Shown here: positions 1 through 64,000 of the stretch, piece after piece | How the letters are laid out: each line of letters starts with the position of its first letter | Numbering within the stretch: position 1 is the stretch's first letter | Source of the DNA: Tremella fuciformis | Taxonomy: Eukaryota > Basidiomycota > Tremellomycetes > Tremellales > Tremellaceae | Direction of reading: 5' to 3' | Assembly: GCA_032768795.1 (NCBI GenBank) | Contig: CP136492.1 | Coordinates: forward strand, 1 to 64,000 | Length of the DNA: 64,000 bases | The notes under the pieces: model-generated | What the model was told of the DNA's origin: nothing | Databases searched by the model: none | Seen by the model: the letters and a program-made list of their open reading frames with translations, nothing else | Position numbers and translations under genes: made by a program

Positions 1-237
1 TTACCCCCTAACCCCCTAACCCCCTAACCCCCTAACCCCCTAACCCCCTAACCCCCTAACCCCCTAACCCCCTAACCCCCTAACCCCCTAACCCCCTAAC
101 CCCCTAACCCCCTAACCCCCTAACCCCCTAACCCCCTAACCCCCTAACCCCCTAACCCCCTAACCCCCTAACCCCTAACCCCCTAACCCCCTAACCCCCT
201 AACCCCCTAACCCCCTAACCCCCTAACCCCCTAACCC
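1..237. repeat. Terminal telomere repeat tract
   Basis: About 29 head-to-tail CCCCCTAA units, so the G-rich strand is TTAGGGGG and runs out to the left. One unit near 171-178 has four C instead of five. The 8-bp unit is the type known from Cryptococcus and relatives. The innermost unit is shortened to CTAACCCT just before the first subtelomeric element, a feature shared with every internal telomere tract in the window. Confidence 0.97.
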
Positions 238-715
238 TTCGGAGGGATTAACTCCGCCAGTTTCGCTCCGATCCGGGAATGGGTTAGAGATTCTTAATCA
301 GCTCGTCAAATAGAGTATAGTAGCACCCTTCACATCACAAAAATAATTTCACTCACAACCAGCAAACTCCAAGGGTCCCCCCTTGGGCCATATGAGCTCC
401 AAGGGTCCCCCCTTGGACCGTTTTACATGAAGTCAGGGATGCATGCGAGAGTCATCCCAGATATATTTGGGACCATATTAGGCTACTTACTTCGACAATC
501 AACTCAATATTCCAATTACTGACCGCGTCACAGCCAACCAAAGTCAAATACCCAGCCAACTTTGGATGCCCGTAAATCCGTCAGTTTTTACCCGATCGGG
601 AAGATCATTACATTTACGAATAGCTCTTTTGTCGAACTTTTTGAATCCAAAAAAAAATTTCAAAAAATCTCGATGCGCGAGAAAGTCCCCCCCCCAGGAC
701 CTGCCTGTAACCCCC
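238..715 (+). mobile_element. Telomere-attached element, copy 1 (3' fragment only)
   Basis: This is the last ~475 bp of the element seen in full at 7170-9821. Its left end lies inside the last hairpin-bearing repeat unit (TCGGAGGGATTAAC), directly after the telomere. Its right end is the constant terminus GACCTGCCTGTAACCCC. By eye it matches 9332-9806 without a visible difference, so it belongs to the same subfamily as copies 5 and 6. The right terminus abuts satellite DNA with only a single telomere unit between. A translated frame across it (562-939) is not a credible gene. Confidence 0.85.
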
Positions 716-1003
716 GTGGACAAGGGGCCCAAGTACTCCCACGAGCTCGTGGAAAGAGCCAAGTACTCCAAGAGTACTCCCACGAGGAGGGCCCAAGTAC
801 TCCCACGACGTCGTGGAAAGGGCCAAGTACTCCCACGAGTTCGTGGAGGGGGGTCCAAGTACTCCCACGAGTTCGTGGAGGGGGGTCCAAGTACTCCCAC
901 GAGTTCGTGGAGGGGGTCCAAGTACTCCCACGAATTTGAAGGGGGGGTCCAAGTACTGAGTACTTGGGGGGGTCCAAGTACTGCAGAATATTGTTAGGAC
1001 GTA
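716..1003. repeat. Palindrome-rich satellite, block 1
   Basis: Tandem ~31-bp units of the form GGTCCAAGTACTCCCACGA then GTTCGTGGAGG. Each carries the near-palindrome CCACGAGTTCGTGG, and CCAAGTAC/GTACTTGG arms recur. The block closes with GCAGAATATTGTTAGGA, which also closes every block in 2022-3018. Long frames on both strands arise only because the unit length leaves them open; they are not genes. Confidence 0.9.
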
Positions 1004-1170
1004 GACCAGACCCCGTGGATCTCGTGGACAGTCGTGGATCCCGTGGAACCTGGCTGCCCTCATGGAACTTAGCCGCCCTCGTGGACAAGGGCTGGCGCTC
1101 GTGGACAAGGGTGGATCCCGTGGAAAAAGGCTGGCCCTCGTGGACAAGGCTTGCTCCCAGAGTATAAGAG
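1004..1170. repeat. CTCGTGGAC minisatellite
   Basis: Degenerate tandem units built on CTCGTGGACAAGGG and GGATCCCGTGGA. The CTCGTGG core is the same as one arm of the neighbouring satellite palindrome, so the two arrays probably share an origin. No gene is visible. Confidence 0.75.
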
Positions 1171-1621
1171 CATTCAATTACGTTCCCTCCCACCCCTAAC
1201 CTGCCTAAACCCCTAACCCTCCTAAGGTCGGGCCGGTGGCTCATGCGCCCTGGTGGTCCTAAGCGGTGACTCAAGCGCCCTGATGGCCCTAAGCGCTGGC
1301 TATGAATGCTGTCGGGGAATGAGACCTCCAGTGAGGAATGAAGGAGCAGTGTTGGCTGGGAGATGGGGCGCTCTACAACAGGGAGACGGGGATATGGCAG
1401 TGACCAAGGCAAGATGGAGCAAGCCGAAGGGGACAAGACGTGCTATGCGGCTTCATTCAGCCAAGGAGGCCAATGCAAGGGGACATTGACGGGAGGACAT
1501 GGTGGATAAGGTGGCTACCGTGGAGCAGGAGGGCGCTTGTGGATCACGTGGAGCTGGAGGGAACTCGTGGGTACCGTGGACCCAGAGGACGCTCGTGGAT
1601 AAGCTGCCTTTTGGACCTCTA
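1171..1621. other. Subtelomeric spacer without a gene
   Basis: Contains degenerate telomere-like sequence at about 1190-1225 (CCCCTAACC, CCCCTAACCCTCC) and a short direct repeat (GCGCCCTG.TGG.CCTAAGCG) at about 1245-1300. More CTCGTGG/CCGTGGA motifs occur at 1500-1600. The short open frames here have no recognisable domain and are not called. Confidence 0.6.
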
Positions 1622-2021
1622 CTTTCCCACGAATCCATCTATCTCACTCACGCTGACGGCTGCAGCAGATCTGACTGCACAGGGCAAAAGAGCAGCGTCT
1701 CTTCTCTTAGAATCCAAAGAGACAGACCCCACTATCTCAAAATCGGACCCCACTATCGCAGCTCAAAGACAGGGGGGGCCCACTATCGTGGGGATTTTCC
1801 TCGTGGAAGTCCGGATTCCTCGTGGAAGTCCTCTTTTTCAAAAATACACTTTTCCACGCGTCCATTTATCTCACTCACCATGACAGCTGCAGCAGATCTG
1901 ACTGCGCAGGATGAAAGAGCAGCGTCTGTTGTCTCAGAATCCAAAGAGACAGACCCCACTATCACAAAATCGGACCCCACTATTGCATCTCAAAGACAGG
2001 GGGGGCCCACTATCGTGGGTT
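1622..2021. repeat. Tandem duplication of a ~228-bp unit
   Basis: Two diverged copies start near 1622 and 1850. Both contain GCAGCAGATCTGACTGC, then AATCCAAAGAGACAGACCCC, then CCCCACTAT motifs and CAAAGACAGGGGGG. Each ends with CCCACTATCGTGGG. The second copy runs into a CCCACTAT/ATAGTGGG inverted repeat at about 2026-2050. No coding function is recognised. Confidence 0.75.
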
Positions 2022-3018
2022 TTAGGTGATAGTGGGGGGGGCCCACTATCCGCAGAATACTGTTAGGACGCGGCCGTGGACATTGCAGATCTCGTGGATA
2101 GAGGTCGGCCTCGTGGGCAAAGGTGGATCCCGTGGACAAGGGGCCCAAGTACTCCCACGAGCTCGTGGAAAGAGCCAAGTACTCCAAGAGTACTCCCACG
2201 AGGAGGGCCCAAGTACTCCCACGACGTCGTGGAAAGGGCCAAGTACTCCCACGAGTTCGTGGAGGGGGGTCCAAGTACTCCCACGAGTTCGTGGAGGGGG
2301 GTCCAAGTACTCCCACGAGTTCGTGGAGGGGGTCCAAGTACTCCCACGAATTTGAAGGGGGGGTCCAAGTACTGAGTACTTGGGGGGGTCCAAGTACTGC
2401 AGAATATTGTTAGGAGGGCCCAAGTACTCCCACGACGTCGTGGAAAGGGCCAAGTACTCCCACGAGTTCGTGGAGGGGGGTCCAAGTACTCCCACGAGTT
2501 CGTGGAGGGGGGTCCAAGTACTCCCATGAGTTCGTGGAGGGGGTCCAAGTACTCCCACGAATTTGAAGGGGGGGTCCAAGTACTGAGTACTTGGGGGGGT
2601 CCAAGTACTGAAGAATATTGTTAGGAGGGCCCAAGTACTCCCACGACGTCGTGGAAAGGGCCAAGTACTCCCACGAGTTCGTGGAGGGGGGTCCAAGTAC
2701 TCCCACGAGTTCGTGGAGGGGGGTCCAAGTACTCCCACGAGTTCGTGGAGGGGGGTCCAAGTACTCCCACGAGTTCGTGGAGGGGGTCCAAGTACTCCCA
2801 CGAATTTGAAGGGGGGGTCCAAGTACTGAGTACTTGGGGGGGTCCAAGTACTGCAGAATATTGTTAGGAGGGCCCAAGTACTCCCACGACGTCGTGGAAA
2901 GGGCCAAGTACTCCCACGAGTTCGTGGAGGGGGGTCCAAGTACTCCCACGAATTTGAAGGGGGGGTCCAAGTACTGAGTACTTGGGGGGGTCCAAGTACT
3001 GCAGAATATTGTTAGGAT
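2022..3018. repeat. Palindrome-rich satellite, higher-order array
   Basis: The 31-bp satellite unit of 716-1003 is repeated here in four larger blocks. They end at about 2415, 2626, 2872 and 3017, each closed by GCAGAATATTGTTAGGA or a one-base variant. Block lengths differ by the number of 31-bp units, as expected from unequal exchange. Each block also holds the inverted pair CCAAGTAC-TGA-GTACTTGG. It follows the CTCGTGGA minisatellite near 2090-2150. Confidence 0.9.
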
Positions 3019-3043
3019 GCCGTGTCGGTTTCCTGACAGTACT

Positions 3044-3684
3044 GGACTTTCGAAGGGATTAACTCCGCCAGTTTCGCTCCGACCAGGTAATGGGTTAGAG
3101 ATTCAGAATCAGCTTGTTAAATAGAGTATAGTACCAACCATTAGACTTGCAGAATAAATTTATCCAGCGCCGGAAAAAGCTCCAAGGGTCCCCCTTGGGC
3201 ACACATACTGGACTTCCGGGGGGAGTTGCTCCGTCAGTTCCGCTCCGATCTGGAAATGGGTTAGAGATTCTTAATCAGCTCGTCAAATAGAGTATAGTAG
3301 CACCCTTCACAACACAAGAATAATTTCATGCACAACCAGCCAATTCCAAGGGTCCCCCCTTGGGCCACATGAGCTCCAAGGGTCCCCCCTTGGACCGTTT
3401 TACGTCAAGTTGGGGATGCATGCGAGAGTCATCCCACATATATCTAGGACCATATTAGGCTACTCTCTTCGACAATCAACTCAATATCCCAATTATTGAT
3501 CGCGTCACAGCCAATCAAAGTCAAATACCCAGTCCACTTTGGATGCCCGTAAATCCGTCAGTTTTTACCCGATCGGGAAGATCATTACATTTACGAATAG
3601 CTTTTTTGTCGAACTTTTTGAATCTAAAAAAAAAGTTTCGAAAATCTCGATGCGCGAGAAAGTCCCCCCCCCAGGACCTGCCTG
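3044..3684 (+). mobile_element. Telomere-attached element, copy 2 (3' fragment, second subfamily)
   Basis: About 640 bp. It begins near ACTGGACTTTCGAAGGG, in the hairpin repeat region, and ends with the constant terminus CCAGGACCTGCCTGTAACCC. Several substitutions against copies 1, 5 and 6 (GTCAAGTTGG for GAAGTCAGGG, TATCTAGGACC for TATTTGGGACC) are shared with copies 3 and 4 and define a second subfamily. Its left side abuts satellite DNA, not telomere repeats. Confidence 0.8.
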
Positions 3685-3714
3685 TAACCCCCTAACCCCT
3701 AACCCCCTAACCCT
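3685..3714. repeat. Interstitial telomere tract
   Basis: TAACCCCC units (one with four C) between copies 2 and 3. The last unit is shortened to CTAACCCT at the left end of copy 3. Confidence 0.93.
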
Positions 3715-4209
3715 CCCCCTTGGGCACACATACTGGACTTCCGGGGGGAGTTGCTCCGTCAGTTCCGCTCCGATCTGGAAATGGGTTAGAGATTCTTAAT
3801 CAGCTCGTCAAATAGAGTATAGTAGCACCCTTCACAACACAAGAATAATTTCATGCACAACCAGCCAATTCCAAGGGTCCCCCCTTGGGCCACATGAGCT
3901 CCAAGGGTCCCCCCTTGGACCGTTTTACGTCAAGTTGGGGATGCATGCGAGAGTCATCCCACATATATCTAGGACCATATTAGGCTACTCTCTTCGACAA
4001 TCAACTCAATATCCCAATTATTGATCGCGTCACAGCCAATCAAAGTCAAATACCCAGTCCACTTTGGATGCCCGTAAATCCGTCAGTTTTTACCCGATCG
4101 GGAAGATCATTACATTTACGAATAGCTTTTTTGTCGAACTTTTTGAATCTAAAAAAAAAGTTTCGAAAATCTCGATGCGCGAGAAAGTCCCCCCCCCAGG
4201 ACCTGCCTG
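3715..4209 (+). mobile_element. Telomere-attached element, copy 3 (truncated)
   Basis: Starts abruptly inside the hairpin (CCCCTTGGGCACACATACTGG) and ends with the constant terminus. It has the same left breakpoint and sequence as copy 4, so this ~540-bp unit (fragment plus telomere tract) was probably duplicated as a block after one truncation event. Confidence 0.85.
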
Positions 4210-4255
4210 TAACCCCCTAACCCCCTAACCCCCTAACCCCTAACCCCCTAACCCT
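4210..4255. repeat. Interstitial telomere tract
   Basis: Five CCCCCTAA-type units between copies 3 and 4, ending in CTAACCCT. It is longer than the matching tract at 3685-3714, so tract length has changed since the duplication. Confidence 0.93.
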
Positions 4256-4750
4256 CCCCCTTGGGCACACATACTGGACTTCCGGGGGGAGTTGCTCCGT
4301 CAGTTCCGCTCCGATCTGGAAATGGGTTAGAGATTCTTAATCAGCTCGTCAAATAGAGTATAGTAGCACCCTTCACAACACAAGAATAATTTCATGCACA
4401 ACCAGCCAATTCCAAGGGTCCCCCCTTGGGCCACATGAGCTCCAAGGGTCCCCCCTTGGACCGTTTTACGTCAAGTTGGGGATGCATGCGAGAGTCATCC
4501 CACATATATCTAGGACCATATTAGGCTACTCTCTTCGACAATCAACTCAATATCCCAATTATTGATCGCGTCACAGCCAATCAAAGTCAAATACCCAGTC
4601 CACTTTGGATGCCCGTAAATCCGTCAGTTTTTACCCGATCGGGAAGATCATTACATTTACGAATAGCTTTTTTGTCGAACTTTTTGAATCTAAAAAAAAA
4701 GTTTCGAAAATCTCGATGCGCGAGAAAGTCCCCCCCCCAGGACCTGCCTG
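4256..4750 (+). mobile_element. Telomere-attached element, copy 4 (truncated)
   Basis: Same breakpoint and essentially the same sequence as copy 3. It ends in the constant terminus GACCTGCCTG followed by TAACCCCC. Confidence 0.85.
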
Positions 4751-4773
4751 TAACCCCCTAACCCCCTAACCCT
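4751..4773. repeat. Interstitial telomere tract
   Basis: Short CCCCCTAA tract ending CTAACCCT, joined directly to the middle of an OTU-protease frame at 4774. Confidence 0.93.
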
Positions 4774-5193
4774 CGACTTGACGGTCAGCCGGTATTCTAC
4801 CGTACGAACTGGATCAAGGGAGATGGTAATTGCATGTTCGCCGCAATAGTCAAAGCACTTGGAATACCACGCTTGACACATCTCGGAGCAAGGCGGGCAG
4901 CAGTGGCTTATGCTCGGAAGTTCCAAGATGACTTCTTCCCATTTCTAGAGAGTCAAAGCGAGTCAATGGGTGCATACCTCAGGCGTATGGGCAAGGCGGG
5001 GACATGGGGTGACGACTTGATGCTTAAGGCCTTGAGTGGGGCATACAATGTCAAGATCAGAGTCTACAAGCGGCATAATGATGGCAGCCATCAGTGGTAT
5101 GAGATAGGAGAAGGTGAGGATAGTATTGGCCTTTACTTAGCAAGTGAGCATTATGAGAACTTAGTAACTGCAGATGAGTTGTTTGGTAGATAG
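4774..5193 (+). pseudogene. OTU-like cysteine protease, 5'-truncated copy
   Basis: The frame enters at the telomere junction and ends at TAG 5191-5193. It keeps the whole OTU core: the nucleophile block GDGNCMF, the TWGDDLMLKAL block and the C-terminal HYENL histidine block. It lacks the ~80 N-terminal residues present in the copy at 7193. No promoter or start codon of its own is evident; the first ATG lies inside the catalytic block, after the Cys. It therefore most likely cannot make an active enzyme. Confidence 0.75.
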
Positions 5194-5857
5194 ATGCATT
5201 TGACTCTCTCAGTTCTCAAGTAAGTGAGAAATGAGTCAGAGATTCGGAACCAGCTTGTCAAACTGTGTATAGTAATGGGCATTAGACTTGCGAAATAAAT
5301 TTATCCAACTGCGGAAAAAGCTCCAAGGGTCCCCCCTTGGGCAGTTGTGCCGGGTTACGGGTGGGGATAGCTCCGCCAGTTTTGCTCCAATTAGAAAACA
5401 AGTGAGAGATTTGGAATCAGCTCGTCAAATTGTGTATGCTAATGGGCATTAGACTTGCCAAATAATTTTATCCAGCTGCGGAAAAAGCTCCAAGGGTCCC
5501 CCCTTGGGCAGTCAAGCTTGGTTACGTGTGGGGATAGCTCGGCCAGTTTCGCTCCGTTCAGAAAACGGGTGAGAGATTCAGAATCAGCTCTTTGAATAGA
5601 GTATAGTACCAACCATTAGACTTGCAGAATAAATTTATCCAGCGCCGGAAAAAGCTGCAAGGGTCCCCCCTTGCGCAGGTGTGCTCGGTTACGGGAGGGG
5701 GTAGCTCCGCCAGTTCTGCTCCGATCGGAAAACGGGTGAGAGATTCAGAATCAGCTCGCCAAACTGAGTATAGTAGTAAGCATTACAATCGAAGAAGACA
5801 GTCATCAAGGGGGGCAAAAGTCAATAAGCCATTTGACAGACATAAGATCCAAAAAGT

Positions 5858-5952
5858 GTACCCCAACCAGGAATCGAACCTAGTCACAGCCAAATTAGGG
5901 CAGACAGCACCCTACAGCGGGCCGAAATGACACTAACCACTGTGTCAAACCA
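5858..5952 (-). other. tRNA-like sequence in element copy 5
   Basis: On the minus strand there is a perfect B-box (GGTTCGATTCC) in a 5-bp T-stem/7-nt loop (CTAGG, TTCGATT, CCTGG). A D-arm (GACAC, AGTGGTTA, GTGTC) carries an A-box-like TGGTTAGTGTC. The stretch between the two arms is too long for a plain tRNA, and the acceptor ends pair only partly. It is either an intron-bearing or decayed tRNA, or a tRNA-derived internal Pol III promoter. The anticodon cannot be assigned. Confidence 0.4.
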
Positions 5953-7148
5953 GAGGGGTGAAGGTCTGCTGAGTTTTACTTGCCTATATTGGGTTACACA
6001 TAATACATGCTAAGTGGCACATAGCTCCGCCACTTTTGCTCCGATCAGTAAATGGGTTAGAGATTCTTAATCAGCTTGTCAAATAGTGTATAGTGCCGAC
6101 CATTAGACTCGCAGAATAAATTTATCCAGCGCCGGAAAAAGCTGCAATGGTCCCCCCTTGGGCAGACGTACTGGTCTTTCGGAGGGATTAACTCCGCCAG
6201 TTCTGCTCTGATCTGGTAATGGGTTAGAGATTCTTGATCAGCTCGTCAAATAGTGTATAGTACCAACCTTTAGACTTGCAGAATAAATTTATCCAGCACC
6301 GGAAAAAGCTACAAGGGTCCCCCCTTGGGCAGTCGAGCTGGGTTACGGGTGGGGTTAGCTCGGCCAGTTTTGCTCCGATTGGAAAACGAGTGAGAGATTT
6401 GGAATCAGCTCGTCAAACTGAGTATAGTACCAACCATTAGACTTGCAGAATAATTTTATCCAGCACCGGAAAAAGCTACAAGGGTCCCCCCTTGGGCAGT
6501 CGAGCTGGGTTACGGGTGGGGATAGCTCGGCCAGTTTTGCTCCGATCGGAAAACGAGTGAGAGATTTGGAATCAGCTCGTCAAACTGAGTATAGTACCAA
6601 CCATTAGACTTGCAGAATAATTTTATCCAGCACCGGAAAAAGCTACAAGGGTCCCCCCTTGGGCAGACGTACTGGTCTTTCGGAGGGATTAACTCCGCCA
6701 GTTTCGCTCCGATCCGGGAATGGGTTAGAGATTCTTAATCAGCTCGTCAAATAGAGTATAGTAGCACCCTTCACATCACAAAAATAATTTCACTCACAAC
6801 CAGCAAACTCCAAGGGTCCCCCCTTGGGCCATATGAGCTCCAAGGGTCCCCCCTTGGACCGTTTTACATGAAGTCAGGGATGCATGCGAGAGTCATCCCA
6901 GATATATTTGGGACCATATTAGGCTACTTACTTCGACAATCAACTCAATATTCCAATTACTGACCGCGTCACAGCCAACCAAAGTCAAATACCCAGCCAA
7001 CTTTGGATGCCCGTAAATCCGTCAGTTTTTACCCGATCGGGAAGATCATTACATTTACGAATAGCTCTTTTGTCGAACTTTTTGAATCCAAAAAAAAATT
7101 TCAAAAAATCTCGATGCGCGAGAAAGTCCCCCCCCCAGGACCTGCCTG

Positions 7149-7169
7149 TAACCCCTAACCCCTAACCCT
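7149..7169. repeat. Interstitial telomere tract
   Basis: Two four-C units (TAACCCC) followed by CTAACCCT, between copies 5 and 6. Confidence 0.92.
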
Positions 7170-7192
7170 ACGATTCATCTCACCGATATCAA

Positions 7193-7846
7193 ATGAACAA
7201 CAAGGAGTATATGGCTCTTCGATGTGGCAATAAGCATTGTCGGCACAAAATCAACCGGAGCCAAGCTATGCGATGGTTTGCCCAGCTTGTCACCGATGGC
7301 ATAGTACCACGAGCCGAAGTAGGCTATTCGGAGCCGGCAGCATTACCTCAAGTCTCAACCCAGCAGGAAGCGACTCAGCCATTTGTCCAAGGACGATTCG
7401 AATTGCCAAGTCGTAATCAGCTTACTCGACTTGACGGTCAGCCGGTATTCTACCGTACGAACTGGATCAAGGGAGATGGTAATTGCATGTTCGCCGCAAT
7501 AGTCAAAGCACTTGGAATACCACGCTTGACACATCTCGGAGCAAGGCGGGCAGCAGTGGCTTATGCTCGGAAGTTCCAAGATGACTTCTTCCCATTTCTA
7601 GAGAGTCAAAGCGAGTCAATGGGTGCATACCTCAGGCGTATGGGCAAGGCGGGGACATGGGGTGACGACTTGATGCTTAAGGCCTTGAGTGGGGCATACA
7701 ATGTCAAGATCAGAGTCTACAAGCGGCATAATGATGGCAGCCATCAGTGGTATGAGATAGGAGAAGGTGAGGATAGTATTGGCCTTTACTTAGCAAGTGA
7801 GCATTATGAGAACTTAGTAACTGCAGATGAGTTGTTTGGTAGATAG
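7193..7846 (+). CDS. OTU-like cysteine protease (C-terminal part of a larger element protein)
   Basis: 217 codons from ATG 7193, but the frame stays open back to the truncation point (about 7 more codons), so the true N-terminus is lost. Residues ~10-25 contain CGNKHCRH, a possible zinc-binding cluster. The OTU core is at ~95-217: GDGNCMF with the nucleophile Cys, TWGDDLMLKAL (the usual WGG-EL-AL position), an IRVY strand, and IGLYL then HYENLV supplying the His. OTU domains are deubiquitinases or viral/transposon proteases. They occur in some Helitrons and in Dualen/RandI-type LINEs. The product would be part of a selfish-element polyprotein; expression of this fragment is uncertain. Confidence 0.75.
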   Translation: MNNKEYMALRCGNKHCRHKINRSQAMRWFAQLVTDGIVPRAEVGYSEPAALPQVSTQQEATQPFVQGRFELPSRNQLTRLDGQPVFYRTNWIKGDGNCMFAAIVKALGIPRLTHLGARRAAVAYARKFQDDFFPFLESQSESMGAYLRRMGKAGTWGDDLMLKALSGAYNVKIRVYKRHNDGSHQWYEIGEGEDSIGLYLASEHYENLVTADELFGR

Positions 7847-9530
7847 ATGCATTTGACTCTCTCAGTTCTCAAGTAAGTGAGAAATGAGTCAGAGATTCGG
7901 AACCAGCTTGTCAAACTGTGTATAGTAATGGGCATTAGACTTGCGAAATAAATTTATCCAACTGCGGAAAAAGCTCCAAGGGTCCCCCCTTGGGCAGTTG
8001 TGCCGGGTTACGGGTGGGGATAGCTCCGCCAGTTTTGCTCCAATTAGAAAACAAGTGAGAGATTTGGAATCAGCTCGTCAAATTGTGTATGCTAATGGGC
8101 ATTAGACTTGCCAAATAATTTTATCCAGCTGCGGAAAAAGCTCCAAGGGTCCCCCCTTGGGCAGTCAAGCTTGGTTACGTGTGGGGATAGCTCGGCCAGT
8201 TTCGCTCCGTTCAGAAAACGGGTGAGAGATTCAGAATCAGCTCTTTGAATAGAGTATAGTACCAACCATTAGACTTGCAGAATAAATTTATCCAGCGCCG
8301 GAAAAAGCTGCAAGGGTCCCCCCTTGCGCAGGTGTGCTCGGTTACGGGAGGGGGTAGCTCCGCCAGTTCTGCTCCGATCGGAAAACGGGTGAGAGATTCA
8401 GAATCAGCTCGCCAAACTGAGTATAGTAGTAAGCATTACAATCGAAGAAGACAGTCATCAAGGGGGGCAAAAGTCAATAAGCCATTTGACAGACATAAGA
8501 TCCAAAAAGTGTACCCCAACCAGGAATCGAACCTAGTCACAGCCAAATTAGGGCAGACAGCACCCTACAGCGGGCCGAAATGACACTAACCACTGTGTCA
8601 AACCAGAGGGGTGAAGGTCTGCTGAGTTTTACTTGCCTATATTGGGTTACACATAATACATGCTAAGTGGCACATAGCTCCGCCACTTTTGCTCCGATCA
8701 GTAAATGGGTTAGAGATTCTTAATCAGCTTGTCAAATAGTGTATAGTGCCGACCATTAGACTCGCAGAATAAATTTATCCAGCGCCGGAAAAAGCTGCAA
8801 TGGTCCCCCCTTGGGCAGACGTACTGGTCTTTCGGAGGGATTAACTCCGCCAGTTCTGCTCTGATCTGGTAATGGGTTAGAGATTCTTGATCAGCTCGTC
8901 AAATAGTGTATAGTACCAACCTTTAGACTTGCAGAATAAATTTATCCAGCACCGGAAAAAGCTACAAGGGTCCCCCCTTGGGCAGTCGAGCTGGGTTACG
9001 GGTGGGGTTAGCTCGGCCAGTTTTGCTCCGATTGGAAAACGAGTGAGAGATTTGGAATCAGCTCGTCAAACTGAGTATAGTACCAACCATTAGACTTGCA
9101 GAATAATTTTATCCAGCACCGGAAAAAGCTACAAGGGTCCCCCCTTGGGCAGTCGAGCTGGGTTACGGGTGGGGATAGCTCGGCCAGTTTTGCTCCGATC
9201 GGAAAACGAGTGAGAGATTTGGAATCAGCTCGTCAAACTGAGTATAGTACCAACCATTAGACTTGCAGAATAATTTTATCCAGCACCGGAAAAAGCTACA
9301 AGGGTCCCCCCTTGGGCAGACGTACTGGTCTTTCGGAGGGATTAACTCCGCCAGTTTCGCTCCGATCCGGGAATGGGTTAGAGATTCTTAATCAGCTCGT
9401 CAAATAGAGTATAGTAGCACCCTTCACATCACAAAAATAATTTCACTCACAACCAGCAAACTCCAAGGGTCCCCCCTTGGGCCATATGAGCTCCAAGGGT
9501 CCCCCCTTGGACCGTTTTACATGAAGTCAG
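7847..9530. repeat. Hairpin-bearing ~165-bp repeat array in the element 3' region
   Basis: Eight or nine diverged units. Each contains GCTCCG.CAGTTTTGCTCC, then GAGAGATT..GAATCAGCTCGTCAAA, then AGTATAGTA, then CATTAGACTTGC, and ends with the hairpin CCAAGGG-TCCC-CCCTTGG. One unit (near 8308) has GCAAGGG paired with CCCTTGC, a compensatory change that keeps the stem. The same array lies at 5191-6874 in copy 5. A 102-codon frame across one unit (8275-8583) ignores this structure and is not called. Confidence 0.8.
8514..8608 (-). other. tRNA-like sequence in element copy 6
   Basis: Second copy of the sequence at 5858-5952, with the same B-box GGTTCGATTCC and D-arm on the minus strand, opposite in direction to the OTU frame. 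It may be a Pol III promoter remnant captured by the element. Confidence 0.4.
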
Positions 9531-9821
9531 GGATGCATGCGAGAGTCATCCCAGATATATTTGGGACCATATTAGGCTACTTACTTCGACAATCAACTCA
9601 ATATTCCAATTACTGACCGCGTCACAGCCAACCAAAGTCAAATACCCAGCCAACTTTGGATGCCCGTAAATCCGTCAGTTTTTACCCGATCGGGAAGATC
9701 ATTACATTTACGAATAGCTCTTTTGTCGAACTTTTTGAATCCAAAAAAAAATTTCAAAAAATCTCGATGCGCGAGAAAGTCCCCCCCCCAGGACCTGCCT
9801 GTAACCCCCAGGACCTGCCTG

Positions 9822-9852
9822 TAACCCCCTAACCCCCTAACCCCCTAACCCT
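9822..9852. repeat. Innermost interstitial telomere tract
   Basis: Three CCCCCTAA units ending CTAACCCT, joined to non-repetitive sequence at 9853. It marks an older chromosome end onto which the element array was later added. Confidence 0.93.
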
Positions 9853-11246
9853 GGCAATGCACCGTTAACGGTCCGTTGCAATCAAGTGTACGGGACGCCA
9901 AAACACGTGACGGCCACATGGCAGGCATGGACGGACCGTTCAGCAACCGTTGACCCATGGTGCCGGCCCGTTGTCCGCCATGTACTTATGCATGAGGGAA
10001 GAGACCAAATAAAGACGGGCCGTCTATGTCTATGAGACCAAAAGCACCGACAAGAGACGAACCGACAACGGACCCACAGACAGCGCACAAGAAGGTAGAG
10101 GGTCAGACGGACGGTCCGTTAAGTGTGGTTGACGAACGAACACGGCTGGCCGTGATACACGCAACGGGCGCACTTCTGACGAGGTCCTTCAATGACGCAC
10201 TTGTGCGGAGTGGCACCAAGCGAGCAACGGTAACAACGGGCCTCGGCATCATGACCACGGAGCAGCATCTTGTGGTAACGGGCATGGCGACGGATCCGCT
10301 GCTCATTAGCACATCCTCGTTGAAGGCCGTCCACGGCCCGTTCTTACCGCATCAATGATCTCAGCGGCCCGTCTTTCCTCGCGTTCGAAGCGCTCTGCCT
10401 CCGCTTTCAGAATGGCCTCACTGACAGCCTTCAAGATCTTTCGAAACTCGGCGGCTGACGGGCCGCCCACGACCGTGGACGGGACTTGACGGCGATTCAT
10501 GATTGTGTTGACCCTGGTTGCAAAGAGAGTCGGACCGCTAGCAGTTGAGGTGACTGAGACCACATCCGTGGTAGAGGCAGCACTTGTCGTCTGGACGGAC
10601 GGTGCCGGGTCGTCAACGTTGACAGTTGCATCTGAGTCGACCTCATCCTGCTCAATGACGGTTGTCGCGACTTCTGACGGCTGGTACTCGGAGGATGACG
10701 TCCCGTCATCAATAGCACTTGTTGCAGTGGACCACGGGTTGTCGGACTGGTTGTCCATGTTGTCGATGGTAGACGGACCGTGATCAGCAACATTGGGCTG
10801 TGCATTCATTGCTTGCTGCACCGTTAGCAATGACAGAAACTGCAAACGGACCGACCTCTTCAACCCATTGCCAGAAGCTTGGAGTGAGACCATAAGCAGG
10901 AGTCGACATTGCAAGGTTGACGGACCGTTGACGGGCGGGCTGACGGACGTCTTACCCAAAACGGTACGGTCTTTTATGGCAGAAACATTGCTCTTAGAAG
11001 CATCTTAGGAGATAACGGCCGCCGCATGGAAGATAACGGCCGCCGGGTGAGAGATAACGGCCGCCGACAAACAATACAGAGACGGAAAACGGGGCAAGAC
11101 AGTTTGATAACTCAAAACCCCGCCCGCCCGCACCCTGGTACCTGCCCGTTCACGTGCAATAACGACAATGAACGGAGCGTTGGCAATCAGATAAACGTAG
11201 TTATCGGAGTAAGAACTAAGTGCGGCACCCGGGACAGGTGCCGCCC
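9853..11246. other. Decayed LTR-element interior with a repeated 9-bp palindrome
   Basis: Lies between the old telomere and an LTR. ACGGACCGT/ACGGTCCGT (palindromic apart from the central base) and partial forms recur at about 9873, 9931, 10107, 10770, 10847 and 10918. AGATAACGGCCGCCG is present three times in tandem at 11008-11067. A polypurine tract at its right edge suggests it is the 3' interior of a plus-strand LTR element. No pol domain is readable. Confidence 0.5.
10306..10893 (-). CDS. Hypothetical acidic protein within LTR-element remnant
   Basis: 195 codons from an ATG at 10893-10891. The middle is rich in Asp, Ser, Thr and Val and has low complexity. The C-terminal ~50 residues are a charged probable helix with an ERFEREERRAAEII core. 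No family is recognised. It is antisense to the direction implied by the neighbouring LTR and polypurine tract, so it is either a chance frame or the start of a gag of an element facing the other way. GC-rich codons and low complexity favour caution. Confidence 0.25.
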   Translation of the reverse strand: MVSLQASGNGLKRSVRLQFLSLLTVQQAMNAQPNVADHGPSTIDNMDNQSDNPWSTATSAIDDGTSSSEYQPSEVATTVIEQDEVDSDATVNVDDPAPSVQTTSAASTTDVVSVTSTASGPTLFATRVNTIMNRRQVPSTVVGGPSAAEFRKILKAVSEAILKAEAERFEREERRAAEIIDAVRTGRGRPSTRMC

Positions 11247-11257
11247 AAGGGAGGGGG
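11247..11257 (+). other. Polypurine tract
   Basis: AAGGGAGGGGG lies three bases before the TGTTATGACC start of the LTR. This is the usual place of the plus-strand primer next to a 3' LTR, and it orients the element left to right. Confidence 0.6.
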
Positions 11258-11260
11258 TAC

Positions 11261-11847
11261 TGTTATGACCCGGTCATAACACCGCATCAGATGAGACTAC
11301 ATAGAGTACCATAGTACATGCCTTGGGGGCTACATCTAAGAGCAGTCTTAGAGCAATCTAAGAAGTGTTCAAAGAGTATACTCGCAGAGCACTCTACGAG
11401 CCCTCTGAGAGCAATCAACGAACACTCTCAGAGCGTTCAAAGAGTTTACTCATAGAGCACTCTACGAGCACTCTCAGAGCATTCTTCGAGCACTCTTAGA
11501 ACATATTCAGAGAGCAGGCTCAAAGAACGCTCTAAGAACCCTCTAAGAACAGTCTTAGAGTGTTCTTAGAGAAGAGTGTTGCCACTGGCCTTCTGCTCTT
11601 AGAACACAACTGCAGTGTATAAAAGACGGCCCTTTCAGGCCTCTCTTCCCCCAAGGATCAAAATATCAATAGTTACTTCTCTTGACCTCAGCACCGCTCT
11701 CCTGCTTCATCCAGTTACTTGCTCTGATCCTTCCAAGTGACATCCCCATCCCTCGTCGACCAGATCACAAGCTCCCTCTTACTTAGGTAAACCTCTGCCT
11801 TCTAATCGTCTCAGGTAAGCGAGGTCTACTTGGGACGGTTCGTAACA
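11261..11847 (+). mobile_element. 587-bp LTR, Ty3/Gypsy type
   Basis: Begins TGTTATGACC and ends GTTCGTAACA, with short inverted TGTTA/TAACA termini. The first 21 bp form a palindrome (TGTTATGACC facing GGTCATAACA). A degenerate ~22-bp repeat of GAGCACTCTACGAGC type fills 11330-11570 in the presumed U3. A TATAAAA box is at 11618-11624, followed by a pyrimidine-rich R/U5-like stretch. No 5-bp target duplication is visible. It is either the 3' LTR of an element whose left part was lost at the old chromosome end, or a solo LTR. Confidence 0.65.
11618..11624 (+). promoter_or_regulatory. TATA box of the LTR promoter
   Basis: TATAAAA sits 358 bp into the LTR, followed 20-40 bp later by a CT-rich stretch suited to transcription initiation. 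Confidence 0.5.
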
Positions 11848-12599
11848 ACTCATTATATTGGGCTACCTTGGCAATGTGTCATTCATGACAGACAATAAGG
11901 ACGACGACGGGCACGCAAAGAGATTAGATGCAAGCCAGAGCGGAGAGAAGACGATAGAAGAGAAGAGAGACGATGTCACGAGGCCTATACCTACCAAATA
12001 GCATAGGGCAACGCACAGTAAACCACTGCACCATAAAAGGGTCACGATGACCCGAGTCTCAGCTAGACTCGCGGTCTTTGGTACATATAGGGTACGGTGG
12101 CTGTCACCTCCGTGACAGACGACAAGAGAATACTAGAGAATATTGGGAACGAGTAGAAATGACTAGGAGAACGATGGAAGGATCCATGAGAGACGATGCT
12201 AGAAGAATCAGAGAGAGAACGGACGAGAGCAAGTGGATACTTAAGAAGGAAGATCGCAGAGGAAGCTCCTCAGCGATCTAGTTAACTAGTCCTCTAGATA
12301 GAACGTCTACTTAGAGAATCGACCGTACCAGTGACAAGAGATAGATAAGTGAGGTGAGTCTTGATTGCTCCTCACCCAGCTTGGTTCCACTCTACTCTTG
12401 TTCGTTACTATCTGTTACAAATAGTCGTTGATAGTTAGCAGCTTGAACCGATAGATTGATTTAGGTGAGCTTTAGTTGGATCTAAAACAGGTCACCGGGT
12501 ACAGGTCTGACAATAGGTCTCATAATCTGTTGTAGTTCCTGCATAAAGAGATGTCTTCTACCAGAATTTCGAGTCTACCGGCTACCAGGGTCGACCTTA
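11848..12599. other. Spacer between LTR and copia relic
   Basis: AG-rich sequence with a short plus-strand frame (12078-12281) rich in Arg and Glu. It has no recognised domain. No LTR boundary, RNA gene or conserved frame could be supported. Confidence 0.5.
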
Positions 12600-14130
12600 A
12601 TTGAGCCTCCCAACAGCCACGACTTAGCAGCCTCGACAGGGAGCACACGCTGACTCGAGCAATCGGCACGAAATACACGTCTTGCAGGGTGAGGCGTTAT
12701 TCCGACCCGAGCGTCTCGTCGATCTCGCCTACCTCGACGGGCTCGACGGGACCTCCGCTAGCCAGCCCAAAGACGGCGGGCGTCTCGAGTGTTCGCACGC
12801 TCTTGAAGGTGCGGGGTCAAATGATGGGTGGCTCCGCTATCGATCACCCAGTCCGTCTCAACGATGTTCTCTCCCGTCCCGACGATGTTCTCATATCCTT
12901 GGCGGTCGCCGCCTCACAGACGGTCTCCCCGGTCTCTGCGATCTTGACGATCTTGTCGGTGGCAACGACCTTGCTCTCAGCCCATGGGTTGCCGAGCAGA
13001 TCGGTTCATTCGGTGGTGCCCACGGTGCGACCGATTCAGGTGTCCATCCCGCCGGCTGCGAGCTGGCTTTCCTTGCTTGCCTTAGCTGGGATGGTTATGC
13101 ACCTGTCCTTGGTGGGTCGCTTGTCCTCGTCTGCGACCGAGCGCCCATCATCAGAGCTCTCGTCGCTATCATCGTTACCGTCATCCTCGGTGTCGCTCTG
13201 CTGGTCGCGATGACGTCTCTGTCGGTCCTCCATGCGGTCTCTATGAGTCTTACGCTGACGTGCAGGCTTGCAGTCACGCTCCCAATGACCCATCTCACCG
13301 CATCGCCAGCACTCGTCATCCTTCCTAGCCTTGCTGCAACGACGCTCTGCTACCATGACGGCGTCTCCGTTGTTCCTCTCTGTCAGGCCGTATTGATCAA
13401 ATCGGCCATGTCGTCCGTGCGACGGCCTGGCCCGCCGTCGAGCGATCTCGGCGGTGTACTTTGAGAGCACGACAGACCACGTCTGCTGACTCTTAGCGAT
13501 AGGTCGGCGCGCACGATGTTGAAGGCGGGGTCCAGGATCGTCGACAGGAATCTCTGTGCGCGCTCGTCATCGCTCAGGACGATCCCGACGCGCATGCCGT
13601 CCGAGATCGCCTTCGAGAACGTCTCTACGTGCGCGTTCATGTCGTAGCGGAAGCTCACCTTTGAGCTCAAGCGTCCAAATGCCAGCTTCCACGATCCGCT
13701 TATCCAGGAGGTCCACTTCGTGCATCCTATCGCAATAACGCCACATGTCGACGGCTGCGAGCAGGTCTTCGATGTCGAGCCTGATGGCGTGTGAGGTCGT
13801 CCCCTTCAATATCGCCTGCGCCCTGCTCTCGGGGGCTTGCCACCGTTCCCAGTCTCTCTTGCTCGACATCGAGCCCCAAGGCGGCATTCCAGCAGTCTGC
13901 TAGCTGCAAGGCGATCTCGACAGCTGCTCGCCACCGCGCGTAAGACGACGGGTCGTGCGATAGCTTCGGAATCGCGTCAATGTTGAGTCTGGAGGTCAAC
14001 ATCTTGCGATAAGGGTTTCCAAGACTGTCGACGGCGGTCTATGCACGCGTGGGGTGCTGCGATCCTGTCCAATGCTTCCAGAGCGTCCCGGCTGACGGCG
14101 ACGGCTCGAGCGATGATCTCCAGCGAGCTG
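12600..14130 (-). pseudogene. Ty1/copia relic: gag, zinc knuckle and start of protease
   Basis: On the minus strand, several frames together match the N-terminal half of the intact element at 29068. From right to left these are the NIDAIPKLSHDPSSYARW gag start (~13990), DWERWQAPESRAQAILKG (~13850), NAHVETFSKAISDGMRVG (~13640), a CCHC knuckle CWRCGEMGHWERDC (~13310), the protease motif DSGATHHLT (~12835) and a VFGLAS...VEVGEID segment (~12740). Frameshifts and a stop break it, and integrase and RT are missing. Upstream sequence to about 14130 still resembles the element's 5' leader. Opposite-strand frames at 12682-13464 are shadows. Confidence 0.85.
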
Positions 14131-14299
14131 CGGATCTACATATATAATGCAGTCAGACGGCCTGTGCACACCAGCATGGCCGTCGTTCTATTGTTCGCCT
14201 CCGCATCCTACCCAAAAAGGCAATTCCGGTGGCTATGAGGCGTTCACGGTGCTTATTGTTCAACATCGATGGACCACTAACTATCATGTCATAACGCTA

Positions 14300-15336
14300 T
14301 TAGGCGTAACCGTCGGCTTGCCCTTCGCTCGCCGCGATCTCATCGTGCGCCCACCCCAACATCTTCTTGGCTTTTGTATTGTCCCAAAGGGCGCGTCTCG
14401 GATGCCCCTTCCAGTACCCCTCATCGACGAGTCCAAATCGACCGCCCCAATATCGCCGCATCAGCTCCAAAGTGGATGCCGACTGTCTTGTCGCCACCGT
14501 TGCCCGTTGCAGAGCATCGGCCGGGCCCTCCCAACAGATATCATCTGCGACAATGTTGAATACTTCGTGCCCCTCCCATCCCTCGGATGTGAGACCAAGT
14601 AAGCACGCGAAGGCGCAGGCGTCGTAAGAGGTCCACGAAAAGGCATCGCGGGGATGGTGATGCTCGACAGCGTATGCGTAATCAATCGCACAGAAATGAA
14701 ACCTGAGCGATGCTATGCGAACGTTGGGGTGATAGAAGCGACAGGTGGCATCGGCTTGGAGCTCACAGACGCTTCCACATCAGCCCCAATCATGACGTGC
14801 AGTCGCTCACGCTTTGGATAATGCATACGCGTCCTCCTAGAAATGGTCAACGTGGTCCCCCTCAGCCGACATACCGGTCTTCTGGGCGCATCTTCCCTGA
14901 CGGGAATCGAATCAAAGCGATGATGTCCCGGCGGCGAATAGCTCAAGCCTGTCGCGTTGACGCTGCTGGCTTGGACGATGCGCTTAATACCGTATTGAGC
15001 CGCCGTTTGCATGATGTTGTAGCTTCCCGACACATTCATGTTGTGAACCGCTCGTACGTCGTGCCTTGTCGGATCGGGAATAGACCCGAGATGTACAACG
15101 GCATTGATGCGCGGCGAGGCATTATCGAGTACCGCTTCGAGTGCCTTGTAGTCTGTCAAGTCGCAGCAGTAGAAAGACAAAAGGTTTGCTGCAGCTGCCG
15201 GGGCCAATGTGTCACGAAAGTCTCGCGGAAGTGGCACGAGGTCTATGGCGGTGACTCTGCATTGGCGTGCCAGCAGGAACCTCAAGGTGTGCAAGCCGAC
15301 TCGCCCAGCAGCGCCGGTCAACAAAACGCTGAGCAT
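14300..15336 (-). CDS. NAD-dependent sugar epimerase/dehydrogenase (extended SDR)
   Basis: 319 aa in three exons. Introns are at 14837-14874 (38 nt) and 14772-14810 (39 nt). The start is the ATG at 15336, just before the nucleotide-binding motif LLTGAAGRVG. An acidic residue after the second strand (AIDLVP) fits NAD binding. The catalytic Tyr-x3-Lys (DAYALSKA) is restored exactly by splicing intron 1. The C-terminus has RRYWGGRFGLVDEGYWKG. The family includes UDP-glucose epimerases and uronate or aldose dehydrogenases; the substrate is unknown. Next to sugar hydrolases it may oxidise or epimerise a released monosaccharide. It is cytosolic, with no signal peptide. Confidence 0.85.
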
Positions 15337-15703
15337 GGCGTTGCTAGGGAACAAGAGCAATACGCAGAAGCTGAATCTGGATACTGGGCCGGGGAAGAAA
15401 TGGGAGATTCCAGGGACAAATTACCCGTTAATGCCCCGGTGAAATAGTGGTACGATACTGTCCGTGCAAGATATGAGTCATGCTCTATGGCCTCAGACGA
15501 TGCCGGTCGGGTGATTTCGAGCTGGGAACCCGCGTGGATTGCCTACGTGGTGTGCAACACCGCAACACGGCACTCGGGAAAGGGAAAGGATCCGAGCGAT
15601 GCGCCGTTCTCGCCGAGGCGTTTTTTTCCTTGTTCAGCCGTTTGGGGGAGTGCCGGCGGCGCAGTTCGTGCGAGTCAGAGCTCAAACTTTAGTCACATCC
15701 CGC

Positions 15704-17441
15704 CTACACCCGGTATACGACTACCTCTGCAACTTTCGTCCTCGCAGGGATGAAGGAGTGAATTGGACATGCTCCGAGGTCTGGTCGGCTCCAAGGCATG
15801 TAAGCCGCCCTCCCATCTCCGCTCACTTCGTCCCCGTTCAATGTCCTCAGTGTGAACCAATGGTCCAGCTCATCGATGTCCTTCTCCTTCACGTGAGCGA
15901 TGCCGCTGTACGCCGTACCTAGCAAAGTCGATGTGAACGTCGCAGAGAAGCCTTCGCCGATGAGACAGAACTGGTCGGGGGAGGTCTGAATGACGAGACC
16001 ATACGCGGGGGACGGATGTCCCGGAACAGGCGTTCGCTGTATCACAATCTTCCACGTGCCCATTGTCGACGAACACGGCGCAGCGGGATCGTGAGAGCCC
16101 TTTTCGTAACGATCGAAGTGGAAACCGAACATTGCCTGGCCGGCCTGACGAGCCGCAAGGATGAGAGGCGACACACGACGTAGCAGGCTATAGTGATTGG
16201 CGAGACTGCTGTCTGCGGGATCTTCCTGATCAAAACCAAATGGCGAGACACCAAGCGCGCCGTGGGTCCCAAACGCGGACCATGTGCGAAGCATGCCGTC
16301 TTCTTCTATTCGCTGTTCCGGGATAAGTAGCGGTTTACCATGACGTCCGTACGAACGACAATGATGATCGTAATCGTCAAAGTAGATATCGGGGGCAATC
16401 GTGAACAGACTCGGAGTGAGCAGGTGCCACATGTCGAGCACCGTGTCGCTCGGACCCCCGGAAGGATACTCTCCCGGCTGACTCCCGGCTGCGAGCTGAG
16501 CGGTGCCCATACCTGTCTCGAGCTCGGGACCCAAGCTTCGCAGCCATGCGTTGGTGTAGAGCGGTAGGGGATAGACTTCTCTGCCCGCGGCCGCGACCGT
16601 CTCGACGTGCCGCGCCGTGTGATACGTCATGAATAGCTCGTCGGTCCTCGCACTCGTTCCAAACACCTGCTCCCATGATCTTCGAGAGGTAGGCGGATCT
16701 CGAAAGAACCGCTCGAGAGCCGTCATGAACAGGGGATTGAAAGAGTCCCGTCCATCATTCAAAGCTTTTACGAGGCTGTCGGGAACCTTTTCCTCGCGAA
16801 AAGCCTGACTGGCTGCGGGCGATCTGTCACGAGAGTCCCCCAACATGCCGCATTCATTCTCGACTTGCACCATGATCACCGTACGATGGACCGAATCGAT
16901 CTGCTTGAGATGCTTCATGAGCTCGGCAAAAGCTCTCGCATCGAATGCGGTGATTCGAGAGCCGTGCAAGGACATGCAGTTTATCATTCGAAGGCTCCCA
17001 TCCGCAGTTGAATGCACCTGGCACTTTGGAAACCGCTGGACGTCTCGCTTCACCCACCCTGGTACGTAGTTGGACTGGCCTACAGGGCGTCAGGACCATC
17101 CGAGCGCGTAAGTTGGGCGTACCGTTCTTCATTGCCCCAAACCACAACAGCGCCAGACGTATTCCGTGGAAACGCGCGTCATCGATAACCTCGTCGAGGG
17201 CTGCAAAGTTGTACACGCCTTCGTCAGGCTCCACGATGTCCCAACCTACGGCTCCAAAAAGGGTGTTCACATTGCAAGCCACCGCTTTGGGCCATATTTC
17301 CTTCATGTATCGGGGTGACGAAAGAGAAGAGTTGTTGAGCTCGGCGCCCCTAATGAGGTAAGGGGCTCCATCGACGAGCAATTGATGGTGACCGCTTGGC
17401 AACAGCTCCACACGGGGAATGTCTTCCGGACGCTGGGGCAT
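15704..17441 (-). CDS. GH35-like beta-galactosidase (DUF5597-type)
   Basis: 564 aa, with one 43-nt intron (17080-17122) whose removal joins the WFGAMKNG and QSNYVPGWVKRD segments. The start MPQRPEDIPRVELL leads into LVDGAPYLIRGAELNNS, typical of the family. Catalytic residues fit GH35/GH42-like clan A: acid/base Glu in QVENECGMLGDSRD, nucleophile Glu in PLLIPEQ. There is no signal peptide, so it is intracellular. It would hydrolyse a galactoside or related glycoside taken up by the cell. It is encoded in the same direction as the GH1 gene upstream (395 bp apart) and the epimerase downstream. Confidence 0.85.
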
Positions 17442-17836
17442 CGTGTCGTGAGGACTACCAAAATCAATGGGAGGCTGTTGGCGACTTTGAGGGGGGTTTT
17501 AAGCGGAACAGCGGTCGGCAACTCGGCGCCCCTTCCCCGTATCCGCCGATTGACCCGAGAAAACGGATTAGTCTTGAACAATAAGCACCGTGAACGCTCT
17601 TTGGGTAGGGTGCAGAGCAGTACAATAAGACCACGACGGTTCAGCTTCGCACGGCCGTCTGACTGCGTTATGTATATGTAGAATTCGGCCCCAGGAAGGC
17701 GAATGCATACCACGCTCATTTTGTGACAATCGATCATCTTTAGTACGAAAAGCTTATGAAATCTTTCAGGAAGTCAAAAAAGTTTAGAAAAAGCAACGTT
17801 GAGAGCCTGGACAAATTATGCACATGTAGCCCGAGC

Positions 17837-19785
<1,949 letters not shown>

Positions 19786-20306
19786 GGTGGATGCAAAACT
19801 TGCAAAGGGAGTCGTTGTGACTGTTGAGGAAATAGGATTGGTAACTTCTGCAGACACAAACGGACAGCTGGACGAGGAAAGCTCTACCCTGAAGCCTCGC
19901 CGGGCAAGTCGCCGCTGGAACGCTGGAGAGACAAAAGTAGGAGTAACCCAGCACGTCGTCTTCGCGGGATTCGCTTTTCGCTATCCACCGCATATGTCCC
20001 GGTCGTATCTCTGCTATTGCAATCTCGGCGCGGGATCCTGAGTCCGGCGACCTATCCGTTGGCTCTATCCATGGTCTTGGGTGGGGGCTCCAAGACCGGC
20101 GACTTCCAACCTAAGCACCCCCGGGCCTTGCCCTTATGGCAGAACCGAGAGATATTCGGATACGGCGATTTGTCCCCGACCGACTCCCCGCCGGGTCGAT
20201 GATTCTTCTGGACCCTCGGCCCCGCAAGTGATTAAATACCGCTGCGGGGACGATCTTTCTGTGTTTCATCCAGCTCTTACAACCACCACTCGTCGCCAGT
20301 AGCAAC
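19786..20306. other. Divergent promoter region, GH1 / transporter
   Basis: 521 bp between the two starts. A weak CGACC-N12-GGTCG inverted repeat lies at 20177-20198. No TATA box or other clear element stands out. Confidence 0.35.
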
Positions 20307-22160
20307 ATGCTGGAAGATCTCGCCACTCGCCTCTCCCGCATCCAAGTGGGCAAGCTGCGCTGTGCGTATCCGATGATGCGCCATATGAAACCTCCTGACG
20401 GCAGACAACTCGCCGTGGACGCAGGTATTGCTCGTGGGTTTGGTGTGTTTCTGCTCTGTGGGAATGTTCTCCGCCGTGGGAGGTCTCGGGGCCGGGTCAG
20501 TCTTGTTTTTCTATCCTGATTGGGCCCCCTCTGACGGCCCAGAGGTACGGAAAACGCTCAGCTCTCTGATACCGCCAACGCCGTCTTGTACGCCACTTTC
20601 GCCATCTTTGGCTTGGTGGGGGGGTCTATCAACGTCAGTTCCTGTCGCATTATGGGGTTTGCAGCGCTGAGTGCAGAACATTCTCGGTCCACGCCTGGCT
20701 TTGTCCATTGGGTCCTGCGGCTACATCCTCTACATTGGCTCCCTGTGAGTCCAGTTTTCGATCAGGACGGGCAGCGAGCTGATTGCATCCAGCTGGAATT
20801 ACCAGGTGCACGGCACCGAGTGGTTTGTCATTTTCTCCGGAGCCATTCTCGGTGTCTGTGAGTTGTGGTCTGGTCGTTTCGCTGCTTCGTCGCTGACGAG
20901 ACAGGCGCCGCCATTCTGTGGGCAGCCCAGGGAGCTATCATGATGTCGTACCCGATGGAAAAGGACAAGGGTCGCTCGTTCTCCCTTTTCTGGATTGTTT
21001 TCGCAATGGGCTCTCTGATGGGTTCTGCGATCGCACTGGGAATAGAGTACCACTCGACCCTGCCGGCAGTGTCCACCGGTGTCTACCTCGCATTCATGAT
21101 CGTTCAAAGCGTCGGTATTGTCTTCAGCTGGCTCATCCTTCCCCCTCGTCAGTTCTTCATGACATAGCTGTCTGTCGGAGCTCATGCCAGACCTCGTTAT
21201 CCGTGGTGACGGCACCGTGGTCAACTTGGAAGACTCTACGGGGTACAAGCAAGAGATCAAGGACTTCATCCAGCAGTTTAAAACCTGGAACATGCTTCTT
21301 CTCTTCCCCATGTTCTTTTCTTCCAACTACTGTCAGCCGAAAGAACCGGATATTCAGGGTCCAGCTGACTTCCCAGTCTACTCGTACCAAGGAGCCATCA
21401 CGGCCTTCCTTTTCAACGGTCGGACGAGGTCTCTCTCCGCTTTGCTCACTGGCGTTGGAGCGATTGTTGGTGCCCTCGCCATTGGAGTCATCACCGACAA
21501 GAGCCCCGGCAGCAGGAAACGCAGAGCTTTCACCGGTCTGATAGTCAGTTCGGTTGCCATGGTGGCGGTCTGGGCGGGCGGGCTGGCCTACCAGACCAAG
21601 TTCAAGCGTGGTCAGGATGACTTTGGAGCCATGGACTGGACGAACCACCGCGCGATTGGGCCAATCATTCTGATTTTATGCTGCAAGTCTCCCATTGTAC
21701 AGCAATGGCGTTATGCTGACCGTTTTACAGACTACATCTGCGACGCGTCCTACCAGGGTCTTGCTTACTATTCGATGGCCTCCATCACGAACTCGCCCTT
21801 CAAGCTCGCCCGTATGGCAGGTTATTACAAGGGTGTCCAGTCCGCTGGTGGCGCCATTGCGTGGGCCATGGATGCTGTCAAGGTGAGTCGTGACTGAACG
21901 ATTGAATTGTGTCTTATGCTCAGACCCCTTACCTCTCCGAATTGATAATCTCTTGGGTGCTTTTGCTGTTTTCAATCCCCCTCGTCGCCATCGTTCTTTA
22001 CCGCGTCAAGGAGAGCAACTACGAGGACGAGCACGCTGTACACGTCGAGGACCTGCCGGTCGGCACGCTCGAGCACGCGGCATTGCCTGGGGGTCACCAC
22101 GAGGGAACTGCCGGCGACAAGAACCAAGTCATTACCCTCGATCTTGAAGAGAAGGTATAA
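20307..22160 (+). CDS. UNC93-like major facilitator transporter
   Basis: Membrane protein of the UNC93-like/DUF895 group of MFS proteins, read across several exons. The first membrane segment is VLLVGLVCFCSVGMFSAVGG (~20428). AAILWAAQGAIMMSYPMEKDKG and FSLFWIVFAMGSLMGSAIALG lie at 20910-21050. RGDGTVVNLEDS follows an intron near 21150, and KGVQSAGGAIAWAMDA is near 21860. The last exon ends in a hydrophilic tail at TAA 22160. The first exon is uncertain: ATG 20307 is the nearest candidate, but its splice phase to the exon at ~20410 was not resolved. It probably moves a sugar or oligosaccharide used by the adjacent hydrolases; the substrate is inferred only from context. Confidence 0.8.
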
Positions 22161-22498
22161 TCGTGGACCGGAAAGCGATGATCGGGGCGAAGAGAAGGGC
22201 GAGCAAACCCCTGCGGAGTGAGGAGATGGCCGCGGAGGTGGCCAAGAGCAAGGAGTGGCTCTGTACGTTGAAAAAAGACCCTTTGAAAGTGGGTAGATTG
22301 TTACTATTTGCCTCTGAGTGTTGCCCATACCCCGTGGTTCAGATTGTGAATGCATTCGAGTCCACAACGTCCAACCGCATCTTGCGCCACACTAATTGCA
22401 AAGATCCAGATAATAGAGTATGTTTGAACCACGATATTGTCGCATCGGCCGATTGTCAATAAGGCGTACATGACATCCAAAACTAATGTGTCGGTACG
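22161..22498. other. Spacer between convergent genes
   Basis: 338 bp between the stops of the transporter and the regulator. It is the 3' untranslated region of both; nothing else is recognised. Confidence 0.5.
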
Positions 22499-24431
22499 CT
22501 AGCCGTCGATCCAAGGAATGCCCATCGGGTTCAAGTCGAAGAATGGCCACAGGTCATCAATGCCTGAACTGGCGATGCCAATTGCGGTATTGTCCACCGA
22601 CTCGCGATCGGCTAGCACGTGGTCCACCAAGTTCTTGAGCGCCGTGTCTACCGTCTGCCCTTCGAATGCAGTGATGAGCGATTCGGACAGACTCATGGCT
22701 GCGGTCAACATACGCCGAAAAGCGGGAAAGATGGGAGATTCTTGGAATAGCGATTCCATGTTGGGGTCGTACTTTGCTGCCGACAACATCGTCACGTACG
22801 CCAACACGGCCAAGTAAGCCCAGTGAGCCGGCAAAATGGCGAGGTCAAGGTCGTTGCTGACCGCAAATTGCATCGCTTCCTCTCCTTTTTGAAGTCTGAG
22901 ACGCCCAAAATCCAGCCAGAAGGTGAGACGACCTTCCGGCGCCAAAGGAGTGGGAAGACATGCAGCGCAGTCCATGGCAAATTTGCTGCATGCCAGCGTC
23001 TCGAAGAGGATGGAAGTGAAGATGAGGTATTCCGCCGAGGAACCTGCCGTCAAATCACACCCGCCTGACAACAGACCCTACTCACATTGCGAAAGGCGAA
23101 CCTGTTTTCGCCATTCTTGAGCGTCGGAGCAGTAAGAGTCCCAAGCCGATCTCAGGGTGGGAAGCAGTATTGGGATGTCGGCAGTCTTCGAATTACGCAC
23201 AAAGCGAAAAGATTCGGTCAATGTAGCTAGAATTGACAAATATCGGCTCTCTAGACAGAGGTGATGGGCGACGAAGGCGTCGGATAGCGCGATGTCGTTG
23301 AAGACGGGCTGCGAGGCAGAAGGGCGCCAGCAAAAAGAGGGGGAGTGGAAGACGTCGGCCCTGAGGTCAGAGACGAGGTGCAGGGTCGCGCAACACTAAC
23401 CATCGTTTGCGATGATTGACCTGATAAAACTGCTCTAAGCTGATTTGATGGATGCAGAACTTACGAGCATAATCCTTGCCAATCGCTCCTCTGTCCACTC
23501 GCGCCCGCTGGACGGATTCTGCTCGAGGGCCAGTGCCTCGTCCTCTAATCCCAACCTCACTGCCATTGAATACGCCTGGACCGCAGCTGCGTGCGGTTCC
23601 ACTATGCAAATGTATCGGGTTTCGTATTCGATCGGCGCGTAAGACAGCAGAAAGAGACCGAGCAATGCGTCAAATGATGCTGAACAACGCTCGAGTCTGC
23701 TGAGATTGGCTCGCAGAATGTGACAAATCCTGTCCGCTGTAGTGGGATCCATGCCAATCCGCGTCATGTACAGCACACAGCTGACCAGAAACGATGACCA
23801 GGGCTCATCTGAGGGTTTGCTGAGGGTTGACAAAGGACAGAGGTCGTCCATCCGTGTCGTCAATCTGAGGTGTCAGATATTGAGCGACCTCCCGAGACAC
23901 TCACTTGTTCCAGGCGGAGACCACGTCGGGTTTCGTTACAACGCCCAGCTCGATCGGGTCTAGGAACCGGGTTCGCGTTGGTATGCCCAATTGCTGGACG
24001 ACAAACAGCATCGGATCGATCGGCCTCACTTGTTCATCTCCGTTTCTGGAAGCGATCTCGTCTCTAGCAGCATCACTGGAGGCAACAGGGGGATTCGACC
24101 ACAGATGGATCTCCCGCGCGTGTTGTTGCAACAGCGAGTTCATTTCGGACAACTTGGCGTGCAACGAGTTGAGCAGACTCGTTTGGGGGGCCCCAGCGTT
24201 TGCATCGGAGGCCAGGTCTTTCCAGACGGCCGTAGCGCCTCCTGTCGGCTGCATCACCGTGCTCAAGGAGCATCTCATTCCAAACTCGCGGCATCTTTCG
24301 CAGCCTTCGCCGACGCGCTCGGGCGCGTACTGACACCTCGACTTGCGGTTGCGACAGAACTCACACGCTAGACGGCCTTTGGACCACTTTCGCTTGAGCG
24401 GGTTGTCAAGCATGGACCGGTTCTCGGACAT
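22499..24431 (-). CDS. Zn2Cys6 fungal transcription factor (cluster regulator 1)
   Basis: ATG at 24431 gives MSENRSMLDNPLKRKWSKG. The binuclear zinc cluster is at residues ~23-54: C-x2-C-x6-C-x10-C-x2-C-x6-C (ACEFCRNRKSRC ... CERCREFGMRC). It is followed by a probable coiled linker (LNSLHAKLSEMNSLLQQH). The middle region, spread over several exons, resembles the fungal-specific regulator domain. The C-terminus is PFFDLNPMGIPWIDG, ending at 22499. It is nuclear, and probably controls the surrounding glycoside hydrolase and transporter genes. Exon borders between 22980 and 23900 were not resolved. Confidence 0.85.
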
Positions 24432-24591
24432 GATTGATAGATCGGCTTAAAGATTGATCGTTGCTTTCGAAAATGGGCACCGAGGGGGACGGGGAGAAAC
24501 GGGGAAGTTTTCCTAAAAAGCAGCCGGCCGGGATTTGTGGCAAAGTTCCGGTACGTATCCATCGAAAACTGTAGAGCCGAGAACGCATGAA

Positions 24592-26215
24592 CTATGTACA
24601 AAAGCTTAGGTCAGAGAAGTGTGCAGGTGCCCGACATCCCACGCCGTTGGTCCCTTGGGCAAACAATCCCAAATGAGTCCCGATGAAAGGACTTTCGTCC
24701 GGATGCTTTCGCACCAAGATCTCGGTCGACAGGCTTGATACCTTGTGCCAATCGCGCTCGGACGTGCGGAACCTGAATGTGTAGCAAGTCGGTTCGGCTT
24801 GGACGTAGAGATCTACAGGATCCAATGTTGTCAAGTCGTGTCCAACCTCCTGGCGGATCAATCGTGCCCGCGCAATGCAAACTCACCTGGATCACGTTCC
24901 TTTCGTCCGGCCACCGAAGGAGGACACGTCTCGTAGTACCCTCGCGCCTTACAAGAAATGCCATGTACGAGTAACGGCTCCACCACACGACTGTTCCTGC
25001 CTCTTCATGTTCTACCTCGGGCGCAAAGTCAAGAGTCACCTTCCATTTACCGGACAGGGCGATTTGTTTTCGTAACAATATCGCACAACTGTCCTGCTGG
25101 TCGAGACAGAAGGCGTTACCGAAAATAGTGAGGGTATTTGGCCGGATGGAGAGGCTGTATTCGGATCGATAGGGTGTTCTGAGGTGGTACCACCCAAGTT
25201 CCAGCTCGTTCGAGCCGCGGCCAAACTGGGCGTTCCAAGGTGTGACGGGGCGCTCATTAGCGTCTATCGGGAGTCCTCCGTTAATGACCGGCCAATCGTC
25301 CACCCACTCGACCTGTGCAATGAATGTCTCCCGTCCCAGATGGGCGAGACCGGTGGCCTGACGCCTGATGCCCAGTAACAAGACATACCACTGACCGTCT
25401 TCGTGGGAGATGAAATCCGCATGTCCCGTCTGCTGTACGGCGGGATGGGCGTCGTTGAAGAGGATGGGGTTCCGCTCGAACGACTCATAGGGTCCGAAGA
25501 CCGACTGGCTACGGAATATCCACTGTTGATGATTGCTGTCGGTCCCTCCTTCCGCCGTGGTGAGGTAGTAGTAACCGTTTCGAGAAAAGATGTGAGGACC
25601 TTCGGCGATGCCGTCTTTCTGGGTGGATTGACGGATGAGAACGGGTTCGCCCACGTTTCTGCCAGTTTCGAGGTCTACCTCCACGCAGTATACAGACAGG
25701 TATGGATGACCGGCTCGATACACGTTGGCCGGTCTCGCCCAAGAGAGGAATGCCCCCCCGTTCTCGTCAAAGAACAACTTGTCCAGTCAGCACCTTGTAC
25801 TCAGCTCCGTCCCGCTCACATCCTGGTCGATGCCGCGTACGTCAAGATACACGGGATCGCTCCAGCTGTCGTGTTCCCAAATGTCATCGGTCCAGACATA
25901 GAACCCTCTCGGCCCAGGTCCCTCGAAGTTGTGCTCGTAAACGCATGTCGTGGCCACGTAGAACCGACCGCGGTGATGACGTAGTGTGGGAGCGAAAATT
26001 CCGTGACCCGGGCGGGTCGCCCGCAAGCACAGCTGAGGCAGCCTCGTCAGAACATGACCGATCAAGGTCCAGTCTAGCAAATTGATGGAGTGATACACCG
26101 GAATCCCAGGGAAATACTCAAAAGTGGATGTCACGAGGAAGAAATCGGAGCCTACACGGCAGACGGATGGGTCGGGATTGAATCCGGGTAACACCGGATT
26201 GGGCAGAAGGGCCAT
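24592..26215 (-). CDS. GH43 beta-xylosidase / alpha-L-arabinofuranosidase
   Basis: 513 aa in three exons, with introns at 25778-25819 and 24847-24886. The start chosen is ATG 26215 (MALLPNPVLPGFNPDPSV), because the upstream in-frame ATG at 26392 would translate a G-rich minisatellite. Five-bladed-propeller residues: general base Asp in NPDPS, the pKa-modulating Asp probably in GIDQD-LFFDENG (joined by the first intron), and acid Glu in AEGPHIF. The C-terminal ~200 residues form a DUF1349-like beta-sandwich ending in HLGLFAQG. There is no signal peptide. It would release xylose or arabinose from short imported oligomers. Confidence 0.9.
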
Positions 26216-26295
26216 GGCAAACAGCCAGAGAGGATGATGAAGTGGTGAAAAATCGACGAGAAGCTGTATAGGGAGTGATATGCGCGCTGAAGGCC

Positions 26296-26390
26296 GGGGG
26301 GTTTGGGGAGAGTGGGGAGAGGGGGGGAGTGGGGAGAGGCGGGGAGGCGGGGAGGCGGGGAGACGGGGAGGCGGGGAGGCGAGGAGTGTC
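26296..26390. repeat. GGGGAGGCGGGGAG minisatellite
   Basis: G-rich tandem repeat (GGGGAG, GGCGGGGA units) just upstream of the GH43 start. On the minus strand it reads Pro/Ser-rich, which explains the apparent N-terminal extension. The G-runs could form quadruplexes on this strand and may affect GH43 transcription. Confidence 0.8.
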
Positions 26391-26665
26391 ATGAACCTAC
26401 ATTAGGCGGCTTGCAGTCGTAACGTCCTGTAAAAAGCTCAATAAAGAACCGTTGGACGATACAATGGTTCTCACACGGGCGCGGAAAGGCGGGTAGGGGA
26501 AATGTGGGCTCCTGTGGAACGCCGCATGAAAGGCGAGACGAGGCGAGGCAAGAGATTCATCGTGGGGAACGTATTACGAGAGCTTCGCCTTAGTGTAGCT
26601 ATTATTCCTTTCCCGACACGCTCCCAGATCTTACAATCGGACCGCGCCCCATCGGACCCCCCCTC
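26391..26665. other. Spacer between GH20 stop and GH43 promoter
   Basis: Short AT/GC-mixed interval. No promoter element or gene is recognised beyond its role as the upstream region of GH43. Confidence 0.4.
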
Positions 26666-28806
26666 CTACGAAGTCTTGACCAAGAGGTTCCGCATGCGTC
26701 CTTTAAAACCTTTGCCCAGCGTTGTGAGAGGAGCGGTGCTGTAGATGGGCCCCCAGTTCCAAGCCCAGTAGGCCTCTTTCGTGTTGAACTGGGTCGTGTT
26801 GGTCGCGTTGTTAATCTGGACATAGGTGTGCACCGAGTCACTCGATACCTTGAGAGTGGTCCAGGTGTTTACCGGCAGGCTGTAGTTGAGATGGTGCGCG
26901 TATCCCTCGGTGATAAGGGTGAGGTTATGCACCGTCCCGTTTCCGGTGGTGAGGCTGGTTTCGTTGTTGGAGATGAGATTGGCGATGTCGCTCGTGAGAG
27001 GGTAGATGTCGAATGAGTACGAATAGTTCAGTCCCTTGCGGTAAAGGGGAGTCTCGATGGTGCAGTTGCCGTCAAAAGTGACGACCGAGTTGTTGAGGGC
27101 GCAACCGTGATTGATACCGTGATAGCCGTTGCCAGAAAGATCTGTAACCTTCGTGCCATTGGTCGACACAAAGTTGTACTGCAGGATGACATCGGTCTTG
27201 GTCGGGATCGACTGATCCAGGTGCATCGCCGGGATGGAGTCGTGAAGAGCTTGGAAGACGGAATCATATTCGGATTCGGTGAGGTTGCCGTTCCATTGCT
27301 TGTCGGCAAGTGCAGGCAATGCGTCCCGCCAGGCAAAGTACGTCTGCCAAGTGGTGACGCTCCACGGGTCATCGTTCCAGACAGTGTGAATGTTACCCAA
27401 TAACAGCGGTTCGTTTGGTGCCGCGTTGTTCGTCACATTGGTGTTACTAAACACCCAGGGATAGAAGGGTTCGCCGTTCGGACCGCCCTTGAAGATGAAC
27501 GTCTTGTTGAGGACCGTCGGGAAATAGGCGTTTTCGAACGTATCGACGTACGTCAACAGGTCAGAGTTGATGACCTTGTAACCGTTCTTGATGTAATCGA
27601 AAAGCGGATTGTCAGAGTAAGACGCCCAGTGGTGAATGGTGACGTTGGTGGTGATATTGTGGTAGGTGGATTTCGGAGGGTAGGTACCCCAGATCCTAGT
27701 ATTCTTCTGAGATGTGTTGTGGATATAGCCGTTCAGGGTATTGACATAGTCGTTATACAAGTCAACGTCATCGGCTGTGTATTCGTCGGCACCCATGTGC
27801 ACCGTCTTGGTGTGGAACCAGCTCAGAAACGTGTTCCAGATGGATTCGACTACAGGGAGGGTCTGTGGGTTATTCAGATCGAGCAGGGTCGCATCGGAAG
27901 ATAGCGCCAGCTCGGGCCTCCAACGGGTGATGGCGAGAGAGTGCCCGGGGGTGTCGATCTCCGGTATGATGGTGACCCCACGGGCGGCGCACTGGCGCTG
28001 CATGTTGTCAAAGATGTCGTAAGTGTAAGATTCGTTCTTGCGATCGTCGAGACCGGCGACCGCCGAGTCGGTGGACAGAAGGCGAAACGCCGAGTTGTTG
28101 TTGGCATACCAGTCGCTGGGGTCGGAAAAGAGTGTCGTGCCGTCGTCGGATAGATGAAGATGAAGCTCGTTCTGCTTGAAGTAGCTCAGGTGAGCGCAGA
28201 TCTGGATGATGAAATCAGGCGGGAAATATTTGCGAGCGACATCCATCATTGCTCCACGGACCGACCAGCCCGGAGCATCCACGGCTGAGCCCAGCGGAAT
28301 CGAGGTGTTGCCCACAACGATCATTTGCATGAGGGTCCTCGTCCCCCACCAGGCGCCCAAGGAGCTCGCACCAGAGATGACCACCCCGTTCGACGTGACG
28401 TTGATTGTATAGCCTTCGGCGGTGAAGCGGCCGGCAACGTCATAGTAGTTGCCGTTTGGGTTGATGGTCAGGAAGATGGCGCCCGCTTTGGCGCTGCTGG
28501 CCTGCGATTTTGGGACTGACCGCGAGAGGGCCGAGGAGAGATCGCTTGAGAAAGTCGAGGCAAAGTCATCCAGTGTCGGAGGAACGAGTGTAAGCCCGGT
28601 TTGATCAACCCATGAGGCGTATTGTTGGTCGACCACAATGGTCGTGAGCTTGTCGACAGAGAGACTGCCTTGTTTCGAGGCGAAATTGATAGAGGGAACC
28701 GTCACCAAACGACCGGTGACTGAAACGTCATTACAATGCTACCCGTCCCAATAGATCACTCACCGGACCAGGCCAGATAGACCAAAAGGAACAGACGGAA
28801 AACCAT
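26666..28806 (-). CDS. Secreted GH20 beta-N-acetylhexosaminidase
   Basis: 698 aa. A 43-nt first exon encodes most of a signal peptide (MVFRLFLLVYLAWSVTG after splicing); the intron is 28720-28763. A GH20 N-terminal domain covers ~40-140. The catalytic barrel includes GWSVRGAMMDVARKYFP, the HLSDDG motif, EIDTPGHS, and the HMGADEY Asp-Glu pair that assists and protonates substrate cleavage. Many N-glycosylation sites (Asn-x-Ser/Thr) fit secretion. The C-terminal ~170 residues (from VTDLSGNGYHG) look like a concanavalin/LamG-type sandwich, probably for carbohydrate binding. It would remove GlcNAc or GalNAc ends from chitin oligomers or glycans. It is the only clearly secreted enzyme in this cluster. 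Confidence 0.92.
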
Positions 28807-29067
28807 CGCAAGTACCCGAAAGATGGCGAGCGCTGTTACAGTTCGACATGGGTTATAAAGTAACTGGTGAGTAACCTAGGCGGTTCGACGTTGTCTCCTC
28901 TCCGTGGAGCACTGCCGCCGGTCCGACGGTCGGTGAAAACGCCGTCTCAGTGGATGTGTTTAATCTACTCCGGTCTGCTCCCCGCCGCTCCGGTCGTTAC
29001 GCTATTCGGGCGGACGATGATTGGCAAACGATACTCGAAGCTAGCTCCGCTGTGTCAAAGGGCATTC
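28807..29067. other. Spacer upstream of GH20, target of the copia insertion
   Basis: GH20 promoter region. It ends with CATTC, duplicated at 35045 on the far side of the retrotransposon. Nothing else is recognised. Confidence 0.5.
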
Positions 29068-29231
29068 TGTTGAACAATAGGCCCCGAGGACCCCGAGGAC
29101 GCCTCATAGGGTCAGAATTGCCTCTTGCGGCCAAATGAGTAACCTTATGTAGATGGCTTGAGCAGAGCGACAGCTCATAAGTAGAGAACTGCAGAGATGG
29201 ACGAATGCATAGCTCTCATCATTGTGTAACA
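29068..29231 (+). repeat. 5' LTR of copia element
   Basis: 164 bp, TGTTGAACAATAGG ... CATTGTGTAACA, with TGTT/AACA inverted ends. Confidence 0.95.
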
Positions 29232-29251
29232 GATTAAAAGTCCCAAGTCTC
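29232..29251 (+). other. Primer-binding site of copia element
   Basis: GATTAAAAGTCCCAAGTCTC directly follows the LTR and does not start with TGG. Its complement contains GGGACTTTTAATC, which looks like the anticodon stem-loop of a tRNA-Lys(UUU). Copia elements commonly prime from a 5' half-tRNA cut in the anticodon loop, which would fit. The same 20 nt serve the nested element at 29814-30104. Confidence 0.7.
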
Positions 29252-29813
29252 AGCCCGAGACTACAGAGAGCATACGGGCTGTCTATCGAGCCGTCGCCGC
29301 CGCCGCAGACGCTCTAGACACCGCCACAAACCGAGCCGTCGCCGTCTACCGTCGCGGACGCTCGAGAGCAGTTCCTAGCCGTCAGAGAAGGCTAGAGGAA
29401 GAACGAGAACACCTCGTAAGCACACAGGGAGAGCGTCGGGCCTAGTAACAGGCGCTCTATCGCGAAAGTCGTCCCCAGCGAGGTATCGTTCCGCTGACGC
29501 ACACCGTGCCGTCATATCTATCAAAATCAGCACCCCCGCGTGCGCACAGACCACCTTTACCTACCATTATCGCGATGTCTGCCACCAGAGTCAACATTGA
29601 CGCGATCCCAAAGCTCTCGCATGATCCTGCATCATACGCCCCATGGCGGGCGGCCGTAGAAGTCGCTCTGCAGCTCGGAGACTGCTGGAATGCAGCCTTG
29701 GGCCTCGATCTCGAGCCAGGGCGCGTCGCAGCCACCGAGCGCCGCACTCGAGCTGGTTCCGTCATGCCGACAGGCTCGGATATCGGTGGGGCCATGACAA
29801 GCGAGGATAAGAA

Positions 29814-30104
29814 TGTTAAACAAAAGTGACCGGCCAGTCGAGTGTCAAGGGCATTGATCGCCGTCTTGTAACACTCCCCCTCGAGAGATGCCCGTTGATA
29901 CTCTCGGAACCCGGAAAGCCACGTGTTCAACACCGTGCGCCTCCCCCTGCAGGCGGCATCCATGCGGGTGTGCGGATCGAACCCGCGCCTGTAACCTGCG
30001 CCTTCGTCTTCCACGCCCAAAGCGGAGACTTGGGACTTTTAATCTGTTAAACAAAAGTGACCGGCCAGTCGAGTGTCAAGGGCATTGATCGCCGTCTTGT
30101 AACA
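29814..30104 (-). mobile_element. 291-bp miniature LTR element (TRIM-like) nested in copia gag
   Basis: Two 60-bp LTRs (29814-29873 and 30045-30104), identical by eye, starting TGTTAAAC and ending CTTGTAACA as read on the plus strand. They flank only 171 bp, and the whole is bounded by a 5-bp target duplication AAGAA (29809-29813, 30105-30109). Read on the minus strand, the right LTR is followed by GATTAAAAGTCCCAAGTCTC (30044-30025), identical to the copia primer site. The left LTR is preceded by CGAGGGGGAG (29883-29874), identical to the copia polypurine tract. The interior has a Pol III B-box-like GGTTCGATCC and no coding capacity. It must have used proteins of an autonomous copia. Confidence 0.92.
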
Positions 30105-33100
30105 AAGAAGGACTGGGAGAGGTGGCAAGCCCGAGAGAGCAGGGCGCAGGCAATGTTGAAGGGGACGGTTTCGGAGGCCGTTCGGCTCGACATTGAAGAC
30201 CTGCTTGCTGCAGCCGATATGTGGCTGTATTGCGACAAGATGCACGAGGCCGATCTGCTCGAGAATCAGAGGATCGTGCACGCCCGCCTGTGGACGCTCG
30301 ATCTCAGAGGCGACGCCTCTGCGGACGAAATGAGCGCTCATGTAGAGACGTTTTCCAAGGCGATTTCGGACGGCAAGCGCGTCGGGATCGTCCTGAGCGA
30401 CACCGAGCGCGCTCAGAGGTTCCTCGCCACGATCCTGGACCCCGCTTTCAACATCGTAAGGGCTGAATTGGCCCCCATTGCCAAGGACAAGCAGTCCTGG
30501 GCCGTCGTGCTCTCAAAATACACTACCGAGATCGCGCGACGGCGGGCAAGGCCGCCTCAACGGCAAGGTAATGGAGGCGGCAAACCGCTCGCGATGGCTG
30601 TCGACCGCCGCCCTCGGTTCGAGAGAGACAAGACCAATGACGAATGTCGTCATTGTGGCAAGAAGGGCCATTGGGAGCGTGATTGTCGCAAGAAGGCCGC
30701 AGAGCTGCAGCGCGGTGGCCTGCAGGGCCGCGGCGGACGCCCTGCTCGGCAGAGAGGCGGCCGAGGCGAACGTAAGGGCGTCCAAGATCGCCAGGACGTC
30801 GCCGCAGCCGATAAGAGGATCACGATTCCTCCTAAAGCCGACTCGGGACTGCTCGCTGCAGCCCTGGAAGTTGACATGGATCCGTGGGCAGGCCTCACCG
30901 TTGCCGCCACCGAATGGGCCGAGCTCGATGACGACAGCGACGATCGCATCGTCTTTCCCGACCAGCTCGATGACCCGTGGTTCGAGAACGGGTCTGCAGA
31001 GTCTAGTAATGATGCTCTGTTCACCGCAGACACTCTGCAGGTCGAGTCAGAGGCCGTCGAGCCCGTCTGGGTCCTTGACAGCGGAGCTACCGACCACTTG
31101 ACACCGCACAGGTCGATCCTAAAGCGTGTCCGTCGGCTTGACAAGCCTCGAGTCTTTGGGCTAGCAAACGACACAGCCACAATGCAGGCTGTTGAGGTAG
31201 GCGAGATAGATCTTGTCCTGTCGTCTGGGCAACGCCTCACGCTCCGAGACGTCTACCACGTCCCGACAGCTCGAATCAGCCTCTGCTCCCTGTCAAGGCT
31301 GCTGCGATGGGGCTGGCGGGCCGATCTTAAGGGCGACGGCGGGACGCTCGAGCGACGGCAGGAAAGGCTAGCTCTGCGGAAGAGAGGATCGCTTTGGACC
31401 GTCCGGCTCGGGACGACACGACCGACGATTCTGCTCACAACTGCCGTCGACACGCGCTCGCCGCTAGAAGCTGAACATCAGCGTCTAGGTCATATAGGCG
31501 TCGAGCGGCTCAAAGAGCTGGGTAGGAAAGACCTACTCACCGAGCCCTGGCGAGCCTATAAAGACGACCCATTCGTTACCGCTGCATGTGAGGTATGCGC
31601 CCGCACTAAGATCACCAGGCCGCCGAAGGCTGGTGACGCCCCGCTGCTCAAAGGCGGCGGCGACGGTGTCGGCGTTGATGTCGACATTACCGGGCCATTT
31701 GAGACGTCTGTCGACGGGTGTGAGAACATGCTCGTAGCTATCGAGCGCTCGAGCAAGATCCTGGGCGTGGTCCCGATAGGTCGCAAGTCCGAGGCATTCA
31801 ACGCCTTGCAGCAGTTTATAGCCAAAATCGAGCGACAACTTGGAGATCGCGTCCGGGTCATCCGCAGCGACGGCGGAGGCGAGTTCGACAGCCTGGAGGC
31901 CCGCGCCTTCTATCAGTCAGCCGGGATACAGCATTACATGACCCCGCGCTACACGCCCGAGCTCAACGGGGCGGCTGAACGAACGATACGCACCATCAAA
32001 GACATGACAGCCGCGATGCTGGCCGACAGCCGTCTACCGCACGCCTATTGGTCTTTTGCGGCTCGATACGCAGCCGTGATCATCATGAAGCTGTCTGTAT
32101 CAGCACGGACGGGCTTATCGGCCTGGAGCGCGCTTACAGGGCGTGAGAGAGGCCTAGAGTCCGTCCTACGATTCGGGCAGAGATGCCATGCGCAGATCCC
32201 GTCTCAGATCCGCCGTAAGGCGTCTTTCACGCAAGAGCGCGGCGAGGCGTGTCGGATACTCGGTCAGAGTGAGACCCAGAGCGGCTGGACCGTGCAGCTT
32301 GACGCCACGGGTGAGATTGCCCATCGAAGAGACGTCAAAGTGCTCGAGATGTCGAAGGACGATGAGGCCGAATTTGGTCACGTGACCCAAAGCGACCAAG
32401 CAGAGCTCATTCCTGTTGGATCGATGGGAGGCAAGATCGCCAGTCATTCAGGCCAGGATGAGAATAGAGAGGATCTGGAGGTATCTGGCGATCAGCCGGA
32501 GTCGGGGCAAGCTCAGAAAAATGTCGCTGGGGTGGAGATCTCAGAGGAAGAGCTCACAATCAACGATCCCGCAGTTGCCGTTTCCAACACACCCGAGCAG
32601 CCTCGGGTCCCCCGTCCGTCCCGTCTTCCTGTAGCCACCAATCGATCCAGAATTCCCGTTGCCGAGCGCTGGACGTATGTACCCGTCGCGGCGACACCTC
32701 TGCCGCAACCCGTGGCCACGAATGAAGCCGGGCGGCCGATCCGAGACAAGAGACCGCCACCAAAGTTCGGTGCGATCGTTGAGCGGCTGCACAGCCCTTT
32801 CGCCTTCCTCTCCGCCAATGCAGCCGACGGCCCCGTAATGCCTGTGGATCCCAGAAACCTGGCCGAGGCGATGGCTAGCGGCGACAGAGCAGAATGGATC
32901 GCCGCCATGGAGAAAGAGATCTCGAACATTGAGAGTAAGGGGACGTGGCGCGAGGTAAAGTTGCCTGCAGATCGCAGAGCAGTCGGTTCGCGTTGGGTAT
33001 TCAAGGTCAAAACCGATGCGGATGGCAATGTCATCAAACACAAGGCTCGGCTCGTCGCACAGGGCTTCTCGCAGGTGCCGGGCGTCGACTTTGAAGAGAC

Positions 33101-34870
33101 GTTTGCGCCGGTAGGCCGTCTTGGATCTCTGAGACTGTTGCTGGCAATCGCTGCAGCCGACCGCATGATCGTCGCGCAGGCCGATGTCGAGGGCGCCTAC
33201 TTGAACAGTCCTATCGACACCGAAGTCTACATCCGTTATCCCGACGGGATGCGGCGGAGGCAGGGCTGCGACGCTCTGCTGCTCCTGAAGAGTTTATACG
33301 GACTAAAGCAGTCAGCGAGGAACTGGTGGGAGGAGCTAGGACGAGTCCTACGTCGACAAGGCTTTGAGAGGACGAATGGTGACTGGGGACTGTATGTGCG
33401 ACAGTCTCAAGGCCGAACGGTGCTTGTTCTGGTCTATGTCGACGATATCGTGATTGCCGCATCGTCACAGGGGGAGATCGACGCCCTGTGGACCGCTCTC
33501 AAGGCTGAGTGGACGATCACCGTCATAGGCGACGTCGGAACAGTGCTCGGGATGAAGGTATCGCAGGACAAGGCTAGACGGACGATCTGGCTGAGTCAGC
33601 CCGCATATGTCGACAGAGTGCTCGAGAGGTTCCCAGAGCACGCTCGGCGACGCACCAGATCAACACCGTTGCCGCAGGACGCCAAGATCGATGCAGAGGA
33701 CGCGTCGACAGCCTTAACGCCTTATCAAGAGCTTGTCGGATGTCTCTTATGGCTAGCGGGCTGCACGCGTCCGGATGTCATGTTCGCGGCCTCATACCTC
33801 TCCAGGGCACTCGCAACACCTACCCGTCAGCACTGGGATCTCGCACAAGGCGTCCTGACCTACCTAGCCCACACACGGACTGTTGGGCTCAGGCTGGGCG
33901 GCAGCGACGGCGAGCTGCAGGGTTGGGTAGATTCGGACTGGGCAGGTTGCAAGGACACTCGGCGGTCAACCACAGGCTGGTTGATGGAGTTCAGGGGTTC
34001 GCCGATCACCTGGTCGTCCCGCAGACAAGCCACGGTCTCGACATCGACGGTTGAGGCCGAATACATCGCTGTAGCCGAGGCCGCGAAGGAGGCGGTTTGG
34101 CTCAGGAATCTGCTCTGTGAGCTAGGACTCGAGCAGAGATCGCCAACGCCGCTCTCCTGCGACAACCAGGGGTCCATCAGACTCGCAGGGCAGCCCACAA
34201 CTCACTCCCGGACCAAACATATCGACATAAAACATCATTTGATCCGGGAACTTGTCGACACAGGCAAAGTCAGCCTGCGGTACGTCAGCTCTGCGGACCA
34301 GAAGGCAGACATCCTCACCAAGTCGCTTCCGGCTGCCGCGCACGCCCGCCATTTTGAAGCTCTGGGCCTGGGCCGTCCGCCCGCCGGCGGGGAGCGCGCT
34401 CTCGTCCACCTAGCAGTCACAATCAGCGATCTAGAAGACGTCGGCGGTAGCGAGAAGACGTTGAATGACAAAGTCAGTCGCGCTCCCAATCGTCTGCCAC
34501 ACCACGTGGTCAAGCCAAAACGCCGAAATGCCGCTAGTCAAACCCATCAGCTCGCACATCAGCAACGCTTCGCTGCATGCGCACGGGGAGTGAGAGACTG
34601 TATGCATGCAGGGGGAGCCAGAGGATCCCAAAGAGGATCAGGGCTACCGGCAGACACCAAGATCATCGATTTTGGGTCGGTATTGATGGAGAACGGCCGG
34701 ACGCCTTCCCATCAGCCTGAAGGAAGTGTTGGTCTGGACCGTGCGACGCTCGCGACGCGCGGTCTCGGGCCTCTATCGTCCTGGAGCGAAGATCAACAGG
34801 CTTGGGGATGCCCGGTAGGTCCTTGGCACAACCGCCAGACCTGTTGCGGCCACCTGCAGCCTGCAGACTT

Positions 34871-34880
34871 CGAGGGGGAG
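34871..34880 (+). other. Polypurine tract of copia element
   Basis: CGAGGGGGAG immediately before the 3' LTR. The identical tract occurs in the nested mini-element. Confidence 0.85.
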
Positions 34881-35044
34881 TGTTGAACAATAGGCCCCGA
34901 GGACCCCGAGGACGCCTCATAGGGTCAGAATTGCCTCTTGCGGCCAAATGAGTAACCTTATGTAGATGGCTTGAGCAGAGCGACAGCTCATAAGTAGAGA
35001 ACTGCAGAGATGGACGAATGCATAGCTCTCATCATTGTGTAACA
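34881..35044 (+). repeat. 3' LTR of copia element
   Basis: 164 bp, matching 29068-29231. It overlaps the last six bases of the gag-pol frame and is followed by the target duplication CATTC. Confidence 0.95.
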
Positions 35045-35639
35045 CATTCGGCCACCGGTCCGACTTGCAGCGATGTTGCATTAGGTGGCTATGGTTCTTC
35101 AGCGTTATGTTTGATGCTGCAAGCTCTAGGGCGCTGCAAGGTCTAGGGCACTGCCCGGAACAACGCCTTGGAAAGATGGCGCAACTGTTAGCGCAAGAAA
35201 GCGGGAGTCCGGGATCCCCCAGGGAGAGAGAGAAAGAGAGAGGGGCGAATGATCAGAGGCGGGTTTCCCAGGTCACCTTATAGTTTGAGAGGATCAAGTA
35301 GTATGAGGAATCGGCCGCAGCTCAGGTGGCCCACGCACTCGGTTCCACTGAGACGAAATGCTGAGTTCATGCGCTCCTGATGCATGACGAGGAGCCTCGT
35401 AATGCCAGAGACGCCTCCGCGAATGTGACCTGGGCCAGACTTGTCATCTCTGGATCGACAATCCAACAACTCGACCACTTCTGTCTGCCGTCGGCCTCGA
35501 GGCGGCTTTTGGGATCGGACGATGCCTTGCTCCAAGGGTGAGGCACCATAGACCATAAAAGGAATTTTGGGGTCAACGCTCTGGTCACTCCCAAACCAGG
35601 GATCATTGGTATATAACCGGGCTACCAGGCTGATGTGTC
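35045..35639. other. Intergenic sequence right of the retrotransposon
   Basis: About 595 bp with no supported gene. It contains a short direct repeat (GCAAGCTCTAGGGCGCT / GCAAGGTCTAGGGCACT, ~35119-35153) and an AG-rich stretch near 35220-35250. Small frames on the minus strand have no recognisable domain. Confidence 0.5.
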
Positions 35640-35905
35640 ATGGCCGGTCGTTACGGAGACGGTGTCCCAAGGACTGAACACGATCTACCTTGCCTACCTC
35701 GACGGCCTGCATTGTGCCGGTGTCGCTCGCTAGACCAAAGACTCGAGGTATGTCGAGACGGCAAACACGCTGCCCGAACACCCAAACGGGCTTGACGGCC
35801 GCTGACTCCAGCTGCAGAATGTCTGCGGTGAACAGAGTGTCATTATCCGTCCATAAGGATCCATTCTTGAACCACGGATTGTCAAGCTGACAGAGAGCAC
35901 ATGTG
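35640..35905 (-). pseudogene. Short copia relic (around the protease region)
   Basis: The minus-strand frame reads LDNPWFKNG, DTLFTADILQLESAAVKPVWV, then RLDIPRVFGLASDTGTMQAVEVGKVD. It matches the intact element at 30970-31215, but the DSGATDHLTPHRS protease core is deleted and replaced by a short junction. It is a fragment of an older insertion of the same family. Confidence 0.85.
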
Positions 35906-36192
35906 AGAGGGCATATCAGTTGATAACCGGACAGGCCCTGTGCTAGGTTGTGCGGTTCATGACTTACATTGGGAATAATTACGACTATATTCAGAATATT
36001 TGCCTCTGCTCGTCTATCCGAAGTTCCCGGCTTTCCGGAACTTGGAGTTCACCACCTCTTCGACCTTTCCGGCCAAGGATCTTCGGGCGCAGAGAGCTTC
36101 CTCCCTCACCCCGACTGCAGTTCCGTCCGCGGCTCGACACCCCACCCAATCCCCCACCCTCACCCCCGTCACGCCCCACCAGTCGCCCGGCA

Positions 36193-38642
36193 ATGACCAT
36201 GGACGCGGCTCGTGATTCTGGACAGTCCCCCGCATCGTTGCCAGACACGCCCCCACGGCAGGGGGGACCGGACGGATCGTCGGGCCCCGCATCTGGCTCT
36301 GTTCGAAAGGACAACCGAAGCTCCGACTCCCGCAAGGATGATGAGCCCAGCGCGAAGAAGAAGACGCCTCGGACGAGAGGATCTATTGCTTGTGAGCCTT
36401 GCAGGTTTCGCAAGGTCAGATGTCTAGGCGGTGTTCCGTGCCAAGCATGCCAGTCTTCGGGGAACCCCGCCCACTGCCATGTCAGATCCAAGGCCCGTCC
36501 AGAGAGGCGAGTATCGTGATTCATCGCTCCTAGACAGCAGGATCCACTGGAAAGAGTTTTCTCGGCTGACGTGGTGGACAGATCGGTGCGAACCAGCTCA
36601 TCCTTGGTCCGGGAGCCGCAGCCTGAGCAACCCGGTCTTTGCTTCCCATCCAAACCAACTCATCCAACACCTGGTGTCAACCTGTCTTCCGAGATAGATA
36701 AAGATCTCGAGCTAGCGGGACTTGGGTTTTTACGTGACATTGGACGCAATCCTCGGCCTCTTGGTGTCATCGAAGATGCCATCGAGGATTGGTGTACCTC
36801 CAAAGGTGAGTTCATACATGCGCTTTCGTACTCCGCTCTCTCGAGAAGATGTTGCAAGTTTCCTTTGGACTGTTGGAGCGCGCACCCACAACGGGGACAT
36901 GGGAGCCAGGGGTTACTCTCCCTCCCCTCTTTGCCCTCGATCCTCTCCATCTCTCATCCCTCGATCTGTTCGCTAATCACCCACGTAGGCTTGGACCGCA
37001 CTTGTATCAATTTTCAAGACTCGCATCCCTTTGCCGTCCGCCCTGTCTTCCAGCCAGATCCCTCCTTAGAAACATCTCTCATGGCCTTCTTCACGCAGAC
37101 GACCCCTGCGCACACCGACGTCATTGACCGGAAGCGAGTCTTGGCCCTCTATTCCCGCTACCTCGCGATTCGAAGCTCTCTGACGGAGGATCAGCTCGGG
37201 CTGATTCATGCGACTGTATGTCGGTCCGCAGATCTCAATGCGCGCGGCACGAATCATACGAACGGTCGCCGGAATGGGGAGATGTATGCTGCCGCCGTCT
37301 ACTACTACCACTTAGCCATCGAAAGCCTTGATCGATGGGATCGGCCGAGCCTATCTGCGATGGGTTGGTCCTCTCAGCTGTTCACGGCGTGTGCATCGAG
37401 CTGATTTGTGCACGATAGCTGCGTATCAACTGCTTGTCCTGTTCTCTTACGACAACGGAGGACGAGACGAGACCCTGGTACTGGTCGAAAAATTGTCTTG
37501 GCAGGTGAAAGCATTAGGGCTGAACAAGAAAGACACGGCGTCATTGTATGATACGGAGAATCAGGTCGACAGGATGTTGACCTCGTTCGTCTATACGGAC
37601 TAGTGAGTGGCTCCGCGGTTGATCTGAGACACGATCCCGTTGTTGACAACCCCTAGTATGACTTCGGTTCTGTCTGATCGACCTCCGCAGATACCCTGGT
37701 CCGATATCGATTGGGAGCCCACAGAAGCCGCTATTCTCGCCCCTGCTCGCATACACAGCATGCATCTCGAGGCCGATCTTCTCGAGGTCATATATAAACG
37801 CGATCTCAATGACGTTGGGTTGATTCTGCGGACAGAGAGCAAGTGGGTCGGCTTTATCAAAGCAATGCAACAGTCGTACCTCAAAGCCAAGCTGGAGAAT
37901 AAGAATGCCTTTGTGTGTTGGGCATTGATCAGGATATACTGGTGAGCCGGAGCGAGGTCGTTCGCACTCTTGCATCTATACAATTGAGCGATACTTGGTC
38001 AGACCTATACTGACGCCTCAACTTAGGTTGCAAATTCTCCTTCTCGCACCCCTCGTACGACACCCTGAGATGGGGTTCTCATCGATGACAATATTAGCTC
38101 GAGCATGTTCCCAGATTCTCCGGATACACAACGACATTTCTCAAACAGGAGATTTTCAGCCAGACTGGTTACAGCTTCGACGAGTCCTGACGTGTTCACA
38201 AATCACGATCTTGGCAATGTCGGATGGACATCTTCACCCTCTGGAGGCGCGAGAACTATTGGGTATCGGAGTCGATCTGATCGCTCGATGCGAGTCTGTC
38301 TCTCACATGGCCAGAACGATCTCCTCTTCCCTACAAAGCGCCATGGACTTGATGGTCGATGTGACCGTCCCGCCAAATGCGTCTCAATCTACGAGCCAGT
38401 CTGAGAGTCTCCCGACCCACGGAAGTATTGAGCGCACAGCGATTCTGCCGCCGCCGCCCATCACGGCAGACACAGCGGATACATTCAGCGCGGGATCTGT
38501 CGACCTCAGCAACACGCTGATGATGCCATCGGAGACATTGCCACAAGTGAACTGGGCTCTGATGCCTGAGATCGAGCTGGACTGGCAGGCACTTTTAGGG
38601 GATTCCTCCGCACAGAACCTCAGTATGTTCGGTCGGCAATGA
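36193..38642 (+). CDS. Zn2Cys6 fungal transcription factor (regulator 2)
   Basis: ATG 36193 (MTMDAARDSGQSPASLPD) begins a Pro/Ser-rich, charged N-terminus with a basic KKKTPRTRG stretch. The zinc cluster follows at ~58-85: C-x2-C-x6-C-x5-C-x2-C-x8-C (ACEPCRFRKVRC ... CQACQSSGNPAHC). The remaining exons contain helical segments of the fungal-specific domain (DVIDRKRVLALYSRYLAIRSS near 37100, VDRMLTSFVYT near 37570, PDWLQLRRVLTCSQITILAM near 38160) and a Ser/Thr-rich tail ending MFGRQ. It is nuclear. It probably controls genes of the right-hand catabolic region; its neighbour at 38978 is the first candidate. Internal exon borders are approximate. Confidence 0.85.
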
Positions 38643-38977
38643 GGGTGAGGTACATGTAGCTAGTCGATCCGGATAAGAACAGTGTTGTATCAGAACAGAC
38701 ACGTTGCCGTATGTCGCATTGACTGTAGTACAAACAAGTCTGTCACCGAATGAGCTCATCATACGGCGTCAGCCCCATGACGCCGCTGGAGAGTATGGTT
38801 TGAGGGATCCCGGCTAAAAGACAAAAGTCGAAGCAGGATTTGCCTAAGTCTCTCTTGACGGATATGACGCCGGAAGTCAATTTCGTGCTGAGATGCGGTC
38901 CAGCAGCTCCGGAACACCTCTGCGCTGACGCCTCACTCTGCGGAAAGTCTGTAATCTATGCATGGCCGGTATGAAAA
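38643..38977. other. Spacer between convergent genes
   Basis: 335 bp shared by the 3' ends of regulator 2 and the ureide-enzyme fusion. Nothing else is seen. Confidence 0.45.
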
Positions 38978-40807
38978 TTATAGCTGCACCGAACAAAAAG
39001 CCCCATCGCCCGAATAGTCCACCGTCTCGATGTCGTTGTGTAAAAGGGAGTGATCGCCGTTGGCGACTTCGGCCTCGACAGTCATGATATCGAATGGTGC
39101 ACCAAGAGCGATGGGTGCATGATGCCATACACCCTCCTTCAGATTGACCCCGATCGAGGGGGGCATGATGAACGCCTTGAGAGTGTCGAAATCCGGGCGG
39201 TCGTTTGCACCGTTGTCCGCTACGATCACCAGGATCGAGCCGTGCCGGTCGTCCAAAGCTGACTCGCCTTTGCCCGTCCACTCCCCCTTACCCATCGGAA
39301 TGATGGTTGCGCTGGACAGCGGTCTTCTCTGCATCCTCGAGATAGGGAATGCCTGTCGTACGTCGACATTGGTAGGGTGAATCCGTGAGACAGAGATCCC
39401 ACAGTAGGCTCCGGCATGTTTCGGATAGCTGTTGGTGATCTGTGTAAGGCGGCAGATCTTTGTCTTGTTTCCCTTGGCGTTACAATATACTTCTAGGCCT
39501 TCTCGGTCCTGCGCATTCTTGTAACCGACGACATCACCGTACGGCTTGAAGAGGTCCTCGGCCAACGGTTTGACTTGCACCACAGGACCTCGTGACTGGA
39601 TTGCCGAGACGTTTGAGGGGTGGCCGACAGATTTCTGGGCCACGCCACGGATAGTCGAAGCGTTGGACACGGGGCTTCTGTTGCCAGGGATGTAGACCCG
39701 CAACCAAGGCTTGCTGGGAATGAACTTTTCGAGGTCCAAGATATGCGACCCGTCGCCGATCTGCGCTTCGACGCAGGCAAGGTCGAGAGTACCGTCAATG
39801 GTGTAAACGTACGAGTGCCAAATGCCTGCATCGTACGAGGCACCTTGAGCAGCCGTACCCACAAAGGCTTTGAGCGTTTTCAGATCTGGTCGGTCGTCCT
39901 CTCCGTTGAGAGCAACGACGACGATGAACCCTCCGCCGGGAGCCAGCGCTTCGTTCGGCGGGTTGGCGCCTCTGGCCAGCGGTACAAACGCCTGAGTGGT
40001 GCAAGCATGGCGCTCCAGCATCTCCACATTGACTTGCAAGCCCGGTCCTACCATGACCTCCGGCCCGGCGCGCAACAGCCCGATGCCCAGTCCCCCGTTG
40101 ACCAAGAGGCCAGGCGGGTAAGTCTCCTCTACTTTGCCCATGCGATGGAAGGTGATACCCGATCTACCCTCCATGACGCTCGCTGTTTTCCCTCTCGGGG
40201 TCGCCTCCGCCGACGAATAGGCTTGGATGACCTGACCGTACGGCGCGTATGCCTCTACTGTGAGGGGCAAAGCGTGCAGGCTGATAATCTCAGGAAAGGC
40301 CAAGTCCGCTGATGTTGGGTTGAAAGGATGTCCGTAAGCTCTGAGGCGCTGGATCCGGCCACTGGGGCGAACGGTGATCCGTACGTGAGAGAAGGCTTGA
40401 GCGGGCGGCACAGACTGTTCGACGGCGAACCAATGCTGCCGCAGAGGACCGAGAGGTTGCGCGCTCACCACCGGGACCCACTCTGCATCGACAGTAGGAG
40501 CATCCATGGTGGACAAGGTCGCATCGATCTTGCCTGTCAGAGGTTGATCTCCGGGGCATGAGGCGGTATCGACCTCGAAGAACTTGAGGACTGCGGTGCT
40601 GGACAGTTTGAAAATGGCCGACGACGCATTAGACCCCTCTTCGCAGTGCCAGCCGTCAAACGCTGATTCCCCTCTCCCAGGAAGCAACAGCTTCGATGCT
40701 GATCTGTGGCTGTTGGATGTGGTCGAGCTGGAGATCAATTTAGCGCCTGCCATGGCATCAAGCAGGTTGATGGGCGCAGTGTTGGGCGGAGGAAGTTCTG
40801 TGAACAT
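38978..40807 (-). CDS. Allantoicase-like domain fused to two ureidoglycolate lyase domains
   Basis: 609 aa in one uninterrupted frame from ATG 40807. Residues ~15-165 resemble a single allantoicase repeat (NLLDAMAGAKLISSS, GWHCEEG, FEVDTASCPGDQP, HVRITVRPSGRIQRLRAYG); normal allantoicase has two. Residues ~180-370 (LTVEAYAPYGQVI ... AGIWHSYVYTIDG) and ~410-600 (QVKPLAEDLFKPYGDVVGY ... GVWHHAPIALG) each resemble ureidoglycolate lyase (AllA type), a cupin-like enzyme that splits ureidoglycolate to glyoxylate and urea. Whether both lyase domains are active cannot be told. Two Dal5/allantoate-permease-type carriers nearby fit ureide use, though that family also carries other organic acids. Confidence 0.8.
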   Translation of the reverse strand: MFTELPPPNTAPINLLDAMAGAKLISSSTTSNSHRSASKLLLPGRGESAFDGWHCEEGSNASSAIFKLSSTAVLKFFEVDTASCPGDQPLTGKIDATLSTMDAPTVDAEWVPVVSAQPLGPLRQHWFAVEQSVPPAQAFSHVRITVRPSGRIQRLRAYGHPFNPTSADLAFPEIISLHALPLTVEAYAPYGQVIQAYSSAEATPRGKTASVMEGRSGITFHRMGKVEETYPPGLLVNGGLGIGLLRAGPEVMVGPGLQVNVEMLERHACTTQAFVPLARGANPPNEALAPGGGFIVVVALNGEDDRPDLKTLKAFVGTAAQGASYDAGIWHSYVYTIDGTLDLACVEAQIGDGSHILDLEKFIPSKPWLRVYIPGNRSPVSNASTIRGVAQKSVGHPSNVSAIQSRGPVVQVKPLAEDLFKPYGDVVGYKNAQDREGLEVYCNAKGNKTKICRLTQITNSYPKHAGAYCGISVSRIHPTNVDVRQAFPISRMQRRPLSSATIIPMGKGEWTGKGESALDDRHGSILVIVADNGANDRPDFDTLKAFIMPPSIGVNLKEGVWHHAPIALGAPFDIMTVEAEVANGDHSLLHNDIETVDYSGDGAFCSVQL

Positions 40808-41597
40808 TTTGCACGAGGTCGTCGACTTCGCAGAGGTCCTTCGAATCAGATTCGACTGATAACGACAATTTGCACATATACATTCATTGTGTACAGTAAT
40901 TACTCGTACTCAGTCTCCCGGCCCCGGGCTGGCCCGGAAAACCTCAGGATCTCGACCTGGATGTTCGGTAATTTCTTCGAGACAGGACTGTAGCCAGGAC
41001 AGCGGACCCCGAGCGGATATAACTTGCTCGGGCAGTCCAGGTGATGTGTCGTCCGGTACATCAACGCTTACCGCAACCGCGTTACCTCACCGCAGCGTAC
41101 CGGAGCTCGATTATCCCACCCTTGCCGTGACGGGCTCGACTCCCGCCAAAAGGACACACGAGAGGATGGTCTGCGAACTGACAACTGTCATGTCAGAACT
41201 GTGTTTCATTGGTGCCGGCGGAGTCCCATGGCTGCGTGATTGTGAGAACAGCGTGGGCGTTCTTCCCATACAGATGCATAAAAGCATGAGACACACCTTG
41301 TTATTGTACATCCACAAGCCAACCTTGATCCCGGAGCCAATCTGCCCTATGTTGGGGCATTGAGCTTGTGGAAGGTGAGAGCCGTTGTCTGGACTGGGCT
41401 AGTCCGCCTTGCCTGTTGCAGTGCCTCAAAAAGCTTGGCATCTCAGTTGAAATCAGCTCAGTATAGAATATCGGAATGAAAGCTATGTACGGATGTAGCC
41501 CGGCTTTCCTCTCCGCACAACCGGAAACAGCAGATGATTTACAAAAGTCCACAAAGAGACAGGATTGCCATCGCAACATTATCTACTCACATTGACG
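40808..41597. other. Divergent promoter region, ureide fusion / SDR
   Basis: 790 bp between the two starts. It contains CCCGG/CCGGG-rich sequence at 40917-40940 and the strong inverted repeat at 41008-41032. No gene is supported in it. Confidence 0.5.
41008..41032. promoter_or_regulatory. Inverted repeat CCCGAGC-N11-GCTCGGG
   Basis: A perfect 7-bp inverted repeat with an 11-bp AT-rich spacer, about 200 bp upstream of the ureide-fusion start. CGG-containing inverted half-sites with a fixed spacer are the usual target of dimeric Zn2Cys6 regulators, one of which is encoded at 36193. Binding is inferred. Confidence 0.5.
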
Positions 41598-43137
41598 ATG
41601 GCAAGTATACCGATCCATGCAACTTCGACAACGCTGCTCGATGGGGGCATCGACAAGCTCTCCGCGTCGAAACTCTTCTCGGTGGAGGGCTGGGCAGCCG
41701 TTGGTGAGTAGCTTCCTGTTCGCTCTCTGTTGACCGCAACGGCGGCGGGCTACCAAGTCTGTCACCCTGGGTGTACGTGAGACTAGGGTCTGACACTTGC
41801 CAGTCACGGGGGGAGGAACTGGATTGGGTCTGGTGACCGCGGCTTGTCTGGCTCAGAACGGGGCAAGAGTCTACATCTCCGGACGGCGTCTCGAACCCCT
41901 TCAGGATGCGGCAAAGAACGCTCAACCTACCAGCGGCAAGGGGAAGATTGTCGCCATCCAGGCAGATGCAGGCACGAAGGAAGGCATTGCCAGTAAGTCG
42001 TAATTCCCGCCATGTCAGACGATGGAATACGTGATTGACCTGTCAACCAGAATTGCGGGACGAGGTCGCAAAGCACGAGAAGTGGATCAACATTTTGATT
42101 TGCAGTGAGTCGTTCTATCGAACGAGCAGCCCACAGAGTCCATCTCACAACCGCACGTACGCTGATGTCCCCCTTTTCTAGACCATGGAATCTCCATCCC
42201 GCATCCCAAACTGACCGAGTTGGCACCCGACGCTGAAACTTGGTCCAAGGCAATCTTTGAGGGCACAGACTTCGAAGCGTGGTAAGTCATGGCTGGCAGA
42301 GATCCCCTCGCGGCATTCCAACCGCTCTTAACGCTGAGGCTGACGCCCATATCTCAGGGACACCACGTATCGCATCAACTGTGCCTCGTACCACTTTGTC
42401 ACTTTTGCTTTTTTGGGTCTTCTGGGTGCTGCTCAAACCGCTGGCTCCTTCATAGAGCCGGGCAATGTGCTCTTGGTCTCCAGTATTGCAGGCAAGATTA
42501 TGACATCCCAGCGGGGCCAGTTCAACTACAACGCATCCAAGTAAGTCACACCGATTGCGTCTTCAATTTTGGCCAACTCGATGCCTGCATGTCGTGGACG
42601 CATTTGGTCGGGAGCTGATAGATCTTGCACAGAGCTGGCGTCATTCAACTCTCGAAAAACCTCGCGACAGAGTTTATGAGGCGAGGGATAGGTATTCGGG
42701 TCAACTGCATCTGTCCAGGCTACTTCCCGACGGTGAGTATCCTGCATTTCATCATGCGCCGAAGCCTGTCTCCAGTCTGCCATATTGAAAGGGCTTCTGG
42801 CTCGTCCGACGCTAACATTCGCTGACCAGCAGGGTATGAGTGTGCGAGCTTTACACGACTATCAGGGGAAAGCGAGAGAGGAGTGGCTGAAGGCCAATTA
42901 TGGTGTCCCTACCGGTAGAGTGGGTGACGGGACAGACTATGCTCAGGCAATCCTGTCTACCGTGACAGTGAGTCTTGTACCAAATGCTTAATCTGCAGCC
43001 CCTGCTGACATGTTCTCCAGAACAAGTATGTGACCGGCGTTGACATTATACCGGATGGTGGATGGATGTTGGTGCAACGTGAGACTGTTCTTGCCTGAAG
43101 ACGGACCTGAGACTGACCTCGTTCTCCAGCCTTCTAA
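41598..43137 (+). CDS. Classical short-chain dehydrogenase/reductase (SDR)
   Basis: Seven or more small exons from ATG 41598 (MASIPIHATSTTLLDGGIDKL) to TAA 43137. The first intron splits the cofactor motif, VTGGGTGLG. RRLEP after the second strand suggests NADP or NAD with a positively charged pocket. ICNHGIS replaces the usual NNAG; LLVSSIAG and YNASKAG give the catalytic Ser, Tyr and Lys. VNCICPGYFPT and VTGVDIIPDGGWM form the C-terminus. Length is about 290 aa. It is a cytosolic oxidoreductase acting on an alcohol or ketone, possibly a sugar or sugar acid given the neighbours. The substrate is unknown. Confidence 0.88.
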
Positions 43138-43755
43138 GACAACAACCCGAGGGTCTCAGAAGCGTGGGGCTTAGGTAGAGATATCGTCGATGAACCAGAT
43201 GCATATCAATTCTTCTTCACACATGCTTTCTCGAAGCTGACCGACCCACTCTGTACTGCGCAGTGACTCAATTGTACACAATGCTTTGTGCCACTGTGGA
43301 GAACCAGTATCAGTGTCTGTCGTTCGGCTTCGATTTGCCATGGTCCTAAAACCCATTCGTAGAATGGTTGAACTGTTCGGAAAGCTGAGGATATACGGTT
43401 GGACGTATCCTCTCGTCCCTGACCTGGTGTGGACCCCTATTACCAATACCAAGACCGGGAAACCAATAAGCTGCCGAAAATGACAATTTACGGGGCCGCG
43501 TTGGAGCTGTGGGGCTTACCTTACTCCGTAGAATGGTGGAGACCCCAGGGGCACGACTCCGGCGGGCCCGGAACGGGGCTCCTTGTGAGCTTTCCGAATA
43601 TCCGCCTCCGATCTATGTGGGAGGTGATTGGACGAGCTTTAAAATCCCAACTCTCTGCAACACGCTCTCCCAACCCCTTGGCCACTTGGACGAGCACTAA
43701 TCTCTCCCTACTTTGACTCAATTTCCCTCCTTGCGTCTAAGTTTCAGCGCAAAAG
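43138..43755. other. Spacer upstream of the Dal5-like transporter
   Basis: 618 bp with no supported gene. Its right half is GC-rich and contains TCCGTAG, CCGGCGGGCCCGG and TATCCGCCTCCG, all with CCG/CGG triplets. Confidence 0.4.
43558..43572. promoter_or_regulatory. Inverted repeat TCCGG-N5-CCGGA
   Basis: Perfect 5-bp inverted repeat of the CGG/CCG type about 185 bp before the transporter start. It is a candidate Zn2Cys6 site, but with this GC content chance occurrence is possible. Confidence 0.35.
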
Positions 43756-45622
43756 ATGTCTCTCCAAAACGAGGTAGACGTCGAGAAACATCTCGATGAA
43801 CACCAGGAAAATGTACCACGAGCGCGATTGGACGATGAAGTCGTCGTCGATACAGAAGCCGCGGGCTATCTCGACCACAACATCGTCATTGACGAAGCCA
43901 CCGACCGCAGGCTGTTCTGGGCAATCACCAAAAGGTATGTGGAGATTTCAATAGTGCAACGAACTCGACTGATTGTACGCAGGGTGTTCCCATGCATGGC
44001 TTTGACGTACCTTGGACAGGGTCTTGACAAGGGCGTTCTGTCCACAGCCAGCATCATGGGTCTCCAGAAGGATACCCACATGGTCGGACAGGACTACGCT
44101 CTTGCCGTGAGTCTCAAAAGCTAGTCCCGACGACCACTTACGTCCCTGTAGACGACCACGTTCTGGGTTGGTATCATCGCGGCAGAATTCCCAGCGAACC
44201 GCCTTGTTCAAATTATGCCTCTCGGAAAGCTGATGGCTGTCGCCCTCATCCTCTGGGGTCTAGTATTGATTCCCATGGCTCTGATCACCCACGCTGTCGC
44301 TGTGCAGCTCTTCCGTTTCGTGTAAGCGGGTCTCACTCTCCTGTAGGAGTCACCGGCTAACCGCTGCCTCATTCAGGCTCGGAATCTTGGAATCCGTGTG
44401 TGGACCTGTCCTGCTTGCCATGTCGGTCATGTGGTACAAGAGGAGTGAGCAGTGAGTGCAGTATCCCAGTTTGCGTGCTGCAACGAGGTTGATCACTCTT
44501 GTTAGAGTCGCCATCGTCAACGGCTACCAGTGCTTTTATGGCTTGTCTTCAATCCTGTCCGGCTTGTTCGCCTGGGGTTTCTATCAAGTCCACGACGATC
44601 ACCTGTACAGCTGGCAGATCCTATATCTAATGATCATGGGGGTCTCCATTATTTTCGGCACCTTCGTCTTGTTCTGGTGCCCCGACTCCCCCACAAGGGC
44701 AAAATGTTTCAGCGAAGAGGATAAGCGGCTCATGGTCGAGCGGGTACGAGCCAATGAACAAGGGATCAAGAACACCGTCTGGAACTGGGACCAGTTCAAA
44801 GAAGCCATCAGCGACGTCTACATCTACTGCTTGTTCTTCATGACCTTCTTCAAGTGAGCCGAAACGCCGTCTCCGACCACATCAGGGAGCTGACACACTC
44901 CAACAGCACGATTACCGGTGTGGGAGCTTTCGGCAACCTGCTCATCAACCAAGCCTTTGGCTTTGATGTCCTTCAATCTCAGCTCTTGTCCATGCCGACT
45001 GGTACTCTTCTCGTTTTGATCTACGCTGGAACTGCTTGGCTCGTCACCAAGACACAGCAGGTCAGATGTCCCATTTTCGTACGTGGCAATTGATATTTAT
45101 CGTCACAGACTATCTACGTCATCCTTGGACTTGCAGCGTTCAATTGGGCGGGGGCCATCATCCTCATCACCGTCACGCCCTCCGATAGAACTAGGGCCGG
45201 TCTCTTAATTGCGTACTACATGCTGCAAGGCTACCAGGGTCAGAACCCCCTGCTCTTCCAGCTCTGTTCCCGAAACGTCGCCGGACAGACCAAACGAACA
45301 GTGGCCTATGCCTCTGCATTCCTCGGATGGGCCGTCGGCAACGCCGTCAACCCTCAGCTGTTCCAGTCTCGATGGGCACCGAGGTACATCAAGACACTGT
45401 ACATCATTCTTGCAATGTACGGCATCCACGCCATCGTCATTATTGGAACGAGATTCCTGCTTGTTCAGAGAAACAAGAAGAAGGAGCGCGCTATGGACGG
45501 GCGCGATATCAGCCACTTGCACGCCTTCGAGGATCTGACCGACAAACAAAACCCGGATTTCCGATGTACGTTGATGGTCTTTCTTCTCAGATGACAAAAG
45601 CTTACCAATAGACATCTACTGA
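43756..45622 (+). CDS. MFS transporter, Dal5/allantoate permease family (1)
   Basis: Starts at ATG 43756 with a ~60-residue acidic cytosolic tail (MSLQNEVDVEKHLDEHQEN). About 12 membrane segments are spread over several exons. Family signs: LTYLGQGLDKGVLSTASIMG after the first intron, WVGIIAAEFPANRLVQIMPLGK, FVLFWCPDSPT before the central loop, NLLINQAFGFDVLQSQLLSMP and FQSRWAPRY near the end. The last 11-nt exon gives YIY and TGA 45622. This anion:cation symporter family carries allantoate, nicotinate, biotin-type and other carboxylates. Here it may import a ureide or sugar acid used by the adjacent enzymes. Confidence 0.88.
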
Positions 45623-46314
45623 TCCGATTTTCAAGCGAGACTTTAAGCAAGTGCAAACGATCTTTCTATACTTGGTCAGAAAAAGAGGGAAGAACAAGAA
45701 GGTGCAGGCAAAAGAGATACCGAGGAACGTCTTTAAAACACTGTGTTGAGTGATGAGAACTCGTCAGAAGCCTGTCCAGACCGACGTGGATGCGCCATGT
45801 GTCCGAGTACTAGCGAGTAGTTTCATGTTCTACATTCGGGGTATGTCTCCCCTAGAGGCTGCTCTCAACCTCGGCACTCCATGCACTGCTGTTGAGAATG
45901 TCCGTCACATTGCTGCTCAGCGCCCAATCGGACGTCAAATGACCCGCATTTGCATCTAGTAGCCGGTATTGGCCGATCGAGTTGTCTGCTTCACAATTCG
46001 GGAAGTCACTTGTGTATGAATGATCCGAAGCACTTGTCCTCCCCGCCCGTGGTCCCGCTGCTCCTCTTGCTCGGTCGCGAGCCCCCGCCAAGACTCGGGC
46101 AACCCTCGGCATCAAGGGAGGAACCAGGAGAAGATTGTCGGAAGACATTCGTATATCCGGGACCGGACCGTGTTGGCCGGGCAGGGGGTCCCCTTGTGGA
46201 TCGTGCCAGTCACAACGGGGCTGATACAAGTAGCGATGGACAAGACGTATCCGGCGCATTCCACAAAACCTCTTCAGCCAATCTTTCTCAAACATCATAC
46301 CCGAGACACGCACG
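45623..46314. other. Spacer between transporter and aldolase
   Basis: 692 bp with no gene I can support. A 122-codon plus-strand frame (45950-46318) and a minus-strand frame here lack any domain. It is probably the promoter of the aldolase. Confidence 0.45.
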
Positions 46315-47518
46315 ATGAAGGGTCCTCAAGCTCCCGCTCTGACTCCTGGGATCTACTGCCCTACCGTCACCTTTTTCCGAGACACGCCTGAGCAAGAGCT
46401 TGACCTCAATGCTTTTGCTACCCACGTTACCAACCTCGCGGAGGCTGGACTTCACGGGGTAGTGTGCCAGGGATCATCCGGAGAAGCAGTCACCCTCTCC
46501 CGTGAGGAGCGAAAGACGGTAGGCTTCGCATCGCCGGTCCACGAGAGTTCTTGGAGTCTGACTTTGTCCCACAGCTCATCTCGTTGGCTCGAGACTGCTT
46601 CAGGAAGGCCGGAAACCCCGGTGTGGTCATTGCGGGTGTCGGCGCGCACACCACCAAGCAGAGCATCGAGCTTTCCAACGACGCGGCGGAGGCTGGGGCA
46701 TCATACACCCTCGTCCTCCCACCATCCTATTACACCTCGTTGATGACCCCGGACGCGCTCAAGGCATTCTACCTGACTGTGAGCCGTGAGAAGCCATCGT
46801 CATGTGAGAACACCGCTCAAATAGATCGTTCGACAGCTCGCCGATGCTTCCCCCATCCCGGTCATCATCTACGCCTACCCGGGAGTCTCCTCTGGCATCA
46901 ACATGGAGTCTAGTCTCTTGATGGAGCTCGCGAGACATCCCAACATTTACGGTGTCAAACACACCGACCATGATCTGGGTAAGATTGCACGAGAGGCTGC
47001 ACTGGATGCCAAAAAGGCCTATGGATGTAGGTCCCGAGAAGTGATTAGTGCTGTATCTCAACTCGACAGCTCCCTTCACCGTTCTCGGTGGAGCCACTGA
47101 CTATTTGATTGGAACTCTCGCCTTGGGCGGAGAAGGCTCCATCAGCTCCATGACCAACGTCACCCCCCGTGCCACTGTCAAGGTATTCGAGCTCTTCAAA
47201 GCCGGCAAGTTCGCCGAAGCGCTTGAGATCGGTGCTGCGATCTCAGTTGGAGAGGCTGGATTGAGCAAGGGGTCGATCAGGGGAGTAAAGGTCAGTCTGG
47301 AGATGCCATGAACGTCAATCACATACTGATACGGTGAGCAGTGGGCTCTCTCGCAATATGGTACGATCTCTCCCGAGGCTGTGAATATGCGTCATCCCAT
47401 CCTTCCTTGTGATGAGGCCATCAAGGATGTCATGCGGACCGCTCTCGCTCCCGCCATCCAGATTGAGAAGCAGCTAGAGAAGCAAGGCTACGCTGGTATC
47501 CTCTCAAACGGGCATTGA
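46315..47518 (+). CDS. DapA-family aldolase (2-keto-3-deoxy acid aldolase-like)
   Basis: ATG 46315 (MKGPQAPALTPGIYCPTVTFF) to TGA 47518, in about five exons and ~325 aa. It is a class I aldolase of the dihydrodipicolinate synthase/N-acetylneuraminate lyase family. GSSGEAVTLS is the GTTGE-type loop that binds the carboxylate. VIIYAYPGVSSG holds the catalytic Tyr. IYGVKHTDHD has the Schiff-base Lys. LGGATDYLIG lines the pocket. Related fungal enzymes cleave 2-keto-3-deoxy sugar acids (L-rhamnonate and D-galacturonate routes) to pyruvate and an aldehyde. The dehydratase gene convergent to it could supply exactly such a substrate. Confidence 0.88.
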
Positions 47519-47998
47519 CGATAGTGGCTCGACTAGTTTAGCTTGGGATGCATGTGGATAGCCTAAGGGTACGCGCACGCCGTGCTCGGTGTTTTGTGTT
47601 GAAATACACGTGTGATTTATTGCGTCCCGCACCTCTATCTACCAAACTACGCTCTACCTGGTAGCTCTTCATCGCTTTCTACAGAGCTAAGAGCTACCAG
47701 CATTCGCTCTGACTGCTCTTGCGATCACATCTACCGACATTTTGAACCGGTAAAAACGATTAGGGCCGAAATGAAGAGGGAGGACGATTGACGGGTGCTC
47801 GAGTGACTGGTATGGAGTCATTCTTTGCGAAATAATGACCCGTGTCTTGGCTCTGGGTTGAGAACATGTCCGACTACTATCATTGCACTCTCAAGACTGG
47901 ACTACAACTCTTCCACCGGAATGAATTGACAGCGTTGCACTTTTAGCACAGCTTACAAGGGAGGCAAATGAGATGCATGAATCGCAGAGTCGCTAGTA
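47519..47998. other. Spacer between convergent aldolase and dehydratase genes
   Basis: 480 bp of 3' flanks. It contains the inverted repeat at 47658-47700. Nothing else is recognised. Confidence 0.5.
47658..47700. terminator. 12-bp perfect inverted repeat between convergent genes
   Basis: CTGGTAGCTCTT and AAGAGCTACCAG are separated by 19 nt. It could fold as a hairpin in either transcript, about 140 bp after the aldolase stop. A role in 3' end formation is only inferred; it may also be a miniature inverted-repeat remnant. Confidence 0.35.
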
Positions 47999-50363
47999 TC
48001 AATGATTGAGGCGTGCGACTGGGTGCACTTGGGCGATCCGCTGGTACTTGACGGCTTTCTCAAACACCATCCCTTCGCTTAGTTGACCAACGTTCTCCCT
48101 GTAGATCTCCTGCCAAGGAGTCTGCGAGGGTGGATACTTGTACGGTCCCATCTCCTTCTTCCTCGCCTCGATCTCCTCATGAGTGAGCTTGACGTCGGCC
48201 GTACGCTTCTTCAGATCGATGCGTATGATGTCTCCATCCTTGAGATAGGCAAGCATCCCTCCAACCGCAGCTTCGGGCGATGCGTTGAGGATCGAAGGCG
48301 TTCCCGAAGTTCCGGACTGACGCCCGTCTCCGATACAAGGAAGCTGCAACTGTCAGCGACAGGTTCACGTGTGCTCCCCACTGCGACTCACTTCGATTCC
48401 TTCTTTGATCAGCTGGTCGGGAGGGATCATGTTGACCACCTCTGCGGCACCAGGGTGCCCGATCGGTCCCGCCCCCCTCATGATCAGGATCGTCCCAGGA
48501 CCAATGTTGGGACGCGCGTTGATCTCATCCCTATACTGCTCGACACTGAGTGTGGATCAGCGGGCAGGCTCTGTTATGATCGTATAGTGGACGAACCCAT
48601 CAAACACCGCCACAGGACCTTCAAAGGCCATTGGGTCATCGGGGTTGTTGAGATACTGATCGCGGAAGGCTTGGGAGATGACAGACGTCTTCATTATGGC
48701 GGAGTCAAACAAAGAACCCTTGAGGTTGAGGAAACCGGCATGCTCCTGCAGCGGTGCAGCATATGGCATGATCACGCGCGGGTCGTTGGAGAAATCGCCT
48801 CGACAATTCTCTCCCATAGTCTTGCCGGAGATGGTGAGGGCGCCCGGATGAGGAAGCTTGTTCGCAGCCATCAACTCGGCCACGACAGCTAAGTGACCGC
48901 TCAGTGACTGACAACCTTTCAGGCCGGTCCATGCTACTCACCTGGGAGACCTCCGGCTCTGTGGTACTCTTCGCACAGGTATTTTCCTGCGGGCAGGATG
49001 TTCACCAACAGAGGTAGCTCGTACCCTACACGTTCCCAATCGTCACAGTCCAGCTCAACGCCTATGTGCTTGGCGATGGCATTGAGATGGATGGGCGCAT
49101 TGGTGGATCCTCCGATGGCGGTGCAGCAAGCGATGGCATTCTCAAACGCCTCCTTGGTAAGGATGTCCGACGGCTTCAAGTCCTGCATGGTGATTTCCAC
49201 CGCCCGAATACCCGTCTGGTAGGCACAAGCCCCCCTTTCACGGTAGACCGCAGGGATAGAGGCTGACCCTGGGAGTGCCATGCCTAACGCTTCTGCCATG
49301 GCGTTCATCGTAGATGCAGTACCCATGGTGTTGCAATGACCAAGGCTATGTGGCGTCAGCCATGGCGAATGCCGTGCTGATGAGACTGACCTTGGCGCAG
49401 ACAGGGCGACACGCTGGAGGTATTGTGCATGAGAGATATTGCCTTTGGCCCGCTCTTCACGAGCTTTCCAGGCGACCGCTCCGGATCCGATCAGCTCAGC
49501 CCCATCGTAGCCTGTATCGGTCAGCTGAGCCTCGTAGTGAATCAAAAGCGCTGACCGTTTAGCATGGGACCGACGTTCATGCAGATGGCGGGCATGTTTA
49601 CGGTGGCTGCAGCCATGAGCAGGGCCGGAGTGCTGTCACGGGATTAGTGGGGCGCCTTGCTCGACTACATGTTACATACGTCTTATCGCAACCCGTGAGG
49701 AGAACGACGCCATCAATAGGATACCCGTGGAGGGTTTCCACGACGTCTAGGTACGCGAGGTTGCGGTCGATGGTCGGGGAAGGTCGCCGGGTAGTTTCCT
49801 GAATCGGGTGCACCCCAAATTCCATGGGCTGGGCTTCAGCTATTTGTTTCGAGCGCAGAATGGACACTATGAAATGATGATAGGTAACTCACAGTCCCTC
49901 CCGCCGCAATGATACCATCACGCACTCTCTTGGCCAGCTCGCGATGATGCGAGTTGCAAGGAGAAATGTCCGAACCAGTCTGCGCGATACCGATGATAGG
50001 GGTGTTCTTCCTTTGGATCTCGGCAACTATGCGATGTAAGTGCCTACTTCAACTGCACAAAAAGTGGGTTTACGAGTGCGTCCGCCATTGAGATACCGCT
50101 CAATATAGCCTCCAGTCGAAGCTGGCATGCGTTCAGTGCACCTTCAGCTGGTGGAAGTCCCACTCACAGTCGGATGGCTTGTTGTACCACTCTTTGGACC
50201 GGAGCGGGACAGCTGGCTCTATGCCTTCCCTGGGGCCTACTTCGGGGGGATCGAATGGAGCGGTGAAACTCCTTGCCGGCATCCCATCTCGCCTCCGCAG
50301 AGCAGCGTCCAATGCCTCCTTGTCTCGACCACAAGTGCAACCCTCGCAGAAGTCAGCTGTCAT
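47999..50363 (-). CDS. IlvD/Edd-family dehydratase (aldonate dehydratase-like)
   Basis: ATG 50363 ([33 protein letters not shown]), with many exons down to TAA 47999; about 600 aa. Family motifs: LLTGCDKT (cluster Cys), [50 protein letters not shown]-type sequence before an intron, and near the C-terminus [22 protein letters not shown]. These are [Fe-S] enzymes that dehydrate dihydroxy acids or sugar acids (xylonate, arabinonate, gluconate, phosphogluconate). The [20 protein letters not shown] form is typical of the sugar-acid branch. It is probably the step before the DapA-type aldolase. Confidence 0.88.
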
Positions 50364-50550
50364 GATGGATGATCGTGAAGAAAAGTTGTAGTGTACCGAG
50401 GTCCAACGAATCAGTCGCGTTCTATATTAACTATTGCATAAGACAGACTAGACGGAGATTCACCCACCCGTTTCCGGTACCTCGGGGCGGACTCCGGGCC
50501 GCACGGTCCGAACATATATGTACATACATTCCGTATATCCGGTCAGCCCT

Positions 50551-50567
50551 CTCGGAGGCTACCCGAG
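50551..50567. promoter_or_regulatory. Inverted repeat CTCGG-N7-CCGAG
   Basis: Lies in the 306-bp divergent promoter of the dehydratase and the cyclase-family gene. The CTCGG/CCGAG half-sites are the same as the core of the repeat at 41008-41032 (CCGAGC/GCTCGG), with opposite arrangement. It is a candidate site for a local Zn2Cys6 regulator. Confidence 0.4.
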
Positions 50568-50669
50568 GTTGCGGAGAGGCTGGCGACCGGGAAATGTCCA
50601 GAAAGACAAGCCGAAAAGCCCAAAAGCCTCCGTAGGAGTAAGTCGCACTGCTGCGCTGCAGTCTTCACG

Positions 50670-51800
50670 ATGTCAGAGCCACTGACTGAAAAGTCACTGA
50701 TAGACCTATCGGTCCTCAGTCCTCCCGATCATCCCCATCACCCATACTCGTCGTGGCCCGCCATTATCCCAGATCCAATAGGACGACTCGCCTTGTTGAC
50801 GCCAGAGGTTACCGCCGCCGCTGCAAGATCGTCATTGATAACAGGAGACAGATTCGCCCTCGACTATGCGACAGTCCCGTCTGGGGCCAGCTTGTTTGGC
50901 AGGCTCCCGGGACATCAGGATGTATTCCGGGTGGATGGGGGCCCACACTCTGCCGAGAAGGCCAAAGCCGACGGGATGACCTACGAGCCCGCGTTTGACT
51001 CTATAGTCAAGTTCAACACCCAAGGAACGACTCAGTGGGACTACTTCCTGCACTACGGGTATCGTCACTCTGGGCTCTTTTACGGAGGCCTCACGGCCAA
51101 CGAGATTTGTGTGCAAAACACCAAGGAAGTAGGCGTTGCAGGTACGTGGCCAAAAAAAGCAGATGCCTTTGAGCTGACGCTCCAGCCATAGCGAAATCGG
51201 GCGGCATTCAGACGAGAGCCATTCTGATCGATGTACCATATTTCCTCGAGCAACAAGGGTTGCCTCCCCTGGAACCTTTGACGTACCCGTCATCTACTCC
51301 AATCGACCTCCCGTTCTTGGAGAGAGCTCTCGCGTTCTTCAACCTGACAACACAACCCGGGGATGTGTTATTGGTGCGCACTGGCTTCGAAGAGCTCGTC
51401 CTCGAAGATCAAGAACGGGTGCGAGCTGGGGAGAAGACCGTGTTTGCGGCTAAATGGCCTGGCGTAAAACCGACCGACCAGGTAGTGGAGTGGTTATGGC
51501 GTTCTGGCTTTGTCGCCGTGGGCTCAGACAATCCCACCTTTGAGGAGTGGTGTAAGTCCCTGTTGCTGCTGAGAACACGATCCGGAAACTGATGAGCCTG
51601 CAGACCCCAAGGAGCCTGCGAGGCTTTTGCATCCGATCCTGCTTTCCGGCTGGGGTATGATGATTGGGGAGCTTTTGCGCTTGACTCGCATCGCGGAAGA
51701 GTGCAAACGTCGAAACCGTTGGCACTTTTTCTTCAGCAGCTGTCCTTTGATGATAGAGCACGGAATAGCAAGCCCTCCAAATGCCGTGGCAATATTTTAG
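50670..51800 (+). CDS. Cyclase-family metal-dependent hydrolase (kynurenine formamidase-like fold)
   Basis: ATG 50670 (MSEPLTEKSLIDLSVLSPP), three exons, stop TAG 51800; about 340 aa. It matches the fungal branch of the PF04199 cyclase family: FNTQGTTQWDYFLHYGYR replaces the bacterial HxGTHxD metal site. RAILIDVPYF, GDVLLVRTGFEEL and VAVGSDNPTFE follow. Bacterial members hydrolyse amides such as N-formylkynurenine; fungal members are poorly known and may open a lactone or amide. Divergent from the dehydratase with a shared promoter, it could supply the lactonase step of a sugar-acid route. That is inference only. Confidence 0.8.
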
Positions 51801-52235
51801 AGCAATGACAGCCGTGAAGCGAGGGTCGTTCTGCCCCACCCTGTGGTTGTTGCGTCTGGGCTATTCCAGTAGAATGCATGAAGCTACTCTAAGGAACATT
51901 GTTCCCGCACTTCTTGAGGCGGTCCACGAGTCCCCAGGCTGCTCGTAACACCCTTCGTGATGCCCCGGTTAAGCCGTGGAGATTGGTCACAATCAGTGCT
52001 TCCCTCTGCGAGCGAGCCGGGTCCTGATGCCCCCAGTTCGGTCCCCGTACTTCCGAGAATCTTTGCCAGGAACCGTCGGAACGAATCAATACATACCGAG
52101 GTCTCTCCGACTTTCCTCGATGCGCGTCTGCAGACAAGAAACCCTAACTACTTTAGTCGCTCTTGTCATCATCCATCTCCCCTCATCACCATTCGCATCG
52201 CTCTCCAACACACTCGGCGTGCATCCTCCCGCAAA
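51801..52235. other. Promoter region of the hydroxyacid dehydrogenase
   Basis: 435 bp. The frame of the next gene extends upstream through it, but only from a non-ATG codon and with no domain, so it is taken as 5' leader. No motif is recognised. Confidence 0.4.
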
Positions 52236-53306
52236 ATGACGGGCTCTCTGCAAACTCTGCTCATCTGGACCGCGGTCAACCCCCCGACGTTGGCCAAATT
52301 GGAAAAAGCCTTCCCCAAGGTCCTCTATCGTCCTGATCAGAAACTGCCGTCTCCGGCGGAGCTGAGGGAGGTGGATGTCTGGCTCACGGACCCCCATGGT
52401 ATCCCGAACAGCGTCACACTCGACCAGATCCCCAATACGCGTATCGTTCAGCTCGCATCCGCAGGAGCCAACTTGGGCATGTCGTCGCCGATGTTCAAGG
52501 ACGATGACGCCAAAAAGCAGATCGCACTGTGCACTTCGTCCGGCATGCACGTGTTCAGCGTTCCGCAGATGGCCATCGCCTTTACCCTCAACATCTACTC
52601 AGTGATCCACCTCCAAACCTATCTTGCTCGACGTGATCGGCGTTGGTACACCGCGGCCACGGGCGACAAAGTGATCCCAGGATACGATGCTCCTCATTTG
52701 CCTCTCTACGGCAAGACGGTCGGCTTCCTCGGATACGGCCACATCGCTCGAGAGGCGGCGCGGCTGTTCAAAGCCTTCAACTGTCACATCATCGCCGCCA
52801 ACACGACGGGTACCAAGAAAGACGACACTGGTTACATCATTGCTGGAACTGGTGACCCGGACGGCTCGATCCCTGAAGCCTACTACTCGACCGAAGACGC
52901 CAAATCGCTCAAAGAGTTCCTCGCCAGGAGCGACGTGGTGATCGCGAGTCTCCCGTCGACGCCGGCTACACACTACGTGCTGTCTCCGGAGTATCTATCC
53001 TGCATGCCCGAAGGCTCGGTCTTGGTCAACGTTGGTCGAGGCGACTTGGCCCGATCGGAGGACATCATCGCTGCTCTTGATGCGCCAGGCGGCCTCAGAT
53101 GGGCCGCGTTGGATGTCACCGACCCGGAACCCCTTCCGGATAATCACCCCCTCTACTCCCACCCCAAAGTCCTCCTTACCCCTCACACCGGTGGTCATCA
53201 GGCGGATTACATGGATGGTGTTTCATACATTCTGCTGGAGCAGCTGAAGCGAAGCCAAGAGAAGCGCTCTTTCGTAAACGCCGTTGATTGGACGAAGGGT
53301 TACTAA
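52236..53306 (+). CDS. D-isomer specific 2-hydroxyacid dehydrogenase
   Basis: 356 aa, a single exon from ATG 52236 (MTGSLQTLLIWTAVNPPTL). The Rossmann motif is VGFLGYGHIAREAARLF. The substrate/cofactor Arg is in LVNVGRGDLA, the Glu in DVTDPEPLP, and the catalytic His in LLTPHTGGHQ. The family includes glyoxylate/hydroxypyruvate reductases, phosphoglycerate dehydrogenase and 2-ketogluconate reductase. It would reduce a 2-keto acid with NAD(P)H. In this region glyoxylate (from the ureide pathway) or a 2-keto sugar acid are natural candidates. A ~40-residue segment around GDPDGSIPEAYYSTEDAKS lengthens the nucleotide-binding domain. Confidence 0.9.
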   Translation: MTGSLQTLLIWTAVNPPTLAKLEKAFPKVLYRPDQKLPSPAELREVDVWLTDPHGIPNSVTLDQIPNTRIVQLASAGANLGMSSPMFKDDDAKKQIALCTSSGMHVFSVPQMAIAFTLNIYSVIHLQTYLARRDRRWYTAATGDKVIPGYDAPHLPLYGKTVGFLGYGHIAREAARLFKAFNCHIIAANTTGTKKDDTGYIIAGTGDPDGSIPEAYYSTEDAKSLKEFLARSDVVIASLPSTPATHYVLSPEYLSCMPEGSVLVNVGRGDLARSEDIIAALDAPGGLRWAALDVTDPEPLPDNHPLYSHPKVLLTPHTGGHQADYMDGVSYILLEQLKRSQEKRSFVNAVDWTKGY

Positions 53307-53847
53307 GGGGTGATTGTTAACCGTGACCGTAGACTATGCATCGAGCATGCAGTTTACTGTTCGCCCAGGTCCTAGTCACTTGCCGAGTAGCCACTGCTCT
53401 CCCTGGTCAATCTCCGAGTATGTACAGCCCTTTGACCCCTCGGCGGCTGCGCGGTGCCCAGAGTGCCCGCTCTTCCTGGTCCCTGTCACTTTTCGAGTAT
53501 GTAGTTACAGCCTTTTGGTCCCATGGGACTGCGGGTCTCCCAGGGTACCCACTGCTCTCCCACAATGACCCCCCGGAAGGCCCAGGGCACCGCTCTTCCT
53601 GGTCCCAGTCACTTATCCCACGGCGTGCCCAGGGTACATAGGTCGCTGACCAGACGGGGCTGGACTGGAGGACTCTGGGTGCCTCAGACCCGGCGTGGGC
53701 GAGGTAATCCTGGGAGGACGGAACGAGTCCTGGCTTTCGGTAGCTCGGAAAAAGCTACATCCGACGCGCGGGGTGGCTCTATATGGCTGACGATATGTCG
53801 TCGACATCTCACTACCACACTCGACTTTACGTGCAACGATTGACAAC
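53307..53847. repeat. Spacer with imperfect GC-rich repeats
   Basis: About 540 bp. CTGGTC..AGTCACTT, CCACTGCTCTCCC and CCCAGGGTAC-type phrases recur between 53365 and 53640 with a period near 100 bp. No gene is supported. The right part is the promoter of the PhyH gene. Confidence 0.5.
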
Positions 53848-54994
53848 ATGGTGTTTCAATACAACCACCTTTCGGAGGAGGAGCGCGCCCATTTCCTCGA
53901 GCATGGCTGGCTCAGAGTCGAGAACGCTGTCAAGCCCAAGTATATCAAGGAATGGATGTCGGATCTCTGGACTCGACTGGGCTATGACCCCAACGACAAA
54001 TCGACCTGGAAGGAGACGTACCTCAAACTCCCGCGCCACCGCGAGGCTCGCAACGAGGAGTTCCTTACACCGTCGGCTTGGGGCAAGCTCGTCGAAGTCG
54101 TTGGCGGGGAGGACAAGATCGATCCCGTTCGAGAGCGCTATTACGGGGATCAGTTCATCATCAACTTCGGCAACGAAGAGCTCACCAAGACTGCAGACCG
54201 GCCTCCCAACCAGGCCACAGGGTGGCACACGGACAACGACTGGTACAGACAGTTCCTCGACAGCAGCGGCAATGCTTTGACTGTCATCTTCTGCTTCACC
54301 GACATTCCCGCTCGCGGTGGCGGGACCCTGCTTTGTGAGGATGGCCTGAAAGGTGAGTACTTGTCAAATTCCTGTCACAGGTGTGCTAACGCAGCATTTA
54401 GGCGTATGTCAATACCTGTACGACCATCCAGAGGGACTCGATGCCCCCTTCGAGGCGATTCTCACGGGACACGTTGCCTCTTGCAAGAAATTCATCACCG
54501 TGGAGGCCAAAACAGGTGACATGCTGGTCACCCACAGTCTCCTTCCGCACACGAACAGCGAGAACCACCTTCATTACGCTCGTGTCATCACCAACCCCCA
54601 CGTCAACCTCTCAGAGCCGTACAATCTGAACCGAGCGGATGGCGATTACACTCTCTGCGAACAAGTCATCCTCAGAGCCCTTGGACGCGACTCGATCCCA
54701 GAATATAAGCCTGCGCGTCCACGGCTGATACATTATCCTCGCACTGCTTTCTACAAGCGCGCGCGAGTGGCCGAGGAGCTGCAGCGGCTCATCGAGGCGG
54801 CAAAGGCCAAAGGCCTCGGACCCGAGAGCGTGGATAGTGTGTATCTCAAGGGTGACGCCGCCATCCTTGAGCACGAGAAGAGGAATGGATACGACAGGGC
54901 GTTCGGACCTGGCGGTGTTATGCAGTATAGCGGACAAGGATTCACGGATGTCATTTTGGAGGGACAGCACAATCTTGGAATCACCAGCCCGTAA
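53848..54994 (+). CDS. Phytanoyl-CoA dioxygenase (PhyH) family oxygenase
   Basis: 365 aa in two exons (intron 54353-54401). The N-terminus MVFQYNHLSEEERAHFLEHGWLRVE is typical. The iron ligands are His and Asp of WHTDNDW and His of LLPHTNSEN; Arg in HYARVITNP would bind 2-oxoglutarate. It belongs to non-haem Fe(II)/2-oxoglutarate oxygenases that hydroxylate small molecules. The substrate is unknown. It is cytosolic, with no targeting signal, and lies between two oxidoreductase genes in the same direction. Confidence 0.88.
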
Positions 54995-55463
54995 ACTTCT
55001 TGCTTTTGCTTTGATAGCCTGACATGTATTCAACCATCTCACTTCTCCAATAGCACAGTCCACTTCATACATAATACCATGCTCTATCGCTCCTCAGTGG
55101 CCTCACGAGACCAATCTACCGTGAAGGGTGCGCGGTAAAGCGGAGCACACGATTCCGTGAAAGGGCACACCCGCCATCGCACAGTAGCGAAGCTGATGAT
55201 GCGGGGTGGGTGGTGGGTCTGGGCATTCCGTCGGTGATGAGTCAGTGTAGGTTGCAACCGGATGGGGCCTCAGATGGGCTCCGCCCTCTCCACACTTTCT
55301 CCGACAGGAGTCGGGTATACGGGCGGATGCTGTCGGGTCAGAGGCCGGAGGGACCGACCGTCTACGAGTAGGTGTCATAGCATACCGATTGTGACCTGTT
55401 TCGAGGTAGCTTCCACCAGCGAAACTCCCTCTCGACGCAGAAGCAGTCAAAAGATCCCTCGAC
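54995..55463. other. Spacer before the extended SDR
   Basis: 469 bp with no gene. GGCCGGAGGGACCGACCG-type CGG/CCG clusters occur near 55340. Confidence 0.4.
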
Positions 55464-56886
55464 ATGATACAAGAGACTGTGCTAGTCACGTAAGCCCCTC
55501 TTTTCGTCGTCAAGAGCTGTGACAGCAGCTGATTCACCCCCAGAGGCTTCTCGGGTTTCGTTGGTACAGCCGTCGCTTTGCAGCTGTTGCAAGCTGGGTA
55601 TAGGGGTAAGCAGGTGTCCCTTTCTGCGGCATGGAGCGATTGGGTATGCTGACTCATCTTAGTGAAAGGAGCCGTCAGAAGCCCCGCCAAGGCGAAAGCC
55701 TGGCTGGTCAAATACCCACAACACGCTTCCTCACTTGATTTCGAGATTGTCACCGATATGACGGTGACAGGTGCCTTTGATAAAGCCGTCGATGTGAGTA
55801 GTCTTGGTTCCAATGCCACCCCCTTGCCCCCGTCTGGAAGCGCGACTTTCTATAAGTATCGCATGTTGATCATGCAAACAGCGTGTCGACTACATCATTC
55901 ACTGCGCATCGCCTCTTGGGAATAGTCTCAAAGGAGATGCAGAACGTGACACCCTACTCCCTGCTATCCGTGGCACCACGAGTATCCTCGACTCGGCCGC
56001 TCGCCCTGCTTCGAAGGTCAAACGTTTCGTCTATACCAGCAGTCTGGGCGCGATGGAAGTCCATCGTCAGCCATGGGACCCCAACCACGTGTACGACGAG
56101 ACAAAGTGGTGCCCGACCCCCTATGAGAGGGCCAAAGTTGAAAAGGAAGATGGCTCGCTTGTGTACAGTGAGCCGCATGACCGAATCATTCTTGGCCGTG
56201 AATTGATTCATCCCTGCAGAGGTCTCCAAGCGTGAAGCTGAGCAAACGGCTCTGAACGTAAGTGCGCTTCTTCCTGGCCAGTTCTGAACGGGCCTCCAGT
56301 ATCCCAAAAAGCATTCCACGAAGTTTGACGTTGTATCGTCAGTTGCTCTCGGTGTCTCCAACACTCCGCTTACGGACGGACAGGGTGGTGCCTACGAGTG
56401 TTTTCGGCCCGACACAGCAGCCCGTAGAGACACTGGACGACATGCCCCTTTCTTGCTTTCGGATCGGATCTTTTTTCGGCGCTGAAAGCTTGCCAGACGC
56501 ACGGGTCGCCCCTCCAATGATCGATGTCAAGGATCTGGCATTATGTCACGTGCGAGCTATGGAGTTGCCACAGGCCTCTGGGCAGCGGTATCTGTGCGGC
56601 GTGCATGGTCATACCCCAGCTCAGATAGCCTATATCCTTAGAAAGGCTTTCCCGGAAGAAGCGCATCGCATTCCGGAGGGAGACAATGATCCGTGGGATC
56701 CAGCTTACAAATGGGACCCGTCCAAGTGCGTGCAAATCGATCCGTCAAGCGTAACTCCTCGCTGACACCTTTCTCCTTTCCAGAGCGGTCCGTGAGCTCA
56801 GGATTGACTGGACACCCAAAGAGACCACCTTTGTAGAGACTGGGCGCCAATGGCTTGCCATTGAGAAGCAGACGAAATCAAAGTAG
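55464..56886 (+). CDS. NAD(P)-dependent epimerase/reductase (dihydroflavonol-reductase-like)
   Basis: ATG 55464 (MIQETVLVT), at least five exons, stop TAG 56886; about 350 aa. The first intron splits the cofactor motif VTGFSGFVG. VKGAVRSPAKA sits where NADPH contacts are expected; CASPLGNS and RFVYTSSLGAM follow, as in the dihydroflavonol reductase/cinnamyl-CoA reductase group. The catalytic YxxxK position is near 56165-56235 and is interrupted by introns; its splicing (toward SKREAEQTAL) was not resolved. It would reduce aldehydes or ketones; many fungal members act on methylglyoxal-like compounds. Confidence 0.78.
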
Positions 56887-57206
56887 CAGAGGAGGATTGT
56901 CGCTCAGTGGGACCGGGAAGTACACCGGCAGAACCATATTTGGCCGTATGCACACCCCTCTTCCAATGCGGCATACGCTCAGCTTGGTTTGCGCTCATCT
57001 GCGAAGCTGCCAAACGCGTGTGCGCCCAGGTAAAACCATCTTTTCTCGATAGAAATCGGTATGACCACCATTCAAACGTCGCGCCATGATATGCATGATG
57101 ACGGGCTCTTTCTTCAACCTCGCTACTACATAGCTGAACAGCATTCTTGTTGACTTTTCTTCGGCACATCCTCGCCGCCACACACAATCGTAATTGGCCG
57201 CAGTGC

Positions 57207-59290
57207 CTAGTAGGAGTATCGGAATTCCATGTTCTCCAAGTCCGTCTTGTCTGCAAATGCGTCGGAGTGGGTGTTCTGTACTTGTTCAGTTTCGAACATC
57301 AGGTCACGCTTCTTGTTGCGCCTAATGCACATCCAGCGAAGGCTGAGGTTGAGAGTAAAGTAGGCACCGTACACTCCGAGGTGGATGTACAGAGACGGGA
57401 TGTACCGTGGAGCCCATCGGGCTTGGAAGACGATGGGACCGATGCCTGTTGTCATTCATCACCCTGCTTCTTCGCTACCATGCAGACTCACATTGCCCAG
57501 CGGCCCAAGCAGAAAAGAAGAGCGCGTAGACGATACTCTTCTTGGTCTGGCCGGCGACGTTGCGACTGAGCATTGACCATGTGCTGGGCGCGGTCGCTTG
57601 GACTGCCTGCATCATGTAGAACTGGAGAGCATATATCAGTATCGATCCAGTCCCAATGGGCGGAGACTACGAGGGCGTGGTGGAGAGATGGTGAAGTTCT
57701 TGAACTTACGCAGAAAAGCAAACCGCCTCTGGTAGTGTTCGAAGGAGGAACAGTGAGGAGAACGACAGTGCCGGCGACATTGATGACGTAGGCTCCGCAT
57801 TGGGACAGGATAGTCTGGTTTGTCTTGGTGATCACATAACTGGCAAGTTACTGACCACGTCGCTTGCGGGACACGATGGGAGAATGCAACCTACGCCATG
57901 GAAAGGTACAGCAGAGCCTGCATTGCGGCGAGGGGCATGCCAAGCAGCTGAGATTGGGCGACGGTGAAGCCAAATGCTTTGTTGATGAGGAGACTGTTGA
58001 AAGTGTTGAGGCCGCCCGTGATGATACTGTAGCAGAGCATGACGGCGCACAGAACCCAAGGGAGGGGGTCTCGCAGCAATTCCCATGCCTGTTCTGAACG
58101 CCATACTTTGGCTTGGAGGCCCTGGTCATTGCGTCGGACGCGCTCCACAAATTTGACCCTCTCGTCCGGCTTCGTCCACCAAGCCTTGATAGGCGAGTCT
58201 GGTAGGAAAATGAGGACAAGAACTGCGAGAAAAAATTCAGTCACCGCTTCTTTCCACTGAGGGAAACTGCAACACGTACTAGATGCAATGAATGACATGA
58301 TGCCAATGCACAGTCCCAACCACTGCCAGGAATAAAGGCGATGGTTCTTGATGTTTTGTGCTCCGCTGAGATGATAGAAACCGAAAGCCAAGAGAGACGA
58401 GATGAAGTTCGCAGCGACAAAGGACAGCTGCCAGAAAGTGACGCAGCGAACCTGTTCCTCGACGACAAACCACTGGACGGTGACTGTTCATTGTCAGTTG
58501 ATGATCGCTGTCTTTGATGGGAGACGGTGTGAACGTGTCAGAGTGGTCAACAATGAGAGAAAGGACGTGCGGGTCGTTTGACGGTCTAGTGGACGCACTC
58601 GCAATCAGACACGGGTTGATGGAGGCTTCGAAGAAGCCAAGGAGAAACCGGATGGCGAAGATAGAAGGGATGTTCAAGGCAAAGCTGAGACCAGTCACAA
58701 GCTACAAAACGTCAGACGAGCCTTCACGATGACGATCGAAGAAGGGGGACGTACGGCAGACCACGCCAGCATTGTAACACCCAAGACTTTAGCTACCGGC
58801 AGACGCCGGATCAGTTGATTGACCTACAAAAGAAAGGCATGTCAGCGAAATCCCCTCTTTCACTCCAAAGGACTTACTACTGGCTCGCCAAGGATAATAC
58901 CACAGTAACATACGGTGGTGGCGAGAGCGTAATCGTTGCCCACCGCCCCAACGTCGGCTTGCCATCCCATGATTGACGAGTAGCCGAGCGTTCCGCGATC
59001 GAGCGACTGGAAGACGTACACGAGACACATAAGAGGAAGCACACTAAAACAGTCAGCCACCCTACTATACCAGGTTCACCCGAACATCTCGAGCAGAAGC
59101 AGAATACTGACCGCTTGTAGACCTTTCGGCGGAGCCTTATATTCTCTTCCTCCGAGATGACCAGGGAGTGGTCGACATACTCCGCTTTGACAGACAGGAC
59201 GACCTCGTCCTTCCTGTCCCGCGCGGCTTCGTGGTCGGTCTCGACATTCTCCACGAATTCGGTCCTTGATTTGTCGGCGAGGTCGGACAT
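57207..59290 (-). CDS. MFS transporter, Dal5/allantoate permease family (2)
   Basis: ATG 59290 (MSDLADKSRTEFVENVETDHEAARD) with an acidic N-terminal tail. Exons give VFQSLDRGTLGYSSIMGWQ, VNQLIRRLPVAKVLGVTM, FLLGFFEASINPCLIAS, HRLYSWQWLGLCIGIMSF, LVLIFLPDSPIKAWW, NSLLINKAFGFTVAQSQLLG and finally FQARWAPRYIPSLY before TAG 57207. The layout is that of the carrier at 43756 but clearly diverged. It probably imports an organic anion. It is divergent from the aldo-keto reductase at 59672, and a repeated CCGAC motif lies between them. Confidence 0.87.
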
Positions 59291-59419
59291 TGTTATGACG
59301 GGTTGCTCTACAATCACGATGACCTTTCTTGGTGGCGTACTTATTTCTTCCCCAGATGGGGATCTGGGGCTCCCTTTAAGTGGCCCCAGCCGGTGGGACT
59401 GGAGCCAACATCGTCAGGC

Positions 59420-59513
59420 CCTTCCGGCTTTCGACGGGTGGAGCATCCGACTTTTGACGCTTGGAGGTCGATCCGACGTTTGACGGGTGGAGGGCGATCC
59501 GACGAAAGTCGGA
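59420..59513. promoter_or_regulatory. Repeated CCGAC motif array with inverted repeat TCCGAC-GAAA-GTCGGA
   Basis: In the 381-bp divergent promoter, three or four units of ATCCGAC.TTTGACG..TGGAGG form follow each other every 23-26 bp (about 59422, 59445, 59471, 59497). The last runs into a perfect 6-bp inverted repeat with a 4-bp spacer at 59498-59513. It looks like a multi-site operator for a CGG-binding regulator, with the Zn2Cys6 gene at 61356 next door. Confidence 0.55.
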
Positions 59514-59671
59514 CCTGTTGATCCGGCTTACGGGAGGATTCATGCACGGCCATACGGCAGCGGCTCGTCCAGCGGATCACTAACTCCCACCTCGTTGTCC
59601 TCGCCAACATTACTTGTACTGCGACTTTTGCTAGTTTCACGACGGGTAACTCCGGCTCTCGTGCCCCCAAT

Positions 59672-61136
59672 ATGGCCGTCGCCAATTCACACCCGGATAA
59701 TCCAGATGTCGACCTAGCCATCGTCTACGACCTGGCATCGACTCCTGACAATGTCCAAGATTGGCCAGCTGGCGAGTCCGGCCCCCCTATGAAACCTGTA
59801 CGTTTGAGCCAGTGCTACCAGAATCGCGAATCGAGCCCCTTACATGCCACTCTGCACAAAACTGATACCAACAGGGATCCCAAGACTCGTTCCCTCCTGT
59901 CATCTTGGGTTGTGCTTCCTTCACCTTTGGGTCGTACACCACTGAAGAGGTTGTCCGGAGCAATCTGACACTGCGAGTCATCCGGCTTGCTTTGCGATGT
60001 GGGATCAACGCTTTCGATACCGGTATGTCTCTCATGCGGCCGTTATCCACCTAGCATCACATCTGAGCTTCTTGCAGCACCCCTGTATCACCCATCCGAG
60101 ATAGTATTAGGGCAAGCATTGGATGCTCTCCGGCTGGAATATCCCCGCGAGACGTATAAGATCATCACCAAGTGTGGTGCCTACGGTGACCATAAAACGG
60201 AACACGATTACGAGCCTGAGACCTTGAAGAAGAGTATCGAGAGAAGTCTTGTCCGATTGCGTACAGATTATTTGGATGTTGTGTGTGAGTTATTGTGCAT
60301 TTCTTGGTTATACAGCTTTATGCTTGCGACGGACACCGAAACTTACCTAAACAGATCTCCACGACGTGGAGTTCCTCGTGACAGAACCTTTCCCCTGCCC
60401 TTCTGGAAATCCTCTCGATGCCCTAGCTCCACTTCAAGCTGGCAAGCCGAAACGTGGGAGGCCATGGTTCCTGTCTCCCCCGTACCAGTCTCTTGGAGAA
60501 GGAGATGACCGGTTCCTCGCTGCCCTCGCAGTGCTTCGAGACTACAAGGCTCGGGGCAAGGTACGCCGGATCGGTATCGCCGGACTCTCGTTACCTCTTA
60601 TGCTCCGACTGTCGCTTCTCGCCTTGCATACGGCACCCTATGAGCCCTTGGACATGGTGCAGACGTACAACCACCATACTCTCCTCAACGACACCTTGAC
60701 GCAATACCTTCCATATTTCACCGACCTCGCTCGGGTGTCGGTGGTGACCAACGCAGCGCCCTTGTCCCAAGGTGTTCTGACCGATAGGGGTCCTCCCGAA
60801 TGGAACCCTCTGCGCAATCTGAATCCGGAGGGCTATGCTGTCACTCGCGAGGCGGCCGCTCTCTGCGCTTCTCGTGGTACGACTTTGAGCGCGGTTGCCA
60901 GCCACTTCGGATACAAGCCGATGTCCTTCAGCAACGGACAGAAGATGCCAACAGTTTTGGGCTGCCAAAACCTCGAAGATGTACAGCGTTCCTTGGCTGG
61001 ATACAATCTCGCAGCTGGTGCCGACTCGGAGGAGGGCCGAAAGCTGGACCTGATCGCCCAAGAAATCATAAAGCTATTCGAGGAGAAGGGAATCAGAAAC
61101 TGGATCTGGCAGACGCCAATGCCTGGCGCATATTGA
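59672..61136 (+). CDS. Aldo-keto reductase, L-galactose/D-arabinose dehydrogenase-like
   Basis: ATG 59672 (MAVANSHPDNPDVDLAIVYD), four or more exons, stop TGA 61136. The body fits L-galactose dehydrogenase/ARA2-type AKRs: LGCASFTFGSY, the split NAFDT-APLYHPSE (catalytic Asp and Tyr region), YKIITKCGAYG (Lys), LRTDYLDVVYLHDVEF (His), IGIAGLSLPLMLRL, LSQGVLTDRGPPEW. An insertion of ~45 residues (FLVTEPFPCPSG...YQSLGEGDD) is typical of fungal members. It oxidises an aldose at C1 to the lactone with NAD(P)+. With dehydratase and aldolase genes 10-13 kb away it is the likely entry step of a non-phosphorylative sugar route. Confidence 0.87.
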
Positions 61137-61355
61137 GCTCGGAGATGTACTGTATGCCTGACTGGGGGCAGTCTCTTGCTAGGATGGTCAAAATCATGCA
61201 ATGAATGCTATAGGCTCTCACAATGGAAGTGGCAAATCAGAATCTACCTAACCTGCTGGACTGATCCTGACTGGACAGTATCGACAATCGTGGTTATCAT
61301 TTTCAAGACATGGTGCATGCACTACGTGATGTCCGCGTGATGTTTACCGACCACG

Positions 61356-63987
61356 TCATGCCGCGCCAACCTCGCCCGATCCGAATCCGAAGCCCTCCGA
61401 AACAGGCTGCTGGGCGTGAGGATCAATGAATGACTCCAACCGGGGCTCGGCTTCGCTGGGTAGACCAAAAATGTCCTGAAACTCGAAATCGCTTTGAAAC
61501 AGAAAGAGGTCGTCGAGGTTGAAGGGCTCGCTCGTGTCCAAGCCGCTTGGATCGAGCGTTGCCATGAGATCGTCCATTTGCGTTGGCAATGTCGCACCTT
61601 CCAACGGAGGTGTCTCTGGCGCTATTAACTTGGCCGCCCGACCCATCTCTCTGACTGTCTTGGCTAGGTTTGTCCCCAACAGCCCTTCAGACATGTCCGA
61701 GGTTTCCAGGAGGACGAGTGTCTTTTTCAGATAGTGACTGAGCACGGCCGCGTCGATGCTCAGCAAATCAAGGACATTTGGTGAGGCAGCGGAGATGCGT
61801 ATCAAGAACACAGCCGCCTGAGCGAAAGCTATGATGAGGTGCTTCGATTGTCACCATTCATGAACCGATTGCTGAAAGGTCACACTCACATCGTTGGCAA
61901 AGCTGAGCCCCCAGTCTGTTTGCGTCGACTCCTGGTGTGTCTGAATGGTTTTAACAACTGCCTCGAGTGCTGATCGGAGACAAGTAGCGAGCCATGCATC
62001 CTTCTCGGGCTTTCCGCTCAGGGCGTACGAGTTTATACACAGTCGAAGGTGTTCCGCTTGTAGTGTTGCCAATCGGGAAGAAGGACCCAGGTACATTGCG
62101 TACGGGGAATCTGCCCACATCTGGTTAGCTTTCCCCATTGATAATGGGTAGTCGCGACGTACCCGTCCAGATCCACAGTCTGGACCATTCGTCGAGCCGG
62201 TTGTTGAGCTCGCGGAGCATGGTCGACAAACTCAGGTCCTTGTTGGCAAATGTCGACGCCCTCCGCGGATCAGCGAGAATAGCTCTCGTGGGATCGGCGA
62301 GCATTTCTCCCCAATTAACCAGGTCTCGACCAATTTGCGTTAGCTGGACCTGGCCAGCAATATAAATGTCGCCGACCAGGGAAAGCGAGTCTTTCGATCC
62401 AGGCCAGCGTAGACCTTGGTGAAGGCGTAATTGCAGGAAAGCAAAGTCGTCCACTGTCTCGAACTGGGTGGACTGGGGACGCCCGTAATCAAGGGAGAGA
62501 GACCCGTCAAAAGTGAACCAGCATAGCCACGTCCGCCATTCGGGTAGGAATCGCTCCAGCTGCCGCCATTCGGCAGATCCCTGCTCTGTCTGGCGAGCTA
62601 TCTCGGTGACTTGGCTTAGCACTCTGTGCACGCCAATGCGCCGAGCGATTCGAGCGGCATGACCAGTTGCTACCCAGGCGTCGGGGCCGGACGCGCCATC
62701 CGAAGTCTTTAAGCTCCAGGCCGCCAGCAGCAGGATAGTCTGTACATCTGTCAGGGCATAGTGCCGCCGCGCCAATGTCCTGGCCAAATGATCCTCTGCA
62801 AGGTTGGCGAGCCGGGAAGGGACTGAAACATCAGGTGGCTGTTCTAGGGGATGAAAGCGGAGCAGGTATTGCCTGTAGAAGCGGCACGCCACAGCCGAGA
62901 TGGCGGAAGATAGAGGAGCGGACCGACTGGTGGTGGCGTAGGCATCCGGGTCGGCCACGGCCACAACGGGCAGGAAACGGTGGCAGTGCTCGACGAAACT
63001 GCGGCGTCAACGGGCGAATCTCCGTGTGATGACTCTCACAAACCAAAGAGCTTGCGGGACAAACTCTCATCTATGATTCCCGTGTTGATGGGATCGTCAT
63101 CCGCATTGCATAGCCTGGTATGATACGACGAGCGCTTGATTCCAACATTACTCTCCCTTACTGGCGTCTCGCGCTCCGACTACCAAATCACCCGTAAGCA
63201 AATATTTCCACGCCCTGCAATCATTAGGAGATCTCACCTGTGGAAGTAACGACCTGAATGGTGCTTGATAGAGGCTATCGGCTGCACTGGGCGGCAAAGT
63301 GTCGGCTCCGGCCCCACTCATGACCAAGTCGAGCTGCAACGGATCGATAAACGATCCTATTGATGCGGTATTGGGCGCGGTCGGGGATGTAGGAGGAGAA
63401 CCAGCAGTGACTCTGTGGGCAGAAGTTTGAGAGATGGCTGATGCCAGATTGAGTCCTATACGAGGCGTTTCTAGCGGTCGTGTATGCGTTGGAGGCGGGA
63501 GCAGCTGTACGCCAATCGGCGCGAGGATTTCTGGAACCTGTGTTGCCTGTCTGAGATCCTGTGACATAGGAGGAGGAGATATGCCTTGCTCTGGTAGCAA
63601 ATTTGCCATCGTGTCGTCGTGCCCTCGGGTGGTGGAGAGCCTTGACAGAAATCTGGCAACACTGGCTTCGACATGCTTGGAGAGCCTAGGCGGTAGGCCC
63701 TCGAGGCTAGCGGGAGTTGCGAAACTGCATACGTGACGAGTTCTCATACAGCGGTCGCATGGATGCGCACCAGAACACCGAGACTTTTGCTGGCGACAAC
63801 GGATGCAAGCCTGGAGGACACGTTGGATCTTCGTGTTCCGTTCTCCGCTCTGACTACCCTGCGCAGTCGTGTTCAGAGAGGATGTCTCCAGCGATGTCCG
63901 CCTTCCACTTGATGAGGAGCCAGGCGAGGCGATGTGCGATTGATCAGTATCTCCGGAGGCCAGTAAGATCGGGTGCTCCGTCGTCAT
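61356..63987 (-). CDS. Zn2Cys6 fungal transcription factor (regulator 3)
   Basis: ATG 63987 (MTTEHPILLASGDTDQSHIAS) with a Ser/Thr-rich N-terminus. The zinc cluster at ~61-88 is C-x2-C-x6-C-x5-C-x2-C-x6-C (ACIRCRQQKSRC ... CDRCMRTRHVC). A Pro-rich linker follows. The fungal-specific regulatory domain runs from 62964 down to ~61850 (LADVQTILLLAAWSLKTSD-type helix, TGHAARIARRIGVHRVL, WLCWFTFDGSLSLDYGRP). The C-terminal acidic stretch (MDDLMATLDPSGLDTSEPFNLDDLFLF region) looks like an activation domain. It ends at 61356. It is the likely regulator of the adjacent AKR/transporter pair. Confidence 0.87.
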
Positions 63988-64000
63988 GGTGAGGCAACTT

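Follow-up and report, generated by a model that had tools for sequence, protein, structure and literature searches.

An RT-less OTU gene element in chromosome-end arrays of Tremella fuciformis, possibly copied between ends as DNA

The first 64,000 nucleotides of contig CP136492.1 in the Tremella fuciformis assembly GCA_032768795.1 (forward strand; hereafter the window) open on a telomere and continue into a row of repeat copies that end alike on the right and break differently on the left. What process produces such an array, and does it involve a reverse transcriptase (RT)? An earlier note on this DNA read the array as a telomere-attached element that could be copied from RNA. What it observed is borne out, and the pattern extends to the whole genome; its interpretation is partly supported.

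Layout of the array in the window

All features described here lie on the + strand. The terminal telomere tract, (CCCCCTAA)n, can be read directly at positions 1–237. Six copies of an element that we call family 1 follow; we number their left breaks along a 5289-bp reference unit (contig C9, L041:257-5545). Copy 1 (238–714) breaks at unit position 4812, copy 2 (3055–3692; a subfamily with 90% identity) at 4652, copies 3 (3715–4217) and 4 (4256–4758; preceded by a short telomere tract) both at 4787, copy 5 (4772–7155) at 2905, and copy 6 (7164–9809) at 2643. The last two breaks fall within the ORF. The exact right terminus occurs seven times, at 694, 3671, 4196, 4737, 7135, 9788, and 9808, always in + orientation, and is absent from all 100 shuffles of the window. 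These seven termini correspond to the six copies plus a terminus-only stub (about 9806–9828) attached via the poly-C of copy 6. The claim of six copies with one right terminus thus stands for 6/6, and the four or more left breaks first noticed become five distinct truncations. Telomere-type tracts were also said to separate most copies. Such a tract lies immediately 3′ of four of the six, whereas the 3′ end of copy 1 (694–714) abuts non-telomeric sequence directly and copy 6 reaches the innermost interstitial tract (9825–9851) through the stub. We place the inner limit of the array at about 9851.

The stretch 238–9852 had been treated as a single element family. This does not hold, since 715–3017 belongs to a second end-attached repeat, family 2, with six 3′ ends of its own (AGAATA.., starting at 985, 2054, 2401, 2612, 2855, and 3003). 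Each has a hairpin and then GCAGAATAYTGTTAGG, with the variant GAAGAATA.. after the hairpin at 2612. The 217-residue OTU-domain ORF at 7193–7846 in copy 6 is present as described, although it is a fragment: it is the 3′ part of a 746-amino-acid gene, and its ATG is an internal Met of that protein. In copy 5, the C-terminal 140 residues of this protein are encoded up to 5190, where a stop follows. Self-matches and tiling of the unit divide the remainder of copy 6 into a 3′ non-coding region with internal repeats of ~167 bp (7850–9480, approximate limits) and a 3′-terminal non-repeat part (9481–9809) that ends CCAGGACCTGCCTGTAACCCC.

The longest copies and their predicted protease

The fullest copies extend about 5.3 to 6.0 kb inward from the telomere. 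Each has a promoter-like region and a predicted intron on its 5′ side, a single ORF, and, on its 3′ side, a repeat-rich stretch and a defined end. In the longer copies the 746-residue ORF consists of an unclassified domain (X; ~480 residues) and a C-terminal OTU protease domain; a frame of 750 residues is open at four ends. The ORF has the features expected of an OTU cysteine protease as judged from its sequence: the window fragment matches the Pfam OTU profile with an E value of 5.4e-13, and the ORF contains GDGNC and HYENL, which we take to be the catalytic Cys and His motifs. Three comparisons put dN/dS over the ORF at 0.06–0.13, with 0.015 for the OTU part in one of them; the protein is under purifying selection. 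The predicted intron (about L041:650-1330) is spanned by six copies (two at C9L and one each at C10R, C11R, C2L, and C9R), none of which has lost it. Long copies retain sequence upstream of the intron and of a predicted TATA-like box, reaching about 0.9–1.0 kb beyond the box at C2L and C10R. Both promoter and intron are predictions.

The earlier note suggested that extension to the longest copy might uncover an RT or a Rep/helicase upstream of the OTU frame. Neither turned up in the element: Pfam analysis of the full 746-residue ORF returned OTU, a sub-threshold Otubain match, and nothing else, with no RT, no Rep or helicase, and no DDE transposase family of the kind that, with terminal inverted repeats, would mark a DNA transposon. 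Four X-domain proteins searched against Pfam at E values up to 10 gave only one unrelated match (E 0.1), and a scan of viral contigs found no relative. An 871-residue frame at 17 kb on C4 was considered as a longer form of the protein and set aside; its extra N-terminus is unrelated upstream sequence.

A nearly constant inner end and variable outer ends across the genome

A genome-wide search for the right terminus, which the earlier note had advised, recovered 69 exact matches, none of them more than about 20 kb from a contig end. Thirty-four are forward near left ends and 35 are reverse near right ends, so that the constant 3′ end faces the centromere in 69/69, as had been proposed for a chromosome-end element; a reversed-pattern control gave 0 matches genome-wide. 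With up to two mismatches there are 96 termini, 93 of them within 21 kb of ends (21 of the 22 ends) and three internal. Internal copies with fixed left ends and no telomere repeats had been named as evidence against an end-attached element. Internal 3′ ends do exist, although no fixed left end was seen. Two of the three were read: at C9:414130 about 1.5 telomere units come next, and at C5:360772 the adjoining sequence is non-telomeric. The end sequences read were those other than C6R, C8R, C9R, and most of C10R and C11R; C6L and C8L start with 2,500 N, and C1R and C5R as read lack a terminal telomere.

The 3′ end, TAACCCC, merges into telomere repeats (end sequence ACCTGCCTGTAACCCC). Nearly constant itself, it adjoins some 30 different downstream flanks, from which it is separated by between 0 and about 9 telomere units. 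Ten junction classes have no complete telomere unit before the neighboring sequence, and several of them share only 0–3 nt. Identity over the last ~560 bp is flat at 0.91–0.97 among seven untruncated representatives. An apparent conserved 3′ module of ~310 bp was withdrawn, one of its six representatives being itself truncated there. A candidate hairpin, CAGG..CCTG, was dropped as well; the pairing fails in subfamilies where CCAGG is replaced by CCGGG, CCCAG, or CCGGA. We also abandoned the idea that the 3′ end is conserved among X genes just 40% alike, since the X-OTU gene at C10L is separated from the terminus at C10:11249 by a family-2 3′ end and another family-1 3′ region; for C2R and C9, the interval between X gene and terminus falls outside the sequence read. 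The constant 3′ end is absent from the copies at C11L 1979-2582 and C7R 213-432 and from a fragment at C5L 10898-11154. In the first two, the break falls inside the element and the cut edge meets a telomere tract of ~250–265 bp through a few bases, so attachment also happens where the 3′ end is missing.

The outer ends vary. We counted about 20 different outer truncations, leaving out left breaks at 3709, 4483, and 4880 (contig ends or Ns) and at 4154/4155 (internal repeats). In the longest chromosome-end versions read (C2L, C9L, C10R, and C11R), the terminal telomere sits directly on the element at a different position in each of the four, which bears out the suggestion that outer DNA is lost and the end re-capped. 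The genome encodes a TERT RNA-binding domain. A telomere seed of at least 1 nt is readable in nine of the 12 truncations scored (from 17 junctions) against an expected 0.45, a weak excess (P 0.038). The same truncation can recur on different chromosomes: 2905 at C3L and C5L, 2643 at C3L and C2R, 4432 at C10L and C11L, and 4787 at C3L, C3R, and C5L. The spacing run 151-1747-2460-151-2460 is common to C1L and C6R, and at C1L a spacing of 881 bp occurs four times in succession with the same telomere tract. Identical truncations and a multi-copy run on different chromosomes are what DNA copying predicts.

How the arrays may have formed

We think it somewhat probable that the array is a MoTeR/Cnl1-like structure made from an RT-less subtelomeric gene element that is trimmed at chromosome ends, capped by telomerase, and copied as DNA between ends. 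Outer DNA would be lost from an end and the stump healed by telomerase. A short or broken end would then anneal, through telomere repeats or a few bases, to telomere-type sequence beside the 3′ end of an element elsewhere, and everything outward of the anneal point would be copied from the other chromosome by break-induced replication. Such copying would fix the inner boundary, leave the outer one variable, and string copies together with short telomere tracts between them. No mobility enzyme is recognizable in the element, which would act like a Y′ or telomere-linked-gene element within a MoTeR-style array. Several observations speak against DNA copying. Ten junction classes lack a full telomere unit, and the 0–3 nt shared at several is an outcome that homology-driven copying need not produce; one of the two internal 3′ ends read has no telomere repeats; RT-bearing elements lie in or near subtelomeres (C1L, C8L, C3R, C11L, and a candidate near the C2 right end); and family 2 joins 15 different sites precisely by its 3′ end, with no telomere repeats there, so attachment specific to a 3′ end does take place at these chromosome ends. 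The 3′ end of family 2 consists of a 9-bp hairpin with compensatory stem changes and then 16–17 nt; the family ends GTTAGG, and AGG is the fusion site in six of seven traceable fusions. Family 2 also has internal copies, at C4:264038, C5:473270, and C5:479375. The covarying hairpin and AGG fusions suggest 3′-end-specific capture of broken ends as a separate process in the same subtelomeres.

Attachment at the RNA level, which the earlier note suggested, finds no support in these results as the way copies are made and strikes us as possible but rather doubtful. The element would be a non-autonomous telomere retroelement, related to its partner as MoTeR2 is to MoTeR1 and served in trans by the RT of a CRE/Cnl1-type LINE or an endonuclease-less Penelope-like element (PLE). 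An RNA ending ...UAACCCC would pair with the 3′ G-overhang or a broken end and be copied outward, and an early stop followed by a telomerase cap would leave a 5′ truncation. The near-constant 3′ end on about 30 downstream sequences and the internal 3′ ends fit such a process, which the missing RT, the recurrence of truncations on different chromosomes, and the intron kept in 6/6 spanning copies do not; PLEs can keep introns, which tempers the last argument. We scanned with Pfam 60 of 252 non-redundant ORFs, mostly the longest, from 17 ends. Among the matches listed (25 of 29 families) there was no LINE-type RT and no helicase other than Helitron_like_N; there was one RVT_3 match. A Ty3-type RT is present at C1L, and a candidate RVT_1 match at C2:3618072 is some 15 kb short of the right end of C2. 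The RT at C8L (RVT_1 7e-9), with RNase H and a tyrosine-recombinase-like part, has relatives at C3R and C11L; we take its motif pattern to be that of a DIRS-like element, and it shows no tie to the family-1 3′ end. A LINE-type consensus gave nine matches at E values up to 1e-3, all internal, and a generic PLE RT consensus, run without a positive control, gave zero. Nor was the hammerhead motif of endonuclease-less PLEs seen: Rfam returned no match at gathering in 140 kb and, at E values up to 0.5, one unrelated weak match in 64 kb. In favor of the RNA route, internal frames of 670–814 residues with LINE-type RT similarity (C5:1486034, C1:3396790, and C7:1040807) are near the size of the ~2.5-kb CNL1 ORF, and CNL1 insertions are 5′-truncated to between 180 bp and 3.5 kb, according to PMC12810828.

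The functional, spliced-looking gene under selection and the blocks common to different ends would also suit a non-mobile subtelomeric gene family that changes by unequal exchange and healing, its 3′ end being an old subtelomere/telomere junction. About 30 joined flanks, the ten junction classes without a full telomere unit, and the internal 3′ ends make this decidedly unlikely. Least probable of all is a Helitron-like rolling-circle process, in which a Rep/helicase acting in trans peels off single-stranded DNA with a fixed 3′ end for capture at chromosome ends. The genome has 70 Helitron_like_N matches, but they are dispersed rather than telomeric; one subtelomeric ORF (L050:322-1803) was rejected as a sign of Helitron membership, since it belongs to this dispersed family and is uninformative on telomeres. 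The family-2 hairpin with its 16–17 nt resembles a Helitron 3′ end, which according to PMC4067079 has a 16–20-nt palindrome about 11 bp from its terminus, and the same paper assigns OTU cysteine-protease ORFs to Helentrons as accessory genes. Family 1 would end in CTAA, fitting CTRR, if the first telomere unit were counted as element. However, its direct junctions end before that CTAA, family 2 ends GTTAGG, no 5′ TC end or other Helentron end signature was seen in the copies read, and the Rep/helicase of Helentrons is absent from the family-1 element.

Copying as DNA has precedent among fungal telomere arrays. PMC7367193 and PMC8381367 report for MoTeR arrays both truncation with subsequent telomere addition and copying through interstitial telomeres. 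With MoTeR1/MoTeR2 and FoTeR (CRE-clade; Magnaporthe and Fusarium), as described there and in PMC12857005, family 1 shares 3′ ends followed by telomere repeats, re-capped 5′ truncations, tandem arrays with short interstitial telomeres, and identical truncations copied between ends. The telomere-adjacent 3′ ends, 5′ truncations, and end location of CRE-type telomeric LINEs are thus present, with exceptions, whereas the RT domain is not: MoTeR and FoTeR carry an RT and a REL endonuclease, and family 1 an OTU protein under selection and a predicted intron. Cnl1 of Cryptococcus likewise forms chromosome-end arrays of 5′-truncated insertions beside TAACCCCC-type telomeres (PMC12810828). The resemblance to Cryptococcus-type telomeres is one of repeat unit, which is the same in the window; Cnl1 has its own RT ORF of about 2.5 kb, and family 1 has none. 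In these compared arrays the repeat family has its own RT, which makes transposition and recombination hard to tell apart. A repeat at 21/22 ends, with no RT found in it and a selected protease in its longer copies, therefore poses a direct question: does break-induced copying alone sustain arrays? It also raises why a selected gene occupies the most unstable part of the genome, and it offers a useful new case in which to study how DNA is gained, lost, and repaired at chromosome ends. It is tempting to speculate, although we consider it unlikely, that family 1 represents a class of mobile elements that are specific to chromosome ends and have neither RT nor transposase nor helicase. Its selected X-OTU protein and defined 3′ end would enable colonization of ends, for instance through an effect on ubiquitin signaling in the control of telomere repair, beside a structured-3′-end family that fuses to broken ends at AGG.

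Outside the fungal arrays, Y′ elements are subterminal, gene-bearing, and spread by recombination, with mostly fixed ends. Family 1 resembles them and telomere-linked helicase repeats as a gene-bearing repeat found with interstitial telomeres at most ends; it differs in its variable outer ends and in an ORF that encodes no helicase. HeT-A of Drosophila is also attached to telomeres with its 3′ end inward and lacks its own RT. In contrast to HeT-A, family 1 encodes an OTU protein rather than gag, and it resides in a genome in which TERT is encoded and telomere repeats persist.

Location and polarity of the element

The window opens with CCCCCTAA telomere repeats that extend to base 237. Six copies of the chromosome-end element and one terminus-only stub follow before position 9852, and all share the right end CCAGGACCTGCCTGTAACCCC; the window contains 7 exact termini, whereas shuffled sequence contains none. 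The left ends of the copies fall at 4812, 4652, 4787, 4787, 2905, and 2643 in the coordinates of a 5289-bp reference unit from the left end of contig C9 (L041:257-5545). The earlier note had described six copies with a common right terminus and at least four left breaks, and the six copies indeed have five distinct left-end values. The OTU ORF at 7193-7846 is a 3′ fragment of a 746-amino-acid gene. The 64-kb window has seven ACGGNCCGT palindromes, against 0.92 expected, and every one of them falls at 9868-10928, a 1.1-kb stretch immediately inside the array. Minus-strand genes for a DUF5597 protein (15704-17053) and a glycosyl hydrolase of family 20 (26666-28708) also lie near the chromosome end.

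We searched the genome (11 contigs, 28.1 Mb, 22 chromosome ends), in which the window is C3:1-64000, for the 21-base terminus. It has 69 exact matches: the 34 forward ones all sit at left ends and the 35 reverse ones all at right ends, with the most distant at about 20 kb; a reversed-pattern control gave 0 matches. Allowing up to two mismatches gave 96. As the earlier note had proposed, the 3′ end faces the centromere, at 69 of 69 exact termini and at 93 of the 96 matches. These 93 are spread over 21 of the 22 ends, none farther in than 21 kb; the 21-kb end zones constitute 1.6% of the genome.

The internal 3′ ends (3/96) are at C5:360772, which passes directly into non-telomeric sequence, C9:414130, which is followed by about 1.5 telomere units, and C11:75985, which has two mismatches and may be a chance match. 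A 348-bp fragment at C4:372 kb has lost both ends. Three subterminal pieces lack the 3′ end: C11L 1979-2582, C7R 213-432, and C5L 10898-11154 (L and R denote left and right contig ends). The first two are cut inside the element and continue into a telomere tract of about 250-265 bp. These interstitial tracts (C11L 2586-2849 and C7R 433-681) resemble terminal tracts in length and may reflect either end fusion or an assembly artefact.

The element and its gene

C9L (two identical 5289-bp units), C2L, C10R, and C11R carry the longest copies, the interiors of those at C10R and C11R being known from search matches only. In the C9L sequence (L041), a promoter-like CCAAT box at 445 and a TATA-like ATAAATA box at 483, also promoter-like, precede a predicted 5′ intron whose donor, GTGAGT, lies at 650 and whose branch site, TTACTAAC, lies near 1293. 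The 746-amino-acid ORF runs from its ATG at 1342 to 3582 and is followed, before the 3′ end, by a region with repeats of about 167 bp. OTU (residues 622-719) is the sole Pfam match in the protein, and for the remainder neither Pfam nor the PDB sequences gave a convincing match. That remainder defines a family in this genome: relatives of the domain N-terminal to OTU (X), about 40% identical and with or without OTU, occur at C1R, C2R, C7L, C10L, C10R, and C10:21-24 kb, and internally on C4 and C9.

The gene is under selection. Pairwise dN/dS over the ORF is 0.124 for C9L-C2L, 0.130 for C9L-C4, and 0.064 for C2L-C4; restricted to the OTU part, C9L-C2L gives 0.015. Open frames of 750 residues are present at chromosome ends five times (C9L twice, C9R, C10R, and C2L) and once more in the C4 copy; the C11R frame is interrupted by a stop. 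Copies differ unevenly along the unit: they agree at about 98-100% over the first 2 kb and at about 75-90% over much of the 3′ repeat region, where alignment register is uncertain. Exchange between copies is therefore likely.

Truncation, spread, and alternative origins

The copies at C2L, C10R, C11R, and C9L, the four longest at chromosome ends, stop at four different points, each directly beneath the terminal telomere, which bears out the claim that outer ends vary and are re-capped. Across 63 copies at 17 fetched ends we recorded 29 left-end values. Five of them are cut off at contig ends or made imprecise by internal repeats; without these, 24 remain, some 1-3 bp apart, which amount to about 20 real breakpoints. 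At 9 of 12 scored truncation junctions at least one base is readable as a telomere seed versus 0.45 expected (P 0.038 on the mean; 5 of 17 junctions, whose probe had no exact match, were left out). A MoTeR study reports telomere seeds at 17 of 23 truncations (PMC7367193).

Downstream of the nearly constant 3′ end lie about 30 different sequences, separated from it by anything from 0 to about 9 telomere units (62 table rows, with two window sites entered twice); ten junction classes lack a complete unit. Truncation junctions recur on different chromosomes (2905 at C3L and C5L, 2643 at C3L and C2R, 4432 at C10L and C11L), as does a spacing run of 151-1747-2460-151-2460 (C1L and C6R). At C1L, an 881-bp spacing occurs four times in succession with the same telomere tract each time. 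These patterns reflect DNA blocks copied from one chromosome end to another.

The most likely course is that outer DNA is lost from a chromosome end, telomerase heals the shortened end, and copying then starts at telomere-type sequence flanking the 3′ end of an element and proceeds outward. The genome encodes TERT (Telomerase_RBD match, 3.0e-33). For MoTeR, the same steps are reported from cultures and TERT deletion strains (PMC8381367; PMC7367193). The array works like those of MoTeR and Cnl1 but differs in that a test for reverse transcriptase (RT) in the element found none, and for this reason we do not place it in that group. Like Y′ and telomere-linked genes, the element is a subterminal repeat that carries a gene, but that gene encodes no helicase. 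Consistent with the earlier note, an OTU-bearing telomere array is described nowhere in the literature searched, which comprised titles and abstract openings and few subscription papers.

The proposal that the copies are made from RNA is not supported: the element ORF has no match to RT or Rep/helicase. Direct 3′ junctions, internal 3′ ends, and LINE-type RT matches elsewhere in the genome speak for it; the predicted intron and promoter kept in long copies speak against it. All six copies that span the intron (C9L twice, C10R, C11R, C2L, and C9R) are unspliced, and those at C2L and C10R continue upstream past the TATA-like box for about another 0.9-1.0 kb, which is not expected of copies from spliced mRNA, as these would lack both intron and upstream DNA. 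Penelope-like elements can keep introns, which weakens this argument, and we regard RNA-level copying as rather unlikely. An ordinary subtelomeric gene family is improbable. Helitron-type attachment is more doubtful still. OTU ORFs do occur in Helentrons (PMC4067079), whereas the element is devoid of Rep/helicase. A supposedly conserved 3′ module of 310 bp proved to be an artefact, which slightly lowers the odds of RNA-level and Helitron-type attachment and slightly raises those of an ordinary gene family.

We scanned 60 of 252 non-redundant ORFs from the fetched ends, mostly the longest, and rescanned 20 of them singly. Among the 25 of 29 matching families listed there was no LINE-type RT; RVT_1 matched a Ty3-type frame at C1L and a DIRS-like frame at C8L. 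Relatives of the latter lie at C3R and C11L. The three subtelomeric DIRS-like relics (C8L, L040:4690-7126, minus; C3R, L047:1-1535, minus; C11L, L044:about 6114-6846, plus) show RT, RNase H, and tyrosine-recombinase-like motifs. A typed LINE consensus gave nine genome matches at E up to 1e-3, all internal, and 83 at E up to 1, with one end match more (C1:14384, E 0.53), the Ty3-type frame. A genome search for RVT_1 scored 150 of 339 candidates; two of these 150 are less than 21 kb from an end, namely the frame at C1L and one of 1853 amino acids at C2:3618072. A typed Penelope consensus, used without a positive control, gave no genome match.

Elsewhere, open frames of 2548-2596 amino acids at C2:984311, C3:1887011, and C2:2313747 show weak LINE-type RT similarity and are unusually long for LINEs. 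Helitron_like_N has 47 equal-score matches genome-wide, in 1152-amino-acid frames, which suggests a recent Helitron burst. A Ty1/copia frame of 1609 amino acids occupies window positions 30057-34886.

A second chromosome-end family

Window positions 715-3017 belong to a second family, noncoding as far as seen, whose constant 3′ end GCAGAATAYTGTTAGG is preceded by a 9-bp stem with a short G-rich loop. At least three versions of the stem sequence exist, every one of them self-complementary (AGTACTTGG, GATAGTGGG, and GTTACTGGG), and the hairpin covaries. The fetched ends contain 23 copies, which between them adjoin 15 different downstream sequences. Native context was traced for seven of the 15, with AGG at six and GGG at one; three of the six AGG sites lie within the family's own minisatellite. 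Good evidence therefore points to a 3′ end that is defined and structured and that fuses via short sequence identity. At 0-1 mismatch this end has 37 genome matches (control 1). Of these, 30 are no more than about 20 kb from a chromosome end and all 30 face the centromere; the other seven are internal, on C4 and C5. Sequences related to both families and to the X gene also occur internally, at C4:264-372 kb, C5:360-479 kb, and C9:414-417 kb, near many RVT_1 matches; these regions are possibly centromeres.
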